From contig CAJQNF010000059.1 in assembly GCA_905479625.1 (NCBI GenBank), forward strand, positions 1-64,000: a stretch of 64,000 nt of DNA. The letters are read 5' to 3'. Shown one piece after another: positions 1-64,000 of the stretch. Origin of the DNA: an uncultured Flavobacteriaceae bacterium (lineage in GTDB: Bacteria; Bacteroidota; Bacteroidia; Flavobacteriales; Flavobacteriaceae). Each line of letters opens with the position of its first letter. The first letter of the stretch is position 1. The notes beneath the pieces are model-generated. The model did not search any database, had not been told where the DNA came from, and saw nothing but the letters and a program-made list of their open reading frames with translations. The translations under genes were made by a program, and so were the position numbers.

Positions 1-2
1 CC

Positions 3-215
3 GATTTTGAAAATAAAACAGATCATTTTAAAGAACATACTTCCACTGTACCTTATGTGCTTATTGAAGATGAATTTTCTATGCAAGTGACAGGAAAAGA
101 ACACAGATATCTAAACACCGGAATCTCATTTATCGAATACACTGAATCCACAGAAAAAAAACAGTGCCTAGTTGCTATTGTAAATGAACAAAAAACGAAT
201 CTTTCAGGCTCATAA
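3..215 (+). CDS. C-terminal end of a CDS truncated by the window edge (unknown product)
   Basis: Open frame from base 3 translating DFENKTDHFKEHTSTVPYVLIEDEFSMQVTGKEHRYLNTGISFIEYTESTEKKQCLVAIVNEQKTNLSGS and stopping at TAA 213-215; no start inside the window. Confidence 0.5.
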   Translation, partial: DFENKTDHFKEHTSTVPYVLIEDEFSMQVTGKEHRYLNTGISFIEYTESTEKKQCLVAIVNEQKTNLSGS

Positions 216-390
216 CTTTATTAAGTCTTAAGAAGAAAAAGGTGATGAATACAAAAGTGGATGAGGTCTTATAGCAATATTGAATACTGAGGGGTATTCA
301 ACTCAAATCTAAATTGGGAAAATTTCTATAAGATCTTATTTTTAAGTCGTATCATTTTATTCCATCAGTTTTTGAATTTGGCTTATTCTT

Positions 391-750
391 TTAAAGTAAA
401 GTTTGTCTGCTAACTTTAGCTGAGCGAACGATCTGAATAAACCGAATGATAAAAAACAGTTTCAAACAAATTCCAATTACGATCATATAAGTTGGGTCAA
501 TCAAATTTTGCTCTAGAGAACGCATATATAATCCTGATAGAAAAAGCAGCAATCCTACTCCCAGAAAAATCAATTCCTTTCCAGGTACATATTCGCCGCT
601 CCTTGCTTTTGAAATTATATAAACCGTTTTACAAAAAACCCCAATAATAATTAACACAAGTCCAAGATTCTCATATGGAGTCATTTTTCTCAAAACAATT
701 CCCAAGATCAGTAAAAATATTCCAGTAAACAATAAGGCCTTTGATTTCAT
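391..750 (-). CDS. Small multi-pass membrane protein of unknown function
   Basis: 119-aa ORF with several hydrophobic stretches. Confidence 0.65.
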   Translation of the reverse strand: MKSKALLFTGIFLLILGIVLRKMTPYENLGLVLIIIGVFCKTVYIISKARSGEYVPGKELIFLGVGLLLFLSGLYMRSLEQNLIDPTYMIVIGICLKLFFIIRFIQIVRSAKVSRQTLL

Positions 751-855
751 AAAACGACTAGATTCAGCTCAAAATTAAACCTTATTCAGAAGAAATGCCA
801 TGACATAGATCATAAGCTTTGAACTACAGGCCAATAAATTTCAATCTCAAATGGG

Positions 856-2253
856 CTATTTAAACTCTACGTCATAACCAAACAGTGGTATTTCCAGACC
901 GACAATAATTCTCCATCTATTTTGAGTAATTCTCGACGGATCATCATTAACTGGAACATCTACATCAGTAAGTGGAAAATCAATCGGATCACTAAAATCG
1001 CCAGAAGCTGTTGAATATGTCGTCCCTACTACCAATTTGAGTTTTTTTAGTTTAATATCCAAACCTAAACCATAATGCATAAAATCTGCATCAAAATTGG
1101 CATCCTCTTCCTCGTTATCTATAAAATCATAAAGATTCGCAGCAGATTCAACAGGTGAAAAATCAGTAGAAAAACTTCCGTAGATATTAAGTTTTTCATT
1201 CAGATAAAATTCAGCCCCAATTCCAAAGTTAATTACTGACCTAAGCTCTTCATTAAAGGCAAAACCCGATTCACCGCTTTCTGTAGGCGGAATAACCAAG
1301 CGATCATATTCTGATATTCCAGCGTGCCAATCTGCCTTAAAATGCAATTTATTTTTACCAAATGGCCAGCCAAAACCGAAAGATATACCCAAAGGTGTTT
1401 TCCTAGAAGTTTCAAGTTCATCAAAGTCGTAAAACTGAAAATCTTCGTCCTCAGGATCAACTCCTGACACAACCCTTTGATATTGAAATTTACCGTTTTT
1501 AATAACCTCAAGATATGGCAGATCAACATTGAGTCCCAGATCAAATTTATCTAACTGCCATGCAATTCCTAATTTCCAAAATATTCCATATGAGTTTTGC
1601 CCGAATTTTATTCTATTATTAAATGCGTCAACCCCGGAATCTTCAAAAGAGGAAGCAAATCGCAAGTCATACAAACCACTATAATTAAAAATCGAAACAA
1701 ACGTTGATACTCCAATACTTAAGTTTTCCTTTAATTTCATTCCCCAGGAAACTCCAAACCATTCATCGTTTCTCTTGTTATCTATTTGAAAATTTCCAAA
1801 AAGTCGGTCCTGATCACCAAAATCTTCTTCCATATTATCAAGATCTATTTCTCGATTTATGTTAAAATTTAACCTTGATCTTTCTTTAGATAAAAATGCA
1901 TAGGCAAAATGATGTTTCTCCCATTTTTCGACACTAAAGGTTCCAGCTATTAAACTTGGCACTCCGTCAAACTTGGTATCATCTAACTTACTATCCCTTC
2001 CGAAAACATTTTCGAATTTCAAATTACTGAATTGATACGCCTTGGCATTAATAGTAAAAACAGGGTCCTCGATTAAAGCCAGTCTTGCTGGATTATAATA
2101 GGCCAGTCCAAGATCGTCAACACTTCCAGTAACATTTCCACTTAATAAAATTGATCTGTTACCAAAATTCTCCCCATTGTAATAACCTTGTGCAGATATT
2201 AAAAATGGTATAATAAATATAATAAGCAAGAAATATTTAACCTGAATTTTCAT
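856..2253 (-). CDS. Outer-membrane beta-barrel protein (OmpP1/FadL/PorV-like)
   Basis: Signal peptide (LLIIFIIPFLISAQG), 'GNRSILLSGNVTGSVDDLGLAYYNPARLAL' N-terminus typical of this family, aromatic-rich barrel repeats. Confidence 0.7.
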   Translation of the reverse strand: MKIQVKYFLLIIFIIPFLISAQGYYNGENFGNRSILLSGNVTGSVDDLGLAYYNPARLALIEDPVFTINAKAYQFSNLKFENVFGRDSKLDDTKFDGVPSLIAGTFSVEKWEKHHFAYAFLSKERSRLNFNINREIDLDNMEEDFGDQDRLFGNFQIDNKRNDEWFGVSWGMKLKENLSIGVSTFVSIFNYSGLYDLRFASSFEDSGVDAFNNRIKFGQNSYGIFWKLGIAWQLDKFDLGLNVDLPYLEVIKNGKFQYQRVVSGVDPEDEDFQFYDFDELETSRKTPLGISFGFGWPFGKNKLHFKADWHAGISEYDRLVIPPTESGESGFAFNEELRSVINFGIGAEFYLNEKLNIYGSFSTDFSPVESAANLYDFIDNEEEDANFDADFMHYGLGLDIKLKKLKLVVGTTYSTASGDFSDPIDFPLTDVDVPVNDDPSRITQNRWRIIVGLEIPLFGYDVEFK

Positions 2254-2486
2254 GACGGTAGCTTTTAGGCTAAATAAATTTACTCATTTTCATTAGAATT
2301 TTCAAGCGTTTGACTAAATTACTACTCCCTAAAGTCCATATTTTTCGGCATTCTTTATAAGCTTTCAAACAATAATAGTCAACACAATAATGAATCAATA
2401 AATTTCATATCTTTATTTTATAAATTAACAGTCGTTTTCCACAAACTATAAAGGCGGCGAATTATTCACTAATTAAACTATATAAG

Positions 2487-3005
2487 ATGAAATCGAAATT
2501 ATCTATGATCGTATTATTTTTGATCGCTTTCTCATTTAACGGCTTTGCCCAAAAGGATGTCTCAGCCAAATCTGCAGAAGCTATTAAAGAATTTAAACAC
2601 ACAAATGACAAAATCAGCAAGTACTTTAGCTCCGCATATGGTTATGCTGTTTTTCCTTCAATTGGGAAAGGCGGTTTAGGTGTTGGAGGTGCTGCTGGAA
2701 ACGGAACTATTTACAAAGGAGGATCTATCGTTGGAGATTGTAAAATGTCTCAGGTAACTATTGGTTTTCAAGCAGGTGGACAAGCATACTCAGAAGTAAT
2801 ATTTTTTAAGAATGCGGAAGCATTTAATCGTTTTACCGGAGATAAATTCGAATTTGCTGCCCAAACATCTGCCGTAGCAGTAACAGCGGGAGCATCATTT
2901 GATGTTGACTATAGAGATGGAATTCTCGTTTTTACTCACGCAAAAGGAGGTTTGATGTATGAAGCTTCTGTTGGTGGTCAAAAATTTAAAACAGAAATGA
3001 GATAA
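2487..3005 (+). CDS. YSC84/SYLF-domain lipid-binding protein, secreted
   Basis: Signal peptide; 'GYAVFPSIGKGGLGVGGAAGNGTIYKGGSIVG' and 'GFQAGGQAYSEVIFF' match SYLF family pattern. Confidence 0.8.
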   Translation: MKSKLSMIVLFLIAFSFNGFAQKDVSAKSAEAIKEFKHTNDKISKYFSSAYGYAVFPSIGKGGLGVGGAAGNGTIYKGGSIVGDCKMSQVTIGFQAGGQAYSEVIFFKNAEAFNRFTGDKFEFAAQTSAVAVTAGASFDVDYRDGILVFTHAKGGLMYEASVGGQKFKTEMR

Positions 3006-3028
3006 AAAAATTATCAAATATGTATTGA

Positions 3029-3063
3029 CCTGCCAGTTATTCACAACTGGCAGGTTTTTTTTT
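3029..3063 (+). terminator. Rho-independent terminator
   Basis: CCTGCCAGTT-ATTCAC-AACTGGCAGG perfect 10-bp stem followed by a T9 run, just after the SYLF gene stop. Confidence 0.9.
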
Positions 3064-3105
3064 GACAAATTTTTTTATGCTATTGATGGTATTGGGATAT
3101 GATAA

Positions 3106-5427
3106 TTAATTAGATCTGTTAAACAGAATCCCTACACTAAAAAACACCCTTACTTTATTAATGTCATTCACATAGGAAATATCAAAATTTAAAGGCCCTA
3201 GAAACGAATGGTATCCAACATTAATTCCTGCCGAAATAACACTACTTGGTTCAACCCCAGCAGACCAGTCTCCAACAGGTGAAAAAGCATTTTCAATATA
3301 AGAATTGAATCCTCTAAAACCAACAGTAGCCAGATTTACATGAGGTGCAAAGTAAACCTTCGAAAATGGATTGAACTGAACTGCTAAATTTAACCTCATC
3401 ATTTGATTTATAAAAAGTTCATCTTCGTGCAGGCCTTGAAAAGTATATGAACCTTTTCTTGGCGTCGTTACTAAGCCTCCCAGAGAATATTGTGCTGCAT
3501 ATCCATAATCGCTAAACCACAAATCATCTGATTCTAATTTGTCCTCAAAAATAAAAGCGACATTAGCCCCAACTATACCCGTCACTTTATCTGTTAAGTC
3601 CCATCTTTGCTCAAAATCAAGCATGGCTTTGGTAAAACCATTTGTAGATCCCTTTATATCTTGAATATTTTCATCCGTGTAGATTACTTCCACCTCATTA
3701 GATAATGAACGAGCCACTCCTAACCTAATGAAAGTTCCTTTACTCGGGTAATAAACCTTATCCATTTTACTATACAAATAATGAGCATCTATTTCTAAAT
3801 TTTGAAATCTATAATTTTCAATACCAAAAATATTATCCTTTATTTCGGGGTTAACTTTTGGTTTTAACCCACTAGACTCAAAACTAAGGCCAATTCCCAC
3901 ATAACTATGCAATGAGTTTAAGTTTTTATTAATTTGATTATCAAATTGAAAATAATTGGATTTCCAATCTTCTGCAATCTCTCCCTTATAATAAAATTTT
4001 TGCTCTAAAAACTCTCCCAACACTTCAGATCGCCACCACCAGTTTTTTTCATGACCAAACTGTTTTTGGTATTGTAATCTAAATCTGGGCTGCTCAGCAA
4101 TGTCAACTGTAAGTAGTAATCGAGATGATTTACCGATAAGGTTGCGACCCGTATAATTAACCATAAGTCCAACCCCCCTGTACGTATCATAATGAAGCGA
4201 TCCTTTTACAATATTCATTGATCGCTCATGACCGGTAAGGTGTAACTCCTTTTTTCCTTCAACAATACCTCCGTCGAAAGTGATCTGATTAAACAGATTT
4301 GTACCCATCGCCCTGTCAATTCCATCGATAATCTCCTGTGAAGAATATTTCTTACCCGTCTGAATGTTGGTTCTTGCTTTAATTAGGTCAAGATTTGCCT
4401 CACTTATATCATCGTAAAATATAGAGTCAAGAACAAACTCATCCTTAACGTCGGGAAGTTTATGTTCCCTTTGCCTGTGCTTTTTTAAATTAGTTGCTAA
4501 ATCAACTAAAGCTTGAAGCTGCAAATTTGTACCTATTTTTCCTTGTTCATATATCCCGGCTGCCTTTGTAAAATCTCCTGTAGAATAGGTTAAATGAGGC
4601 ATATGATCTACCAGAATGTCGCAGGCTTCTCTGTTTGACGGGTTCTTCAAGTTACTCGTTAACATAGCCGCCTGAAACAGTTGCGCCGTTATGCTGTTCA
4701 GTTCTTCTTTCTCTTGCAAACCTCCTCCCACGTCACTTCCGATGATAATATCAAAACCCATCTTTTTGGCCACATCTACTGGAAAATTATTCATCACTCC
4801 GCCATCTACCAATAGGGTGTTTTCATAAGGAATAGGTTGAAAGACAGCTGGAATAGACATGGTAGCCCTCATGGCCAGACTTATAGACCCTTCTTCCAGT
4901 AATACTTCTTTACCATTAACAATATCTGTAGTCATTGCCCGATATGGAATCGGTAGTTCATCAAAATCATTTACTGCAAAAACCGGATAAGTATATGAAG
5001 TTATAAACTCTCTTAGTTTCTGGTCTTTTAACAAACCTGAATTTACTTTGGGTTTTCCTTCAATAATATCGAAATCAACGAGATGTCTTTTAAACTCACT
5101 TTTTTCCTCCATACTCACATCATCTAAGGAAATATCACCCCCTAACAACTCAGACCAATTAGCGGTTAGCGCTATTTTTGATATACTATCCCCCGAATAA
5201 CCAACGGCATAAAATCCGCCAACAACACCACCCATACTGGTTCCTATAATAATATCAGGAACAATGCCTAAAGAATCGAGTGTTTGTAATAAAGGTATAT
5301 GCGCTATCCCCTTGGCTCCACCACCGCTTAAGACAAGTGCGACTTTCGGTTTTTCTTCTTGAGCGGCTAGTTTTTGACAAAAAGTTGAGCAAAATATTGC
5401 CAGTAAAAAAAATAAATATTTTTTCAT
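3106..5427 (-). CDS. Patatin-like phospholipase fused to POTRA/BamA-type surface-antigen barrel
   Basis: Signal peptide; 'LVLSGGGAKGIAH' oxyanion loop, 'IIGTSMGG' GxSxG, 'LLVDGGVMNNFPV' DGG; C-terminal outer-membrane barrel sequence. Confidence 0.85.
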   Translation of the reverse strand: MKKYLFFLLAIFCSTFCQKLAAQEEKPKVALVLSGGGAKGIAHIPLLQTLDSLGIVPDIIIGTSMGGVVGGFYAVGYSGDSISKIALTANWSELLGGDISLDDVSMEEKSEFKRHLVDFDIIEGKPKVNSGLLKDQKLREFITSYTYPVFAVNDFDELPIPYRAMTTDIVNGKEVLLEEGSISLAMRATMSIPAVFQPIPYENTLLVDGGVMNNFPVDVAKKMGFDIIIGSDVGGGLQEKEELNSITAQLFQAAMLTSNLKNPSNREACDILVDHMPHLTYSTGDFTKAAGIYEQGKIGTNLQLQALVDLATNLKKHRQREHKLPDVKDEFVLDSIFYDDISEANLDLIKARTNIQTGKKYSSQEIIDGIDRAMGTNLFNQITFDGGIVEGKKELHLTGHERSMNIVKGSLHYDTYRGVGLMVNYTGRNLIGKSSRLLLTVDIAEQPRFRLQYQKQFGHEKNWWWRSEVLGEFLEQKFYYKGEIAEDWKSNYFQFDNQINKNLNSLHSYVGIGLSFESSGLKPKVNPEIKDNIFGIENYRFQNLEIDAHYLYSKMDKVYYPSKGTFIRLGVARSLSNEVEVIYTDENIQDIKGSTNGFTKAMLDFEQRWDLTDKVTGIVGANVAFIFEDKLESDDLWFSDYGYAAQYSLGGLVTTPRKGSYTFQGLHEDELFINQMMRLNLAVQFNPFSKVYFAPHVNLATVGFRGFNSYIENAFSPVGDWSAGVEPSSVISAGINVGYHSFLGPLNFDISYVNDINKVRVFFSVGILFNRSN

Positions 5428-5537
5428 ATATCTAGTTTGATGTAATCAATAAAAGGCAAAAATAATACATAAAGTCTAAAACGACATTCTTTCAAATGGA
5501 AACTTCCTCAATAATCGATTAACAATAATCTATAGGG

Positions 5538-6524
5538 CTAAGGTCTATTATAGGCATTTATGATACGATCCATGAATTCATTGGTTTCATTTTTAATGAT
5601 CATCCTATTTGGCATTTTTTCAAACCAATGAATAGTTTCTCTAATTCCATCCTTAAATCTGATACTCGGATTAAATTCAGGAACAAATCTTCGAATCTTA
5701 CTATTGTCGAAAATTGTACTGACAGCCTTATCTCCAAGTAGACTTCCTTTGAGCTGCTCATCGAATGTTCCAAGGTAATCTGATGGGATATATACAATGT
5801 CTGCTTTCTTGCCGGCAGCCATAGCTACTGCATCATAGATTTGATTCCAGGTAAGAATCTCATCCGAAGTAATATGAAAACTTTGACCAATGGCTTGTTG
5901 GTGACCTAATAAACCTGCAAATCCAATGGCGAAATCACGCGCGTGAGTGATGGTCCAGAGAGATGAACCATCTCCGTGAATGATAATTTTTTTACCTTTT
6001 TTGATCCTGTCAATAATCGTGTATTCAGTCCAGCCTCCAATGGGAACTGGAATCACAGTCTCATAAGTAAGAGAGGGTCTGACAATCGTAATCGGAAAAC
6101 CTTTGTGTCTGTATAGTGACATCAATTCGTCCTCGCAAGCAATTTTTTGACGAGAATAATCCCAAAAAGGGTTTGCTAGAGGTGTCGATTCTGTGATAAC
6201 AGGATGTGAAAGTGGCTTTTGATAACAAGACGCTGAGCTGATAAAAATATATTGATCTGTCTTGTCTTTAAACAATTCATAATCCCTTTCAATATCTTTT
6301 GGAGCAAATGCCACCCAGTTCACCACAACATCAAAATAATGGTCATGCAACAAGGCCTTTACTTTGCCTTCATCATTAATATCAGCTTTTAGAATATGTG
6401 CTCCTTTCGGAATATGAAGAGATTTTCCTCTGGTTAACAGAAATAGATCCCATCCTTTCTCAATGGCCAATCGGCTACTTGAAGTAGATATATTTCCCGT
6501 ACCGCCTATAAATAAAACTTTCAT
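5538..6524 (-). CDS. NAD-dependent epimerase/dehydratase (extended SDR)
   Basis: N-terminal 'MKVLFIGGTGNIS' Rossmann motif, 'YIFISSASCY'. Confidence 0.8.
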   Translation of the reverse strand: MKVLFIGGTGNISTSSSRLAIEKGWDLFLLTRGKSLHIPKGAHILKADINDEGKVKALLHDHYFDVVVNWVAFAPKDIERDYELFKDKTDQYIFISSASCYQKPLSHPVITESTPLANPFWDYSRQKIACEDELMSLYRHKGFPITIVRPSLTYETVIPVPIGGWTEYTIIDRIKKGKKIIIHGDGSSLWTITHARDFAIGFAGLLGHQQAIGQSFHITSDEILTWNQIYDAVAMAAGKKADIVYIPSDYLGTFDEQLKGSLLGDKAVSTIFDNSKIRRFVPEFNPSIRFKDGIRETIHWFEKMPNRMIIKNETNEFMDRIINAYNRP

Positions 6525-6574
6525 AACATTTCCTATTAGAAGCCTTTTCCAGGCTAAAAAGTCAATTCAAAGAA

Positions 6575-7348
6575 TTAGTTCTCATTTAAGATTCTTTCTC
6601 TTCTATAGTTGTCTTTTTCCTTGATCAGAATATCAATCACCTCCATCAGCCTGCCCTGAACATAGAGATCTATAATATCCTTTTTTTGACAATATCGTAT
6701 AAAAGGTTCAATATGAATTTTCGGAATCCCCATTTGCTGTACAAAAACATCGTCACCCAACTCTTTCCTCATATTTATAGGTGCTTGTCTCTTTTTCTCA
6801 TTAAGATTGGCTTCTTTCTTATTCTCCTTTCTTTTCTTCTTGCCAATCATAGACACTAAATTCACCAGATTCGCAGAAGGAACTACATAGTTACTGCTAG
6901 TAGGATCATCATAGCCTTGATTCGAAAAATCTACTGCTTCGTCAGTTACCAAGGGCAGTGAATCCCTCATCCTTTTTGTATCAATATAAAAAAATCCATC
7001 CAAATCATGTCCCTTTAATTCTATCTCACTTAATTCTTCTACTTTAGGCTTTAGCTCAATTTTTAGGAGTCTCTGTTCGACTATTTTTTCATCTATGATC
7101 AAACCAAGGGTGTGAAATTGAATTCCAGAAAATATCAAGGTATCATTAACGGAAACCGTTATGCGAAACTTACCGTTAAGGTTACTAATAGTTCCCTGTC
7201 TGGTACTTAAATTTAGAATATGAATATCCTGTAGCTGAATTGAATCGCTCTGAACAAATCCATCTATCAGCACTGATTCTTGTGCCGAAAGACGCAAAAA
7301 ACCGAACAGCATTACTAAGAATAAAACTACTTGTAAACGATTAATCAA
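6575..7348 (-). CDS. Carboxypeptidase-regulatory-like (CarbopepD_reg) domain secreted protein
   Basis: Signal peptide; 'GFVQSDSIQLQDIHILNLSTRQGTISNLNGKFRITV.. DTLIFSGIQF' typical of this Bacteroidota family. Confidence 0.7.
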   Translation of the reverse strand: MINRLQVVLFLVMLFGFLRLSAQESVLIDGFVQSDSIQLQDIHILNLSTRQGTISNLNGKFRITVSVNDTLIFSGIQFHTLGLIIDEKIVEQRLLKIELKPKVEELSEIELKGHDLDGFFYIDTKRMRDSLPLVTDEAVDFSNQGYDDPTSSNYVVPSANLVNLVSMIGKKKRKENKKEANLNEKKRQAPINMRKELGDDVFVQQMGIPKIHIEPFIRYCQKKDIIDLYVQGRLMEVIDILIKEKDNYRRERILNEN

Positions 7349-7744
7349 AATAATATGATTTACCTGTGCACTTATTTCTAAAAAAAGAGGTTCGTACCTG
7401 ATGAATTTCTAACAATATTACCAAAATACTTCGACATTCTAAAGACTGATATCATTTAATTAACAGAAATCTACCGGGGCATGTTGAGAATTATCCTGAT
7501 GTTTCATCCTTACTAAGGAAATTTTAATCTTTAACTTTCATGAAACTCCATATTTGAATTTTGTACTAACCTATTAATCTTACTCAAAGATTTATTTTTG
7601 GATAATTTGATGCAGTGCAAATTTTGATTGAAACCTATCTGATAATTGAGTTTAACTTTGTCAAAAGGGTCATTTTGCCAAAAATAATTAGTATATTTAA
7701 TTGACTGCTAATAATTTACAATGTTTTAGTATTGAAATAAATAT

Positions 7745-8803
7745 ATGAGGTTTATCATTATTTTTTTATTCTGCTGCATGACATGGGTTTCCGGTTATAC
7801 CCAATATATTGATCAAAAGGAAATCACCCACGAAGTTTCTCCTTTGTTCGAAGGTGAAAATTTATTAAAGATATCCCTGACTTATTCCAAAAAAAATATT
7901 CTGACTTATTCCAATGATTCAACCTATATAAAAACAAACCTTAGCTATCAAGAAAAAGACGGTCCTGTAAAATCAATTGATGCTGAAATTAGGGCGAGAG
8001 GTAATTACCGAAAATTGAATTGTTATTATTTGCCATTACGACTGAAAATAAACGAAGACGTTTCTCAAGGAACTATTTTTGAGGGTCACAAAAAATTAAA
8101 AATTGTGATGCCTTGTTTGAATTCTTCAAAATCAAATGATGATGTTCTCAAAGAATTTCTTGCTTACAAAATTTATGAATTGTTATCACCCTATCATTTT
8201 GACACAAAACTAATTTCCATTCAATTAATAGAAGAAAGAAAAAGTAAAAAATCCGAAGATGACCTGATGGGTATTTTCATTCAGGATGATAAAAAAACTG
8301 CTGCAATTAATCATGGAAAATTAATAAAAAGACATATTCATCCTAACAATCAGGATCCAATGAGCAGCGCGCGTAACGCAATGTTTCAGTATATGATTGG
8401 AAATACAGACTACTCAATAGCCTATCAGCACAATGAAAAGCTTTTTTATATAGATGATAAAATTGTACCCATTCCCTATGACTTTGACATGTCTGGACTT
8501 GTCAATGCCAGCTATGCCGTAGTTTCGGCCATAAATAATAAACCCTTGCCCATAACCAAGGTTACTGATAGACTATATCGAGGTTTTGACAGGGATGATG
8601 AGATCCTTCAACAAGTAAGAAATGAATTTCTAAATCACGAGCAAGACATCTATGTATTAATGGATCGATATCAAAGCTATTTTAGGTATCCGAAAGAGTT
8701 TACAGAATGTAAAAGTTATATTGAGGGATTTTATAAGATCATAAAAAATGACAAGAAATTTGAAAATAGAATTTTAAAAAACCAACGCACAAAGTTGGAT
8801 TAA
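7745..8803 (+). CDS. Secreted protein of unknown function with possible CotH-like features
   Basis: Signal peptide; 'IRARGNYRKLNCYYLPLRLKI' and 'VPIPYDFDMSGLVN' resemble CotH-family motifs. Confidence 0.55.
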   Translation: MRFIIIFLFCCMTWVSGYTQYIDQKEITHEVSPLFEGENLLKISLTYSKKNILTYSNDSTYIKTNLSYQEKDGPVKSIDAEIRARGNYRKLNCYYLPLRLKINEDVSQGTIFEGHKKLKIVMPCLNSSKSNDDVLKEFLAYKIYELLSPYHFDTKLISIQLIEERKSKKSEDDLMGIFIQDDKKTAAINHGKLIKRHIHPNNQDPMSSARNAMFQYMIGNTDYSIAYQHNEKLFYIDDKIVPIPYDFDMSGLVNASYAVVSAINNKPLPITKVTDRLYRGFDRDDEILQQVRNEFLNHEQDIYVLMDRYQSYFRYPKEFTECKSYIEGFYKIIKNDKKFENRILKNQRTKLD

Positions 8804-8847
8804 ATACCTACTGATAATTCGTTCAACTATAGAAAAAAATGGAGCTG

Positions 8848-9531
8848 TTAAAGTACTTTTATTAACACATCCCAAACATTATCAGCCAAAACATATTGAC
8901 CTTCAGCTGTTGGATGAATCCCGTCTTGTTGATTCAGATCTGGCATTCCCGCTACGTCTTTTAATAAAAATGGAATTAAATTAATTTTATTCTTTTCTGC
9001 AAGATCAGGAAAGATCATTTTGAACTCATTTGTGTATTCTTGCCCCATATTAGGTGGTATCTGCATTCCTGCAAGCAAAATCTTCACATCCGGATTATGA
9101 CTTTTTACAGCATCAATCATCTCTTGCAGATTATTCCTCGTTTCACTCAGTGGAATGCCTCTAAGTCCATCATTAGCACCAAGTTCCAATACAAAAATAT
9201 CAACTTTCTGTTTTAGAACCCAGGACAATCTGTTCTTACCACTGGACGTTGTTTCTCCGCTTAATCCGGCATTGACCACATTAAATCCTGGTGATATGCT
9301 ATCAAGTTTCATTTGTATCAGCGCTGGAAATGCTTCGTCAACTTCAAGCCCCATACCAGCCGTTAAGCTGTTCCCAAAAAATAAAATGGTTTTTTGAACT
9401 GTTTTAACTTCCTGTTTCTCGTTGGCTTCAACAACAGTTTGATTGCTATCACTTTTCTTTGCATCACCTCCTACACAAGATAAAAACACAACGCATAAAG
9501 ACAAATAACAAAACTTTAACATATCACTCAT
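8848..9531 (-). CDS. SGNH/GDSL hydrolase, TesA/arylesterase-like lipoprotein
   Basis: Lipobox 'CVVFLSC'; 'FFGNSLTAGMGL' block I, 'LGANDG' block III, 'DGIHPT' block V. Confidence 0.85.
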   Translation of the reverse strand: MSDMLKFCYLSLCVVFLSCVGGDAKKSDSNQTVVEANEKQEVKTVQKTILFFGNSLTAGMGLEVDEAFPALIQMKLDSISPGFNVVNAGLSGETTSSGKNRLSWVLKQKVDIFVLELGANDGLRGIPLSETRNNLQEMIDAVKSHNPDVKILLAGMQIPPNMGQEYTNEFKMIFPDLAEKNKINLIPFLLKDVAGMPDLNQQDGIHPTAEGQYVLADNVWDVLIKVL

Positions 9532-9598
9532 AGGTACTCAAATTTAAGTTTACTCATTTTCCTTATCTTTCTCGATCGTAAAAAAGCAGTAATTGAGT

Positions 9599-10282
9599 AT
9601 GACAAATATATTAAATGTAGAGAACCTGGAGAAGACATATAAAAGCGGTGAAAAGGAATTGAAGGTTCTCGATAACATTTCCTTTAACATACAAGCCGGA
9701 GAGACTTTTGCCATTGTTGGACCTTCCGGAAGCGGAAAAACAACTTTACTTGGTCTTTGTGCCGGGCTCGACCAATCCGATACGGGTGAAATTGAACTTT
9801 GCGGAACAAAAATAAATAACCTAAATGAGGATGAAAGAGCCTTATTAAGAAACAAAAATGTCGGGTTTATTTTTCAGGATTTTCAACTGTTACCTACATT
9901 AACAGCATTGGAAAACGTTACTGTGCCTCTGGAATTGCAGGGTGCTAAAAAACCTGAACTAATTGCCAAAGATCTTTTGGAAAAAGTAGGTCTTGCCGAT
10001 CGAATCGACCATTATCCTTCTCAATTGTCAGGTGGTGAGCAACAAAGAGTGGCATTAGCAAGGGCCTTTTCAAATAAACCTAGTATTCTATTTGCTGATG
10101 AACCAACCGGGAATCTGGATGCAGAAACAAGTGAAAAAGTTGTACAACTTCTTTTCGACTTGAACAAAGAAGCTGGTACAACACTTGTCATTGTTACTCA
10201 TGACATGGAACTGGCCAAAATGACTCAGCGCATTCTTAGATTACAACGTGGTAAAATAATGCAGGAACAAAGCATTTTATAA
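9599..10282 (+). CDS. ABC transporter ATP-binding protein (YbbA/LolD type)
   Basis: Walker A 'GPSGSGKTT', signature 'LSGGEQQRVALARAF', Walker B 'ILFADEPTGNLD'. ORF track starts at 9593; second ATG (MTNILNVENL) at 9599 also plausible. Confidence 0.9.
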   Translation: MTNILNVENLEKTYKSGEKELKVLDNISFNIQAGETFAIVGPSGSGKTTLLGLCAGLDQSDTGEIELCGTKINNLNEDERALLRNKNVGFIFQDFQLLPTLTALENVTVPLELQGAKKPELIAKDLLEKVGLADRIDHYPSQLSGGEQQRVALARAFSNKPSILFADEPTGNLDAETSEKVVQLLFDLNKEAGTTLVIVTHDMELAKMTQRILRLQRGKIMQEQSIL

Positions 10283-10283
10283 A

Positions 10284-12830
10284 GTGAGAAATCGATCAAC
10301 ATCTAACGCAGGCACAAAATGGCTATTCAAAATGGCCTGGAGAGATGCCAAAGCAAGCTACAAAAGATTGTCGCTTTTTATGGCTTCAATCGTATTGGGT
10401 ATTGGAGCAGTTGTGTCCATTCAATCATTCAGTGAAAACCTCAAAACAAACATAGAACTGCAGTCAAAATCGTTGATGGGAGCGGATTACATTATTGATA
10501 GTCGCCATAAAGCCAACGAAAAAGTTCTTAAAATAATTGATTCACTAGGTGGTGCTGATGCCAAAGAAATCAATTTTGCTTCCATGGGACTTTTCCCAAA
10601 AAACGGAGGCACCAAACTTATTCAGGTTAAAGGACTAGAAGGTGCTTTCCCTTTTTATGGCACTTTTGAAACCACCCCGATAAGTGCTGCAAAAACCTAC
10701 CAGGAAACCGGAGGCGCCCTTGTAGATGCTACTCTAATGCTTCAATATGATATAAAACCTGGCGATAGTATCAAAATTGGAAATGTAACTTTACCCGTTA
10801 GTGGATCCTTGGATGCAGCGCCCGGAACCGGTGGCTTTTCAAGCGGTATTGCGCCAACAGTGTATATCCCCTATCGTTTTATTGAAAAAACTGGTCTGAT
10901 CCAAACTGGAAGTAGACTGGAATACCAATACTATTTCATTGCTCCTCCTGATACAGATCTGGTTGCACTCAACAGGAAACTTGATCCAATCCTTGATGCT
11001 GAAGAAGCTGATATGGATACACATTTGGATTCAAGTCAACAATTAGGTCGGCGTTATGAAAATTTTGGTACATTTCTCAATCTGGTAGCTTTTATAGCAC
11101 TGCTGCTCGGTTGCGTTGGTATTGCCAGCTCAGTTCATATTTACGTTAAGGAAAAATTACGTGCTGTAGCCGTTCTTAAATGTCTTGGAGCCACCAGAAA
11201 ACAAAGCTTTTTGATCTTCTTGATTCAAATCATAGGGATGGGCTTCTTAGGAGGATTAGCTGGCTCTGCTTTAGGAATAATTCTGCAAGAATTGTTTCCC
11301 TATTTGTTAAGCGATATGCTTCCGTTTGACATAGAAACAACCATATATCCAACTTCTGTACTTCTCGGCATCGTCTTAGGTGTATTTATGTCGGTCATGT
11401 TTGCCTTAATTCCCTTATTAAGTACCTGGTATGTTTCACCTCTGCGTGTGCTGCGCATTGATGAATCTGCGAATGAAAAATCTCGTAAAGCCAATTTTAT
11501 AGTTGCTGGAATGATATTGGTATTTTTATATCTTTTCTCCTTCTGGTTACTCAATAATTGGAAATATGCCCTATTCTTTATAATTGGTATTCTCATCACA
11601 TTTTTAATTCTAATGGGAATTACCACTTTGTTTATGAAGGGTATAAAAAAATTCTTTCCTAGTTCCTGGGGTTTTATTTCCAGACAAAGTTTATTGAATT
11701 TATTCAGGCCTCAAAATCAGACCATGACTTTGATACTAGCTATCGGAGTTGGCACTTTTTTGATCAGTACCTTATATTTTACAAAAGATATGCTTCTGGC
11801 CAAACTATCCTTTGAAAGCGGAGATAATACGCCTAATATCATTCTAATGGATGTTCAGAACGATCAAAAAGAAGATGTAGCTAATACGTTGGATAATGTG
11901 ATCGACAATATTCCAATTGTAACGATGAGGGTGCATAGTATTAAGGGGAAACTGGCAAATGATATCAGGAAAGATACCACGATTAGGATAAATCAATGGG
12001 TTCTTAACCATGAATTCAGGGTGACTTATCGAGATGCTCTTGTCGCTTCAGAAGAGTTAACAAGCGGAGCCTGGGTTGCTGAGGAAAGCTATGATGGAAC
12101 GCAACCGATATCTATTTCCATTGCAGAAAATATTTCCAGAGATGCGCTTGTTCAGGTTGGAGATACTATTGTCTTTAATGTTCAAGGTGTATTGATGAAG
12201 ACAAAAGTGGCCAGTATCAGAACCGTAGATTGGGGAAGGATGCAACTCAATTTTAATATAGTGTTTCCAAAAGGTGTGCTTGAAGATGCCCCACAATTTA
12301 ACGTATTATCAACGCATACCCCCGATGAAAAATCATCTGCTAAATTACAAAGTGATCTGATTCAAAAATATCCGAATATATCTATCATCGATTTCAGACA
12401 GATCCTGGTACTGATAGAGAAAGTACTCAACAAGATCTCATGGGTCATCAATTTTATGGCTATTTTCAGCATATTTACAGGAATCATAGTGCTCATTGGT
12501 GCTGTTCGCACCAGTAAATTCCAAAGAATCAAAGAAAATGTTTTACTGAGAACCTTAGGAGGTACAAGTAAACAGATCTTAAAGATCACTGCCCTTGAAT
12601 ATTTGTATTTGGGAGCTTTAGGAAGTCTAAGTGGAATTATTTTATCCCTGGTTAGTGCTCAAATTTTGGCCTATTTTGTATTTGACCTGGCATTTATTCC
12701 TTCAGGTTTTCCATTCTTTGTGTTATTCCCAGGAATCACAATATTGGTCTTAACTATAGGGTTATTGAACAGCAGGAGTGTGTTAAACAGTCCTCCATTA
12801 CAAGTCTTAAGAAAAGAAAATGCAGGTTAA
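10284..12830 (+). CDS. FtsX-like ABC transporter permease (YbbP type), GTG start
   Basis: Two FtsX-like permease blocks with large extracytoplasmic domains; begins 1 nt after the ATPase stop. Confidence 0.88.
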   Translation: MRNRSTSNAGTKWLFKMAWRDAKASYKRLSLFMASIVLGIGAVVSIQSFSENLKTNIELQSKSLMGADYIIDSRHKANEKVLKIIDSLGGADAKEINFASMGLFPKNGGTKLIQVKGLEGAFPFYGTFETTPISAAKTYQETGGALVDATLMLQYDIKPGDSIKIGNVTLPVSGSLDAAPGTGGFSSGIAPTVYIPYRFIEKTGLIQTGSRLEYQYYFIAPPDTDLVALNRKLDPILDAEEADMDTHLDSSQQLGRRYENFGTFLNLVAFIALLLGCVGIASSVHIYVKEKLRAVAVLKCLGATRKQSFLIFLIQIIGMGFLGGLAGSALGIILQELFPYLLSDMLPFDIETTIYPTSVLLGIVLGVFMSVMFALIPLLSTWYVSPLRVLRIDESANEKSRKANFIVAGMILVFLYLFSFWLLNNWKYALFFIIGILITFLILMGITTLFMKGIKKFFPSSWGFISRQSLLNLFRPQNQTMTLILAIGVGTFLISTLYFTKDMLLAKLSFESGDNTPNIILMDVQNDQKEDVANTLDNVIDNIPIVTMRVHSIKGKLANDIRKDTTIRINQWVLNHEFRVTYRDALVASEELTSGAWVAEESYDGTQPISISIAENISRDALVQVGDTIVFNVQGVLMKTKVASIRTVDWGRMQLNFNIVFPKGVLEDAPQFNVLSTHTPDEKSSAKLQSDLIQKYPNISIIDFRQILVLIEKVLNKISWVINFMAIFSIFTGIIVLIGAVRTSKFQRIKENVLLRTLGGTSKQILKITALEYLYLGALGSLSGIILSLVSAQILAYFVFDLAFIPSGFPFFVLFPGITILVLTIGLLNSRSVLNSPPLQVLRKENAG

Positions 12831-12947
12831 AAGTGACCTCTGATCTAAAAAATTATACGTGACATTTTCTGAAGTGAATATCCATTTTTATGTATCTTGA
12901 AGGCAAATTTTTTTAATAATCGCTTTTTTGTCAAATCTCCATAGGAT

Positions 12948-13712
12948 ATGAATAGTCTAAAATCAATATTGTTGCTGCTTTTAATCATTGTAGGCTTTAA
13001 CATGATCGCTCAAACTAGCGACCCCAATGAATCAATTTCCTTAGAAAATAAGCATATCCTTGTTGTATGGGGAGGTTGGGACGGTCATCAACCTGATGTT
13101 TTCGCAAAGAAAATTTCAAAATGGGCTTTAAAAATGGGTGCCAATGTGATTGTTTCCGACTCCTTAGGCGTTTATACCAACAAAGATTTAATGGCCAAAC
13201 AAGATCTCATTATACAATATTGGACCATGGGCACAATCACCGACGAGCAAAGTAAAGGATTGATTGAAACAATAAAAAATGGAGCTGGCCTGGTAGGTTG
13301 TCATGGTGGAATTGGCGATTCGTTCAGAAACAATACGGATTACCAATATATGGTAGGAGGTCAATGGGTCACTCATCCGGGAGGAAAGATTAACTATTCG
13401 GTCCAAATCAGCAACACTGGAGACCCTATAACAAAAGATTTGAAAGATTTTGAAATTGAAAATACAGAACAATATTATATGCATGTAGACCCCAATGTTA
13501 GGGTATTAGCAACAACTACTTTTAATGCTGATCACGATGCTTGGATAGAAGGAAATACGATGCCCGTTGTATGGAAAAAAACTCACAAAAAAGGCAAGGT
13601 TTTTTATATCTCCATCGGACATAATCCTGAAGACTTCGACCACCCTGCTGTCTGGACGATGTTAACCAGAGGTATTGACTGGGCAAGCAATGGCAAGAAA
13701 CAAGGTCATTAA
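12948..13712 (+). CDS. ThuA-like domain secreted protein
   Basis: Signal peptide; 'VVWGGWDGHQPDVFA', 'GAGLVGCHGGIGDSFR', 'MPVVWKKTHKKGKVFYISIGHNPEDFDHPAVWTMLTRGIDWA'. Confidence 0.85.
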   Translation: MNSLKSILLLLLIIVGFNMIAQTSDPNESISLENKHILVVWGGWDGHQPDVFAKKISKWALKMGANVIVSDSLGVYTNKDLMAKQDLIIQYWTMGTITDEQSKGLIETIKNGAGLVGCHGGIGDSFRNNTDYQYMVGGQWVTHPGGKINYSVQISNTGDPITKDLKDFEIENTEQYYMHVDPNVRVLATTTFNADHDAWIEGNTMPVVWKKTHKKGKVFYISIGHNPEDFDHPAVWTMLTRGIDWASNGKKQGH

Positions 13713-13753
13713 TAGCTTAAAAACTGTATTTTTATCCGACAAAATTCACCTGT

Positions 13754-14791
13754 TTGAATAGATCAATTACCTATATCGTACTTATTTCAGTTTTAGCCAT
13801 TTTAACCTCGTTTGAAAGTTATGGGCAAAAAACGGATACTATTGTTCATGTGAATGGAAACATCTTAACAGGTGATTTTAAAAAACTGAATTATGGCGTA
13901 GTTACCTGGAAAATGGATGGAATGGGGACCATTAGTTTAGAAGAACCTAAAATATCGACAATAATTTCGAGTAAGATTTTTGAAATCAAAATGGAAAGTG
14001 GACGTATCTATTTTGGTTCTTTTGAGGCGGCCGAAAAGGAGAGAGAAGTAAACCTTGTTTTAGTTAATGAGAATATATTGGTCAAAATTGAGGATATCGT
14101 AGAAGTATATCCTATCAAAAAGAGTTTTAAAACTCGCCTGAGTGGTAATTTTAATTTAGGAGCCAATTATTCAAAAGGAAGTAATGTTGCCACACTGCAA
14201 TTTTCAGGTAATCTGGATTATCGGAAAAGGAATAGTGAATTCGGTTTAACATGGGATACGAATGACACCTATCAGGGAGACACTTTGAGCGCAAGCAAAT
14301 CGGATATTACATTGGCCTGGCAGCGAACATTGAAAAAGGGGTGGTATGCAGATGTAAGTATAGGGGCGAGTCAGAACCTTCAATTAGGAACCGATCTGAG
14401 ATGGAGTTTAAATCTTGCCGGAATTAAGGATTTAACATATAATGAATGGAATCGATTATATGCGGCAGTAGGTGTTAATTTATCACGAGAAATTCCATTT
14501 GGTGAGGGACCAACACAAGATGATATAGCCGGCCTTATCCAAGTAAAATGGAAGGTGTATAAATTGTGGAGTCCAAAAGTATGGGTCGACGCAGACATCG
14601 TGTATCTACCCTATTTAACAGATGATAGGTATAGATTCACATTTAACATGAATCCAAAAGTTAGCATTTTCAGCGATAATTTTAAAATAGGAATAAATGT
14701 TTACTACACCTATGATAGCATGCCTCAAACTACGGACGCTTCAAACGATGATTACGGATTAAACCTTCAATTCACTTATTCCTTAAATTAA
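13754..14791 (+). CDS. DUF481 outer-membrane beta-barrel protein (TTG start)
   Basis: Signal peptide; 'RLSGNFNLGANYSKGSNVATLQFSGNLDYR' and later barrel strands match DUF481/YdiY type. Confidence 0.75.
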   Translation: MNRSITYIVLISVLAILTSFESYGQKTDTIVHVNGNILTGDFKKLNYGVVTWKMDGMGTISLEEPKISTIISSKIFEIKMESGRIYFGSFEAAEKEREVNLVLVNENILVKIEDIVEVYPIKKSFKTRLSGNFNLGANYSKGSNVATLQFSGNLDYRKRNSEFGLTWDTNDTYQGDTLSASKSDITLAWQRTLKKGWYADVSIGASQNLQLGTDLRWSLNLAGIKDLTYNEWNRLYAAVGVNLSREIPFGEGPTQDDIAGLIQVKWKVYKLWSPKVWVDADIVYLPYLTDDRYRFTFNMNPKVSIFSDNFKIGINVYYTYDSMPQTTDASNDDYGLNLQFTYSLN

Positions 14792-14818
14792 GTTTAGTTA
14801 AACATTATTCACATTTAT

Positions 14819-14862
14819 TTCATTGATCACGGTTAATAAATTCATTGATCTTGGTTAATGCA
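14819..14862. repeat. 22-bp imperfect tandem direct repeat in intergenic DNA
   Basis: TTCATTGATCACGGTTAATAAA followed directly by TTCATTGATCTTGGTTAATGCA, 18/22 identical. Confidence 0.8.
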
Positions 14863-15017
14863 AATATTATTTCTTAAGTCTATTTTTATATAGAGTAAAT
14901 TCAAGTCAATAGATATGCTCTTTTAGAAATGCCAGGTCATTTATATCGAAATCTAATGATCTTAAAAACCGGATTTTTTTAGGGCTCATCAATTGAATCA
15001 CTTAAAATCATTTAATT

Positions 15018-15404
15018 ATGGAAAAAGAAATCATTTATAATGCCGATTTACATTTTGAGCATGAAAATTGGCAACGAGAAATCGACTTTTGGCAAGATGA
15101 ATTAAAATCCTTTCATTTACGGCTTGACGAGTTAGTTAATCGATGGACCGATCATCAGGTTTTAGCTGAAATTGAAAAATTTCAAAATCAATTTATGATC
15201 CAGGAAAAGGAATTTCATTCGATAAAGGATCAAATCGCTATGCATGAAAAAAATATGGCTGCGCATTATGAAAAAAATGAAGACGTTTTAAATGAAATGT
15301 TTGTTAGTCAGCATCTTGCGCTAAGAGAAGTTATGGAAACAGAGAGAAATCTCTATAACAACCTTAAAAAAGATTTTTTCCGATTTATGACAAAATATAT
15401 GTGA
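15018..15404 (+). CDS. Small coiled-coil protein of unknown function
   Basis: 128-aa charged heptad-like helical sequence; no signal peptide. Confidence 0.65.
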   Translation: MEKEIIYNADLHFEHENWQREIDFWQDELKSFHLRLDELVNRWTDHQVLAEIEKFQNQFMIQEKEFHSIKDQIAMHEKNMAAHYEKNEDVLNEMFVSQHLALREVMETERNLYNNLKKDFFRFMTKYM

Positions 15405-15433
15405 GTCTCTGGTCAGTCAATTAGTTATACCGA

Positions 15434-16405
15434 TTAATCAATAGCATACCTATTTGTATTTGGGCTGCAAGTGCAAATTACTTTTGAAACCAGTGATTGA
15501 CTTAGGTTGATTTCGGTCAGACGATTTGATCTTTGATCTAAACATTTAGGGCACTTGGAAAATTGCTCCAGGTCCCAAGTGTCTGCAAAGACACGTCCTG
15601 CTCCCAAAGCAATTCCATAGGCCAATACTTCTTCAAGTGAATCAAGTGTTGGTTTTTCAAAATCTCCTTGCCTCATCAGGATATCCATAGCACCATTGCC
15701 TGGTCTAACAGGGATTAGGGTACAACTGTCAACGCCAGCCTCAAACGCCAGGTCCAATGATTTTTTTGCCCAGTAAACACCTTCTTCTTCACTCATAAAA
15801 GGTGGTCTTAGTAAAATAAAGGCCCTTGACCTAATCTGATGTTGATTGAGAAATTTTATGGCCTGTACAAAATCATCTACATCCATTTGTTTGTTGAGTT
15901 TTCTCAACACCTCAGGATGTACTGTTTCTAAACCAATGGCCACTTCAAGCTGAGGCTCTAGCATATCTCTGAATTCCAGGCATTGCTCATTGATCAGTTT
16001 GGGGTGAGCTTCAACCACTAACGTTTCAAAACCCGATACCAAAGACGCTATATCTTTATAATCCTTTACAGGAATCGCCTTTTGATCAAAAAAACTGCCA
16101 CTGTTATATAATTTGACCTGCTTGGCTTCAGGCATTTGTTCCAGGGCCCATTTGATCTGATCAGGAATGGCACCGAAAGGTACAGACGCTTCAGTTGTGT
16201 TTTTCCAAAGATCACACATTAAACAACGAAAGGAACATTCTTTATTACTAATAAAGATAATCCCTGTATCCAGAATTTCACCGGAAGCGCTTCTCTCCTT
16301 TTCTACCAGCCATCCATATGGTTTATAAGGATCTACTTGATTTCGCTCAGGCCTGTTGGATACGATCCAGTCACTGTTCAATAATTTCTCCTTCCTATTG
16401 CTCAT
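15434..16405 (-). CDS. Radical SAM protein (Elp3/TIGR01210-like), with C-terminal Cys pairs
   Basis: 'ECSFRCLMCDLW' CxxxCxxC; 'NSGSFFD', 'VAIGLETVHPEVLRKLNKQM', C-terminal CPKC and CTC. Likely start MSNRKEK at 16405 rather than the longer ORF start at 16543. Confidence 0.85.
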   Translation of the reverse strand: MSNRKEKLLNSDWIVSNRPERNQVDPYKPYGWLVEKERSASGEILDTGIIFISNKECSFRCLMCDLWKNTTEASVPFGAIPDQIKWALEQMPEAKQVKLYNSGSFFDQKAIPVKDYKDIASLVSGFETLVVEAHPKLINEQCLEFRDMLEPQLEVAIGLETVHPEVLRKLNKQMDVDDFVQAIKFLNQHQIRSRAFILLRPPFMSEEEGVYWAKKSLDLAFEAGVDSCTLIPVRPGNGAMDILMRQGDFEKPTLDSLEEVLAYGIALGAGRVFADTWDLEQFSKCPKCLDQRSNRLTEINLSQSLVSKVICTCSPNTNRYAID

Positions 16406-17726
16406 ACTTTGACAGGAATTCCTTTCTATAGGTAATATCCTTTTCCGGAAAATGCTTTTTAAAATTATTAGAAGAGGCTGCTCCATGCTGAAAACGGCGC
16501 TTCTCAAAAACAGGCATATTGATTCCTGTAATAGCCTTGACACCAGCCGCTACAATCTGACCCTTTAGATCATATAATTTTTGATGATCCCAGTCTGTAA
16601 GGTCTATATAAGGAATCCCCTCAGAAATTTCGATCACGTTTGGCAACGTGTAGGGACTAAATCCTTCAAAACCCAAAAGATCGGCAGGAGAAAAAGTACG
16701 CATATAACCTCTACTCAAGCCTCCTGAATATGTTAGGGAATGTTTGATTGAATCAACTCCCCATCCTTCATGATACAACATCAAATTATTCAAGACACTT
16801 TTAATGGTCAATTCAGGATTGTCTTCAATTGGGTAATCTTTAAGATTTTCATCTCCGCCATCACCGTCAATGATATACTTCCAATCCGGATATCTTGACC
16901 TGATACTTTGAAGTAATGACAAATTCATAGTGGCAGACTGTATATCCAAAGGTTTATAATCTTCAACCACATCAATAGCTTCTTTCCAATTCAACGAGTT
17001 ATAATCCAATTCGATGGGCTCCAAAAATAATTCAAGATCCAAGGCTCGTAAAAATTTCCTTGCTTGCAAAAGATCCTCCCCTTCACCTTCAACAGATAAG
17101 GTAAAAGCTTTTAAGCGAGATGGACTTTCTCCCAATTCTCTTAAGGCATGGTATAGTAAAACAAAAACAGAACCACTATCTATACCCGCTGAAAAAGTGA
17201 CACCAATAGGGCCTTCTGTTGCCCTGAATTGCAGCCATTTTTTGATCTCAGTATAGACCGCTCCAATATAGTCTCTTCCAATTTGCTCTATATCTTTTGG
17301 TTGGTAAGTATTGCGTTTTGGAGTAAAGAATCTTTCATAAATAGGATTCGGATCCGGGCACCCCAGCAACTCGATTCTGGTCACATAATGAGCAGGAGCC
17401 ATTCTGGTATAAGATGGGTGGAATTGATCGTCAAGTCCTTCTTTTTTAAGATGCTCATAAATCACGTCAATTCGTTCAGCGATGATCAATTGTGGTCCAA
17501 TAGCTTGTTTGGCGATAAAGTACCTGATTGGTCTTCCAATGGACCTTGCCATCTTGATTGTTTTTCCTTCAACCGATATCAGACAAAATTGCCCGTCGAT
17601 CTTTCGAACAGCCTCCAAATCACCTGATTTTACAATATCCACGGCCTCTTCATGACTCATGTTGTAAATGACATTTTTCTTTGGATCTGTCAAATCCACT
17701 ACCTTACTTATATATTGACTATTCAT
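16395..17726 (-). CDS. Asparagine-synthase-like ATP-PPi enzyme with N-terminal domain lacking the Cys nucleophile
   Basis: 'GVTFSAGIDSGSVF' PP-loop variant, 'IIDGDGGDENLKDYP' as in AsnB family; N-terminus MNSQYISK has no Cys at position 2. Confidence 0.82.
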   Translation of the reverse strand: MNSQYISKVVDLTDPKKNVIYNMSHEEAVDIVKSGDLEAVRKIDGQFCLISVEGKTIKMARSIGRPIRYFIAKQAIGPQLIIAERIDVIYEHLKKEGLDDQFHPSYTRMAPAHYVTRIELLGCPDPNPIYERFFTPKRNTYQPKDIEQIGRDYIGAVYTEIKKWLQFRATEGPIGVTFSAGIDSGSVFVLLYHALRELGESPSRLKAFTLSVEGEGEDLLQARKFLRALDLELFLEPIELDYNSLNWKEAIDVVEDYKPLDIQSATMNLSLLQSIRSRYPDWKYIIDGDGGDENLKDYPIEDNPELTIKSVLNNLMLYHEGWGVDSIKHSLTYSGGLSRGYMRTFSPADLLGFEGFSPYTLPNVIEISEGIPYIDLTDWDHQKLYDLKGQIVAAGVKAITGINMPVFEKRRFQHGAASSNNFKKHFPEKDITYRKEFLSKYEQ

Positions 17727-17833
17727 GAAAACTATTTAATGTAATTATTAAATTCTTTACAATTGATGGCTAATTTAATGAATTGGCCTTATCCATACCA
17801 ATGAGAAAGTGCTAAAATCAGCCCTTCATTGTT

Positions 17834-19486
17834 CTATTGATATCCTTTCCCCTTGTTAAAATCGAGATACTGATTAACTGGAACTTGATTGAACACTTCT
17901 TCCGAACCATCCGGCCATTGTATGCTTAATTCATCAATGATCGAATGATCCCCTAACCCAACATGAACTCGAGGCTCATTGTTGGAAAGATAACCACTTG
18001 TCCACTGATTGACCATAACTTGTTTTTTATCTCCTGTTCGCACTGTTACTTTGGCTCCTATCCCAGATGCCAAACCTTGTTCTCCCTTTAAAGTTAACCC
18101 AACCCAGTTTTTACTATTTCCTCCATCATTTCTGAGCAGACTAGCTGAAGCGATCAAATCTACGTGTGATATGGAGACGTCCATATCTCCATCATTATCA
18201 TAGTCCCAAACAACAAGACCCCTGCCTGATCTCTTGGTCGAAAAATACGCTCCGTGCATTTGACCAACATCTTTAAAATTGCCTTTACCATCATTTTCAA
18301 GAAGTAAAGGGTACTGAAGAATAAGTTCTTCAGCCGTTCCGTTGGCAGTAATCAGGTCCAAGTCTCCATCATTATCATAGTCGAACAAAGCGGCTCCCCA
18401 GCCACCTTTTCCAGCCATGGGTCCTGCAATACCACTTGTCTCAGTAATATCCTCAAACAAGCCGTTTCCTTTATTGCGATACAATGCTCCGTATTTCAAA
18501 TCAGATACAAAAATATCCAATAAACCATCTCCATCTATATCTCCCAAAGTAGCGTGCATAGAACCAGTTTTCTGCCCTTTACTATTCGCAGCGACACCGC
18601 TGGCAATGCCTACTTCTTTAAAAGTACCTCCGTCATTTCTGAATAAAAAATTAAACTGGTGGTCATTGGCCTGAAAAATATCCATGTCACCATCATCATC
18701 ATAATCAACAACAGTCAGTCCCATACATTTAGAATCCGGATAAAGCAATCCATTCTTTTCTGTTACATCTTGAAAACGTCCATCCGCCATTTGTTCATAT
18801 AGCATAGAGGCCTGACCTTTATATTCCGAAGGATGGGGCATCATTCCCGGAGTTTGCGTCGATATATACGCCGGATCAAAAGCCAGGAAATTACCAACCA
18901 TGGCGTCTAATCGTCCATCCAGGTTATAATCCCAAAATGATACTCCAATACTCCATTTGGTAAATCCATTTAGTTTTTCGGGGCCGGCAAGTCCTAATTC
19001 GGAAGTGATGTCTTTAAAAGTTCCATCGCCGTTATTATGGTAAAACACATTCGAACCATAGTTGAGTAGATAGAGATCTTCAAAACCGTCCTGATCAAGG
19101 TCTATAGCTCCGGCTGCCATGCTCCACTGCAAATCATTTATTCCGGCCTGTTTTCCTGTTTCAGTAAAGGTGCCGTTACCATTATTTTTATACAATTTGT
19201 CGCGACTATTCTTAAACGCTGCCCCTCCCTCATCTGAAATTCCTTCCAGATAGGTCCCGCTCATCATAAAAAGATCCATAAGTCCGTCATTGTTATAATC
19301 AAAAACTGTAATTCCAGAACCACTGCTTTCAAGAATATTCTCATAAGTATAATCCCCAAAAGTATATTTGAAATCAATTCCTGATGCCGCTGCAACATCT
19401 GTAAACATTACTTTTTGCTGGGCAAGCAGCAAGACAGGAAATACCACCAGAAACAGGCAGTAAAAAAGTTGTAATTTATTCTTCAC
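17834..19486 (-). CDS. CRTAC1-type FG-GAP/VCBS + ASPIC/UnbV secreted protein (GTG start)
   Basis: Signal peptide; repeated DxDxDG calcium-loop FG-GAP repeats; C-terminal 'GIGAKVTVRTGDKKQVMVNQWTSGYLSNNEPRVHVGLGDHSIIDELSIQWPDGSEEVF' = ASPIC/UnbV. Confidence 0.9.
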   Translation of the reverse strand: MKNKLQLFYCLFLVVFPVLLLAQQKVMFTDVAAASGIDFKYTFGDYTYENILESSGSGITVFDYNNDGLMDLFMMSGTYLEGISDEGGAAFKNSRDKLYKNNGNGTFTETGKQAGINDLQWSMAAGAIDLDQDGFEDLYLLNYGSNVFYHNNGDGTFKDITSELGLAGPEKLNGFTKWSIGVSFWDYNLDGRLDAMVGNFLAFDPAYISTQTPGMMPHPSEYKGQASMLYEQMADGRFQDVTEKNGLLYPDSKCMGLTVVDYDDDGDMDIFQANDHQFNFLFRNDGGTFKEVGIASGVAANSKGQKTGSMHATLGDIDGDGLLDIFVSDLKYGALYRNKGNGLFEDITETSGIAGPMAGKGGWGAALFDYDNDGDLDLITANGTAEELILQYPLLLENDGKGNFKDVGQMHGAYFSTKRSGRGLVVWDYDNDGDMDVSISHVDLIASASLLRNDGGNSKNWVGLTLKGEQGLASGIGAKVTVRTGDKKQVMVNQWTSGYLSNNEPRVHVGLGDHSIIDELSIQWPDGSEEVFNQVPVNQYLDFNKGKGYQ

Positions 19487-22400
19487 TTAAAATTGGTTTT
19501 ATAGAATTCTGAAAAGCCTTATGACTCACCAGCCTGGTATTGTACTCATTATTATATTTTAAGAGCTCAGTTTGTGGAGGATAAATATCCTGTCCGGATG
19601 GCGGATAAGCTGCCATTCCGTGATAAGGAAGTGGTTGAACAGCATTCCCATAGGCCGTATTAAAATCTCCATCTTTCACCCAACCTACACTATGTATTAG
19701 AAAATCTCTGGTCCATCCTTCTTTTAATTCAGGAAGACTTGCAGCATCAAAATTAATGGAAGTTTCATCACCCGCATTGGAAATAATATATTGGTTGTCT
19801 GAAGCTTGAAGTAATGGCATCACATCTCCATAGCGGGTGTATCGGCCGGTTAGATCACGCCATTTTGTGTTCCGGTCTACCTGCGCATAATCAAACCAGT
19901 GAGGGCCATATCGGCCTCCTTTTCGATAGCTTTTTGAAAAGCCTCTGTAATGTAGCTCAGCGTTTTTGGCCTTCATCACATTGGTGACCAAATTATTTTC
20001 ATTTTCAGCATCCCCGAAAAATATTTCATCCCAATAAATCTCCATATTCGTACGGATACGCAAACGACGGTCTTTACTTAAAAACTTATCTTTAAGATCA
20101 ACGATCACTGTTTTGTCTTTACCCATAGGGAAACTCATGTTTGTTTCTATGGTTTGCCATTGACCTACCTGATTGATCACTTGTATGACCGGAAACTCAA
20201 GTTTTAGGGTCTCCGATTGTGAAAGTGCCACGTTAATACTCGCGTCTGTAGGAAAGATCCACCCTCTTAAAAATAAATGTAGATTTTCCAGTTGTCCGGC
20301 TTCTCCAGGATCAAGAATCAGGTCATGTGTTTTTGTGATGCCCTGATATTTACCAGGCTCCAAATTAGAGATATACTGATCATCTTTTGCAAGGATCATC
20401 GGCAACACATCTCGACCTTGACCATCAAAAGCCGTTATAGGGGCATGTTTCTTTTCTATCTGATACAATTGCATACCGGGAAATGGTGGCGGGCTAAACT
20501 GCTCAGGAACAAAAACTGCTAATTCTTTAGGGTGATCCACAGCCACTAATTCAATTTGATCCATATAGATCGTTTCCCACAATTCAGAGGTAATTTGAAT
20601 CGAGTAAACTCCATCCTTTGCCTTTAACTGGTTTGATTCTATCTTGATATAATCATCAGAAGCGGCTGAAAAAGCATATTGAGTGGTTCCTCCCATAATC
20701 CCTAAAGGCATTCCCAGAGCGCTCCTCCAGGTAATGTCTTTTACAAACTCGTATTCTTTTCCATTCCAGGTATATAAAAAAGGACACGATCCTTTTAATG
20801 TCTGAGATTCAATCAAAGCCTGATCTGAATCAGGTAGCAATATATTCTGGGGCACGCCATTTGTCCATGTAATCCTTATGATATCAGCTTTGGACCTGTT
20901 CCCCAACCCAAAATATATATTTGGATCAGTAACCACCATACTTTGATAAAGGTCCCCGGCACGCATCTCAACTTTTGCACCAATACCAAAATAATTGTTC
21001 TTGGCACTACCTGTTCTTAAACCAACAAGTTTCATATTGACGTAATGGTTCATATTGCCACCATCATTTCTCAATAATTTGATTCCTCCTTCAGAAAGTG
21101 CCAGGAGAATATCTCGATCCCCATCTCCGTCATAATCAGGCACAGCTAATTGATGGCCACTATATTGGTCCTCTGGCAGAATTTCTGATATATTCGTAAA
21201 ATCACCTGAACCTGAATTGTGAAACAGTTGCAGTCCTGAGCTATTGTTTACTTCTGGTTCCCCTAGAAGGAGTAGGTCCTGAAATCCATCATTATCAAAA
21301 TCAATGAATTCAACATCGCGAACACTTAAGTTTTCAATTCCCTGAAACATTGAAGTCATATCCGAAATTGCTTCAAATTTTCCCTCACCTGAATTCGTAT
21401 AAAGTCTGCTTTGTTTTCCTGTTAAGGAACCTATAAACACATCCAGAAAACCATCATTATTATAGTCTCCCACGGCTACAGTATTATTTCCTTTTTCAGA
21501 TCCAAGCCCTGATTTACCTATAACTTCGAATTTGCCTTGACGCTTATTTGTATATAACAGATTCCTTCCGTTTTCATCTACTGTAATCAGATCCAAATCG
21601 CCGTCATCATCAAAATCGCCAAAAGCAGCATCTAAAACATTTTTAGTTGCTTCACCTGAAAGTCCTGTCTCCTGTCCTATTTCTTCAAATGATCCATCTC
21701 CATTATTTCGAAACACTTTATTGCCTTGTTTTGAAGCCTCAAAAAGATCAAGATCTCCATCCTGATCCAAATCAAAAAATAAAGTTTTTGTCACCCCGGC
21801 CCCAGTAATTTTTGAGGTCTCAGTTTTGTCTTCAAAAATACCCTTATCAGCATTTCGATACAGCAGCGATTCATTTTCGAGGTTTATATAAAGATCAAGA
21901 AAACCATCATTGTCAACATCAGCAAATGTAGCTCCGGTTTCTCTTCCTTTGTGTTCCAGTCCAACTTCACCGGCAACATTTTTAAAACCGTCAGAAGTAT
22001 TTGAAAAGAGATAATGCTCATATGATTTCTGTGTAGCATCGTAACTTCCCACATAAATATCGGTTTTACCATCCCCGTTATAATCGGCTGTTTTTATATG
22101 AGTCGTATTTTTTAAAGCTTCATCAAATTCTTGTGAGGCCAAGGCTTGCAGTCCAAAGGTAGTAGTTACGTCTTTGAACTTTATCACTTCCAACACAGAC
22201 CTGTCATCAAGCGACTCATTGCTCACCTGCCGGTTATAGGTGATCAGCGGAAATCCTATGAGAGAACCACCAGGTCCCTTCAGCGCATTAATACCAGACT
22301 GGTATGGAAAAGAAACCTTCATATAATTATGAAATATGGTAAAACTGATCAAGGCCTTTTCCGTATCCTGCTTTTGTAATAATTTTATGGTTTGCACATA

Positions 22401-23039
22401 GTATTCTTTTGCCTCCTTGGGGAATTCCGGAAACTGCCTTTGGATAATCTCCAGGCGTTCAATCGCCTGGTCAGAAGCACCTTCATTAATCAGCAATTCG
22501 GTCAACTGCAATTGAGGAACTATATTGTCAGGAGCGTATTCTACAAGTTGTAATAAATGAATTTTTCTGTTTTCTAAAGCGGCATCTCCGTTATCAGCAG
22601 AATACATTTCAGCCAAATCATAGAGAATTTTCACATGATCTGGTTCAATTTCCAGCGCTTTTTGCAGTACTATTATCGCTTCCTCTCGCCTACCGTCCAT
22701 TTGATACACAGTAGATAGCAATAATTTTATATCAGCATCACTGGGATCGATCTTACCAGCTTTAAAAAGTTGTTTTTCCGACTCCTTATACTTCCCCATG
22801 CGGAGGTATACCAAACCCAAATTTGCATAACCCAGTTTATCATCAGGAGCAAATTCGATCATTTTAAGAAATTCGCTCTCTGCTTCTTCAAGTTTGAATT
22901 CTTCCAAATAAGCCAGTCCGAGCGTCTGGGTAGTCATTATTTCTATTGCTTTTTTTCGTCTATCAGCCTCAGACTCTTTACAGCCAAAGAAACCAACAAA
23001 CATCAATAGCAACAGACATAAAATGCTAATGTTCTTCAT
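19476..23039 (-). CDS. TPR + FG-GAP/VCBS + ASPIC/UnbV lipoprotein with long C-terminal extension
   Basis: Lipobox 'FVGFFGC'; N-terminal TPR repeats; many DxDxDG FG-GAP repeats; 'GIGAKVEMRAGDLYQSMVV..YFGLGNRSKADIIRITWTNG'; C-terminal 'CPFLYTWNGKEYEFVKDI' region. Confidence 0.88.
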   Translation of the reverse strand: MKNISILCLLLLMFVGFFGCKESEADRRKKAIEIMTTQTLGLAYLEEFKLEEAESEFLKMIEFAPDDKLGYANLGLVYLRMGKYKESEKQLFKAGKIDPSDADIKLLLSTVYQMDGRREEAIIVLQKALEIEPDHVKILYDLAEMYSADNGDAALENRKIHLLQLVEYAPDNIVPQLQLTELLINEGASDQAIERLEIIQRQFPEFPKEAKEYYVQTIKLLQKQDTEKALISFTIFHNYMKVSFPYQSGINALKGPGGSLIGFPLITYNRQVSNESLDDRSVLEVIKFKDVTTTFGLQALASQEFDEALKNTTHIKTADYNGDGKTDIYVGSYDATQKSYEHYLFSNTSDGFKNVAGEVGLEHKGRETGATFADVDNDGFLDLYINLENESLLYRNADKGIFEDKTETSKITGAGVTKTLFFDLDQDGDLDLFEASKQGNKVFRNNGDGSFEEIGQETGLSGEATKNVLDAAFGDFDDDGDLDLITVDENGRNLLYTNKRQGKFEVIGKSGLGSEKGNNTVAVGDYNNDGFLDVFIGSLTGKQSRLYTNSGEGKFEAISDMTSMFQGIENLSVRDVEFIDFDNDGFQDLLLLGEPEVNNSSGLQLFHNSGSGDFTNISEILPEDQYSGHQLAVPDYDGDGDRDILLALSEGGIKLLRNDGGNMNHYVNMKLVGLRTGSAKNNYFGIGAKVEMRAGDLYQSMVVTDPNIYFGLGNRSKADIIRITWTNGVPQNILLPDSDQALIESQTLKGSCPFLYTWNGKEYEFVKDITWRSALGMPLGIMGGTTQYAFSAASDDYIKIESNQLKAKDGVYSIQITSELWETIYMDQIELVAVDHPKELAVFVPEQFSPPPFPGMQLYQIEKKHAPITAFDGQGRDVLPMILAKDDQYISNLEPGKYQGITKTHDLILDPGEAGQLENLHLFLRGWIFPTDASINVALSQSETLKLEFPVIQVINQVGQWQTIETNMSFPMGKDKTVIVDLKDKFLSKDRRLRIRTNMEIYWDEIFFGDAENENNLVTNVMKAKNAELHYRGFSKSYRKGGRYGPHWFDYAQVDRNTKWRDLTGRYTRYGDVMPLLQASDNQYIISNAGDETSINFDAASLPELKEGWTRDFLIHSVGWVKDGDFNTAYGNAVQPLPYHGMAAYPPSGQDIYPPQTELLKYNNEYNTRLVSHKAFQNSIKPILSEE

Positions 23040-23101
23040 TGGATCAAAGTTAAGTAATAAATAGATAATTGACTGAATTATTTTCAGTCAGGATAGATGA
23101 A

Positions 23102-24193
23102 TTATTCCCTTATTAACAGCAGTTTTCCTGTGTTTTTTAATCTTCCCTGAGAATCAAATTGAACAGTACCTGTAACCCCTTGATAATTAATTTGCGACAT
23201 ATGTTTCTGTAAACTTTCGCGATCATTTCCTGACTGTTTTAAGGCTTCAGAGACCATCATGATGCCATCATAGGCATAGGCCGCCACTGGTCCGGACCGT
23301 ACCTTGCATTTCGTGAAAAATGCTTTTTGAAAATCGTCAGCATCAGATCTCATCCAAGATCCTGAGGTTACTTCTTTAAACTGATCCTTTGTTTCAAACT
23401 GATTCGAAAAATAATTTTCAGATGCCTGAGCTGCTAAGTTTGTATAGACAGGAATGGTTTTTCCGGATACACCATGTTGTTTCAAGAAATCTGATATTGG
23501 GATTTGTCTTCCCAGAAGAATGATGGCATCTAACTTGTTATTTTCAATTCTGGACTTTAGATCTTTTGATCCCGAAGATGGGTAGGTAATTGAAAAAATG
23601 TTCAGGTTTTCAATTCCATTTGAGGCCTCAAAGAAACTTTTTAAGGCTTGTTCAGCATCATATGTTTGGTCATTGACCACAAGTATATTTTGGAATCTTT
23701 TTTTTACACTGACCTCTTCAAGCAACAAAGTCGCCTGTTGGTCATCCGTAGGCACCAACGAAAAATACCAGGGCACATAAGCTTTGGAAAGACTGGGATC
23801 ACTTGCCCATACAGAGAGGTACGTCACTTGTGTTTTTGCGATGACTTGTTCCGCCAAATGCGAATTCCTTCCATCAATGGAACCAACAATAGCCGTAACT
23901 TTTTCCTTAAACACCAAATCAACCACCTCACTCGATCCGGCACCCCAGGCACCTTCTACAGAACGAATGATCAGTTTTAAAGGCTTTCCTTTTACGCCTC
24001 CCTGATCATTGATCTGCTTTACCGCCAAGCCAGCCCCACATGTTGCTGCCGCTTCATTCTGTTTGTTCACTAAGAGTCCAAGTGAGATATAGGTATTCTT
24101 TTCATCCCCATTCTGAGCCTTTATAACCGGTCCGGTTATGATGCACAGCGTAAGGAAAGAGATTAAAATATATATTTTACGCAAATCCTTCAA
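23102..24193 (-). CDS. LivK-type periplasmic binding protein (orphan)
   Basis: Signal peptide; 'SLGLLVNKQNEAAATCGAGLAVKQINDQGGVKGKPLKLIIRS', 'YAYDGIMMVSEALKQSG', 'GVTGTVQFDSQGR' typical of Peripla_BP_6. Confidence 0.88.
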   Translation of the reverse strand: MKDLRKIYILISFLTLCIITGPVIKAQNGDEKNTYISLGLLVNKQNEAAATCGAGLAVKQINDQGGVKGKPLKLIIRSVEGAWGAGSSEVVDLVFKEKVTAIVGSIDGRNSHLAEQVIAKTQVTYLSVWASDPSLSKAYVPWYFSLVPTDDQQATLLLEEVSVKKRFQNILVVNDQTYDAEQALKSFFEASNGIENLNIFSITYPSSGSKDLKSRIENNKLDAIILLGRQIPISDFLKQHGVSGKTIPVYTNLAAQASENYFSNQFETKDQFKEVTSGSWMRSDADDFQKAFFTKCKVRSGPVAAYAYDGIMMVSEALKQSGNDRESLQKHMSQINYQGVTGTVQFDSQGRLKNTGKLLLIRE

Positions 24194-24217
24194 TTATATT
24201 CCTTTAGAAATAGCTTT

Positions 24218-25528
24218 TCAATAGCCTACCATTTTTCCTGAATGAGCTCTTTCACCCAACTCAGGACTTGGACTGAATTCAAATTGTCCATTCTTAACTT
24301 CAGCCATCCAAATATCTCCAATATCATTCCAGCTTTCATCCAAGATGATCTTTCCTGTGACACCTTCATAACCTTGAAAGGATGTCAGGTCTGTCAACAC
24401 ATCTCTTATCAGCACCCGATTCAACCCTACCTTTTGCGTAGCTTTGACAATCAGATTCATCCCATCATAGGCATGAGCGGCAAACACATCCGGCTCTATC
24501 CCAAACCTTTCTATATAATCCCTTTTAAAAGCGGCTAATTGTATATTTCCTGATAAAGGATTGTAAGGACAAGTACTGATCACACCTTCGGCCAGATCAC
24601 CAGCGAGCTCAAGAAATTCATTAGAAACGATCCTGTCGGAAGCATACACCGGCTGGTTCATTCCCATTTTCCTGATCTGTTGCAAGATCAAGCCAGATTC
24701 CCTGGCATTCGCCCATATCAGAATGGCATCAGGTGACACTCTTTTAATATTACCCAGCTGCATGGAAAAATCAGTTTCTCCGTCATTAAACCGCTCTTCG
24801 ATCATCATAGGATGTCCGAGCCTTACTGCTGCTCCGGAGTATTCCATAATGCCAACCCTTCCATAGCGCGTGTTGGTCCTGATCACCGCAACGCGCTCAT
24901 GTTTCTTCTCTTCAAAAATATGGGTTGCCAGAGCATAGCCACTTTGGCGATCATCACTGATCACTCGAATTGCCCAAGGAATATTGGTTTCCGTAAAAGT
25001 CGGATCCGGATCACCTGTGTTGACCATCATGATCTCCATCTTAAGAGTAGCTCTTAGCGCAACGTGAGAAACAATATCATCAATAGATCCCAACCAGGCC
25101 CATACCTTTTCCTCATCCATTTTTACAACCTCATTGGCAGCTGCTCCCCAAAGTCCCACATCATTATGAACCATCAATACGTAAGGTAATCCCTTAAAAC
25201 CTCCATTTGCGTTGGCTTGCTCCAAGGCAAGGGTTGCTCCATTCAACATTTGTTCTCCAAGCGGCACCAGGGAAGATCCTTCCAAAGGGCCAAGAAAACC
25301 TATGCGAACCTCCTCGAGGTTATCAGGGGCCACTTTGTCTCTTCCTGCTCCATAGAATTGAACTGGTTCGATAAAATGATACTTATACGCCTCCTGGAAT
25401 TTTTGATATGGAAATAGTTTATCGGGCGTTTTTCCATATTTCAAATCCTTTTCCTGAGCCTGTAATCCCCCTAGGAGAAAAATGAAGGCCCCTAAAAAAC
25501 AGATCCAAAACCTGATTTTCGCTTGCAT
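24218..25528 (-). CDS. LivK-type periplasmic binding protein (orphan)
   Basis: Signal peptide; 'IGFLGPLEG..GEQMLNGATLALEQANANGGFKG', 'HAYDGMNLIVKATQKVG', 'YEGVTGKIILDESWND'. Confidence 0.9.
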   Translation of the reverse strand: MQAKIRFWICFLGAFIFLLGGLQAQEKDLKYGKTPDKLFPYQKFQEAYKYHFIEPVQFYGAGRDKVAPDNLEEVRIGFLGPLEGSSLVPLGEQMLNGATLALEQANANGGFKGLPYVLMVHNDVGLWGAAANEVVKMDEEKVWAWLGSIDDIVSHVALRATLKMEIMMVNTGDPDPTFTETNIPWAIRVISDDRQSGYALATHIFEEKKHERVAVIRTNTRYGRVGIMEYSGAAVRLGHPMMIEERFNDGETDFSMQLGNIKRVSPDAILIWANARESGLILQQIRKMGMNQPVYASDRIVSNEFLELAGDLAEGVISTCPYNPLSGNIQLAAFKRDYIERFGIEPDVFAAHAYDGMNLIVKATQKVGLNRVLIRDVLTDLTSFQGYEGVTGKIILDESWNDIGDIWMAEVKNGQFEFSPSPELGERAHSGKMVGY

Positions 25529-25539
25529 ATGATTGCTAT

Positions 25540-26133
25540 TTAGTTTGATTTACAAATGGCATAGACTTCTATTTCAACTAATAAAGTTTCCCAACATAAT
25601 CTTGCCTGAATTCCTGTACTGGCCGGAAGCGGATCAAGATTCAACCATTGATAGAAAGACGTTCTAATCTTGTTGAACTCGTCATAATCTCTCTCTATAT
25701 CTCTTAAGTAATTACTGGTTCTTACCACATCATGCCAGCTCATACCTTCTGCTTCAAGTAAATTGGTAATATTCACGTAGGTTCTCCATAACTGAGCTTT
25801 AAAATCTCCAATATGTTCTGGTTTCCCCTCCTCATTAACACTTGCAGTTCCAGAGATCAATAATACTTTATAACCCCCAAAATCTAATCTTAAAGCCCTT
25901 GAAAATGACGATGGCTTCTGGTAATCATATGCCTCGTTTATCGTATGAGGAGCGTGTACCACATGTTTTTCTATAGGAGGCCGCTCATTATGAATAGTTG
26001 GGTAAACTGATGGTGTAATACTATTCTCATCAGATAGAATACCGAGTTTTCTCATCTCAAATTTTTCTCCATCTGTTAGTTTATTGAGATCGATTAATAA
26101 TTTTCTTTCCTGAATGTCTATTGTATTGCTCAT
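25540..26133 (-). CDS. RidA (YjgF/YER057c/UK114)-family protein with N-terminal extension
   Basis: 'VLLISGTASVNEEGKPEHIGDFKAQLWRTYVNITNLLEAEGMSWHDVVRTSNYLRD' and 'PLPASTGIQARLCWETLLVEIEVYAI'; no signal peptide. Confidence 0.8.
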   Translation of the reverse strand: MSNTIDIQERKLLIDLNKLTDGEKFEMRKLGILSDENSITPSVYPTIHNERPPIEKHVVHAPHTINEAYDYQKPSSFSRALRLDFGGYKVLLISGTASVNEEGKPEHIGDFKAQLWRTYVNITNLLEAEGMSWHDVVRTSNYLRDIERDYDEFNKIRTSFYQWLNLDPLPASTGIQARLCWETLLVEIEVYAICKSN

Positions 26134-26176
26134 AATTCCTGATTTTTATTTTTGTTCCCTATTATTATATTATTTA

Positions 26177-27337
26177 TTATTTGGTCACCAGACCCTTCTC
26201 TTGTTTATTCAGTAATTGCCCTCTGCTAAGCCCCTCTGAGGTAGCTACCCAGATCATGTCATCTTTAAGATCCATACCTAGGATATAATTATGGGATAAA
26301 GAGGGAGTCATGGCCACCTCTGTTGTAGATGTGCCTATTGATATCTTCGCCTTTCCGTTTAAATTATTTTTATTCTTGGTATAGGTCACCCAATTGTCAC
26401 CGTCAGTGCAACTAAGACCCTTATCTGTTGCTATATAAACGAACTTTCCTGATGCTTTTATGAAATTGATAAAATTACTGGCAAGACCACTGTCATGATC
26501 AAAGTAACCTTTCCAGCGAGTTCCGTCATAACGGCTTAATCCAAAATAGGTACCCACCCATAGCTTACCGTTCGCCCAGGAAGTTCCTGTAGTAATATCA
26601 TGTACCAGACCATCATCCGGAAACAGGTCTATTTCCATATTACCATCTGGATCTGTATAATCTCTAAATTGCTTTGTTTCTTTGGTATATTCTACAACGC
26701 CACCACCCCAGGCAGCGATAAAAATTTTACCATCACCACTGCAAACCCCATAGGTCCATGGCTCATGCATTGGTGCGTTCTGTTCGGTGAAAATTTCCCA
26801 CCCTTTATTGTGCGTATCATATTTTCCGGCGCCCCCTCCTGTGGCTACCCATACGTCTTTCTCATCGCAGGTAACAGCATAGATCAAATCATTAGGCATG
26901 CCACTGTTCATCTGATTGAAGTTTTCAAATCTCCCAGCCGACCAGCGTGACAATCCTCCCATGGTGCCTATCCACACATCTCCTGTTTGCTCACTAATAT
27001 CAATGGCCAAAACACCATTGTGTGCCAATCCATCTTCTGTAGTGTAAGTAGTCCATTGATCGTTTTCATATACTGACAATCCATCATGGGTACCTACCAA
27101 AACCCGGTCACCATCAATTCGGACACAATAGGCCTTATCTGATCCCAAACCATCTTTTGCACTAAAATTTTTCCATTTCCCGTAAATGGGTAATCCACCC
27201 GATTCAGTTTTATTTATCTCATGAATTGTATCTGATGTGCTTCTATCAACAGTCATAAAGCTCAACGAAATCACAACAGATACTGTTAAAATCAATATCA
27301 CAATTAGGGGTTCATATTTTAGATTCATGTTTTTCAT
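26177..27337 (-). CDS. Secreted two-component-regulator-propeller (reg_prop) beta-propeller protein, no kinase
   Basis: N-terminal membrane segment; repeated 'W..ytt.dGLa.n.v..i' blades such as 'WTTYTTEDGLAHNGVLAID' and 'DVWIGTMGGLSRW'. Confidence 0.85.
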   Translation of the reverse strand: MKNMNLKYEPLIVILILTVSVVISLSFMTVDRSTSDTIHEINKTESGGLPIYGKWKNFSAKDGLGSDKAYCVRIDGDRVLVGTHDGLSVYENDQWTTYTTEDGLAHNGVLAIDISEQTGDVWIGTMGGLSRWSAGRFENFNQMNSGMPNDLIYAVTCDEKDVWVATGGGAGKYDTHNKGWEIFTEQNAPMHEPWTYGVCSGDGKIFIAAWGGGVVEYTKETKQFRDYTDPDGNMEIDLFPDDGLVHDITTGTSWANGKLWVGTYFGLSRYDGTRWKGYFDHDSGLASNFINFIKASGKFVYIATDKGLSCTDGDNWVTYTKNKNNLNGKAKISIGTSTTEVAMTPSLSHNYILGMDLKDDMIWVATSEGLSRGQLLNKQEKGLVTK

Positions 27338-27347
27338 AAGTCTGTTT

Positions 27348-29381
27348 TTAATTCGAATATATCAATGCGCTTTGCTGAATATCAAGTGCTTCTTTGTCAT
27401 ATTCAGGACTCCTTAAGGATTTTAAATAGTTAACAAGATCATTCAAATCACTTTTACTCATATCGTTTACATAACCATGCTTATCATCTGTTCCATAAAT
27501 GGTCCATATTTCCTCCAGTGTCTTGGCCCGCCCGTCGTGCAAATAAGGAGCCGAGGCATATACATTGGTTAAATGTGGCGTATCAAAAAGTATTGGATCA
27601 TCAGTATCAGCCAGGGTACTTACATCAGCGAATTTTAGATTTGTGTAAAGAGGAGCGGGATGACAGGTCACACAACGGTTGTTTTCCGGAATCAGATTAC
27701 CTGAATTATCTTCTGTTCGCTCATAAAGCACCTTACCTCTCTGTTGTGAAGCCGTCAACTCTCCTTTAGGATTATACATTAAATTGGGCGGCTGTTTGAT
27801 ACTTCTCATAATATAGGCTGATATAGCATCCAGATCGTCATAGCTAAACTGCTCGGTTCTCGTAAGCACGGTGGAAAAACGAATACCATCCTGCTTATAC
27901 ACCGTTTGATTCATTCCATTCCACTTAAAAGGTGCCGTGTCACCAACTTCGTGTAAAGATTGGGTATTGGTCAAGTTGCGACCCATTTGTTTTCCTGCCA
28001 TATTATAGACCAAACCATCTTCGTGGTTATCGGGATGACAGGTATAGCAAGAATACTGTGTTTGAAAAGTATGACCGGCATTATTAAAAAGCCTTCTCCC
28101 CTTCCGGGCCACAGAAATACTTACCGGGCCACCAAGATCAATTGAAGTCACTTTTTCGAGTGTTTCAGTATCAAACACCGAAATTTTGTCGCCAAGTTGT
28201 TCTGCTACGAACAGTTTTTTACCATCAAATGAAAGTGTCATTCCTTTTGGATTCGCCCCTGTCTTGATTCTTTTTATAACAAATCGTCTGCTTAGATCAA
28301 GGTTATTGGCATAATCCTTTCTAACCTTTGAATCTGTTTGCCGAAGCATGGCTCTTATGGAATCTATGGCAATCACAGAGATCATATCGACCCCAGAACT
28401 TGACACAAAAGCTTTTTTCCCATCAGGAGTAATGACTATATCAAAAGGATCCGGGTAATAGGCATTTGGCTCATCAAGTAAAAACTGAATAATTTCACCG
28501 TCTTTACCTCTTTCTATGACACCGATCCCATGCGTCATCATCCAACCACCTTCTACCTGAACAGAAGGTATCTGATTCTTTGGTCTGATCAACGTTACCA
28601 TGGCAAGATCACCTTCGGGTGTATAGGCCGCGTTTTCCATAAGGTATGCGGATTCCACATTCTTTTTAAGGGCTCGCTGAGTATGTGTATTGATCAGCGT
28701 AAGCTCCGTGATCAGCGTTTCATCATAGGCTGCCATGTTTGCCCTTCTTCCTGTGACCAGGATTTCTTCTCCTTGGGGAGATATAGCTATTCCTGTTGGA
28801 TTGTTTCCTGCAGTGAGCCTTCTGACCTCCTTTTTACTTTTCAATTCGATCACAGAAACATCCGACCCATAGGCATTGACCACATAAAGATGTGTTTCGT
28901 TTTGATCAAGTATGATTCCAGCCGGACCATTTCCGGCAGGAATGATATCCACAACTTCTAATAAAGCCAGGTCTATAACACTCACATAATCAGACCATTC
29001 ATTGCTTACATAAGCCTTTTTCCCAGTTTGGTCAAGAATGACACTATGTGGATGTTGACCCACTTTGATCTTCGTTACCACCACTTTTGTTTCAAGATCT
29101 ACAACAAGTAATTCATCCGTATCCTGAGCTACAACATATGCCCATTTATTATTTTGATCAACCGTCAGGTTAAAAGGTGAATAATAATCTGAATTAATAA
29201 GCTTTGTGATCAATTTGTTCTTTGAGAGCGGTACATGACATGAGGTACAAAGTAAAGGGTGATCAGTTACTGCAGTTCTTTCATTGACATGATCACGTGC
29301 CATTTGTCGGCCAGGATATAGTATAAGTATCACAAGCCCGATAAGGAGCCCTGTAATTACATATATCTTTAACCTATTCAT
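27348..29381 (-). CDS. YVTN beta-propeller fused to di-haem cytochrome c peroxidase/MauG-like domain
   Basis: Three CxxCH motifs (CTSCH, CYTCH, CVTCH); YVTN repeats such as 'GKKAYVSNEWSDYVSVIDLALLEVVDIIPAG'; 'FDTPHLTNVYASAPYLHDGRAKTLEEIW' MauG/CCP signature. Confidence 0.9.
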   Translation of the reverse strand: MNRLKIYVITGLLIGLVILILYPGRQMARDHVNERTAVTDHPLLCTSCHVPLSKNKLITKLINSDYYSPFNLTVDQNNKWAYVVAQDTDELLVVDLETKVVVTKIKVGQHPHSVILDQTGKKAYVSNEWSDYVSVIDLALLEVVDIIPAGNGPAGIILDQNETHLYVVNAYGSDVSVIELKSKKEVRRLTAGNNPTGIAISPQGEEILVTGRRANMAAYDETLITELTLINTHTQRALKKNVESAYLMENAAYTPEGDLAMVTLIRPKNQIPSVQVEGGWMMTHGIGVIERGKDGEIIQFLLDEPNAYYPDPFDIVITPDGKKAFVSSSGVDMISVIAIDSIRAMLRQTDSKVRKDYANNLDLSRRFVIKRIKTGANPKGMTLSFDGKKLFVAEQLGDKISVFDTETLEKVTSIDLGGPVSISVARKGRRLFNNAGHTFQTQYSCYTCHPDNHEDGLVYNMAGKQMGRNLTNTQSLHEVGDTAPFKWNGMNQTVYKQDGIRFSTVLTRTEQFSYDDLDAISAYIMRSIKQPPNLMYNPKGELTASQQRGKVLYERTEDNSGNLIPENNRCVTCHPAPLYTNLKFADVSTLADTDDPILFDTPHLTNVYASAPYLHDGRAKTLEEIWTIYGTDDKHGYVNDMSKSDLNDLVNYLKSLRSPEYDKEALDIQQSALIYSN

Positions 29382-29387
29382 AAATCG

Positions 29388-30803
29388 TTATTCTTTACCT
29401 GCTAATAATCTGGGTTCTCGAGGTATTTGTATTGGTTCCTTTAAAACCGATAAAGGTTGCCTGTTTGCCGGAACGACCTCATTTCCTTGATGGCAACCAA
29501 CGCAGGCCCTTCTTTCGTTAGGCCTTAGGTTGATCCAACTACTGGGCCCGTTCACAATTTCTCCTTCTTCATTCAAGGTTTGTAACTGAAAGGGAGTGTC
29601 TGCCTTAAGCTTCAAATAAACAGAACCATCTTTTTCTACATCTACGGTTCCCAAGGAAGAGGTAAGGCCCAACACCTCAATTTTAACGGCTTTAGCTCCT
29701 TTTGTCATCGCAGTATCCTGATGAAATCCTAAAAAATTAACATCCTGACATAGCAAGAGCGCGGTTTGCTCCTTCATGTTCACTTCACTTGGAATTTTCT
29801 TGGGCACCATATGCTGTTCCACTACTAATGCTTCTATTGTTTTATACCGCGGATCATTAAAAACAGACCGGACAAGTTTCATATTTCTGGGGTCCAACTC
29901 AAACAGCCCATAAGATGCTTCTTTTGATTTTCTATAACACACCAGTAAACGTCCATTGACCATAGGGCTTATCCCTATAAAATCTCCACCTACTTTTTCC
30001 GATATGAGTTTTCTGCTTTTTAAGGGATTGTTATAGGAGATAGAAAATAGCTTCCCTAACCCTTCATCATTCTTTTCAAGAAGATAAATCTCACCAGTTT
30101 CGGTCTCCATTCCCTTGGAAATTAACTGACCCTGATCTTCACTTTTATAGAATAGCATTTCTTTTGTTCCATCAGGTCGCATGACCATAAGATTAGACTT
30201 GTTCAATTCAGAAGTCAGTGAGCGATTCATGCTGATGATTCTACCATCATGCAACATAGACGTTCCGGCATAAGACCCGGGGTTAAAAGTGATTTGTTCT
30301 TCTTGATTTCCGCCACTTGCTCTTGCAAAAAGGGCCTGTCCCTTCTGCCCGTTGTCTGAGTAAACAACTTGGCTATATATAATTTTATCTCCAGGCAGAT
30401 AGACTGGATCAGTGCAATTTTCCTTCGAATTTGTAAGTGGCTTATATTGTAAACTGGCCAGGTCCATTTCATAAATTTGCCAGGCATCATGCTGATTTTT
30501 TTGCCCTGAGAAAACCATCTTTTTAGCATTGAATGAAATAGCAGGAGAAAAGGCCGAATAAAAATCTTTACTTAACAATAGAGGCTGCCTTTGCGGATTA
30601 GCCGGGTCCATCATCATTATTTGAGCTCCTGAAAGAACCCTTGGAAAGTCTGTTGAATTAAAATCTTTTATTTCCTGATCCTTATCTACCTGTGTCATAA
30701 TGATCATCCCTTCGGAAGAGCGCTGATCACAGGATGTAAAAAGCCCTCCTGTAATTAGCATCAGGCTAGAAATGATAAAAAACGATCGTAATTCTTTAAA
30801 CAT
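29388..30803 (-). CDS. HzsA-related (hydrazine synthase alpha subunit-like) monohaem lipoprotein
   Basis: Lipobox 'GGLFTSC'; 'FSPAISFNAKKMVFSGQKNQHDAWQIYEMDL', 'LQTLNEEGEIVNGPSSWINLRPNERRACVGCHQG' with one CxxCH. Confidence 0.8.
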   Translation of the reverse strand: MFKELRSFFIISSLMLITGGLFTSCDQRSSEGMIIMTQVDKDQEIKDFNSTDFPRVLSGAQIMMMDPANPQRQPLLLSKDFYSAFSPAISFNAKKMVFSGQKNQHDAWQIYEMDLASLQYKPLTNSKENCTDPVYLPGDKIIYSQVVYSDNGQKGQALFARASGGNQEEQITFNPGSYAGTSMLHDGRIISMNRSLTSELNKSNLMVMRPDGTKEMLFYKSEDQGQLISKGMETETGEIYLLEKNDEGLGKLFSISYNNPLKSRKLISEKVGGDFIGISPMVNGRLLVCYRKSKEASYGLFELDPRNMKLVRSVFNDPRYKTIEALVVEQHMVPKKIPSEVNMKEQTALLLCQDVNFLGFHQDTAMTKGAKAVKIEVLGLTSSLGTVDVEKDGSVYLKLKADTPFQLQTLNEEGEIVNGPSSWINLRPNERRACVGCHQGNEVVPANRQPLSVLKEPIQIPREPRLLAGKE

Positions 30804-30813
30804 ATTTCATAGG

Positions 30814-32487
30814 CTAAAGTGGTTCCTTAATTGTAAGTATTTTATTGACCTCTATATGCTCTAAAACCTGACGTTTTCCTGAAGGCCATTTAATTTCTAT
30901 TTCATCTATAATATCAGCCGCGGCCAATCCGAAATGTACTCTTGCATCATTTTGAGACAGGTAACCCGTAGTACTCTTCTTCTGGGCAGTTTGCACCTGA
31001 TTTCCCGTACTTATTTTGATGCGGCAACCAATCCCATCCCTGTTGCTAGAGGTTCCAATAAGATTCAGCAAGATCCAGTTGGCCTGATTCCCTTTATTAT
31101 TTCTTAAAAATTTACCCTGACCATCGAGGTTCACAATGTAAATATCAAGATCTCCATCATTATCATAATCACCCATACACGCACCACGACCAACATTTTC
31201 TTCTCTAAAATAGGCACTGAGATCAAGGGAAATATCATTAAATTTTCCTGCTCCAACATTATCAAATAACTGATCTTCCTGACCATAGAGGTGTTTCAAT
31301 TCTCCATTGGCTTTAAAAATATCTGCATCACCATCATTATCATAATCTAAAAAAGAGGATGACCAGCCAACAAATTGCCCTGAAGCCATTGAGATACCCG
31401 AAGCATATGAATTATCTTTAAAAATTCCATTGCCAAGATTTTCATAAAGAGAGCAATAATTATCGTCTGAAATAAAAATGTCGAGTAGTTCATCATGGTT
31501 ATAATCCGCAAAATCAACCGACATACTTACGGTCGCCTCTCCAGCCTGACTAAATCCTGTTCCTGACAAAGTTCCTTGATCACTAAATCCCTTTCCTTGG
31601 TCATTATGCCATAAATAATTAACGGTATGATCATTTGCCACATAAATATCGACAAACCCATCATCATCATAGTCAGCAGCGCCAACACCCATGGCTCTGC
31701 CATCAATGTCAACAATACCCATTGGCGCAGTTACATCTTCAAATGTACCATCGCCCTTATTTTTAAATAAAATATCTTTTTGACTGTCATAAGCCAAGGG
31801 GCCCGGAAAGCCATCCGGAGCATAATAATAGGAGTAATCAGGATCATAATTCAGATAATTCCCTACATAGAGATCCAGCAAACCGTCATTGTCATAATCC
31901 AGCCAAACAGCACCTACACTGCATTGCTCACCTCCTCCTATTCCAGCCTTATCCGTAATGTCTTTGAAAGTACCATCTCCATTGTTTAGATAAAGTGTGT
32001 TCTTACCGTAGTTGCTCAAATAGATGTCCGGATAGCCATCATTATTGATATCCCCAACTGTGATACCCATGCTATACCACGGTCCGTCTACACCTGCTTC
32101 CTTACTCACTTCCTTAAAAGTTCCGTTTTGAAGATTCTTGTATAAGTGATTGTGCGGGTTTGTCGCCTTGGGTTTGGTCTTGCTAAAGCCTTCAAGCCAG
32201 CTGCCGCTGCAGATGTAAACATCCATATAACCATCTTGGTCGTAATCAATAAATGCTGCTCCCCCTCCCACAGATTCAATAATATTCTCCATTTCTGAAG
32301 CGCCTATGGAATGCACAAAATTTAATCCTATGTCTTGTCCAATCTCCTGGAAATATTCGTCATTTGCTGCTGGAGAAATAGACACTCCCGAAGCGTCACT
32401 GTGATCAATTTTGTCACTAAAGTCACATCCCGTAATCAATAAAATAATGACTAAAAAAGCTGACCCTTGGGATACCCTTTTGATCAT
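30814..32487 (-). CDS. CRTAC1-type FG-GAP/VCBS + ASPIC/UnbV lipoprotein
   Basis: Likely start MIKRVSQ (32487) with lipobox 'LLITGC'; FG-GAP DxDxDG repeats; 'GIGCRIKISTGNQVQTAQKKSTTGYLSQNDARVHFGLAAADIIDEIEIKWPSGKRQVL'. Confidence 0.9.
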   Translation of the reverse strand: MIKRVSQGSAFLVIILLITGCDFSDKIDHSDASGVSISPAANDEYFQEIGQDIGLNFVHSIGASEMENIIESVGGGAAFIDYDQDGYMDVYICSGSWLEGFSKTKPKATNPHNHLYKNLQNGTFKEVSKEAGVDGPWYSMGITVGDINNDGYPDIYLSNYGKNTLYLNNGDGTFKDITDKAGIGGGEQCSVGAVWLDYDNDGLLDLYVGNYLNYDPDYSYYYAPDGFPGPLAYDSQKDILFKNKGDGTFEDVTAPMGIVDIDGRAMGVGAADYDDDGFVDIYVANDHTVNYLWHNDQGKGFSDQGTLSGTGFSQAGEATVSMSVDFADYNHDELLDIFISDDNYCSLYENLGNGIFKDNSYASGISMASGQFVGWSSSFLDYDNDGDADIFKANGELKHLYGQEDQLFDNVGAGKFNDISLDLSAYFREENVGRGACMGDYDNDGDLDIYIVNLDGQGKFLRNNKGNQANWILLNLIGTSSNRDGIGCRIKISTGNQVQTAQKKSTTGYLSQNDARVHFGLAAADIIDEIEIKWPSGKRQVLEHIEVNKILTIKEPL

Positions 32488-32843
32488 ATTCTGGATGATG
32501 ACCCTAAAAGAATCTTGACATATTATCTTCAAAAAATGTATATACACCTCCATCTAAACGCTTGATATATGAAGTTATAACCGCAAGCAAATCTTATCCA
32601 ACCTCTTTAAACATCTCCCATTTAACAAGGCTTACAGGCTAATGAGATTATTTTTAAAGGGTGAAAACGGCATTATTTATTATCTTGTCAAAGTTGGCAT
32701 TCATTTAGCTTAAAAAAAATGATATATATCAGTAAAAAAAATCTACTTTTCTTATTCCTTTACGGTAATTTTCAACCCCAGTCAAAGTGAGGTTCAATGA
32801 CTGTCTGAGAAATAACTAGTTTACTCAAAATCAAAGTTTTATT

Positions 32844-35800
32844 TTGAAAATTAAAAGCATTCAACAGGTCAAAAAAATCAGCGTGATGGTTCCAACTATT
32901 GTCTGCACGATTGGATTGGTTTTCCTTCTTTCGAGTTGCCATCAAAACCCGAAAAAAAATCTTTTTGAATTTGTTGATACTGACCGATCGCATCTTGATT
33001 TCGCAAATACGATTACTGAAAATGACAGCGTGAACCCGAGTGAATGTTTGAATTGTTTTAATGGAGGAGGTGTAGGTATTGGCGACTTTAATAATGATGG
33101 CCTCTCCGACATAGTCTTTACGGGTAATCAGGTGTCTTCTGCACTTTATCTCAATATGGGATCCTTAGTATTTGAAGATGTTTCTGCAGAGGCAAACTTC
33201 TCGACAAATAGCTGGATTACAGGAGTTTCTATAGTTGACATCAATGCTGATGGGTTTGATGATATCTATTTGAATGTTGCCGGAGTAAATTGTGAGAACA
33301 ACTGTCATAACCTCTTGTTTATCAATCAAGGACTTAATGAAGCGGGTATCCCTACCTTTTTGGAGCAAGCTGAGGCATATGGTCTTGATGATGGAAAATA
33401 TGCGACACAGTCTGTTTTTTTTGACTATGATCAAGACGGAGATCTTGATGTTTATATCGTTCATAATAAGAACAATACAAATTTTAGCAGGAATTCGCCA
33501 AGACCTAAACAATACTGGCCCGAATACCTCACAGATTTTTTGTTGAGAAATGATGCGGTCGAAGGCATGGACCATCCGGTATTCACAAATGTTTCCAAGG
33601 CATTAAATGTCACACATTCCGGTTTTGGCCTTGGAGTTGGAATAGCAGATTTTAATAATGACCAATTGGTCGATGTGTATGTTTCCAATGATTTTATTAC
33701 AGAAGACCTTTTATACATCAACAAGGCACATCATGATAGTATACGTCCTGTTTTTGAAGAATCCAATAAAAAGTATGTAGGCCATATGACCATGAATGGC
33801 ATGGGGATGGATATTAGTGATATCAATAACGATGGCTTATGGGATATTCTTGTCATGGATATGCTTCCGAACAGTTATAATCGTCACAAACGGGTGATAG
33901 GTGGTATGAATTATTCGGCCCATATGACAATCACGGGTAATGACTATACGGCTCAATATATGCGGAATACATTACAACTGGGCAATGGGCATTTGAACGG
34001 ACTGCCGGTTAAAAGCAGTGAAGTAGGATTTATGAATGGAATTTCAAGCACTGACTGGAGCTGGGCCTCATTAATGGTGGATTTTGACAACGATGGAGAT
34101 AAAGACATTTTTGTGACAAACGGTTATATCAAGGATATTATCGACCTCGATTATATCAATTTTACCACCCAGAAAAGTAATGTGTTTACTCCAAATAAGA
34201 ATAAATTAAAAAAGTACGTACAAGAGCTTCCTTCTATCAAAGAACCAAATTTTTTCTATGAGCAAAAAGAGCATGATCAATTTGAAGATGTTTCCGATAT
34301 TTGGTCAAAAGCGACGCCTTCTCTTTCAAATGGTGTAGCCTATGCCGATTTTGATTTGGATGGCGATCTTGACATGGTGATCAACAATATCAATCATACA
34401 GCTTTCCTTTTAGAAAATAAAACCACAGAAAAATTACAACATCATTATCTAAGAGTTAAATTAAAAGGAAATGATCTCAATACGCATGCTATAGGTGCCA
34501 AAGTAACACTTTGGCATGAAGGTCAACAGCAACATCAATTTCATTCAGTGATCAGGGGTTATCTTTCGTCCGTTGATCCAATCATACACTTTGGGCTAAA
34601 GACGAGCACCATTGATTCTCTGAATGTCATTTGGCCTGATGGAACAAAAACCACGATGGTCAATCCGAAGGCCGATCAATTGTTGGAAATTGATCAAAGC
34701 AGCGCTAATAGTTTTAAAAAACCAGGTCCTGATCAGGAATTTCAGTTCAAATCAAGAGATAGTTTACTGAAATTCACCCATCAAGAGAATAAATATAATG
34801 AATATACGGATCAGCCTCTGTTGATGCGCCAATATTCCCGGTCAGGTCCTTGTATTACAGCCGCCAATATTGATGGCCATCCAGGTGATGAGATCTTTAT
34901 TGGTGGAAGCTATAAAAAACCAGGGACCATTTGGTTTCAAGATGAGGACGGAATATATTACCCTAAACAAGCTCTTGACTCCATTTATGAAGATACAGAT
35001 GCCGTCTTTTTTGATGCAGATAACGATGAAGACCTGGATCTTTATGTGGCAAGCGGAGGAAATGAGTTTTATAAAAATTCACCTAACTTTTTGGACCGAT
35101 TATATTTGAACGATGGCAAGGGAAATTTTTTAAGATCCAAAAAATCTTTACCTGAGTTATTTCAAAGTACAGGTTGTGTAAGACCTATAGATATAGATCA
35201 TGATAATGACATTGATCTTTTTATAGGAGCCCGAATATCAACCTTTAATTATCCTGAAACACCGCATAGTTCAATCCTCATTAACACCAATGGGACTTTT
35301 ACAGAGCAGGCAGATTCAGCCATTTCTGAAATTGGTATGATCACCGATGCCATTTGGCATGATGTGGACAATGACTCCTGGGAGGATCTAGTTCTTGTTG
35401 GCGAATTTATGCCCATCAGCTTTTATAAAAATCACAAGGGAGAATTAAAAAAAATGCCCCATAAATGGTTGGATGAAAATAATAAGAAAACCACTACCGA
35501 AGGATGGTGGAACTGTATTGGATCTGCTGATTTTGACAAGGACGGAGATATTGATTTTATTGTTGGAAATCAAGGGCTAAATGGCTTTGTCAGACCGAAA
35601 CAAAATTATCCTGTCTATGTGTATAATAAAGATTTTGACGGAAACGGCACTTATGACCCCTTATTGGGTCAATACTTTGAACATGAAGGAAAACAAATTT
35701 TATATCCCATCCATACAAGAGAGGATATAAAATTGCAGTTCCCTGAATCAATGGTCCATTTCTATACTTTTGAAGATTTTGCTAAGGTAAGTTTTGAAAG

Positions 35801-36227
35801 CCTTTTAAAAATCCAGGATCTGGAATCCGAGACTCTGAAGGCTACAACTTTTGCAAGTGCCTATATTGAGAACCTTGGTGAAGGAAATTTTAAAGTGCAT
35901 AGCTTGCCTTCAAACCTTCAGGCATCTCCTATCAATGACTTGCTCATCGATGATTTTGATCAAGACGGCCAATTGGATATCCTCGCTGTTGGTAACGATT
36001 TATCTGCAGAATCTAATTACGGACAGTTCGATGCCTTGACAGGTTTATTCATAAAAACAAACGGCGCTGATTTTGACATCATTCAAAGCAGAAAATCCGG
36101 CTTCAATGTAAGCGGTCAATCCAAGCATCTTATAAAGCTTATTGATCATCAAAACAGAACACTAATATTAGCCACTCAAAATGATGATGAGCTAAAAGTA
36201 TTTGAATCCTATTCATCGAGTAATTGA
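32844..36227 (+). CDS. Large FG-GAP/VCBS + ASPIC/UnbV lipoprotein (1127 aa), divergent from the preceding cluster
   Basis: Lipobox 'LVFLLSSC'; DxDxDG repeats; 'AIGAKVTLWHEGQQQHQFHSVIRGYLSSVDPIIHFGLKTSTIDSLNVIWPDG'. Start is TTG or a nearby downstream Met. Confidence 0.88.
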   Translation: MKIKSIQQVKKISVMVPTIVCTIGLVFLLSSCHQNPKKNLFEFVDTDRSHLDFANTITENDSVNPSECLNCFNGGGVGIGDFNNDGLSDIVFTGNQVSSALYLNMGSLVFEDVSAEANFSTNSWITGVSIVDINADGFDDIYLNVAGVNCENNCHNLLFINQGLNEAGIPTFLEQAEAYGLDDGKYATQSVFFDYDQDGDLDVYIVHNKNNTNFSRNSPRPKQYWPEYLTDFLLRNDAVEGMDHPVFTNVSKALNVTHSGFGLGVGIADFNNDQLVDVYVSNDFITEDLLYINKAHHDSIRPVFEESNKKYVGHMTMNGMGMDISDINNDGLWDILVMDMLPNSYNRHKRVIGGMNYSAHMTITGNDYTAQYMRNTLQLGNGHLNGLPVKSSEVGFMNGISSTDWSWASLMVDFDNDGDKDIFVTNGYIKDIIDLDYINFTTQKSNVFTPNKNKLKKYVQELPSIKEPNFFYEQKEHDQFEDVSDIWSKATPSLSNGVAYADFDLDGDLDMVINNINHTAFLLENKTTEKLQHHYLRVKLKGNDLNTHAIGAKVTLWHEGQQQHQFHSVIRGYLSSVDPIIHFGLKTSTIDSLNVIWPDGTKTTMVNPKADQLLEIDQSSANSFKKPGPDQEFQFKSRDSLLKFTHQENKYNEYTDQPLLMRQYSRSGPCITAANIDGHPGDEIFIGGSYKKPGTIWFQDEDGIYYPKQALDSIYEDTDAVFFDADNDEDLDLYVASGGNEFYKNSPNFLDRLYLNDGKGNFLRSKKSLPELFQSTGCVRPIDIDHDNDIDLFIGARISTFNYPETPHSSILINTNGTFTEQADSAISEIGMITDAIWHDVDNDSWEDLVLVGEFMPISFYKNHKGELKKMPHKWLDENNKKTTTEGWWNCIGSADFDKDGDIDFIVGNQGLNGFVRPKQNYPVYVYNKDFDGNGTYDPLLGQYFEHEGKQILYPIHTREDIKLQFPESMVHFYTFEDFAKVSFESLLKIQDLESETLKATTFASAYIENLGEGNFKVHSLPSNLQASPINDLLIDDFDQDGQLDILAVGNDLSAESNYGQFDALTGLFIKTNGADFDIIQSRKSGFNVSGQSKHLIKLIDHQNRTLILATQNDDELKVFESYSSSN

Positions 36228-36279
36228 TGAAATGATTTTGATAAAAATCATTGACGTCTAATTGATTTGAAGATCGAGG

Positions 36280-36918
36280 TTATTTAAGAAAACCACCGAT
36301 AAGGTCGCTTAAACCACCTGATGATTTTGACCCTCCGGTCAACATACCTGCGATGTCATCCACAGAGCTATCATTTCCGTCAAAGCCTTGAATAAGAGAT
36401 GCCATACTTGCCATATCGGCACCCTGTCCTCCTAAAAGCCCTCCGATAAGGTCGCTCAAACCTCCTTGATCCGAAACATTGTTCTGAGAAGTTTGTTTCC
36501 CAAGATAACTCATCACCAGTGGTGCTGCAACTTTCAACAAATTCATAGCCGAATTCATATCAATTCCGGAAGACTTACTCAAGGCATTCGCCGCATTGTT
36601 TTCCTGACCACCAAACACATGACCGAGAATTCTACCTCCGTCGTCCATCACATCCTTATCTATTTCACCACCTCCCAAAATACTTCCCAAATTATCTAAC
36701 ATGCTACCGCTGCTATGCTTTGAATTCTGAAGTGCTCCCAATAATTGTTCCGATCCCTCAACTGAACCGGTATTGTTCTTTAAAGCACCTAAAATAAGTG
36801 GCATTGCAGCACTTAAAGCACTTGATGTACTCTTGTCATCCATTCCCATTTGTGAACTGGCTCCTTTTACAAGTTCCTGCCCCATTTCGCTGTTTAATAA
36901 ATCTAATATTCCACTCAT
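36280..36918 (-). CDS. DUF937 (YidB-like) protein
   Basis: 'ALSAAMPLILGALKNNT', 'LGHVFGG', 'LLKVAAPLVMSYLGKQ', Gly/Leu-rich C-terminus. Confidence 0.8.
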   Translation of the reverse strand: MSGILDLLNSEMGQELVKGASSQMGMDDKSTSSALSAAMPLILGALKNNTGSVEGSEQLLGALQNSKHSSGSMLDNLGSILGGGEIDKDVMDDGGRILGHVFGGQENNAANALSKSSGIDMNSAMNLLKVAAPLVMSYLGKQTSQNNVSDQGGLSDLIGGLLGGQGADMASMASLIQGFDGNDSSVDDIAGMLTGGSKSSGGLSDLIGGFLK

Positions 36919-37017
36919 ATCTTAAAAATTTATAGTTATTGACTCAGCCTAAAGATAGCGTTTTTCACGCCCAAAATAAATTAAAGTCAATCTTGAAATG
37001 AAAACCTTAAACCCTGA

Positions 37018-37932
37018 CTAAAGAAAATTATCAACTGATTTATACGCTTCAATAAGTGACTTTTCACCAGTTGAACCCTCAATTGAGTTTCCGTGCTCCA
37101 TGCCTAAAATACCTTGGTATCCTTTTTCATGAATATATTTAAAAACATTTCGATAATTGATCTCTCCAGTAGTAGGCTCCTTTCTACCGGGATTATCACC
37201 TATTTGAAAATAAGCTATTTCATCCCATGATTTTTCAATATTCGGGATGAGATTCCCTTCTTGTATTTGTTGATGATATATATCAAATAATATTTTACAT
37301 GATGGAGAATCAACTGCTTTGCATATCTCGAAGGCTTGGGGACTTTCTGACAGGAATAAACCAGGATGGTCCCGAAAATTCAAAGGCTCCAAAACCATAA
37401 CTAGATCATGTGGTTCGAGAAGGTCGCTTGCCATCTTTAAACTTTCAACAACATGAGCCGTTTGGTACGCCATATTTTGTCTCAGGTCAACATGACCCGG
37501 AACCACCGTCATCCAATTGGCATTCACCCTTTTAGCCACTTCGATTGAAGCTTCTATGTCTTTCAAAAACTCCTCTCTCTTAACTTGATCTCCAGAGGCC
37601 AGATTAGCTTCTCTCCAATAAATTTTATGTGCCACAAAAACCCCCATTACCAGGCCTCTGTTTTCCATTACCTCAGCCATTTTTTCCTGAACACTAATAT
37701 CCCTGCCCTTCATATTGTTATCCTCAAAGGCTGTAAACCCCTGATCGGCGATAAAATTCAGTTGATCAATAGGATCCTCGCCTGCAAGATTCTTAAACAT
37801 TCCCAAGTGAGGTGCATAATTCAAATTAAATTTATGGGCAGTATTAAAATAATAATTTGTGATTTGGCTTGGAGAAATAGCTACTGCGAGAGCTCCAAGA
37901 CCCATGGATTTGGTAAAGGATCTTCTTTTCAT
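37018..37932 (-). CDS. Tat-exported TIM-barrel (hydroxypyruvate-isomerase-like/xylose isomerase-like) protein
   Basis: Start MKRRSFTKSMGLGALAVAIS (Tat) at 37932; 'VMVLEPLNFRDHPG', 'CKILFDIYHQQIQEGNLI', 'GQ/GMEHG' motifs. Confidence 0.82.
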   Translation of the reverse strand: MKRRSFTKSMGLGALAVAISPSQITNYYFNTAHKFNLNYAPHLGMFKNLAGEDPIDQLNFIADQGFTAFEDNNMKGRDISVQEKMAEVMENRGLVMGVFVAHKIYWREANLASGDQVKREEFLKDIEASIEVAKRVNANWMTVVPGHVDLRQNMAYQTAHVVESLKMASDLLEPHDLVMVLEPLNFRDHPGLFLSESPQAFEICKAVDSPSCKILFDIYHQQIQEGNLIPNIEKSWDEIAYFQIGDNPGRKEPTTGEINYRNVFKYIHEKGYQGILGMEHGNSIEGSTGEKSLIEAYKSVDNFL

Positions 37933-37933
37933 C

Positions 37934-39265
37934 TTATATAAATTTAGTAACTCCGGGGGTCGGTATAGAATAGTTACCATTAGCATCCGGCAAGGTTGGT
38001 GGAGTGCTTTCCCAAGTCATTTCTTCAGGAACCAAATCCATTTTTGATTTCAGCGCTTCTTCCATTGTGATCACTTGTCCGGTATAGGTTGCCATTCTGC
38101 CCAAAATAGCAGTCAATGTACTCATTGCACCATTTTCAGCATCGCTGATCACCTCTTTATTTCTTATGGAAGCGAATAGTCGATCATGCTCTACCTGATA
38201 AGGGTTTGGGTCCTCATTCCAGTTGCCTGGATATTTATAGACCTCTTTACCATCCAGATCAGTAATGATGGCTTTACCTAGTTCAACCGTTCCTTTTGTG
38301 CCTTGAAATACTTCATCAACACGATTCATACAATCAGGCTGATGTCTGCATTGGCTGGAAATCACCGCTCCATTAGCATAAGTAAATTCTACAAAATGAT
38401 GATCAAAAATCTCTCCATGGTCTTTACCCGTTCTTATTTGTCTTCCACCCATGCCCTGCGCAGAAACCGGATACCCTCCAACAAACCAATTTGCTACATC
38501 AATATTGTGAATATGTTGTTCCAAAATATGATCACCACATAACCAGTTAAAATAATACCAGTTACGCATCTGGTATTCTAATTCAGTTTGTTGAGGCTGC
38601 CTCGCTCTCACCCAGACCCCCGAACTATTCCAATACACCTGACCACTTCTTATCTTTCCAATTTCTCCTTTGATCACTTTCTGGTATAGATCGAGATACT
38701 TACTTTCATAATGACGCTGCAATCCTACCACGACGTTCAGTTTTTTATCTTTTGCTACTTTTGCTGAATTCAATACACGTCTGATTCCTGCAGGATCGGT
38801 TGCCAATGGTTTTTCCATAAAAACATGTTTATCATTATTGACAGCATATTCAAAATGAAATGGTCTAAACCCGGGAGGAGTAGCCAAAATAACAACATCA
38901 GCAAGGTCAATGGCTTTTTTATAAGCATCAAAACCTACAAACCTGTTTTGCTCTTTAACTTCTATTTTTTTCTCTCCTTCAAAATGTTCCTGAATAGTTT
39001 TGAGGCTATTCTCCAGCCTATCATTAAAAGCATCTGCCATGGCGATCAATTTAACATTGTTATCAGCTGTGAGTGCCTGAACTGCTGCTCCTGAACCTCT
39101 TCCGCCACAACCTATCAAAGCCAACTTAAGTGTTTTATCATTATGAACATTGACCATTGCCTCCATAGAAAACGGTACAGTAATAATTCCTCCTGAAGCC
39201 AGCGCAGTTTTCTGAATGAACTCACGTCTTGCCTGCTTGTTTTGGGACTTTGATTTTCTTTTCAT
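37934..39265 (-). CDS. Tat-exported Gfo/Idh/MocA oxidoreductase
   Basis: 'RREFIQKTALASGG' Tat signal; 'LALIGCGGRGSGAAVQAL' NAD motif; 'HVFMEKPLATDP' EKP motif. Confidence 0.9.
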   Translation of the reverse strand: MKRKSKSQNKQARREFIQKTALASGGIITVPFSMEAMVNVHNDKTLKLALIGCGGRGSGAAVQALTADNNVKLIAMADAFNDRLENSLKTIQEHFEGEKKIEVKEQNRFVGFDAYKKAIDLADVVILATPPGFRPFHFEYAVNNDKHVFMEKPLATDPAGIRRVLNSAKVAKDKKLNVVVGLQRHYESKYLDLYQKVIKGEIGKIRSGQVYWNSSGVWVRARQPQQTELEYQMRNWYYFNWLCGDHILEQHIHNIDVANWFVGGYPVSAQGMGGRQIRTGKDHGEIFDHHFVEFTYANGAVISSQCRHQPDCMNRVDEVFQGTKGTVELGKAIITDLDGKEVYKYPGNWNEDPNPYQVEHDRLFASIRNKEVISDAENGAMSTLTAILGRMATYTGQVITMEEALKSKMDLVPEEMTWESTPPTLPDANGNYSIPTPGVTKFI

Positions 39266-39269
39266 AATG

Positions 39270-40262
39270 TTAGTTTGTTTTTAGATTCCAATATTTATTT
39301 TGTTCTTTTACAGAAGGTGTTTTTAAAGGTCTTACAATTCTGAATCCCACAAAGGGAGCATCAGTATGCCACCATAAACTCTTTGGAATTTGTGGATCTC
39401 TCATTTTCCATTTTTTTGAAGAAGCCATTCTCGAGGCACTTCTCAAGTCAATAGGGTCATCAATCCAGGATCCCCCACGAACTGCTTTAGGGTATGTCTT
39501 AGGATTCATTATAACAGGATCAACAACTATGTCTTTTGATGTTTTATATCCTGCTTCTTCGTAATGATCATATGTCCATTCAGCAACATTGCCATGCATA
39601 TCATACAGGCCCCATTTATTAGGGCTTTTTTCACCAACTTTATGAGAAGAATTCCTGCTATTTTTCTTGAACCATGCGTATTCAACCAGCCATGATTTAT
39701 CATCTCCATAGGAATAGGAAGAAGTAGACCCTGCTCTGCATGCATATTCCCATTCAGCTTCAGTTGGAAGTCGATAAAAATTTCCGGTAAGCGCTGATAA
39801 CCATTGACAAAACCTTGCAGCTGCCAATTGTGTCATACTAACGGCAGGATAACTTTTTACGCCCATACCAAAACTCATGTCTACATACGGAACTGTTGCT
39901 CCCGTTACTGCGTCTGGCTTTATCTGAACCTCTTTTCCTTTTACTATTGAGGTCTCCATGGCATCTAAGTCGCGACTTACAAATAAGTTATACAAATCCC
40001 AGGTGATTTCCACTTCACTCATCCAAAATGATGAAACCCTCACTTGATGTGCCGGAGCTTCATCTGGCTTGTGACCCCATCCCTTTTCTTCACTACCCAT
40101 AAGAAACACTCCTTCTTGAATAAATATCATATCGATATTTTTATCCGTTCCGGAAATCTTTTGTACATAGTTCTTATCAGAATCTTGTGCCATCATGACT
40201 TTTGTACTCAAACTAGATACAAGAATTGTTATGATGAAGATGCTTAAAAATTCCTTTAACAT
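39270..40262 (-). CDS. SUMF1/FGE-fold (formylglycine-generating-enzyme-like) secreted protein
   Basis: 'FLMGSEEKGWGHKPDEAPAHQVRVSSFWMSEVEITWDLYN', 'RLPTEAEWEYACRAGS', 'GNVAEWTYDHY', 'VRGGSW', 'GFRIVR'. Confidence 0.9.
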   Translation of the reverse strand: MLKEFLSIFIITILVSSLSTKVMMAQDSDKNYVQKISGTDKNIDMIFIQEGVFLMGSEEKGWGHKPDEAPAHQVRVSSFWMSEVEITWDLYNLFVSRDLDAMETSIVKGKEVQIKPDAVTGATVPYVDMSFGMGVKSYPAVSMTQLAAARFCQWLSALTGNFYRLPTEAEWEYACRAGSTSSYSYGDDKSWLVEYAWFKKNSRNSSHKVGEKSPNKWGLYDMHGNVAEWTYDHYEEAGYKTSKDIVVDPVIMNPKTYPKAVRGGSWIDDPIDLRSASRMASSKKWKMRDPQIPKSLWWHTDAPFVGFRIVRPLKTPSVKEQNKYWNLKTN

Positions 40263-40512
40263 TTATAATAGATTGATGGCTAACCTCTCAAAGTTAATAA
40301 AATGTTTCTATTTATTTAAGATAGTATTTCAACCATTATCTCGAAACTTGTTATTTCATTTTATTTCTCAGCATATTATCCGATATTTGTCTTTATGATG
40401 GATTTTCTCGTCAAACAAATGGTTGAAATGCCCTGGATTATCATTCCCGGTTTATAACCATTGTTCTCTACTTTAGTAATCAAATAGCAACATAACATTC
40501 ATTCAATATAAT

Positions 40513-41655
40513 ATGAGCAAAGTAATCGTAATAGGCGCAGGTATGGTAGGAAGCGCGATGGCCATCGACATGGCAAAAAATCATGATGTAACGCTAACCG
40601 ACATTAATTTGAAGGTACTTGAAGCGATCAAAGCAAAAAAATCTGAATTACATACCCAAACCCTTGATGTAACAGATAAAAAAGTATTGCAACAAACCAT
40701 CGCCCCTTTTGATCTGGTGATTTGTGCCGTTCCTGGGTTTTTAGGTTTTGAAACGCTGAAGTCGATTATAGAAGCTAGTAAAAATGTCATAGATATCTCC
40801 TTTTTTCCAGAAAACTCATTGGATCTGGATGACCTGGCTAAAGAGATGCAGGTAACCGCTATTGTTGACTGCGGAGTGGCACCTGGAATGGACAATGTTA
40901 TTTTGGGGCATTATAATGAAATCATGAAACTCACCGACTTCGAATGTCTCGTTGGCGGCCTTCCTAAAGAAAAAAAATGGCCATTTTGCTATAAAGCGCC
41001 CTTCTCTCCTATAGATGTGATCGAAGAATATACAAGACCAGCCAGATATGTCGAAAACGGATATGAAGTGGTTCGCGAAGCACTGACCGATTGTGATTAT
41101 GTTGATTTCGATAAAGTCGGAACACTTGAATCATTTAATTCAGATGGTTTAAGATCGATCATCTATACGATGCCCCACATTCCAAATATGAAAGAAAAAA
41201 CATTGAGGTATCCTGGTCATGTTGAATATATAAGGGTATTGAAGGAAAGTGGTTTTTTTAGTGAATCAAGTATAGAAGTTAACGGAACCGAAGTAAGTCC
41301 TCTTGATTTCACGAGTAAAATTCTATTCAATGAATGGAAGCTAGGTCCGAATGAAGAAGAAATTACAGTGATGCGAATCACATTAAAGGGTGAGAATTCC
41401 AAAGGGCTAATAGAAGAAATCACTTATGACCTTCATGACGAATACTGCCAGGAAACAGAGACTTCTTCTATGTCAAGAACTACCGGCTATACTGCCACAG
41501 CTGCCGCCAATCTGTTTTTGGATGGGCTATTCTCGGAAAAAGGTGTTTTCCCTCCTGAGTTGGTTGGTAAACATGAACCTTGTTTTGAATACTTCTTACA
41601 TTATTTGAAAGAGCGAAATATTCATTATATAAAAAGTTCGAAGATCCTTTCTTAA
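40513..41655 (+). CDS. Saccharopine dehydrogenase-family oxidoreductase
   Basis: 'MSKVIVIGAGMVGSAMAIDMAKNHDVTLTD', 'VDCGVAPGMDNVILGHYNE'. Confidence 0.88.
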   Translation: MSKVIVIGAGMVGSAMAIDMAKNHDVTLTDINLKVLEAIKAKKSELHTQTLDVTDKKVLQQTIAPFDLVICAVPGFLGFETLKSIIEASKNVIDISFFPENSLDLDDLAKEMQVTAIVDCGVAPGMDNVILGHYNEIMKLTDFECLVGGLPKEKKWPFCYKAPFSPIDVIEEYTRPARYVENGYEVVREALTDCDYVDFDKVGTLESFNSDGLRSIIYTMPHIPNMKEKTLRYPGHVEYIRVLKESGFFSESSIEVNGTEVSPLDFTSKILFNEWKLGPNEEEITVMRITLKGENSKGLIEEITYDLHDEYCQETETSSMSRTTGYTATAAANLFLDGLFSEKGVFPPELVGKHEPCFEYFLHYLKERNIHYIKSSKILS

Positions 41656-41680
41656 AATTATTCAAAAGCAAACGTATACC

Positions 41681-41707
41681 GGAGGAGGTTCCCTTCCCAC
41701 CTCCTCC
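41681..41707. other. GC-rich hairpin between convergent genes (possible terminator/RNA stability element)
   Basis: GGAGGAGGT-TCCCTTCCC-ACCTCCTCC perfect 9-bp stem, 25 nt after the plus-strand stop; no strong T run. Confidence 0.5.
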
Positions 41708-41770
41708 ATTGGTAATAAAATCGCATTATTTTATGCTGTGTCAAATTTGATGTTCTTTTAACATCGTTGA

Positions 41771-42298
41771 TTATAGGTCTAAAATCTTTTGACCAAAACC
41801 CTTGACTCTGTCCCAATCTGTATATTCAATCTTAGCATTGCTGTCAGTTGGTCCCTTGGTCATCCACATGATAAACTGAATCATGATCCTGTCAAAGAAA
41901 GGATACTTTTTATAATCCAGTTTTCCTGCAAACACCTCTACTTTTGTGGGTCTCCATGTAATTTCTTTAAAGAATTTGATCACATATGGATTGGTATCCG
42001 CCTGATTTTTCTCTGGTTTTCGCGCCACAAGGTTGACCGAAAAGAAGGCAGTTTTACGGGTGTCCAGTGCCTCTTTATGCTCATTTATAAAATCAATAAT
42101 AGTCTTATGATGCACACCGTACCTGATACTGGAGCCAATGATGATCTTATCAAAGGCTTCTAGATTACCATCAAAATCAGCCACTTCATACAAGGACATT
42201 TGCTTTCCTTCCTGTTTTAACTGGTCAGTTAAAACATTTGAAATTTTCTTTGTTTGTCCATCTACGGAAGCATAGAGGAGTAAAATCTTATCTGTCAT
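41771..42298 (-). CDS. hemG: HemG-like flavodoxin (menaquinone-dependent protoporphyrinogen IX dehydrogenase)
   Basis: Start MTDKILLLYASVDGQTKKI at 42298; 'IIGSSIRYGVHHKTIIDFI', 'FFSVNLVARKPEKNQADTNPYVIKFF', 'QFIMWMTKGPTD'. Confidence 0.85.
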   Translation of the reverse strand: MTDKILLLYASVDGQTKKISNVLTDQLKQEGKQMSLYEVADFDGNLEAFDKIIIGSSIRYGVHHKTIIDFINEHKEALDTRKTAFFSVNLVARKPEKNQADTNPYVIKFFKEITWRPTKVEVFAGKLDYKKYPFFDRIMIQFIMWMTKGPTDSNAKIEYTDWDRVKGFGQKILDL

Positions 42299-42309
42299 TG
42301 AAATTAATT

Positions 42310-43887
42310 TTATCTGTTTGTTTGGGCAGTTTTCATCCTCTCTAGTTGTTCCTTTAGTTTTAAGGCTGCCGGTGTAATGGCCAGCCCACCCATGCCTGTA
42401 CATTTTACGCAAGTGGGCATATCGGCACTTACCCTTTCTACTGTTTCCAATACCTGATCAAGTGGTATAAGATGTGCAAAACCTGATATCGCCATGGTGG
42501 CAGAAGACAAAGCGTTAACCGCTGCACTTGTGTTCTTTCCCAAACAAGGTGCCTCAACCCTGTCGGCTATCGGGTCGCAAACCAAGCCAATCATATTCTG
42601 AATTGCCATTGAAGCTGCGCCTAATCCCTGAGCTGCTGTTCCGCCAAAGAGCTGAACGATTCCTGCTGCTGCCATACCGGCTGACGCTCCGCATTCTACT
42701 TGACATCCGTGTTCCTCTGCCGAAAATCCAGGTCCCATTGCGAAATAAGCCCCCACAAGTCCTGCCGCATAATAACACATAATTTTATCGTCCATTGTGG
42801 CTTCAACTTCATCTGAAACTGCCTTTAAAGCAGCACCTACTGTACCGCAAGACCCGGCTGTAGGATTTGCTACAATGACTTCCAAGGCACTCTTAGATTC
42901 CATAATTGCAGCAACGTTTTCAATAATTTTATTGATAATGGATCCTTGAAGTATTTTCCCCCTTTGTTCTGCTTTGGCCACAAGGTTTGACTGTTGTGGC
43001 AAAAGTCTATCTTCATATGCTGTTCCTGCCAGGCCCTTGCTTATACTTCCTTCAATGATCTCTATAATAGTTTTCATTTTATCTTTTAATACCTCCTCAG
43101 AAAGTCCGCTTCGGTATTGCTCGTAAAGTAAACCCAAAGCCCCGAGCGACAAATCTTCTGCAACGCTGTAATCGATGAGCGTTTCTATTGACGAAAATGG
43201 AAGTTCTCTTTCCTGTCCGGCAATTACCGGCATGACGGGTAGCACATTTGCCACTTTGTAGACTTCATCATATTGCGTAATATGATATTTTAATCCCTCA
43301 TCAAAAGGCTGAAAACTTTCAAAAATATATAATTTAAAGTCAGGTGATTCGACACATTTTAATTGAGCCTCTGGCGGTTTTATTTCCAGCAATTCCTTTT
43401 CTATAGTGCCATATGACCAAACCAAAAGTTCGTGATAATCTCCTTTCATATTCACCTCGCAGTTGTCAATTTTTTGAATTTCAAAAGATCCCCCACCCAA
43501 AGAAGCAGCAAGCACTTTCACATGATCTCCCTGAATAGAAGTTAAAGTGAGCAGCATGCTGTTCGCATGGGTATTATCAAAAGTGCTAATCTCGTAGTCG
43601 ATGTTGACCCCTCTCTCCGAAGCTATTCTTTCGGTTTGTTTCATCAGATCATCCGCCATATCAATCTCCAGCAAACCACCGTTCATTCCTAAAACAGTAC
43701 CCTGCTCCTCATAATTTGTTACCCAGGCTCCATCCTTATCAAATGCGATCAAAGCATGTTTAAGTGGACCGTCAATCATGTGCACTGCCATCTTTGCAAC
43801 CCTCCAGGAGGCAGCGGTATGAGAACTTGAAGGACCTCTCATTACAGGGCCGATCACATCATTAAAAATACTAGGAAAACTATTCAT
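42310..43887 (-). CDS. sdaA: L-serine dehydratase, iron-sulfur dependent, single chain
   Basis: 'GPVMRGPSSSHTAA', 'NPTAGSCGTVGAAL', 'CQVECGASAGMAAAGI', 'GLVCDPIADRVEAPCLGKN', 'CVKCTGMGG'. Confidence 0.88.
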   Translation of the reverse strand: MNSFPSIFNDVIGPVMRGPSSSHTAASWRVAKMAVHMIDGPLKHALIAFDKDGAWVTNYEEQGTVLGMNGGLLEIDMADDLMKQTERIASERGVNIDYEISTFDNTHANSMLLTLTSIQGDHVKVLAASLGGGSFEIQKIDNCEVNMKGDYHELLVWSYGTIEKELLEIKPPEAQLKCVESPDFKLYIFESFQPFDEGLKYHITQYDEVYKVANVLPVMPVIAGQERELPFSSIETLIDYSVAEDLSLGALGLLYEQYRSGLSEEVLKDKMKTIIEIIEGSISKGLAGTAYEDRLLPQQSNLVAKAEQRGKILQGSIINKIIENVAAIMESKSALEVIVANPTAGSCGTVGAALKAVSDEVEATMDDKIMCYYAAGLVGAYFAMGPGFSAEEHGCQVECGASAGMAAAGIVQLFGGTAAQGLGAASMAIQNMIGLVCDPIADRVEAPCLGKNTSAAVNALSSATMAISGFAHLIPLDQVLETVERVSADMPTCVKCTGMGGLAITPAALKLKEQLERMKTAQTNR

Positions 43888-44061
43888 GAGATTTTACTTT
43901 AATACAGTTAAGATCTTAGGAAAAAGGATTGTTCTTACTCCCATTAAAATTACATAATAATTTCTAATTGATTACTAATTAACTTGAATCGGCACCAAGT
44001 TGATTTTTTACTTTGAAGACAAAAACTTATTTTCGTACTCACCATTATTAATAAAGCTCCA

Positions 44062-44784
44062 ATGCTAAAGAAATATTTCTTGATTGCCCTTCCAATGATC
44101 CTTCTGAATCCATATATACAGTTGTTTGCTCAAAAAGACCAAATCCCTTTGGAATCTAAATTAGAACAGGCTAGTGAAAGGCAGTTGATAAAAATTGGGA
44201 TGATTTCAGCATCTAAACCTGCCAAACTGAAGTTTGGTAACTTTAGTACTGATAACAGGAAGGGCATCAGCACAACTCAGGGGGATGATGCTTCGCAACT
44301 CCTCTTTTCCTTTGACCTTCAGAATACCAAAGGAGATCTTGCAAAAGTAGAAGCTTCGGGAAACAAGGAAAATGTAAAAACTGAAAAAGAAAGTCAAGAG
44401 CAAAACGATATCAGCGTCTATATCACAACAAGTCTTGATCAGGATGACCTCTGGGTGCTGCTCATTGGAAAAAATAACGAAAGTAAAGAGCTATCCTTAA
44501 AAGATATTTTTCTAACCAATGGAAATGAAGAAATCACATTTAAGCATGTTATCGGTACCCCAACCAATAAATCAGAAGTAACTGCCCCTAAGGGGATAGA
44601 GGCTTTTATAGATGATTATCCCATTGCCGCAATGCAATATTATTCAGGCGGTTCATTTAGCTATAAAAAATTTATCTGGATCTCTGAGCAATCAGAACCA
44701 CAATTACAATTGGTCATGGCTGCTGTTTTTTCTGCTATGTTAGAAGTTGGGGATTATTTCCAAGATGGCGGTTTTACTGATTAA
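44062..44784 (+). CDS. Secreted protein of unknown function
   Basis: Signal peptide 'LIALPMILLNPYIQLFAQ'; no recognised motif. Confidence 0.65.
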   Translation: MLKKYFLIALPMILLNPYIQLFAQKDQIPLESKLEQASERQLIKIGMISASKPAKLKFGNFSTDNRKGISTTQGDDASQLLFSFDLQNTKGDLAKVEASGNKENVKTEKESQEQNDISVYITTSLDQDDLWVLLIGKNNESKELSLKDIFLTNGNEEITFKHVIGTPTNKSEVTAPKGIEAFIDDYPIAAMQYYSGGSFSYKKFIWISEQSEPQLQLVMAAVFSAMLEVGDYFQDGGFTD

Positions 44785-44798
44785 CCTTCTTCCCCACG

Positions 44799-45794
44799 TT
44801 AAATCTTGCCAAGTATTTTATCCATGATCCAGCTTGTATGTAAAGCTGTTTTACCTGTTGAAGGATGGGCGAAATCGTTTCCAAACAAATCCATTTGCAT
44901 GGCCTCAACATGACCCGACTGGACATGCTTAGGATGATCAATTGTGATTTCCTGTCTATCTGTATTGGTTTCTATTAGCAACGGTACCTCCTGAAAAACA
45001 GAAAACGAGATCTTTCCTTCGCTACCGAATATTTCGACCCGATCTTCATTACCAAAACTTCCAAAATTCCAATTACCAGTTCCGGTAACCCCTGACTTAT
45101 GCATCCATGAACCAACAACCGTATCAGGGGCTGAATACAATCCTTGCTGATTTTTACAGCACCCTGAAGCGTCTATGACATCCCCCAATAAAAAATGGAA
45201 CAAATCGAGTCCGTGACTTGCCAGATCATCAAAATAACCTCCCGGAGCTACCTGAACATCCGTTCTCCAATTTGGAGCCTGCGATAGATCTAATTCACTC
45301 GGCGGCTTAGATAAAACCCAGTTTATATGCCTAACAAGTCCGATCTGACCCGTATCCAACCATTTTTTGACTTGTAGAAATCTAGGTAAAGTACGTCTGT
45401 AATAGGCAATAAACAAGGGTAGCTCTTTTGCTTCAAATGCATTATATATCTGAAGACACTCCTTATAACTCAAAGCCATTGGTTTCTCTATACAACATGG
45501 CTTTCCAGCTTTAGCAACTAGCAAGGCATAATCCAAATGTGAATCAGGCGGTGTAGCAATATAAACTGCATCCACCTCTGAACAATTGATAAGCGCATTG
45601 GCATCATTATAAAATTTTGCGACTTTATGACGTTCGGCATAATCTTTGGCCTTGTTGAGATCTCTTCTCATCACTGCAACAAGTTCAAATCCCTCCGTCT
45701 GTTGATAGGCTGGTCCGCTTTTGAGTTCAGTAACGTTCCCACATCCAATGATGCCCCATCGAATGGAATTTAAATGTTTGGTATAAGTCTGCAT
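44799..45794 (-). CDS. Gfo/Idh/MocA oxidoreductase (cytoplasmic)
   Basis: 'IRWGIIGCGNVTELKSGPAYQ', 'PCCIEKPMALSYKE', 'GGYFDDLASHGLDLFHFLLGD'. Confidence 0.9.
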   Translation of the reverse strand: MQTYTKHLNSIRWGIIGCGNVTELKSGPAYQQTEGFELVAVMRRDLNKAKDYAERHKVAKFYNDANALINCSEVDAVYIATPPDSHLDYALLVAKAGKPCCIEKPMALSYKECLQIYNAFEAKELPLFIAYYRRTLPRFLQVKKWLDTGQIGLVRHINWVLSKPPSELDLSQAPNWRTDVQVAPGGYFDDLASHGLDLFHFLLGDVIDASGCCKNQQGLYSAPDTVVGSWMHKSGVTGTGNWNFGSFGNEDRVEIFGSEGKISFSVFQEVPLLIETNTDRQEITIDHPKHVQSGHVEAMQMDLFGNDFAHPSTGKTALHTSWIMDKILGKI

Positions 45795-45844
45795 ATGTGG
45801 AAATTACTGATAAAAGTAAAAATACTAAAATCTGAATTGAGAAC

Positions 45845-46237
45845 TTAGTCGATCATTGTATCTTTTTTCCTGTTCTTTAGATGCCCAAGTATAAACAAGA
45901 TTCCAACAAGTATAAAGGGGAAGGTTATCATTGTGATCACCCAGAGGCTCATGGACACTGAACCGTTCATACGATAATTGTGTATATATATAAAAGGGCT
46001 TAGTCCAATGCCAATGATCAGGAAGATAATCCCTCCGACCAATTCCCATTTCCAGGCGATCAATAATATTATAAGCAATATAAAGGAGGGGATAAGATGC
46101 ATTGCGAACCCCTGCAATTGTTGCCAAATTGTAAGGTTCGGATCAAAAGCATCCAAAGCAAAAATACTCACAAAACTGATGGCCAGAATACAAATTATTC
46201 TGGGAAGCCAATAAATAAGTCTTGGATTGATCGTCAT
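45845..46237 (-). CDS. Small four-helix membrane protein of unknown function
   Basis: 130 aa with about four hydrophobic segments. Confidence 0.65.
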   Translation of the reverse strand: MTINPRLIYWLPRIICILAISFVSIFALDAFDPNLTIWQQLQGFAMHLIPSFILLIILLIAWKWELVGGIIFLIIGIGLSPFIYIHNYRMNGSVSMSLWVITMITFPFILVGILFILGHLKNRKKDTMID

Positions 46238-46339
46238 GACCCTTGTTTAACGTAAAACTACTACGCCCAAAATTTCTTTCATATGACAAGGGTCAATAAA
46301 AATATTGACGCTAATCAAAAATGAGGTCAAATTGATCGT

Positions 46340-47143
46340 CTACATCTTATGCAAATAAACCAACCTATCATTCAATGGTTGTTCATCTCTGAAATTTTCC
46401 AAGGGCATATTGTCTTTTAATTTTAGCACCTCTTCCAAGGAAACAACAATAGGTTCTTTGAATATGACCCATTGCACATTCTCCGTACAGGGTGGGGTCG
46501 TCAATGATCCTCCATAGGAATAGTACGACTTATTATCAGGGAACAATTTTGAAAGGTCAAAAGACTTTTCTATTTCCTTTTCTTGTCCCTTTTGCAAGGG
46601 AAGAAACTTTTCCATATCCTCCATGGTCTGACTTTGTTCTCCTTCTACTCCAAAAATGCCCAGAACAGTATAATTTTTTTCCTGACTTTGATGAACAAGG
46701 TGGATTTCAATTGGATATCTAACCCCATTAACCGTGTGTTCCGAAGGTTCATGAAAATGAATTTGAATCAAATTATAATTGGTTTCATTATAAGAAATCG
46801 AATCACCCTTGTCAAAATCAAACTGAATGGAATGCCCGTTATTCCTAACCTTGTTCAAAATCGTTTCTGCTGAATAATGCAAGTTGATTAAACTTTTCTG
46901 ATCTCTATCTTCGATAGTATGAATATCAATGATATTAACCGGAGATTGTCTTTGCCCCGAGCAATCTGAATTTTTTTCGAATTCTGCCCAATGTTCAGGT
47001 GAAGTTTCTCCATCATAACTCCAATGAGTTTCATGTGACTGCTCCTTGTGGGCTTCTTTGTACCAATGTTGTTGTTGCTTTTTACTGCAGGAAATCATAC
47101 TTAGAAAAAGTAGTGCGATTCCTATTTTCATTAATAATTTCAT
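46340..47143 (-). CDS. Alpha-class carbonic anhydrase lipoprotein
   Basis: Lipobox 'LLFLSMISC'; 'SPEHWAEFEKNSDCSGQRQSPVNI', 'IQIHFHEPSEHTVNGVRYPIEIHLVH' zinc His ligands, 'YSYGGSLTTPPCTENVQWVIFKEPI'. Confidence 0.93.
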   Translation of the reverse strand: MKLLMKIGIALLFLSMISCSKKQQQHWYKEAHKEQSHETHWSYDGETSPEHWAEFEKNSDCSGQRQSPVNIIDIHTIEDRDQKSLINLHYSAETILNKVRNNGHSIQFDFDKGDSISYNETNYNLIQIHFHEPSEHTVNGVRYPIEIHLVHQSQEKNYTVLGIFGVEGEQSQTMEDMEKFLPLQKGQEKEIEKSFDLSKLFPDNKSYYSYGGSLTTPPCTENVQWVIFKEPIVVSLEEVLKLKDNMPLENFRDEQPLNDRLVYLHKM

Positions 47144-47353
47144 TCCTTAGGAATTTTAAGGCTCCTTTAGGTTAAGAAAACATCTTACATCTGTGCCTTT
47201 GACACTTCTTTATCATCTATGTTCAGATAAAATAAAGGAATCCAAATTAAATTTCAGGCGTAAAGGTATTTACATGTAATGAACTTACGTATGACAAAAA
47301 TCAATAACAAATATAATTTTTAATCTTATTTGAAATAGTTACTTTACTGAATT

Positions 47354-49165
47354 CTAATTATTTTCATTTAAATAATAATCTTGTAAAACATAAAAGGCCT
47401 TTTTAGGGACTCCTTGTTCTGAGATCAAACCCTTTCGATTAAAATCCTTTTGGATTCGCTGTAAATGTCTCCTTGCCGATCTGAAATCCATAAGAATCCA
47501 TGGGGATAGCCCCGCCAAAAATTCAATATTTCGCACCATTTCAATATTGGATTCATAAAGCGCTTCCTGGTATTCTTCCGTCCATCTTTCATTCTTCTCC
47601 CCATGCATACCTTGAAGGGCCCCACCTCCCATTTCACTCATGACCATCGGTTTGTCATAATTGTTTTTCCATTTTACATCTGAACATGATTCAATTTCAT
47701 CCACATACCAGCCACAATAATGGTTGATACCAATAACATCTACATGTTCTCCTAGAGGGTCATCAATCACTTTTCCTCCTTCATCATTGCTTTGTGTATC
47801 GAGTGCTGCAGAGACCAATCGCGTAGGATCCAATTCTCTAACTTTTAAAGACAAATTTTTCAAAAACTCATTTCTGGCTTCGCTTTCAGGTGTTTCATTC
47901 GCAATTCCCCAAAGAATAATGGCAGCCCTGTTCTTGTCTCGGTTAATCATTTCTTCCAATTGGTTTTCTGCATTCAGATAGGTGTCTTTATTGTCAAAAA
48001 GCACGGTCCAATACACAGGGATTTCTGACCAAATTAAAATACCCATTTTTTCAGCCTCTTTCACCATGGTTTCACTATGTGGATAATGCGCCAGTCGAAT
48101 AAAATTACAGCCTAATTCTTTTGCCCATTTCAATAAAATTACACATTCCTCTTTTGAGGTCACACGCCCTGTTTTAAATGGGGCTTCCTCATGTATAGAG
48201 ATTCCTTTTAAGAATATATTTTCCCCATTTAAAAAAATCTTACTACCCCTGGTTTCGATAGTTCTGAAACCAATTTGATCAGTAACCTGATCACTCTTTG
48301 AAATAATATTTAACGTGTATAAAGTTGGTGATTCAGGCGCCCAAAGCTTAGGCTTGGCTTTGAATGAAAACATTGCTTTACCATTTTTAACCTCCGCCTC
48401 TATTTTTTTGTTTAACTCCGGAATTTCAATTTTTACAATCTCACCATCACTACTATTTTCGAGGTCAACCCATCCGGTTATTTGAGTTTTACTATTTTTT
48501 TCAAGTTGTAGAAAATAATCTTTAATATGGCTTTTGGGTACTCCAACAAGATGTACAGCACGTGTAATACCTCCATAATTCCACCAATCTGTATTCACTG
48601 TGGGAATGGCCTCTCGCTTTCTTTTATTATCAACTTTTACAACCAAAAAATTATCCTTCTCCTTTAATTTATTGGTAACATCGAATTGAAACGGTGTATA
48701 ACCTCCTACATGGGAGCCCAACTTTTCTCCGTTTAAATAAACAATAGCCTCATAATTCACCGCTTCAAAGTATAGATAAGTGATTTGATTGTCCTTAGCA
48801 GAATAATCAAATGATTTTTTGTACCAAACAGTTCCTTCATAATAATAAAGCTTTTCCATTTGTGTATTCCAATCACCTGGCACCATTAACTCAATATCAC
48901 TGTCAAAATCATATTCAATCAAATCTGATGGTGACTGTGGTTTCTTATTTTCAAAATAACCGTTCTTCTCTTTTGGCAAATACCTATGGTTATAATATCC
49001 ATTTTCCAAGGGGTCAACAATGGCCTGCCACAAACCTTTTAAACTTGTGACATCTCGTGAATTAATATTCTGAATAACTGTTGTTTTTTCTTCTAATTCT
49101 TGGGCTACTACATGAAACTGCATGAAGAAGATCATAAAGAATAATAAGTAATACGCTTGTTTCAT
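47354..49165 (-). CDS. Glycoside hydrolase family 2 (beta-glucuronidase/galactosidase type), secreted
   Basis: 'LKGISIHEEAPFKTGRV', 'IILWGIANETPES' acid/base region, 'PMVMSEMGGGA' nucleophile region; signal peptide. Confidence 0.9.
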   Translation of the reverse strand: MKQAYYLLFFMIFFMQFHVVAQELEEKTTVIQNINSRDVTSLKGLWQAIVDPLENGYYNHRYLPKEKNGYFENKKPQSPSDLIEYDFDSDIELMVPGDWNTQMEKLYYYEGTVWYKKSFDYSAKDNQITYLYFEAVNYEAIVYLNGEKLGSHVGGYTPFQFDVTNKLKEKDNFLVVKVDNKRKREAIPTVNTDWWNYGGITRAVHLVGVPKSHIKDYFLQLEKNSKTQITGWVDLENSSDGEIVKIEIPELNKKIEAEVKNGKAMFSFKAKPKLWAPESPTLYTLNIISKSDQVTDQIGFRTIETRGSKIFLNGENIFLKGISIHEEAPFKTGRVTSKEECVILLKWAKELGCNFIRLAHYPHSETMVKEAEKMGILIWSEIPVYWTVLFDNKDTYLNAENQLEEMINRDKNRAAIILWGIANETPESEARNEFLKNLSLKVRELDPTRLVSAALDTQSNDEGGKVIDDPLGEHVDVIGINHYCGWYVDEIESCSDVKWKNNYDKPMVMSEMGGGALQGMHGEKNERWTEEYQEALYESNIEMVRNIEFLAGLSPWILMDFRSARRHLQRIQKDFNRKGLISEQGVPKKAFYVLQDYYLNENN

Positions 49166-49287
49166 TTATTTGGTTATTTATGTTGATAATAAAAAATATA
49201 CATAGATTATATGTTCAAGACGGAACAACTAAAGTATGAGTATAGATCATGAGAAATAATAGATTTCACTTATCAGTTCTTACTTAA

Positions 49288-50049
49288 TCAGTCATAACTA
49301 TTATTGGTATCCATTTCACAAAGTTTGACCATGGCGTTGGAAACTTTTTGAGTCACTTCTTTAAAAAATAATTTTCCCTTTTCTTTACTCGCAAATTTAG
49401 GATCTCCTATACCCGTATCCTCAGTCACTTTGGACCATTTTCTCTCGGTCCAGAGCCAGCTTTCCGAGAATTCAGAAATGTTATGCTTTTTCTCTTTTCC
49501 TTCTCCCCATTCCGATTTAGGCAAGACCAACTCAGGTTTCAAATGCAATAACAAACTGGTTTCCATTTCTTCAGCATGATCACCATCCATCTCAAAATAT
49601 TTTTTGCGTTCCATGGCTTGAAACCAATTCGAAGTAGCCAAAAACATCTCCGGAAATTCAAGCCCAAGCTCTCGGAGCATCGTCTTAAAATCATTACCAC
49701 CATGACTATTAAATATCAATAATTTATGGATTCCTTGCCTGTTTAAAACCGTGATAATGTCTCTGAGGATGGCCAACTGAGTAGAAGGATTCAAGTTAAT
49801 ATCCAGATAAATATCACTTTGTCCGGTATTTACTCCAAAAGGTATGGTGGGCAAAACAATAAGCTTTGAACCTTTTTCCCAGGCCAGTCTTGCCGATTCT
49901 GCCGCAAGAAAATCAGACTCAATATTATCCGTGGCATAGGGTAAATGATAATTATGTGCTTCAGTTGCACCCCAGGGTAAAATGGCAAGTTCTATCTTTT
50001 CATCCTTCAGATGCTTCCAATTTGTTTCAGCTAAAATATAGGGTCTCAT
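49288..50049 (-). CDS. Creatininase/creatinine amidohydrolase-family protein
   Basis: 'LAILPWGATEAHNYHLPYATDN', 'LLIFNSHGGND', 'DGDHAEEMETSLLLHLKPELV'. Confidence 0.9.
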   Translation of the reverse strand: MRPYILAETNWKHLKDEKIELAILPWGATEAHNYHLPYATDNIESDFLAAESARLAWEKGSKLIVLPTIPFGVNTGQSDIYLDINLNPSTQLAILRDIITVLNRQGIHKLLIFNSHGGNDFKTMLRELGLEFPEMFLATSNWFQAMERKKYFEMDGDHAEEMETSLLLHLKPELVLPKSEWGEGKEKKHNISEFSESWLWTERKWSKVTEDTGIGDPKFASKEKGKLFFKEVTQKVSNAMVKLCEMDTNNSYD

Positions 50050-50208
50050 AAGTTTGATTTGGATGACGTTAAGATAGCACTAAAAAGGAAAATTGGAAAA
50101 TGAATTTGTAATAAATATTGACTATAAATCATTGTCAAAATCTCAAACTAGTAAATCTCACAACAACTCTTACCACATAATATATGGCTGATCACAGCCC
50201 CTTAAAAA

Positions 50209-50246
50209 TAAAAAACTCCATGAAAATAATTTCCATAGAGTTTTTC
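50209..50246 (-). terminator. Probable intrinsic terminator
   Basis: AAAAACTCCATGAAA..TTTCCATAGAGTTTTT imperfect inverted repeat just downstream of the 50313-50897 minus-strand gene. Confidence 0.55.
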
Positions 50247-50312
50247 TAATTTATCCTCAATCAAACTACAGTCCCAAAAAAAAGAAAACTGTAAAATGAT
50301 ATAAAAAATCAA

Positions 50313-50897
50313 CTATTCTTCTACAGCTCCTACCTTTTCAAGGGCAATTGCAACGGCTTCCGCATAAGTAAGAATTAAGACTTCACCGATATGAAGCTCG
50401 GTCATTAACTTTTCATCCTCCATAGGTATACTTACAAAATTCCCATTTGGCCCGCTAACTGTTGCCACCATAAATGGTCTGTTTAATGCTTCAATAGTTA
50501 CTACAGCTTTCACAACTGCACCAACAACAGCTGCAGGATCAATTCCTTCAGGAGCCTTACCTGCTTCTGCTATCATTTGAACCGGTTCTGCAACTTCTTC
50601 AGGAGTTGGATCGCGAAATTCTGCCTTTAAATAAGTAAAGTACTCGAATTTTATGACATCATCTACGGCAATTTCATCGAAACGCTCTACGTCTTCTCCT
50701 GCGGTCATTGTTACCAGCCCTCCATCAGTTCCCATAAGGGTAATTTCTTTGGTTTCAGCATTAATTTCTGTAACGGTACCCTGCATACTTACCTGATCCC
50801 ACTTTTCTCTTGAAGGTCTTTTATCCTGAGCATAGGTATTAACTGATAAAAAAGCCATTACTAAACATACAATAGCATAAATTTTTGGTGATTTCAT
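50313..50897 (-). CDS. Secreted protein of unknown function
   Basis: Signal peptide 'CLVMAFLSVNTYAQ'; 194 aa; no recognised catalytic motif. Confidence 0.65.
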   Translation of the reverse strand: MKSPKIYAIVCLVMAFLSVNTYAQDKRPSREKWDQVSMQGTVTEINAETKEITLMGTDGGLVTMTAGEDVERFDEIAVDDVIKFEYFTYLKAEFRDPTPEEVAEPVQMIAEAGKAPEGIDPAAVVGAVVKAVVTIEALNRPFMVATVSGPNGNFVSIPMEDEKLMTELHIGEVLILTYAEAVAIALEKVGAVEE

Positions 50898-51020
50898 GTT
50901 TCAATTTTTATTTTAAAATTAGGTTTTGTTTATGTTGCCGCTAAGATAGGCCTATTCAATCAATTTTTGCATCAAACTAATCATATAAAATCCCAGAATT
51001 CCTTTGGTTATCATCACTCT

Positions 51021-52367
51021 TTAAACACTTGCTGAAATAACAATCTTACCCTGCAGCGGGGAAACGTTAAAGATGATATAATTTCCTCGATCATCTTTAT
51101 TGATTTCAAGACCTGTAGTAATTTCCTTATCGTTACTCTTTACTTTAACACTTTTCCAACTTCCTGGAACGTATGTTTTAAAGGTGAGAGGCACATTGTA
51201 AATTGTAGGATCAAGATCAGATAAAAAAGTCAACGATATTGACCCATCCTCAACATCACTAATGATGTCAATATTTTGTCTTTGCTTGATATATTTGGTC
51301 ACATCGGCAAAAGTGGCTACCCAGAGATCATTCTCTTTTTCTTTTATAAAAGTGAAATAATCTTGCAATTCCTCAGCCGTTTTTGGTTCCCATCCGAAAT
51401 TATCCACGCCGTGAAAAACAAGTACCAGCCAAATATTATCGTTGGCCAGACATTTGTCTATCCATGACTTCATAAGATCCATACTCGAATTGGTCAGGGG
51501 CCCTCTTTGCCATTGCACATATTCATTTTCAGATGCTCCCGGATCCTGATCACTCGATCTGTTAAATTCATCCAGGTAGGTCTCGGGCATACGATTGCGT
51601 AATGCGGGATATACTGACCTAGCGTATTCCATAACTCTTTCATTTTCTGTACCATATGGGCACTCAACTGAAAATGTAAACTCCTCACCTAGATGTTTAG
51701 ATATATCCATTTTACTTTGCTCCAGCTCATATAATAAGTTGGCCTCATCCAACACGGCCATCCGCGGATGCGTAATACTATGGCTGGCAATTTCATGACC
51801 TTCAGCTGTATATTTCCTTAAATCATCCCATGAAGTTGTGTCTTGTGGATTATCATGATACACCACTTCATCAGTATCCTTTAAGTTACCGTTGCGTAAT
51901 TTCTTATAGGCTTCATCTATGGATTTATAAGCTTCTGTAATCTTACCTGATTCAAAAAGTGACCCTGCGTTTGAATGTGCCATTAATCCTTGATTTGGCC
52001 CTGTAAATCCTATCAAGGAAGCTCTTTCAAAGAAGTTATCTGCATTGGTTTTGATCAAGTCGGTTTCCCGGATAATGTCATCTTTAGATCTTCCTATAAA
52101 TCTACCCTCTTCCGATCCGTATACCTTTCCTGTCAGGACAAAAAACGTAGCAGGAAGGTTCAATTTGTTCATGATTGGTCTGGCTACGGTAAATTGGGTG
52201 ATGATCCCATCATCATAAGTTATAGATACGGCAGATTTCTTGTTTCCCTGCCATTTTGATACTGTAGTCTGTCCCACATGTTGATCTTGACTATTGTTAC
52301 AACTCAACAATATCAGTCCAATAAACAAGATGGTCATGGTTTTTTTGATCAATTCCGACTTTTGCAT
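51021..52367 (-). CDS. Polysaccharide deacetylase-family lipoprotein
   Basis: Lipobox 'GLILLSC'; 'SAVSITYDDGIITQFTVARPIMNKLNLPATFF' and 'EGHEIASHSITHPRM' NodB motifs. Confidence 0.87.
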   Translation of the reverse strand: MQKSELIKKTMTILFIGLILLSCNNSQDQHVGQTTVSKWQGNKKSAVSITYDDGIITQFTVARPIMNKLNLPATFFVLTGKVYGSEEGRFIGRSKDDIIRETDLIKTNADNFFERASLIGFTGPNQGLMAHSNAGSLFESGKITEAYKSIDEAYKKLRNGNLKDTDEVVYHDNPQDTTSWDDLRKYTAEGHEIASHSITHPRMAVLDEANLLYELEQSKMDISKHLGEEFTFSVECPYGTENERVMEYARSVYPALRNRMPETYLDEFNRSSDQDPGASENEYVQWQRGPLTNSSMDLMKSWIDKCLANDNIWLVLVFHGVDNFGWEPKTAEELQDYFTFIKEKENDLWVATFADVTKYIKQRQNIDIISDVEDGSISLTFLSDLDPTIYNVPLTFKTYVPGSWKSVKVKSNDKEITTGLEINKDDRGNYIIFNVSPLQGKIVISASV

Positions 52368-52616
52368 TTTTTTATTGATTTAAAATTCACCACTTGTGAA
52401 TCTGACTTAAATATAATTATTTAAAACTTTTTAGAAATGCAAATTACATATAACTATTGGCAGCAGTTATCTAAGAATTTCGTCTTTGCTAAAAATTAAC
52501 TCAAACCATTAAACTATTATGCAAATAACCGGTCTAAATACTTGAAGAAAACAAAATAAAAATCATTAATTTTATTCTTGATCATAAAACTGAATTCTCA
52601 TTAAAATCAATGCCCT

Positions 52617-53123
52617 ATGCTTAAAAAAATTTTACTTACGTTGCTTGCATTATTTTTGATCATCCAACTGTTCAGACCTGAAAAAAACAATTCAAATGAC
52701 CTGACATACGCCGTATCAAAAAAATATGAAGTACCCGAAGAGGTAGCAATGATCTTAAAAAACGCTTGTAACGATTGCCATACCAATAATACGGTTTATC
52801 CCTGGTACGCTAATATACAACCTGCTGCCTGGTGGCTTGATGAACATGTTGTAGATGGAAAAAGACATTTGAACTTATCGGATTTCACCAATTTACCCAT
52901 TGCAGTTCAAAATCATAAATTTGAAGAAATCGTTGAAGTCATCGATGAAAATGAAATGCCTTTGGAATCGTATACCTATCTGGGGCTACATCAAGAGGCA
53001 AATTTAACCTCATCAGAAAAGGACATTATAAAAGGATGGGCTGCTAAACAAATGGATTATTTAAAATCCAATTATCCGGCAGATAGTCTTATTATGAAGC
53101 GCAGACAACCGAAAAAACAATAG
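52617..53123 (+). CDS. Haem-binding domain protein (Haem_bd family)
   Basis: 'EEVAMILKNACNDCHTNNTVYPWYANIQPAAWWLDEHVVDGKRHLNLSDF' with CxxCH. Confidence 0.88.
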   Translation: MLKKILLTLLALFLIIQLFRPEKNNSNDLTYAVSKKYEVPEEVAMILKNACNDCHTNNTVYPWYANIQPAAWWLDEHVVDGKRHLNLSDFTNLPIAVQNHKFEEIVEVIDENEMPLESYTYLGLHQEANLTSSEKDIIKGWAAKQMDYLKSNYPADSLIMKRRQPKKQ

Positions 53124-53147
53124 CGAACCTTAAGATCTGTATTGGAT

Positions 53148-54314
53148 TTAATGACTATAAAACTCCATTGCTTTAGTTGCTCTTTTATCATGATCAAACA
53201 AGGTTGCATTATCCCAATGTGATCCCTGACCCCATAAGGTCATACATTTGGTAGAAACCCATGCTGGCTCCCAGTAAATAAGCCCCTCACCTCCGGCTTC
53301 TTGGATGTTTTTCTTCAATTGCTTCAAATAATCCAATTGACCTTGTTGCGTTGCCGGAAAACCTGATATAAGTGCCTTGGTATCTAAAATGTTATTTGCT
53401 GTATCGACATTATCCATAGTATAAGGATAAGCAGTTTCAACTATCATCAATCTCTTTTTATGACGCTCAATTAATAATTTGAATGCATCTCCTACCTCAT
53501 TCAAATCATATTCGGACCAAATAGGGTAGTATGACAAACCTATCCAGTCATAGTCAGTTAACCCATTTTCTGCAGCTTCTTTAAACCACCACAATGCATT
53601 CTCTGGCTGGGCGATATGGAGCATAACTCCTATCTCTTTATTTTGTTCCTTGGAAACCTGTCGTACGGCTTCTATACCTTTATTGATCAAATAAGCGTTT
53701 CTATCCCAGTCAATGGGCCATACCAATTCTTCTCCTTGCAGTATCATTGGGTTTATCTCGTTGCCCACTTGAACAATTTCTGGAAGCAATTGTTCCTTTG
53801 CAAGATCAATCAGTATTTTGTAGGTATAGTCGTAGAGTAAAGAACCTAACTTATCCTTATCATTAATAGCTGTTTCCCAAGCCACGGGTATTTTCTGCTT
53901 TGCCGGATCCGTCCAGGTGTCTGAATAGTGAAAATCCAATAGTACCTGCATCCCCTCTTCTTTTGCCCTTCTAATTGTTTTTAAAACATCCTCGTAATCA
54001 GAATAGGATGTCCATTCCGGGTTATGCCACAAACGGACACGAACCAAATTTGCACCAGCCTCGCTAAAAATAGTATAAGGATCTTGAACAAGATTTTGAG
54101 AATTTTTATAAACAGCACCGCAATCAATCATTTCATTAACATAGGATAGATCAGCACCGTAATAGAAATCAGTTTTTGCTTCAGGAGTATCCGGAATATT
54201 TGACTCGGGCAGTCCTATGGGGTCCACACCTTCCTGAGGCAGATCCTTACTGTTGCATGATAGCAAAACTGCGCAGGCTAGAAATAGTAAATTTATCATA
54301 TTTGGCTTAATCAT
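53148..54314 (-). CDS. GH53 arabinogalactan endo-beta-1,4-galactanase lipoprotein
   Basis: Lipobox 'CAVLLSC'; 'GADLSYVNEM', 'GANLVRVRLWHNP', 'VLLDFHYSDTWTDPAKQ', 'QVGNEINPMILQGE', 'MIVETAYPY'. Confidence 0.93.
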   Translation of the reverse strand: MIKPNMINLLFLACAVLLSCNSKDLPQEGVDPIGLPESNIPDTPEAKTDFYYGADLSYVNEMIDCGAVYKNSQNLVQDPYTIFSEAGANLVRVRLWHNPEWTSYSDYEDVLKTIRRAKEEGMQVLLDFHYSDTWTDPAKQKIPVAWETAINDKDKLGSLLYDYTYKILIDLAKEQLLPEIVQVGNEINPMILQGEELVWPIDWDRNAYLINKGIEAVRQVSKEQNKEIGVMLHIAQPENALWWFKEAAENGLTDYDWIGLSYYPIWSEYDLNEVGDAFKLLIERHKKRLMIVETAYPYTMDNVDTANNILDTKALISGFPATQQGQLDYLKQLKKNIQEAGGEGLIYWEPAWVSTKCMTLWGQGSHWDNATLFDHDKRATKAMEFYSH

Positions 54315-54390
54315 TGATTCAAATAATTAACTTAAATCTGACGAAATGGCTTCTCAATTCATTTATTTTCAAAGGTAATCAATAACAAAA

Positions 54391-54418
54391 AAAAAGCCCA
54401 TCATCAGATGGGCTTTTT
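54391..54418 (-). terminator. Bidirectional-capable Rho-independent terminator after the cold-shock gene
   Basis: A-run + GCCCATC-ATCA-GATGGGC + T-run; A-run on plus strand gives T-run for minus-strand transcript. Confidence 0.88.
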
Positions 54419-54439
54419 AGTAAGTGTAAAAAAATTTTA

Positions 54440-54634
54440 TTATGAGATAACTCTAACGTTAACTGCATTTAATCCTTTTTTTCCTTGTTCTAGTTCAAAC
54501 TCTACTTCGTCATTTTCACGAATTTCGTCTACAAGACCTGAAACGTGTACAAAATGTTCTTTACCTGTTCCTTCCTCGCTTATGAAACCGAATCCTTTAG
54601 CGTCATTGAAGAATTTTACTTTACCTGTATTCAT
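54440..54634 (-). CDS. Cold-shock protein (CspA family)
   Basis: 'GKVKFFNDAKGFGFISEEGTGKEHFVHVSGL', 'VEFELEQGKKGLNAVNV'. Confidence 0.95.
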   Translation of the reverse strand: MNTGKVKFFNDAKGFGFISEEGTGKEHFVHVSGLVDEIRENDEVEFELEQGKKGLNAVNVRVIS

Positions 54635-54659
54635 TTTAAAAATATTTATTAATTTAGTG

Positions 54660-54667
54660 CAAAGATA
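54660..54667 (-). promoter_or_regulatory. Bacteroidota-type -7 promoter element upstream of cold-shock gene
   Basis: Minus strand reads TATCTTTG, matching TAnnTTTG, 26 nt upstream of the ATG. Confidence 0.6.
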
Positions 54668-54835
54668 CGCATATTTATGAAATAATTTCGTTTTTCGTAA
54701 AAAATAATAATTTTTTTCCTTTCCTATAGTATAAATGTCAAAAAATCAAGGCAGCTCAACTAATTCCTAAAGACCAAACCTTTTATCACAAGCTTGCGGA
54801 GAAACTCAAAATTAAGAGGCTTTATGCCAACTTGA

Positions 54836-54859
54836 AATTAAACTTGTACAAGTTTAATT
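54836..54859. promoter_or_regulatory. 24-bp perfect palindrome (candidate operator) upstream of moxR/bat operon
   Basis: AATTAAACTTGTACAAGTTTAATT is its own reverse complement; followed by TATCTTTA, ATG at 54890. Confidence 0.65.
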
Positions 54860-54889
54860 ATCTTTAAGCAAATTTTAATTAATCCCATT

Positions 54890-55852
54890 ATGACGGCACA
54901 TCAATCAATATTGCACTTGAAAAATAAAATGTCTATATCAATTATAGGACAAGAAACTTTGATTGATCGACTGATATTAGTCCTACTTGCAAATGGAAAT
55001 ATGCTTTTAGAAGGTTTGCCTGGTTTGGCAAAAACAAGGGCTATCAAATCCTTGGCCAAGGAATTGGATTGTGGATTGAGCCGTATTCAATTTACTCCTG
55101 ACCTTTTGCCTTCTGACATAACCGGGACCGAAATTTATCAACCGGAGTCAAAAGAAAAATTCATTTTTCAACATGGCCCAATATTCAGTAACCTGATTCT
55201 TGCCGATGAGATCAACAGATCTCCTGCAAAGGTGCAATCGGCACTTTTGGAGGCTATGGAAGAACGACAGGTTTCAGTCGCTGGAAAGACCTATAAAATG
55301 GAGCCATTATTTATGGTAATGGCAACACAAAATCCTGTAGAACAAGAAGGTACTTATCCGCTTCCTGAAGCCCAAATGGATAGATTCCTAATGCACGTGA
55401 TGATTGATTACCCAGATGATGAATCAGAACTTAAAATTCTCAGGCTCAACAGAGAAGAGCAAACTAAACAAGTAAAAGAAGGCACAAAACTTTCTCCCCA
55501 GGTAATTTTTGATGCAAGAAAGGAGATAGATCAGGTAACTATATCTGAAAATATGGAAAAATACATAGTCGATATTGTATCGGCAACAAGATACCCAAAA
55601 AAGTACAGTGAAGAACTTGACAATTGGCTAGATTATGGGGCCAGCCCAAGAGGAAGTATCGCTATTGATCGTGCCTGTCGTACTCACGCCTGGATGAATG
55701 GAAAAGATTTTGTTACCCCCGACAATATCAGAGCCATAGTGCATGATTGTTTGCGTCATAGACTGATTCTCAGCTATGAAGCTAATGCTGATGGGATAAC
55801 TCCAGATCATGTGCTTGATGAAATTTTACAACAAGTAGCTGTAATTGCATGA
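54890..55852 (+). CDS. moxR: MoxR-family AAA+ ATPase
   Basis: 'LLEGLPGLAKTRAIKSLA', 'RIQFTPDLLPSDITGTEIY', 'LADEINRSPAKVQSALLEAMEERQVSV', 'ATQNPVEQEGTYPLPEAQMDRF'. Confidence 0.95.
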   Translation: MTAHQSILHLKNKMSISIIGQETLIDRLILVLLANGNMLLEGLPGLAKTRAIKSLAKELDCGLSRIQFTPDLLPSDITGTEIYQPESKEKFIFQHGPIFSNLILADEINRSPAKVQSALLEAMEERQVSVAGKTYKMEPLFMVMATQNPVEQEGTYPLPEAQMDRFLMHVMIDYPDDESELKILRLNREEQTKQVKEGTKLSPQVIFDARKEIDQVTISENMEKYIVDIVSATRYPKKYSEELDNWLDYGASPRGSIAIDRACRTHAWMNGKDFVTPDNIRAIVHDCLRHRLILSYEANADGITPDHVLDEILQQVAVIA

Positions 55853-56787
55853 CATTAATGAATAAGCCCGGTACATATCCCAAAAACATTTTTGTTTCCT
55901 TGAATGATCTTCTTAAGATGGAACATCTTTCAAAGGGCTTTAGCTTTTTAGCCAGTAAGCAAAAGGTCAGAAGTCTTTTAGGAGGAAAACATGCGTCAAA
56001 ACTCAGAGGACGTGGATTGGATTTTGAGGAAGTACGACATTATGTACCTGGTGATGACATTCGAAATATTGACTGGAAAGTGACTGCCAGAACCCAAAAA
56101 ACACATTCACGGGTTTATAGTGAAGAAAAGGAAAAACCAACACTTATCGTTGTAGATCAGTCAAAATCTATGTTTTTCGGCTCTCAAAAAAAGACAAAAT
56201 CAGTTGTGGCAGCTGAATTGGCAGCTTTGACAGCATTTAAAGTACTCAAAGAAGGAGATCGAGTGGGCGGCATTGTGTTTGCAGACAATGGTATTGACAT
56301 CGTTTATCCGAAGCGTGACAGGAAAAATATCTTGCGTTTCCTGGAAAAAATAGTGACGCGTAACAGAGAGCTTATCGATTCAAAACCTATCGAGTTTGAC
56401 AAGGCCCTTGCCGAAACCTTAGCCAAGGTGAAAAATATAGTAACCCATGATTTTCTAGTAGTAATAATTAGTGATTTTCAAAGATACAGGCCTGAATTAA
56501 TAAAATTTATCACGCGGATCTCAAGACATAATGATGTGATTTTAGCCAAGGTTTACGATCCGATGGAAAAATCGATTCCAAAAAAGAAATTAATTGCAGG
56601 CAATGGAGAAAAACAACTTCTTATTGATGGAGAAAATGCGAGCCTTAGACAAGAGTTCAAGGATGATTTTGATGGTGAATTTGAAAAATTTAAGGTTGAG
56701 ATGAAAAAGCATCGAATTCCCGTTTTATCAGTCAACACGGTACATGAAACGGATGTTCAATTAAAAGAATTATTCAAAAGAACATGA
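55849..56787 (+). CDS. DUF58-domain (VWA-like) protein
   Basis: 'GLDFEEVRHYVPGDDIRNIDWKVTARTQKTHSRVYSEEKEKPTLIVVDQSKSM'. Confidence 0.93.
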   Translation: MTLMNKPGTYPKNIFVSLNDLLKMEHLSKGFSFLASKQKVRSLLGGKHASKLRGRGLDFEEVRHYVPGDDIRNIDWKVTARTQKTHSRVYSEEKEKPTLIVVDQSKSMFFGSQKKTKSVVAAELAALTAFKVLKEGDRVGGIVFADNGIDIVYPKRDRKNILRFLEKIVTRNRELIDSKPIEFDKALAETLAKVKNIVTHDFLVVIISDFQRYRPELIKFITRISRHNDVILAKVYDPMEKSIPKKKLIAGNGEKQLLIDGENASLRQEFKDDFDGEFEKFKVEMKKHRIPVLSVNTVHETDVQLKELFKRT

Positions 56788-57323
56788 TAGTGACGATAAT
56801 CGAATTTTTTGCAAATATTTCTGCGGTCTCAACTTCATTGATTCAAGAACCGGCTGTGGTTGTGGCAGATCAGGACCTTGGCCCGATATGGGAACCAGAT
56901 CCTGTAAAATTTTCATTTGAGACACCTGCCTGGTATGTTGTTGGCATCTTGATATTTTTAACATGCTGCTATCTGATACTTCGTCGGATTATACATTACA
57001 GACAGAATGCCTACAGAAGAGAAGCCATAAAAGAATTAACCCAAATAAACCAATCTAACTCAAATAATGAGTTACATCTGCAATTATCAGAATTGTTAGT
57101 CATTCTAAAAATGGTCGCCTTTAAAGCTTATGGAAGAAAGAATGTGGCAACTCTTTATGGAAAACCTTGGTTGCTATTTCTCGAATCCAAAGCAAAAAAC
57201 ACCCCTTTTAGTAATTATGAAGCGATTATATCCAGGACGATCTATGAAAATGCAAGGCCGGATATTAAGGAATTAGATGAATTGAAGCGTCTTTCAAAAA
57301 AATGGATACAAACACATGCCTGA
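56784..57323 (+). CDS. DUF4381-like membrane protein of the Bat operon
   Basis: Single TM segment, position between DUF58 and BatA, 4-nt overlaps. Confidence 0.7.
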   Translation: MIVTIIEFFANISAVSTSLIQEPAVVVADQDLGPIWEPDPVKFSFETPAWYVVGILIFLTCCYLILRRIIHYRQNAYRREAIKELTQINQSNSNNELHLQLSELLVILKMVAFKAYGRKNVATLYGKPWLLFLESKAKNTPFSNYEAIISRTIYENARPDIKELDELKRLSKKWIQTHA

Positions 57324-58308
57324 TAATTTTGAAATAGCGTATCCCTGGATTTTTATTTTGATCCTTTTGCCAGTATTTATATACTGGCTGGCTCCTGCTT
57401 TTAGAATCAAAAGCGCATCTCTTCAAGTACCAAATCTAGAAAAAACGGCGTCTCTCACGGGACTTAAACCCAAAGATTCGGCTTTGGTAACCAAAAAAAA
57501 TAAATTAGTCTCATTCCTCCTTTTTATCATTTGGGTGCTGATTTTGATGACCCTTTCTTCCCCAAGATTGGTTGGAGAACCTGAACTCAAAATCAAAACA
57601 TCACGTAATTTTTTGATCGTTGCCGACATTTCCTTTAGTATGGCCAATTCAGATTGGGTCATCGAAGGTAAAAGAACTACCCGCTGGGAGGCGGTCAAGA
57701 GCGTGATGCATGAATTCATTGAAAAAAGAACAGGTGACCGAATGGGTCTGATATTTTTTGGTTCAAGTGCTTATGTTCAGGTTCCGTTTACCTCAGATCT
57801 TAAAACAATGGAGCTTCTTTTGGAGGAGGCAGATGTGGGGATGGCAGGCCAAATGACCAATATAGGAAAAGCCGTAGTAAAAGGCATTGAAATGTTTGAT
57901 CAGGATACCATCAAGACCAAAGTCATGCTTGTTCTTACCGATGGTGTCGATTCCGGAACCGAGATTCTGCCCTTAGATGCTGCAGACCTGGCAAAAAAAG
58001 ATAGTATCCATATTTATACTTTGGGTATAGGAGATCCTGAAAATTCGGGTTCAGATCTCGATGAACAAACTTTAAAAGAGATTTCAGAAATGACTGACGC
58101 CAGATATTTTCGAGCTATAGATACTGAGCAACTATCTGAGATTTATGCTGAACTGGATAAACTTGAACCCATCGAGTACGAAGAAGAAACTTTTATACCT
58201 GCTACCCTACTCTATTATTATCCGTTAACCCTTGCTATTGTCTTGACTTTAATACTTTCATTGATGCTCGGAATTGTTTCACTGCTCAAAAACAAAAGAG
58301 ATGGATGA
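57316..58308 (+). CDS. batA: BatA: VWA-domain membrane protein
   Basis: 'FLIVADISFSMANSDW' MIDAS, 'LVLTDGVDSGTEI', terminal TM segments. Confidence 0.88.
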   Translation: MPDNFEIAYPWIFILILLPVFIYWLAPAFRIKSASLQVPNLEKTASLTGLKPKDSALVTKKNKLVSFLLFIIWVLILMTLSSPRLVGEPELKIKTSRNFLIVADISFSMANSDWVIEGKRTTRWEAVKSVMHEFIEKRTGDRMGLIFFGSSAYVQVPFTSDLKTMELLLEEADVGMAGQMTNIGKAVVKGIEMFDQDTIKTKVMLVLTDGVDSGTEILPLDAADLAKKDSIHIYTLGIGDPENSGSDLDEQTLKEISEMTDARYFRAIDTEQLSEIYAELDKLEPIEYEEETFIPATLLYYYPLTLAIVLTLILSLMLGIVSLLKNKRDG

Positions 58309-60022
58309 TACTTTTTTACATATCAATTGGGAGACGTTTCATTTTCTAAGGCCTCAACTTTTATGGCTATTAGTTCCTGCCTTTCTTAGTTTTATTATTG
58401 CCTTGTCAGGACTTCGCGAAACCATTAAATGGAAAGATGTGATCGCACCCCCTTTAAGACCTTTTATGATTAAAAAGGGAAGTGAACGCATCAAAAAATG
58501 GATGCATCTGGCCTTATTTATTTGTGTTTCTGCGGCCATAACTGGGGCTTCCGGCCCTTCCTGGAGAAAAATAGAAGAACCTGAAAAAACATTAGAGACT
58601 CCCTTAGTCATCCTTTTGGACCTTTCACAAAGTATGTTGGCTACAGATATTCAACCCACACGACTGGAGAGGGCAAAATTTAAAATTCAGGATTTTTTAG
58701 AAGCCAAGCCAGGTGCACTCACGGCCCTTATAGGTTTTGCAGGCACGGCACATACCATAGTTCCTTTAACCAGAGACTATAACATCATAAAGAGTCATAT
58801 CAAAACCTTGTCACCTGCTGTCATGCCTTTTCCAGGAAGTGATCTGGAGAAGGCTCTTGTTTTGGCAGACACAATCACCGGAAGAACTGAAGCTCCGGGA
58901 AATATATTGTTGATCTCTGATGATTTTACGGAAGCATCATTCAGTCAAATACAAAATTTTGTTATGTATACAAATAATCAGGTGACTATCTTACCCATGA
59001 ATACTTCGGGAGGAGCAAATATCCCTGCCAAACGAAAAAATCAGGTCATAAAAGACTCGAATGGCAATGCAGTTAGATCTGCACTAGACAAAAATATTCT
59101 TGAAAAAATGGCTTCCTTGGAGAATGTATCCATCTCCGCTTTAACATTAGATAAAAGTGATGTTCATTTATTGGCTAAAAATATTTCAGAAAATTTAGAA
59201 TTTAAAGAAGATGCAGAAGAAAAGGAAAATAACTGGAAAGATGACGGTCTGTGGCTGGTCCTTCCGTTTGCTTTTGTCTTGCTTTTATGGTTTAGAAAAG
59301 GGTGGGTAATTTATGGCTTACTCATCATGGTAACATTCAGCTCTTGCGGAGAAGAATCTAAATTTATAGATCTTTGGGAAACCAAGGATTTTCAAGCGCA
59401 ACAGCATTACGATAAAGCCGAATTTGATCAGGCAGGTCAACTTTATACAAACCCTATTTATCAAGGAGTTGCCTGGTATAAGGCCGAAGATTACGATAAA
59501 GCTATAAAAGCTTTTGAACAAGATACAACAGCCATGGGTGCCTATAACCTTGGCTTGGCTTATTATAAAAATGGAGATTATGCTGCCTCCGCACTTGCTT
59601 TTGGAAAAGCCATAGAAATAGATCCTGAACTTGAAGCAGCCAAAAGAAATCAAGCCGCCACCCAAAATCTTATAGAGGGAGCAAGTGAAGTGGATCCTGA
59701 AGAAGCGCAAGAGGCCCCTAAAAAACAAACTGCCCAAAATATTGAAAATAAAGACCAGGAAGATCTTGGCGGAGGTGGTCAAGAGGCAACAGAAGAAGAC
59801 ATGAAGAAGGAAAGAAAAGAAGAAACTGTAAGTACCGATATGAGAACAGGAAAAGAAATGGACGAAGTTCCTCCTGACTTTGAATCAGGAAAAAGTGAAA
59901 ATTCACAAAAAGTATTGATGAGGAAAGTAGATGACGATCCCTCATTATTTTTAACAAGAAAGTTCAAATATCAGGTAAAAAAGAAAAATCTGAAACCCAG
60001 TAATATTAACACAACATGGTAG
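58301..60022 (+). CDS. BatB/BatC-type fusion: VWA domain + TPR repeats
   Basis: Start MDDTFLHINW at 58301 (8-nt overlap with batA stop); 'VILLDLSQSMLATDIQPTRLERAK' MIDAS; C-terminal TPR 'AMGAYNLGLAYYKNGDYAASALAFGKAIEIDPELEAAKRN' and acidic tail. Confidence 0.85.
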   Translation: MDDTFLHINWETFHFLRPQLLWLLVPAFLSFIIALSGLRETIKWKDVIAPPLRPFMIKKGSERIKKWMHLALFICVSAAITGASGPSWRKIEEPEKTLETPLVILLDLSQSMLATDIQPTRLERAKFKIQDFLEAKPGALTALIGFAGTAHTIVPLTRDYNIIKSHIKTLSPAVMPFPGSDLEKALVLADTITGRTEAPGNILLISDDFTEASFSQIQNFVMYTNNQVTILPMNTSGGANIPAKRKNQVIKDSNGNAVRSALDKNILEKMASLENVSISALTLDKSDVHLLAKNISENLEFKEDAEEKENNWKDDGLWLVLPFAFVLLLWFRKGWVIYGLLIMVTFSSCGEESKFIDLWETKDFQAQQHYDKAEFDQAGQLYTNPIYQGVAWYKAEDYDKAIKAFEQDTTAMGAYNLGLAYYKNGDYAASALAFGKAIEIDPELEAAKRNQAATQNLIEGASEVDPEEAQEAPKKQTAQNIENKDQEDLGGGGQEATEEDMKKERKEETVSTDMRTGKEMDEVPPDFESGKSENSQKVLMRKVDDDPSLFLTRKFKYQVKKKNLKPSNINTTW

Positions 60023-61365
60023 ACATCCATAGAAAGGTTAGTTTTTGTTTGCTATTACTCATGATGTCATTTCATGGTTTTGGCCAAAGACATCTGTTTA
60101 GTGAGGTCACCATAGACCGAAGCAAGGTGTATGTTGGCGAGCCGGTTGAAGTAAGTGTTGGGATATATACTTCTACCTGGTTCACCAAAGGAGTCAATTT
60201 CGGAAACATAAAAGTTAATGGTGCCTTTACCGTCTATTTTAGGTCTGTTTCCAGCACAAAGCAGGTGAATGGAAAAAATTATGCTGGCGTTGTAGCCATC
60301 TATAATGTTTTTCCTTATGACAATAAGGATCTTATTTTTCCCTCTCTGGAATTCACTGTTGAAACGCCAAACGAAGGAGACAGTAAAGGGGTGAAAAGAG
60401 TTGTCAAAACCAAGGCTCGAAATATTTCGGTAAAAGCAGTCCCTAATAATTATGATCAGGATGAATGGCTGGTATCATCGAGCGTAAGTGTTAATGAATC
60501 CTGGCAAGGAGATCTAAAAAATGTAAAAATAGGGAATGTCATCCAGCGTACTATTTACAGAAAAGCTTTTGGTACCGTTTCAGAACTGATCCCGCCTATT
60601 AAATGGGATAGCGTTCAAGGAGTAAGTATGTATCCAACAAGAGCTGAAATCAATAGCGAAAAATCAAAAACCTCCATTAGCGCTTCGAGATCGGATGGGG
60701 TTCGGTATTTATTTGAGAAAGAAGGAACTGTAACGCTTCCTGAAATTACAGTGACCTGGTGGAATTCGAGGCAAAACAAATTATTCAAACGCACCTTAAA
60801 AGAAAAGACTTTACGTGTCTTACCAAACCCTGACCTGGGGATGTTGGAAAGTGTTAAAGATTCTCTTGCTTTATTCAATCAGGGAATTGATATGGAAACA
60901 TCTGTTGAAGAAGAATTAAACATATTCGGCTTGTCATTAAAGGATTTTTTAACGTATTTGGCAGTTATTCTAGCGAGTCTATTTCTCATTTATAAATTAT
61001 TAAAGTGGCTTTTAATAACCAAAGGGCTCCTGGAAAAGTGGAAACACAAGCGAGAAGCCTACTCGAACTCTGAAAAATACTACTTCAAGTTATTTCTTAA
61101 TGCGGCTACCAAAAAAAATTCAAATGCTGGTCTGAATGCCATGTACAATTGGATCGATCGTTTGGAACTAAAAGAACCAACATTGCATTATTTGGCGGAA
61201 AACTATGGTAATCCGGCTTTCATCTCAGCCCTTGATCAATGGGAAAGAAAAGGTGACGCCTATCCTTTTACGGAAATTCATCATATCAAAAAGGCACGAA
61301 AGAACTATTTGAAAAGGATGAATCAAAGCTCAATTCAAAGCTCTGCTCACTGGATAAATCCCTAA
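60016..61365 (+). CDS. batD: BatD-like protein
   Basis: Signal peptide; 'RSKVYVGEPVEVSVGIYT' start of BatD family; C-terminal TM; last gene of the operon. Confidence 0.8.
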   Translation: MVDIHRKVSFCLLLLMMSFHGFGQRHLFSEVTIDRSKVYVGEPVEVSVGIYTSTWFTKGVNFGNIKVNGAFTVYFRSVSSTKQVNGKNYAGVVAIYNVFPYDNKDLIFPSLEFTVETPNEGDSKGVKRVVKTKARNISVKAVPNNYDQDEWLVSSSVSVNESWQGDLKNVKIGNVIQRTIYRKAFGTVSELIPPIKWDSVQGVSMYPTRAEINSEKSKTSISASRSDGVRYLFEKEGTVTLPEITVTWWNSRQNKLFKRTLKEKTLRVLPNPDLGMLESVKDSLALFNQGIDMETSVEEELNIFGLSLKDFLTYLAVILASLFLIYKLLKWLLITKGLLEKWKHKREAYSNSEKYYFKLFLNAATKKNSNAGLNAMYNWIDRLELKEPTLHYLAENYGNPAFISALDQWERKGDAYPFTEIHHIKKARKNYLKRMNQSSIQSSAHWINP

Positions 61366-61369
61366 AGGA

Positions 61370-63982
61370 CTAAAACCGGCTTTCACCTTTAAGGCCGACT
61401 ACAAATGCATCCTTAAACCCCTGTTTTCTCATCTTATTCATATGGCTTCTTGCTTCTGAAGAAGTTTCAAAAATACCAGCATAATACCTGTTTAAGCCGT
61501 CATTATATCTGTAATTGAACAAATCTGTTAACTTGCTGTATTTATTGGTTTGCACCTTTCCTTTGAATGCACCAATCTGAACCGTATATAATTCTCTGCT
61601 ACCACTGAAATCATAATTCAAATAAAGGCCGGAATTAGATACCTTTTCATTCACAGCATAATTACCTGATGAACTCTTATTTATAGATTGAGCAACGATT
61701 GCATCTGAGAATTTATCGACAATTAAAAATTCTGATCTCCTGTTTAATTGGTGCTGAAGGCCTGTACAGGGATTGTCTTTAGTGCACTTTTCAGCTACTT
61801 GAGTTTCTCCATGACCCTCACTTGAAATTCTCTCTTCTTCTATTCCTTTGTTCAGAAGATATTGAACTGTACTATAAGCCCTGCTTTTCGATAATTTTAT
61901 ATTATAAGACTTTTTACCTCTCACATCAGTGTGCGCATTCACCTTAATTTTAGTCTCAGGATTTTCTTTTAAAACCACAGCAATTTTTTCCAATTCAATT
62001 TTAGCATCAAATCTAATATCGTATTTATCGTAGTCAAAATAAATGGTATTGATATGAATCATTTGATCTGTAGCCTCTTTTGACTGAAAATCAGCTACTC
62101 CATCTTCAGATGTTCTATTGTCTTGAGACATATCCATAGCAATTGATTTTTGAGCTTTGACTTCCTGTTTATCCTGATGTACAGCGGTCAAACTCTCCTT
62201 CTGATTGTCCTGTGGATTCTCAACAACAATATCTTTACTTACTTCCGTTTCAACTTCTGAGCTTATAACAGAAGCGGTAGCCGTTTCAGTAATTGTTTCA
62301 GCATCGTCATTCTCAGCCGCTGATACCATAACAGGAACTACACTTGAATTAGATGAAAGTCGTTTATTGGCAGCAATAGAATTTTCTACCGTACCATCTG
62401 AAAGCTTATTTTTAGTAACATTTTTATTACTGGAGCTGGACTCCATGGCGATCGAATTTTGAGATTCAATAGCAGGGTCATCCTTATTGATCGAAGTTCT
62501 AGCCTCTGGAGCAGATGCAGGACTTGTTGTAATTATAGCGTCGTCGCTTTGAGTTGCTGTTACCGATTTCATAGCCGAAACAGTTCCGACTGCCACCGCA
62601 TTTTCAGTATGAGAGGTTTTTGTCTCGGCAGTAATTACTCTTAGTTCACTTTTCTGTTCTTCATGAGCATTCTCTGCTTCTGATTTGGATGAAAAATCGG
62701 CAGTTTCTTCGTCTGTTACTGCGTAAATTTGACCTTCTTCTCCTTCCTGATTTAGATCTGCAATAACCTTGTCTTCTTTATTTGGATCTGACATCAATTC
62801 GAGCGTAATCTCAATCGGATTTGCATTGAGGTCATTCACTGTTTTAATATCCAGCTGCCCCACTAAATAACCTTCCAGATACCCTTTGATCACATAGGTC
62901 GCATTACAAGGTTGTTGAAAATTAAAAGATCCTTCCGCTTTACTTGAAATATAAGATTGCAACTTTAAGCCTTTGGCATCGAATAGAACAATCCTAACAT
63001 CAGGCACTATATTCTGGGTTTCAATATCTCTGACGACACCCGCGATTTCCTGCATGCATTCTATATAAATCGGAGGAGATGCGACAAATGAATAAATATC
63101 ATCGTCTCCATTTCCACCTTCCCTGTTAGAAGAAAAGTACCCTCTGTGCTTGTCATCATTAATAATATAGGCAAAATCATCATACTCACTATTGACAGGC
63201 TCTTCTAAATTGATCGGTTTTGAGACTGTCGAATCAAATATTTTACTGGCATAAACATCCAGCTCTCCATGGCCTGGATATCCATCTGAAGAAAAATATA
63301 GCACATTATCTATCCCAATAAATGGGAACATTTCTCGATCTTTTGTGTTGATTTGGGGTCCTAAATTTATTGGTTCACTATAGGAACCATCTTCATAAAT
63401 ATCCACTACAAAAAGATCCGTTTTTCCTATTGACTCGGGCCGATCAGATACAAAGTAGAGCTGATTGTCATCTTTGTTCAAAACAGGGTGGCCCGATGAA
63501 AAATTTGTACCATTAAAAGGCAGTAACGTCAAATTGGTCCATTCTCCATCTTCAGTGACACTCGCCTTAAACAATTGAAGATGCTTCGTGCTTTTGTTTT
63601 TTTCTTTATTCTTTTTCTTTTTTATATAATTATTTCCACTGAAATACACTGTTTTCATGTCTTTGGTAAACGATACCATACCTTCATGGTACTTTGAATT
63701 GATATCACCCTTTAATTTTTGCTTTTTGATAATTTGACCATCTTCAGTTACTTCACCAATGTACAAATCCAAAAAAGGCTGGCTTGTGTTCTCTTCTATA
63801 TTCAAAGTAAAACCTTGCTTAGGAGAAGCAAAAACAACTTTATCCATTCCAAAAAAAGCCGTTCCAAAATCAGAACTCTTGGTATTGATGGTGGCATTTT
63901 GCACTGTATACTGCCCCGGAGAGTTTTGCCCATAAACCAAAACTGTCATTAGGGCGAAAATAATCATCACATATTTTTTCAT
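61370..63982 (-). CDS. OmpA-family outer-membrane protein with PD40-like propeller, CarbopepD_reg domain, OmpA_C and C-terminal SPOR domain
   Basis: 'DNQLYFVSDRPESIGKTDLFVV' PD40 repeats; 'GVVRDIETQNIVPDVRIVLFDAKG'; 'NTIYFDYDKYDIRFDAKIELEKIAVVLKENPETKIKVNAHTDVRG' OmpA_C; 'LYTVQIGAFKG..YYAGIFETSSEARSHMNKMRKQGFKDAFVV' SPOR. Confidence 0.88.
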   Translation of the reverse strand: MKKYVMIIFALMTVLVYGQNSPGQYTVQNATINTKSSDFGTAFFGMDKVVFASPKQGFTLNIEENTSQPFLDLYIGEVTEDGQIIKKQKLKGDINSKYHEGMVSFTKDMKTVYFSGNNYIKKKKNKEKNKSTKHLQLFKASVTEDGEWTNLTLLPFNGTNFSSGHPVLNKDDNQLYFVSDRPESIGKTDLFVVDIYEDGSYSEPINLGPQINTKDREMFPFIGIDNVLYFSSDGYPGHGELDVYASKIFDSTVSKPINLEEPVNSEYDDFAYIINDDKHRGYFSSNREGGNGDDDIYSFVASPPIYIECMQEIAGVVRDIETQNIVPDVRIVLFDAKGLKLQSYISSKAEGSFNFQQPCNATYVIKGYLEGYLVGQLDIKTVNDLNANPIEITLELMSDPNKEDKVIADLNQEGEEGQIYAVTDEETADFSSKSEAENAHEEQKSELRVITAETKTSHTENAVAVGTVSAMKSVTATQSDDAIITTSPASAPEARTSINKDDPAIESQNSIAMESSSSNKNVTKNKLSDGTVENSIAANKRLSSNSSVVPVMVSAAENDDAETITETATASVISSEVETEVSKDIVVENPQDNQKESLTAVHQDKQEVKAQKSIAMDMSQDNRTSEDGVADFQSKEATDQMIHINTIYFDYDKYDIRFDAKIELEKIAVVLKENPETKIKVNAHTDVRGKKSYNIKLSKSRAYSTVQYLLNKGIEEERISSEGHGETQVAEKCTKDNPCTGLQHQLNRRSEFLIVDKFSDAIVAQSINKSSSGNYAVNEKVSNSGLYLNYDFSGSRELYTVQIGAFKGKVQTNKYSKLTDLFNYRYNDGLNRYYAGIFETSSEARSHMNKMRKQGFKDAFVVGLKGESRF

Positions 63983-64000
63983 GTATAAGTATATAAGGTA

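Follow-up and report, generated by a model that had tools for sequence, protein, structure and literature searches.

A hydrazine-synthase-like gene cluster with a chorismatase-like gene in a marine Bacteroidota genome

In this study, we examined a marine Bacteroidota genome carrying eleven co-directional genes whose core is a relative of the anammox enzyme hydrazine synthase (HZS). This core is found in the same order in several bacterial phyla and is repeatedly joined to enzymes of chorismate metabolism, which points to an uncharacterised redox system that, in our tentative reading, depends on a dedicated aromatic small molecule. HZS was long treated as having no relatives. Our analysis shows that its alpha and beta-gamma homologues sit in a fixed multi-gene module across several phyla, including cultured marine Flavobacteriia (Lutimonas, Maribacter, Lutibacter), together with chorismate-pathway genes. 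This gives the unknown HZS-like family a testable biochemical lead and culturable hosts, and bears on what the enzyme family did before anammox.

The stretch analysed, hereafter the window, comprises 64,000 nucleotides of an uncultured Flavobacteriaceae bacterium (GCA_905479625.1, contig CAJQNF010000059.1, positions 1 to 64,000). A preliminary description made from the sequence alone had reported eleven consecutive minus-strand genes at 15434-32487, and this observation was confirmed (Table 1). In order of transcription, the genes are separated by 10, 6, 10, 43, 11, 24 and 62 nt, an 11-nt overlap (H/I), 107 nt, and a second 11-nt overlap (J/K, with the ATG start of K at 16405). Domain searches agreed with the earlier assignments, returning FG-GAP/UnbV, HZS_alpha, YNCE propeller with MauG and cytochrome c and three CxxCH motifs, reg_prop, Ribonuc_L-PSP, two Peripla_BP_6, TPR/FG-GAP/UnbV, FG-GAP/UnbV, Asn_synthase and Radical_SAM, while signal peptides and lipoboxes were judged by eye from the translations rather than with a predictor. 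Two of the cytochromes can be better named, B being homologous to HZS alpha and C to fused HZS beta-gamma. The 107-nt gap before J, previously considered a possible boundary of a second transcription unit, shrinks to about 15 nt in L012, one of the related loci compared, which weakens the case for a separate J-K transcript. Promoter and terminator scans were uninformative, the latter finding no more hits than shuffled sequence (12 against 12.7), so co-transcription is untested. No tRNA or Rfam hit was found in the window.

Table 1. Genes of the cluster and its divergent neighbour, with positions in the window
Gene	Position	Strand	Assignment	Supporting observations
A	30814..32487	-	CRTAC1-type lipoprotein (FG-GAP_3 repeats + UnbV/ASPIC)	PF13517 1.5e-50, PF07593 6e-21; beside B in 45/47 well-flanked loci
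B	29388..30803	-	HZS alpha homologue, beta-propeller + HZS_alpha middle domain, one CxxCH (residues 434-438); lipoprotein-like N-terminus	PF18582 1.4e-18; profile against 5c2v_A 3.1e-49; AlphaFold model pLDDT 87, top fold match 5c2v_A E 2e-23, TM(query) 0.77
C	27348..29381	-	Fused HZS beta + gamma homologue with one extra N-terminal CxxCH (residues 45, 445, 570); N-terminal anchor	NF052342 7e-56, below its cut-off; profile against 5c2v_B 7.5e-69 and 5c2v_C 1.7e-35; Trp487 and both gamma-type CxxCH invariant in 34 homologues
D	26177..27337	-	Exported reg_prop beta-propeller	PF07494
E	25540..26133	-	Cytoplasmic YjgF/Rid-fold protein, chorismatase-like, lacking the RidA catalytic Arg	PF01042 7e-15; TIGR04444 chorismatase 7e-5, far below cut-off; position 172 is Ser/Ala in 28/28
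F	24218..25528	-	LivK-type periplasmic binding protein 1	PF13458 2e-39; no ABC permease/ATPase gene within the cluster
G	23102..24193	-	LivK-type periplasmic binding protein 2 (TTG start as listed)	PF01094 1e-24, PF13458 3e-24
H	19476..23039	-	TPR + FG-GAP + weak UnbV lipoprotein with a large uncharacterised C-terminal region	Downstream of G in most well-flanked Bacteroidota loci; H-like upstream of A in several Verrucomicrobiota
I	17834..19486	-	Second CRTAC1-type exported protein	PF13517, PF07593 1.4e-22; beside J-K also when J-K lies upstream of A (loci L048, L052) or on its own contig (L148)
J	16395..17726	-	AsnB/beta-lactam-synthetase-like ATP-dependent amide synthetase without an N-terminal Cys nucleophile	PF00733 1e-9; AlphaFold pLDDT 84, best fold match beta-lactam synthetase 1mbz E 1.9e-13; 54-87% identity to 29 homologues
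K	15434..16405	-	RaSEA-like radical SAM protein with CxxxCxxC and conserved C-terminal cysteines	PF04055 1.4e-8; TIGR01210 1e-31, below cut-off; directly downstream of J in nearly every genome where both were located
X	32844..36227	+	Divergent large UnbV/FG-GAP protein, a conserved neighbour rather than part of the operon	X-like genes upstream of A in several Bacteroidales and Verrucomicrobiota loci

The gene order is more than chance, as it is identical in four other genomes of the genus and recurs across phyla. The core A-G is found in the same order in Bacteroidota, Marinimicrobia, Acidobacteriota, Verrucomicrobiota and, less completely, Planctomycetota and Latescibacterota, and gene distances co-vary (r mostly 0.7-0.97). 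The preliminary description had set co-occurrence of fewer than four to five of these families in other genomes as grounds for abandoning the idea of a system; this is clearly not the case, since among 47 loci with enough flank A is present in 45, B in 45, D in 47, F in 45, G in 38 and E in 30. These and the following co-occurrence counts are not corrected for phylogeny, and the wider set of 79 loci was picked by C. The interpretation offered at that stage was supported in part. A conserved multi-gene system coupling extracytoplasmic cytochromes to cytoplasmic small-molecule enzymes is supported, whereas four points require correction: the system is not fully undescribed, since its core of CRTAC1, alpha, beta-gamma and two substrate-binding proteins matches the "clade III" HZS homologues published in December 2025 (Hagglund et al. 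2025, PMC12758564); E looks like a chorismatase relative and not like an imine deaminase; J-K is a second cassette that also occurs without the core; and the small molecule is more likely chorismate-derived than generically of amide or amine type.

To discern whether the complex could form hydrazine, we compared the residues of B and C with those of the anammox enzyme. Following the CxxCH of B, no tyrosine is found at the position equivalent to the proximal Tyr591 (zinc site at haem alpha-I) in the 30 aligned sequences. In the gamma-like part of C, His144 is replaced by Trp in 34/34 homologues (Trp487 in the window protein), Asp168 is not conserved (Phe502), and Cys165 is Asp in the window (Asp498), although it is Cys in many relatives. 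Hydrazine synthesis is therefore unlikely, a conclusion also reached in PMC12758564. Instead, the two CxxCH domains at 445 and 570 with the intervening, invariant Trp487 place this part of C in the MauG/cytochrome c peroxidase superfamily (PF03150 1.8e-8). A divergent HZS-like enzyme acting on nitrogen compounds other than NO and ammonium, by N-N or N-O chemistry, would be congruent with the overall alpha-beta-gamma homology, the cysteine of many relatives and a proposal of a broad HZS-like family with alternative substrates (PMC10732223). Given the residues above, we consider it very unlikely. No HAO-family multihaem protein (PF13447) was found in five genomes of the genus either, although in this search the controls were silent too and there was no positive control.

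Gene E is not a standard RidA. The arginine required for imine hydrolysis (Arg105; PMC4433059) is missing in 28/28 homologues, which led us to reject imine detoxification as its role. Rather, E resembles the FkbO/Hyg5 chorismatases, sharing 20 columns, including F77, R79, SGTA(S), R144, C180, E187 and E189, with longer chorismatase-like proteins of genomes that lack E. Such a longer protein is carried by 14/16 E-less genomes against 2/23 E-bearing ones (Fisher 8e-7), replacing E there, and in four genomes one lies near the core or J-K. Nevertheless, E scores only 22 bits against a chorismatase cut-off of 325, the longer replacements also stay below that cut-off, and E is one domain where chorismatases have more; cleavage of chorismate was not assayed. 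A second link to this pathway is provided by a DAHP synthase (NF006421 4e-136), which is part of the gene run in 25/79 loci, at different positions in Bacteroidota, Acidobacteriota and Planctomycetota, but is absent from the window's cluster and from the remaining 54/79.

Genes J and K form a pair whose relation to the core is less strict. J occurs in 9/100 relatives, which include all 8 with HZS alpha, and in 36/50 core-bearing genomes, with K beside it. On the other hand, J-K occurs without the core in 20 of 24 J-bearing genomes among 396 Bacteroidota, often followed by a QhpG/CmlS-like flavoprotein, and is missing from the Acidobacteriota core clusters of the GMC type described below, so that J-K as an obligate part of the core was rejected. 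It is conceivable that an HZS-like A-H module and an independent I-J-K (or J-K-flavoprotein) cassette merely became adjacent in Bacteroidota without functional coupling. We regard this as unlikely, because all 8 HZS-alpha relatives carry J, because J is on the core contig in about 25 of 36 genomes (as judged from the sizes of the contigs), including Verrucomicrobiota with a different arrangement, and because its position relative to A varies while linkage is kept. Single-sequence searches of the PDB with J and K, and a profile search with K, returned no hits; only the profile and the predicted fold of J gave matches.

Taken together, our favoured though tentative explanation is that the cluster encodes an HZS-fold periplasmic c-type cytochrome complex (B and C) of the published clade III type, with CRTAC1 lipoproteins (A, I, H), a propeller (D) and two ligand-binding proteins (F, G), and that its gamma-like part is MauG/peroxidase-like rather than hydrazine-forming. 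In this view the complex is tied to cytoplasmic chorismate chemistry, to which E would contribute as a chorismatase-like YjgF protein, relatives a dedicated DAHP synthase, and J-K ATP-dependent amide formation and a radical-SAM step. We propose that E, with J-K where present, makes or tailors a chorismate-derived carboxylate or amide, which is exported, bound by F/G and used by the B-C complex as redox cofactor or substrate. Homology, fold, synteny, co-occurrence, the replacement of E and the linkage to DAHP synthase rest on our data, whereas the identity of the product, its export, its binding to F/G and its use by B-C are inferences, made without enzymatic activity or expression data, and no exporter is apparent. 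A further-reaching possibility, which we consider doubtful but not excluded, is that the HZS-like complex works with a new, dedicated chorismate-derived redox cofactor or mediator, made by E with the DAHP synthase, tailored by the J-K pair and delivered in the periplasm by F/G. This would represent a new cofactor system in several phyla and a relative of the ancestral context from which anammox HZS arose.

Alternatively, the cluster may be a catabolic or respiratory module, in which F/G capture an environmental substrate, for example an aromatic or polyol, the B-C complex is the electron acceptor of its periplasmic oxidation, and the cytoplasmic genes process the product or are accessory. In 10 Acidobacteriota-type loci a GMC-family oxidoreductase follows the core, often with a second small conserved gene, and binding proteins without transporters, such as MxaJ, can serve periplasmic redox enzymes. 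However, such a module does not explain the dedicated DAHP synthase, a biosynthetic entry enzyme, or the exchange of E with longer chorismatase-like proteins, and no dehydrogenase gene is found in the Bacteroidota clusters. We therefore consider it possible, but rather unlikely.

Among known systems, the clade III HZS homologues (PMC12758564) are closest. In line with that description, the cluster has a CRTAC1 gene upstream of alpha, alpha upstream of fused beta-gamma, two ABC substrate-binding proteins downstream, a short alpha with one haem motif and without haem alpha-II, one extra haem motif in beta-gamma, and Trp at gamma-His144; no tree with the published sequences was built, so placement inside the clade was not examined. 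In the sections searched, that paper names no RidA/chorismatase-like gene and describes no propeller D, DAHP synthase, TPR gene H or J-K pair, while here Bacteroidota, Marinimicrobia, Acidobacteriota and Verrucomicrobiota carry the fuller arrangement. Beyond it, a literature search found no operon description linking CRTAC1/UnbV with cytochromes. With anammox HZS (PDB 5C2V) the cluster shares fold and subunit plan (propeller and haem alpha domain, beta propeller, di-haem gamma), but differs in the residues given above, in the missing alpha-II domain, in the fusion of beta and gamma with an extra haem, and in the gene order, alpha then beta-gamma. The FkbO/Hyg5 chorismatases (TIGR04444; PDB 4BPS, 5AG3) share with E the C-terminal YjgF domain with F.R, SGTA, Cys and EIE positions, whereas E consists of this one domain plus an N-terminal extension of ~85 residues. 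Consistent with beta-lactam synthetase and asparagine synthetase B, J has a degenerate N-terminal domain and a predicted PPi-loop synthetase fold, but identity is 15-18%, the substrate is unknown, J is paired with a radical SAM protein, and none of 30 J homologues has a Cys at position 2, the nucleophile of glutamine-dependent AsnB. Finally, K aligns over nearly the whole model of RaSEA, the archaeosine radical SAM lyase (TIGR01210), including the CxxxCxxC motif, yet it scores 110 bits against an equivalog cut-off of 212, is bacterial, and has J rather than ArcS as its partner.

Examination of the window, part of a contig (C59) of a 2.67-Mb draft genome of 151 contigs, confirmed the eleven co-directional genes of the preliminary description, with gaps of 6-107 nt and two 11-nt overlaps. 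Domain assignments made in that description were supported by Pfam and NCBIfam, and its interpretation, in which cytoplasmic enzymes including a RidA-like protein build or modify a small molecule that an extracytoplasmic redox complex binds or uses, was partly supported. We designate the genes A to K in order of transcription. Four of the five UnbV matches of the whole genome lie in this window. The nearest named relatives among the loci found are Lutimonas species. Further features of the window are collected in the following table.

Additional features of the window and their assignments
Position	Strand	Feature	Observation
19476-23039		Gene H, C-terminal third	About 430 residues after the UnbV domain match no Pfam family, although the gene is conserved across Bacteroidota
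32844-36227	divergently transcribed	UnbV/FG-GAP protein, 1127 residues	Conserved beside the cluster in the genus and similar to genes upstream of A in other Bacteroidota
46340-47143		Eukaryotic-type (alpha) carbonic anhydrase	PF00194, 8e-49
47354-54314	minus	GH2 and GH53 glycoside hydrolases and a polysaccharide deacetylase	Suggests galactan degradation

To identify B and C, both were compared with hydrazine synthase (HZS). B matched the HZS_alpha domain (1.4e-18) and, as a profile of 30 homologues, solved hydrazine synthase alpha at 3.1e-49, over its propeller and its haem alpha-I region. The AlphaFold model of B (pLDDT 87) has HZS alpha as its best solved match (E 2e-23, TM 0.77 by query length). 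C matches HZS beta over its full length (7.5e-69) and HZS gamma (1.7e-35), fused in one chain, with an additional N-terminal CxxCH.

A genome-wide scan with C gave 79 loci. Among the 47 with enough flank, the neighbours A (CRTAC1-type lipoprotein), B, D (propeller), E (Rid-like protein), F and G (two binding proteins) were found in 45, 45, 47, 30, 45 and 38, respectively; as the loci were selected by C, the presence of the other genes is conditional on C, and many of the genomes are incomplete metagenome bins. The order is nearly constant in Bacteroidota, Marinimicrobia, Acidobacteriota and Verrucomicrobiota, with less complete versions in Planctomycetota and Latescibacterota, while in many Acidobacteriota B precedes A. 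In one single-contig MAG (G017, CP070731.1; loci L019, L020 and L023) the module is split, with A-B near 797 kb followed by hydrogenase-like genes, C-H near 34 kb in the record of L023, and J-K near 173 kb, representing either a genuine rearrangement or a misassembly. Distance matrices of the periplasmic core genes A, B, C, D, F and G correlate at 0.83-0.97, and those of these genes with E at 0.62-0.74. In the genus of the window the cluster is patchy: HZS_alpha was found in 8 of 22 genomes, and in none of the genomes searched outside the genus.

E is not an ordinary RidA, since the arginine needed for imine hydrolysis (PMC4433059) is Ser or Ala in 28/28 homologues. It has weak similarity to FkbO/Hyg5 chorismatases and shares 20 conserved columns with longer chorismatase-like proteins. 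Some Bacteroidales lack E, and two of these (L035, L038) keep what look like short remnants of it fused to the start of the F reading frame. Of 16 genomes without E in the cluster, 14 carry a longer chorismatase-like protein, against 2 of 23 with E (Fisher p 8e-7, without correction for phylogeny, as for all co-occurrence statistics here); one of the 14, genome G111, is counted on a weaker match (2e-10). In four genomes such a protein lies near the core or the J-K pair (L047, G122, G141, G144). In addition, a DAHP synthase (NF006421, 4e-136), the entry enzyme to chorismate, is part of the gene run in 25/79 loci: between F and G in Bacteroidota, between E (or D) and F in Acidobacteriota, beside F in a planctomycete, and after G in two loci (L070, L071). 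We regard the convergence of these two lines as the most useful new evidence.

J, an AsnB-like protein without an N-terminal Cys, is modelled well (pLDDT 84) and is closest in fold to beta-lactam synthetase, hence it probably forms an amide or cyclises with ATP, while K is RaSEA-like. J occurs in 9 of 100 relatives, including all 8 with HZS alpha, and in 36 of 50 core-bearing genomes, and K lies directly beside J in nearly all. Nevertheless, the pair is not exclusive to the core: of 24 J-bearing Bacteroidota among 396, only 4 have C, though all 4 C-bearing genomes have J. In genomes without the core or away from it, J-K is mostly followed by a flavoprotein related to QhpG and CmlS (GESSTP motif), recurring as a three-gene cassette (L125-L138, L141, L146) that is independent of the HZS-like core and whose substrate is not known. 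A rival explanation is that core and J-K are two uncoupled neighbours. In ten Acidobacteriota-type loci (L068, L073, L082, L083, L084, L085, L090-L092, L098) a GMC-family flavin oxidoreductase follows the core, in several with a second small conserved gene; these clusters lack J-K where tested, and most lack the N-terminal haem of C. A catabolic oxidation module is a second rival.

To explain these findings, we propose that cytoplasmic E, with DAHP synthase where present and J-K in many genomes, makes or tailors a chorismate-derived compound that the periplasmic binding proteins F/G and the B-C cytochrome complex use as redox cofactor or substrate. The genes, their homologies, their linkage and the replacement of E rest directly on our data, whereas the compound, its export and its use are inferred, and we hold this proposal only tentatively; localisation was judged by eye, and neither expression nor activity was examined.

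With respect to known systems, the window has the features of the HZS homologues of "clade III" described in December 2025 (PMC12758564), namely CRTAC1 upstream of a short alpha, then a fused beta-gamma with one extra haem motif, then two substrate-binding proteins. That paper concludes that HZS key residues are not conserved, consistent with our data: there is no Tyr after the alpha CxxCH, Trp is found at gamma-His144 in 34/34, and there is no Asp at gamma-168. The equivalent of gamma-Cys165 varies, being Asp in the window and close relatives and Cys in many others. N-N chemistry on other substrates is a third rival explanation. The Trp is the residue of MauG and cytochrome c peroxidases (PMC12758564), so the gamma-like part is more likely peroxidase-like.
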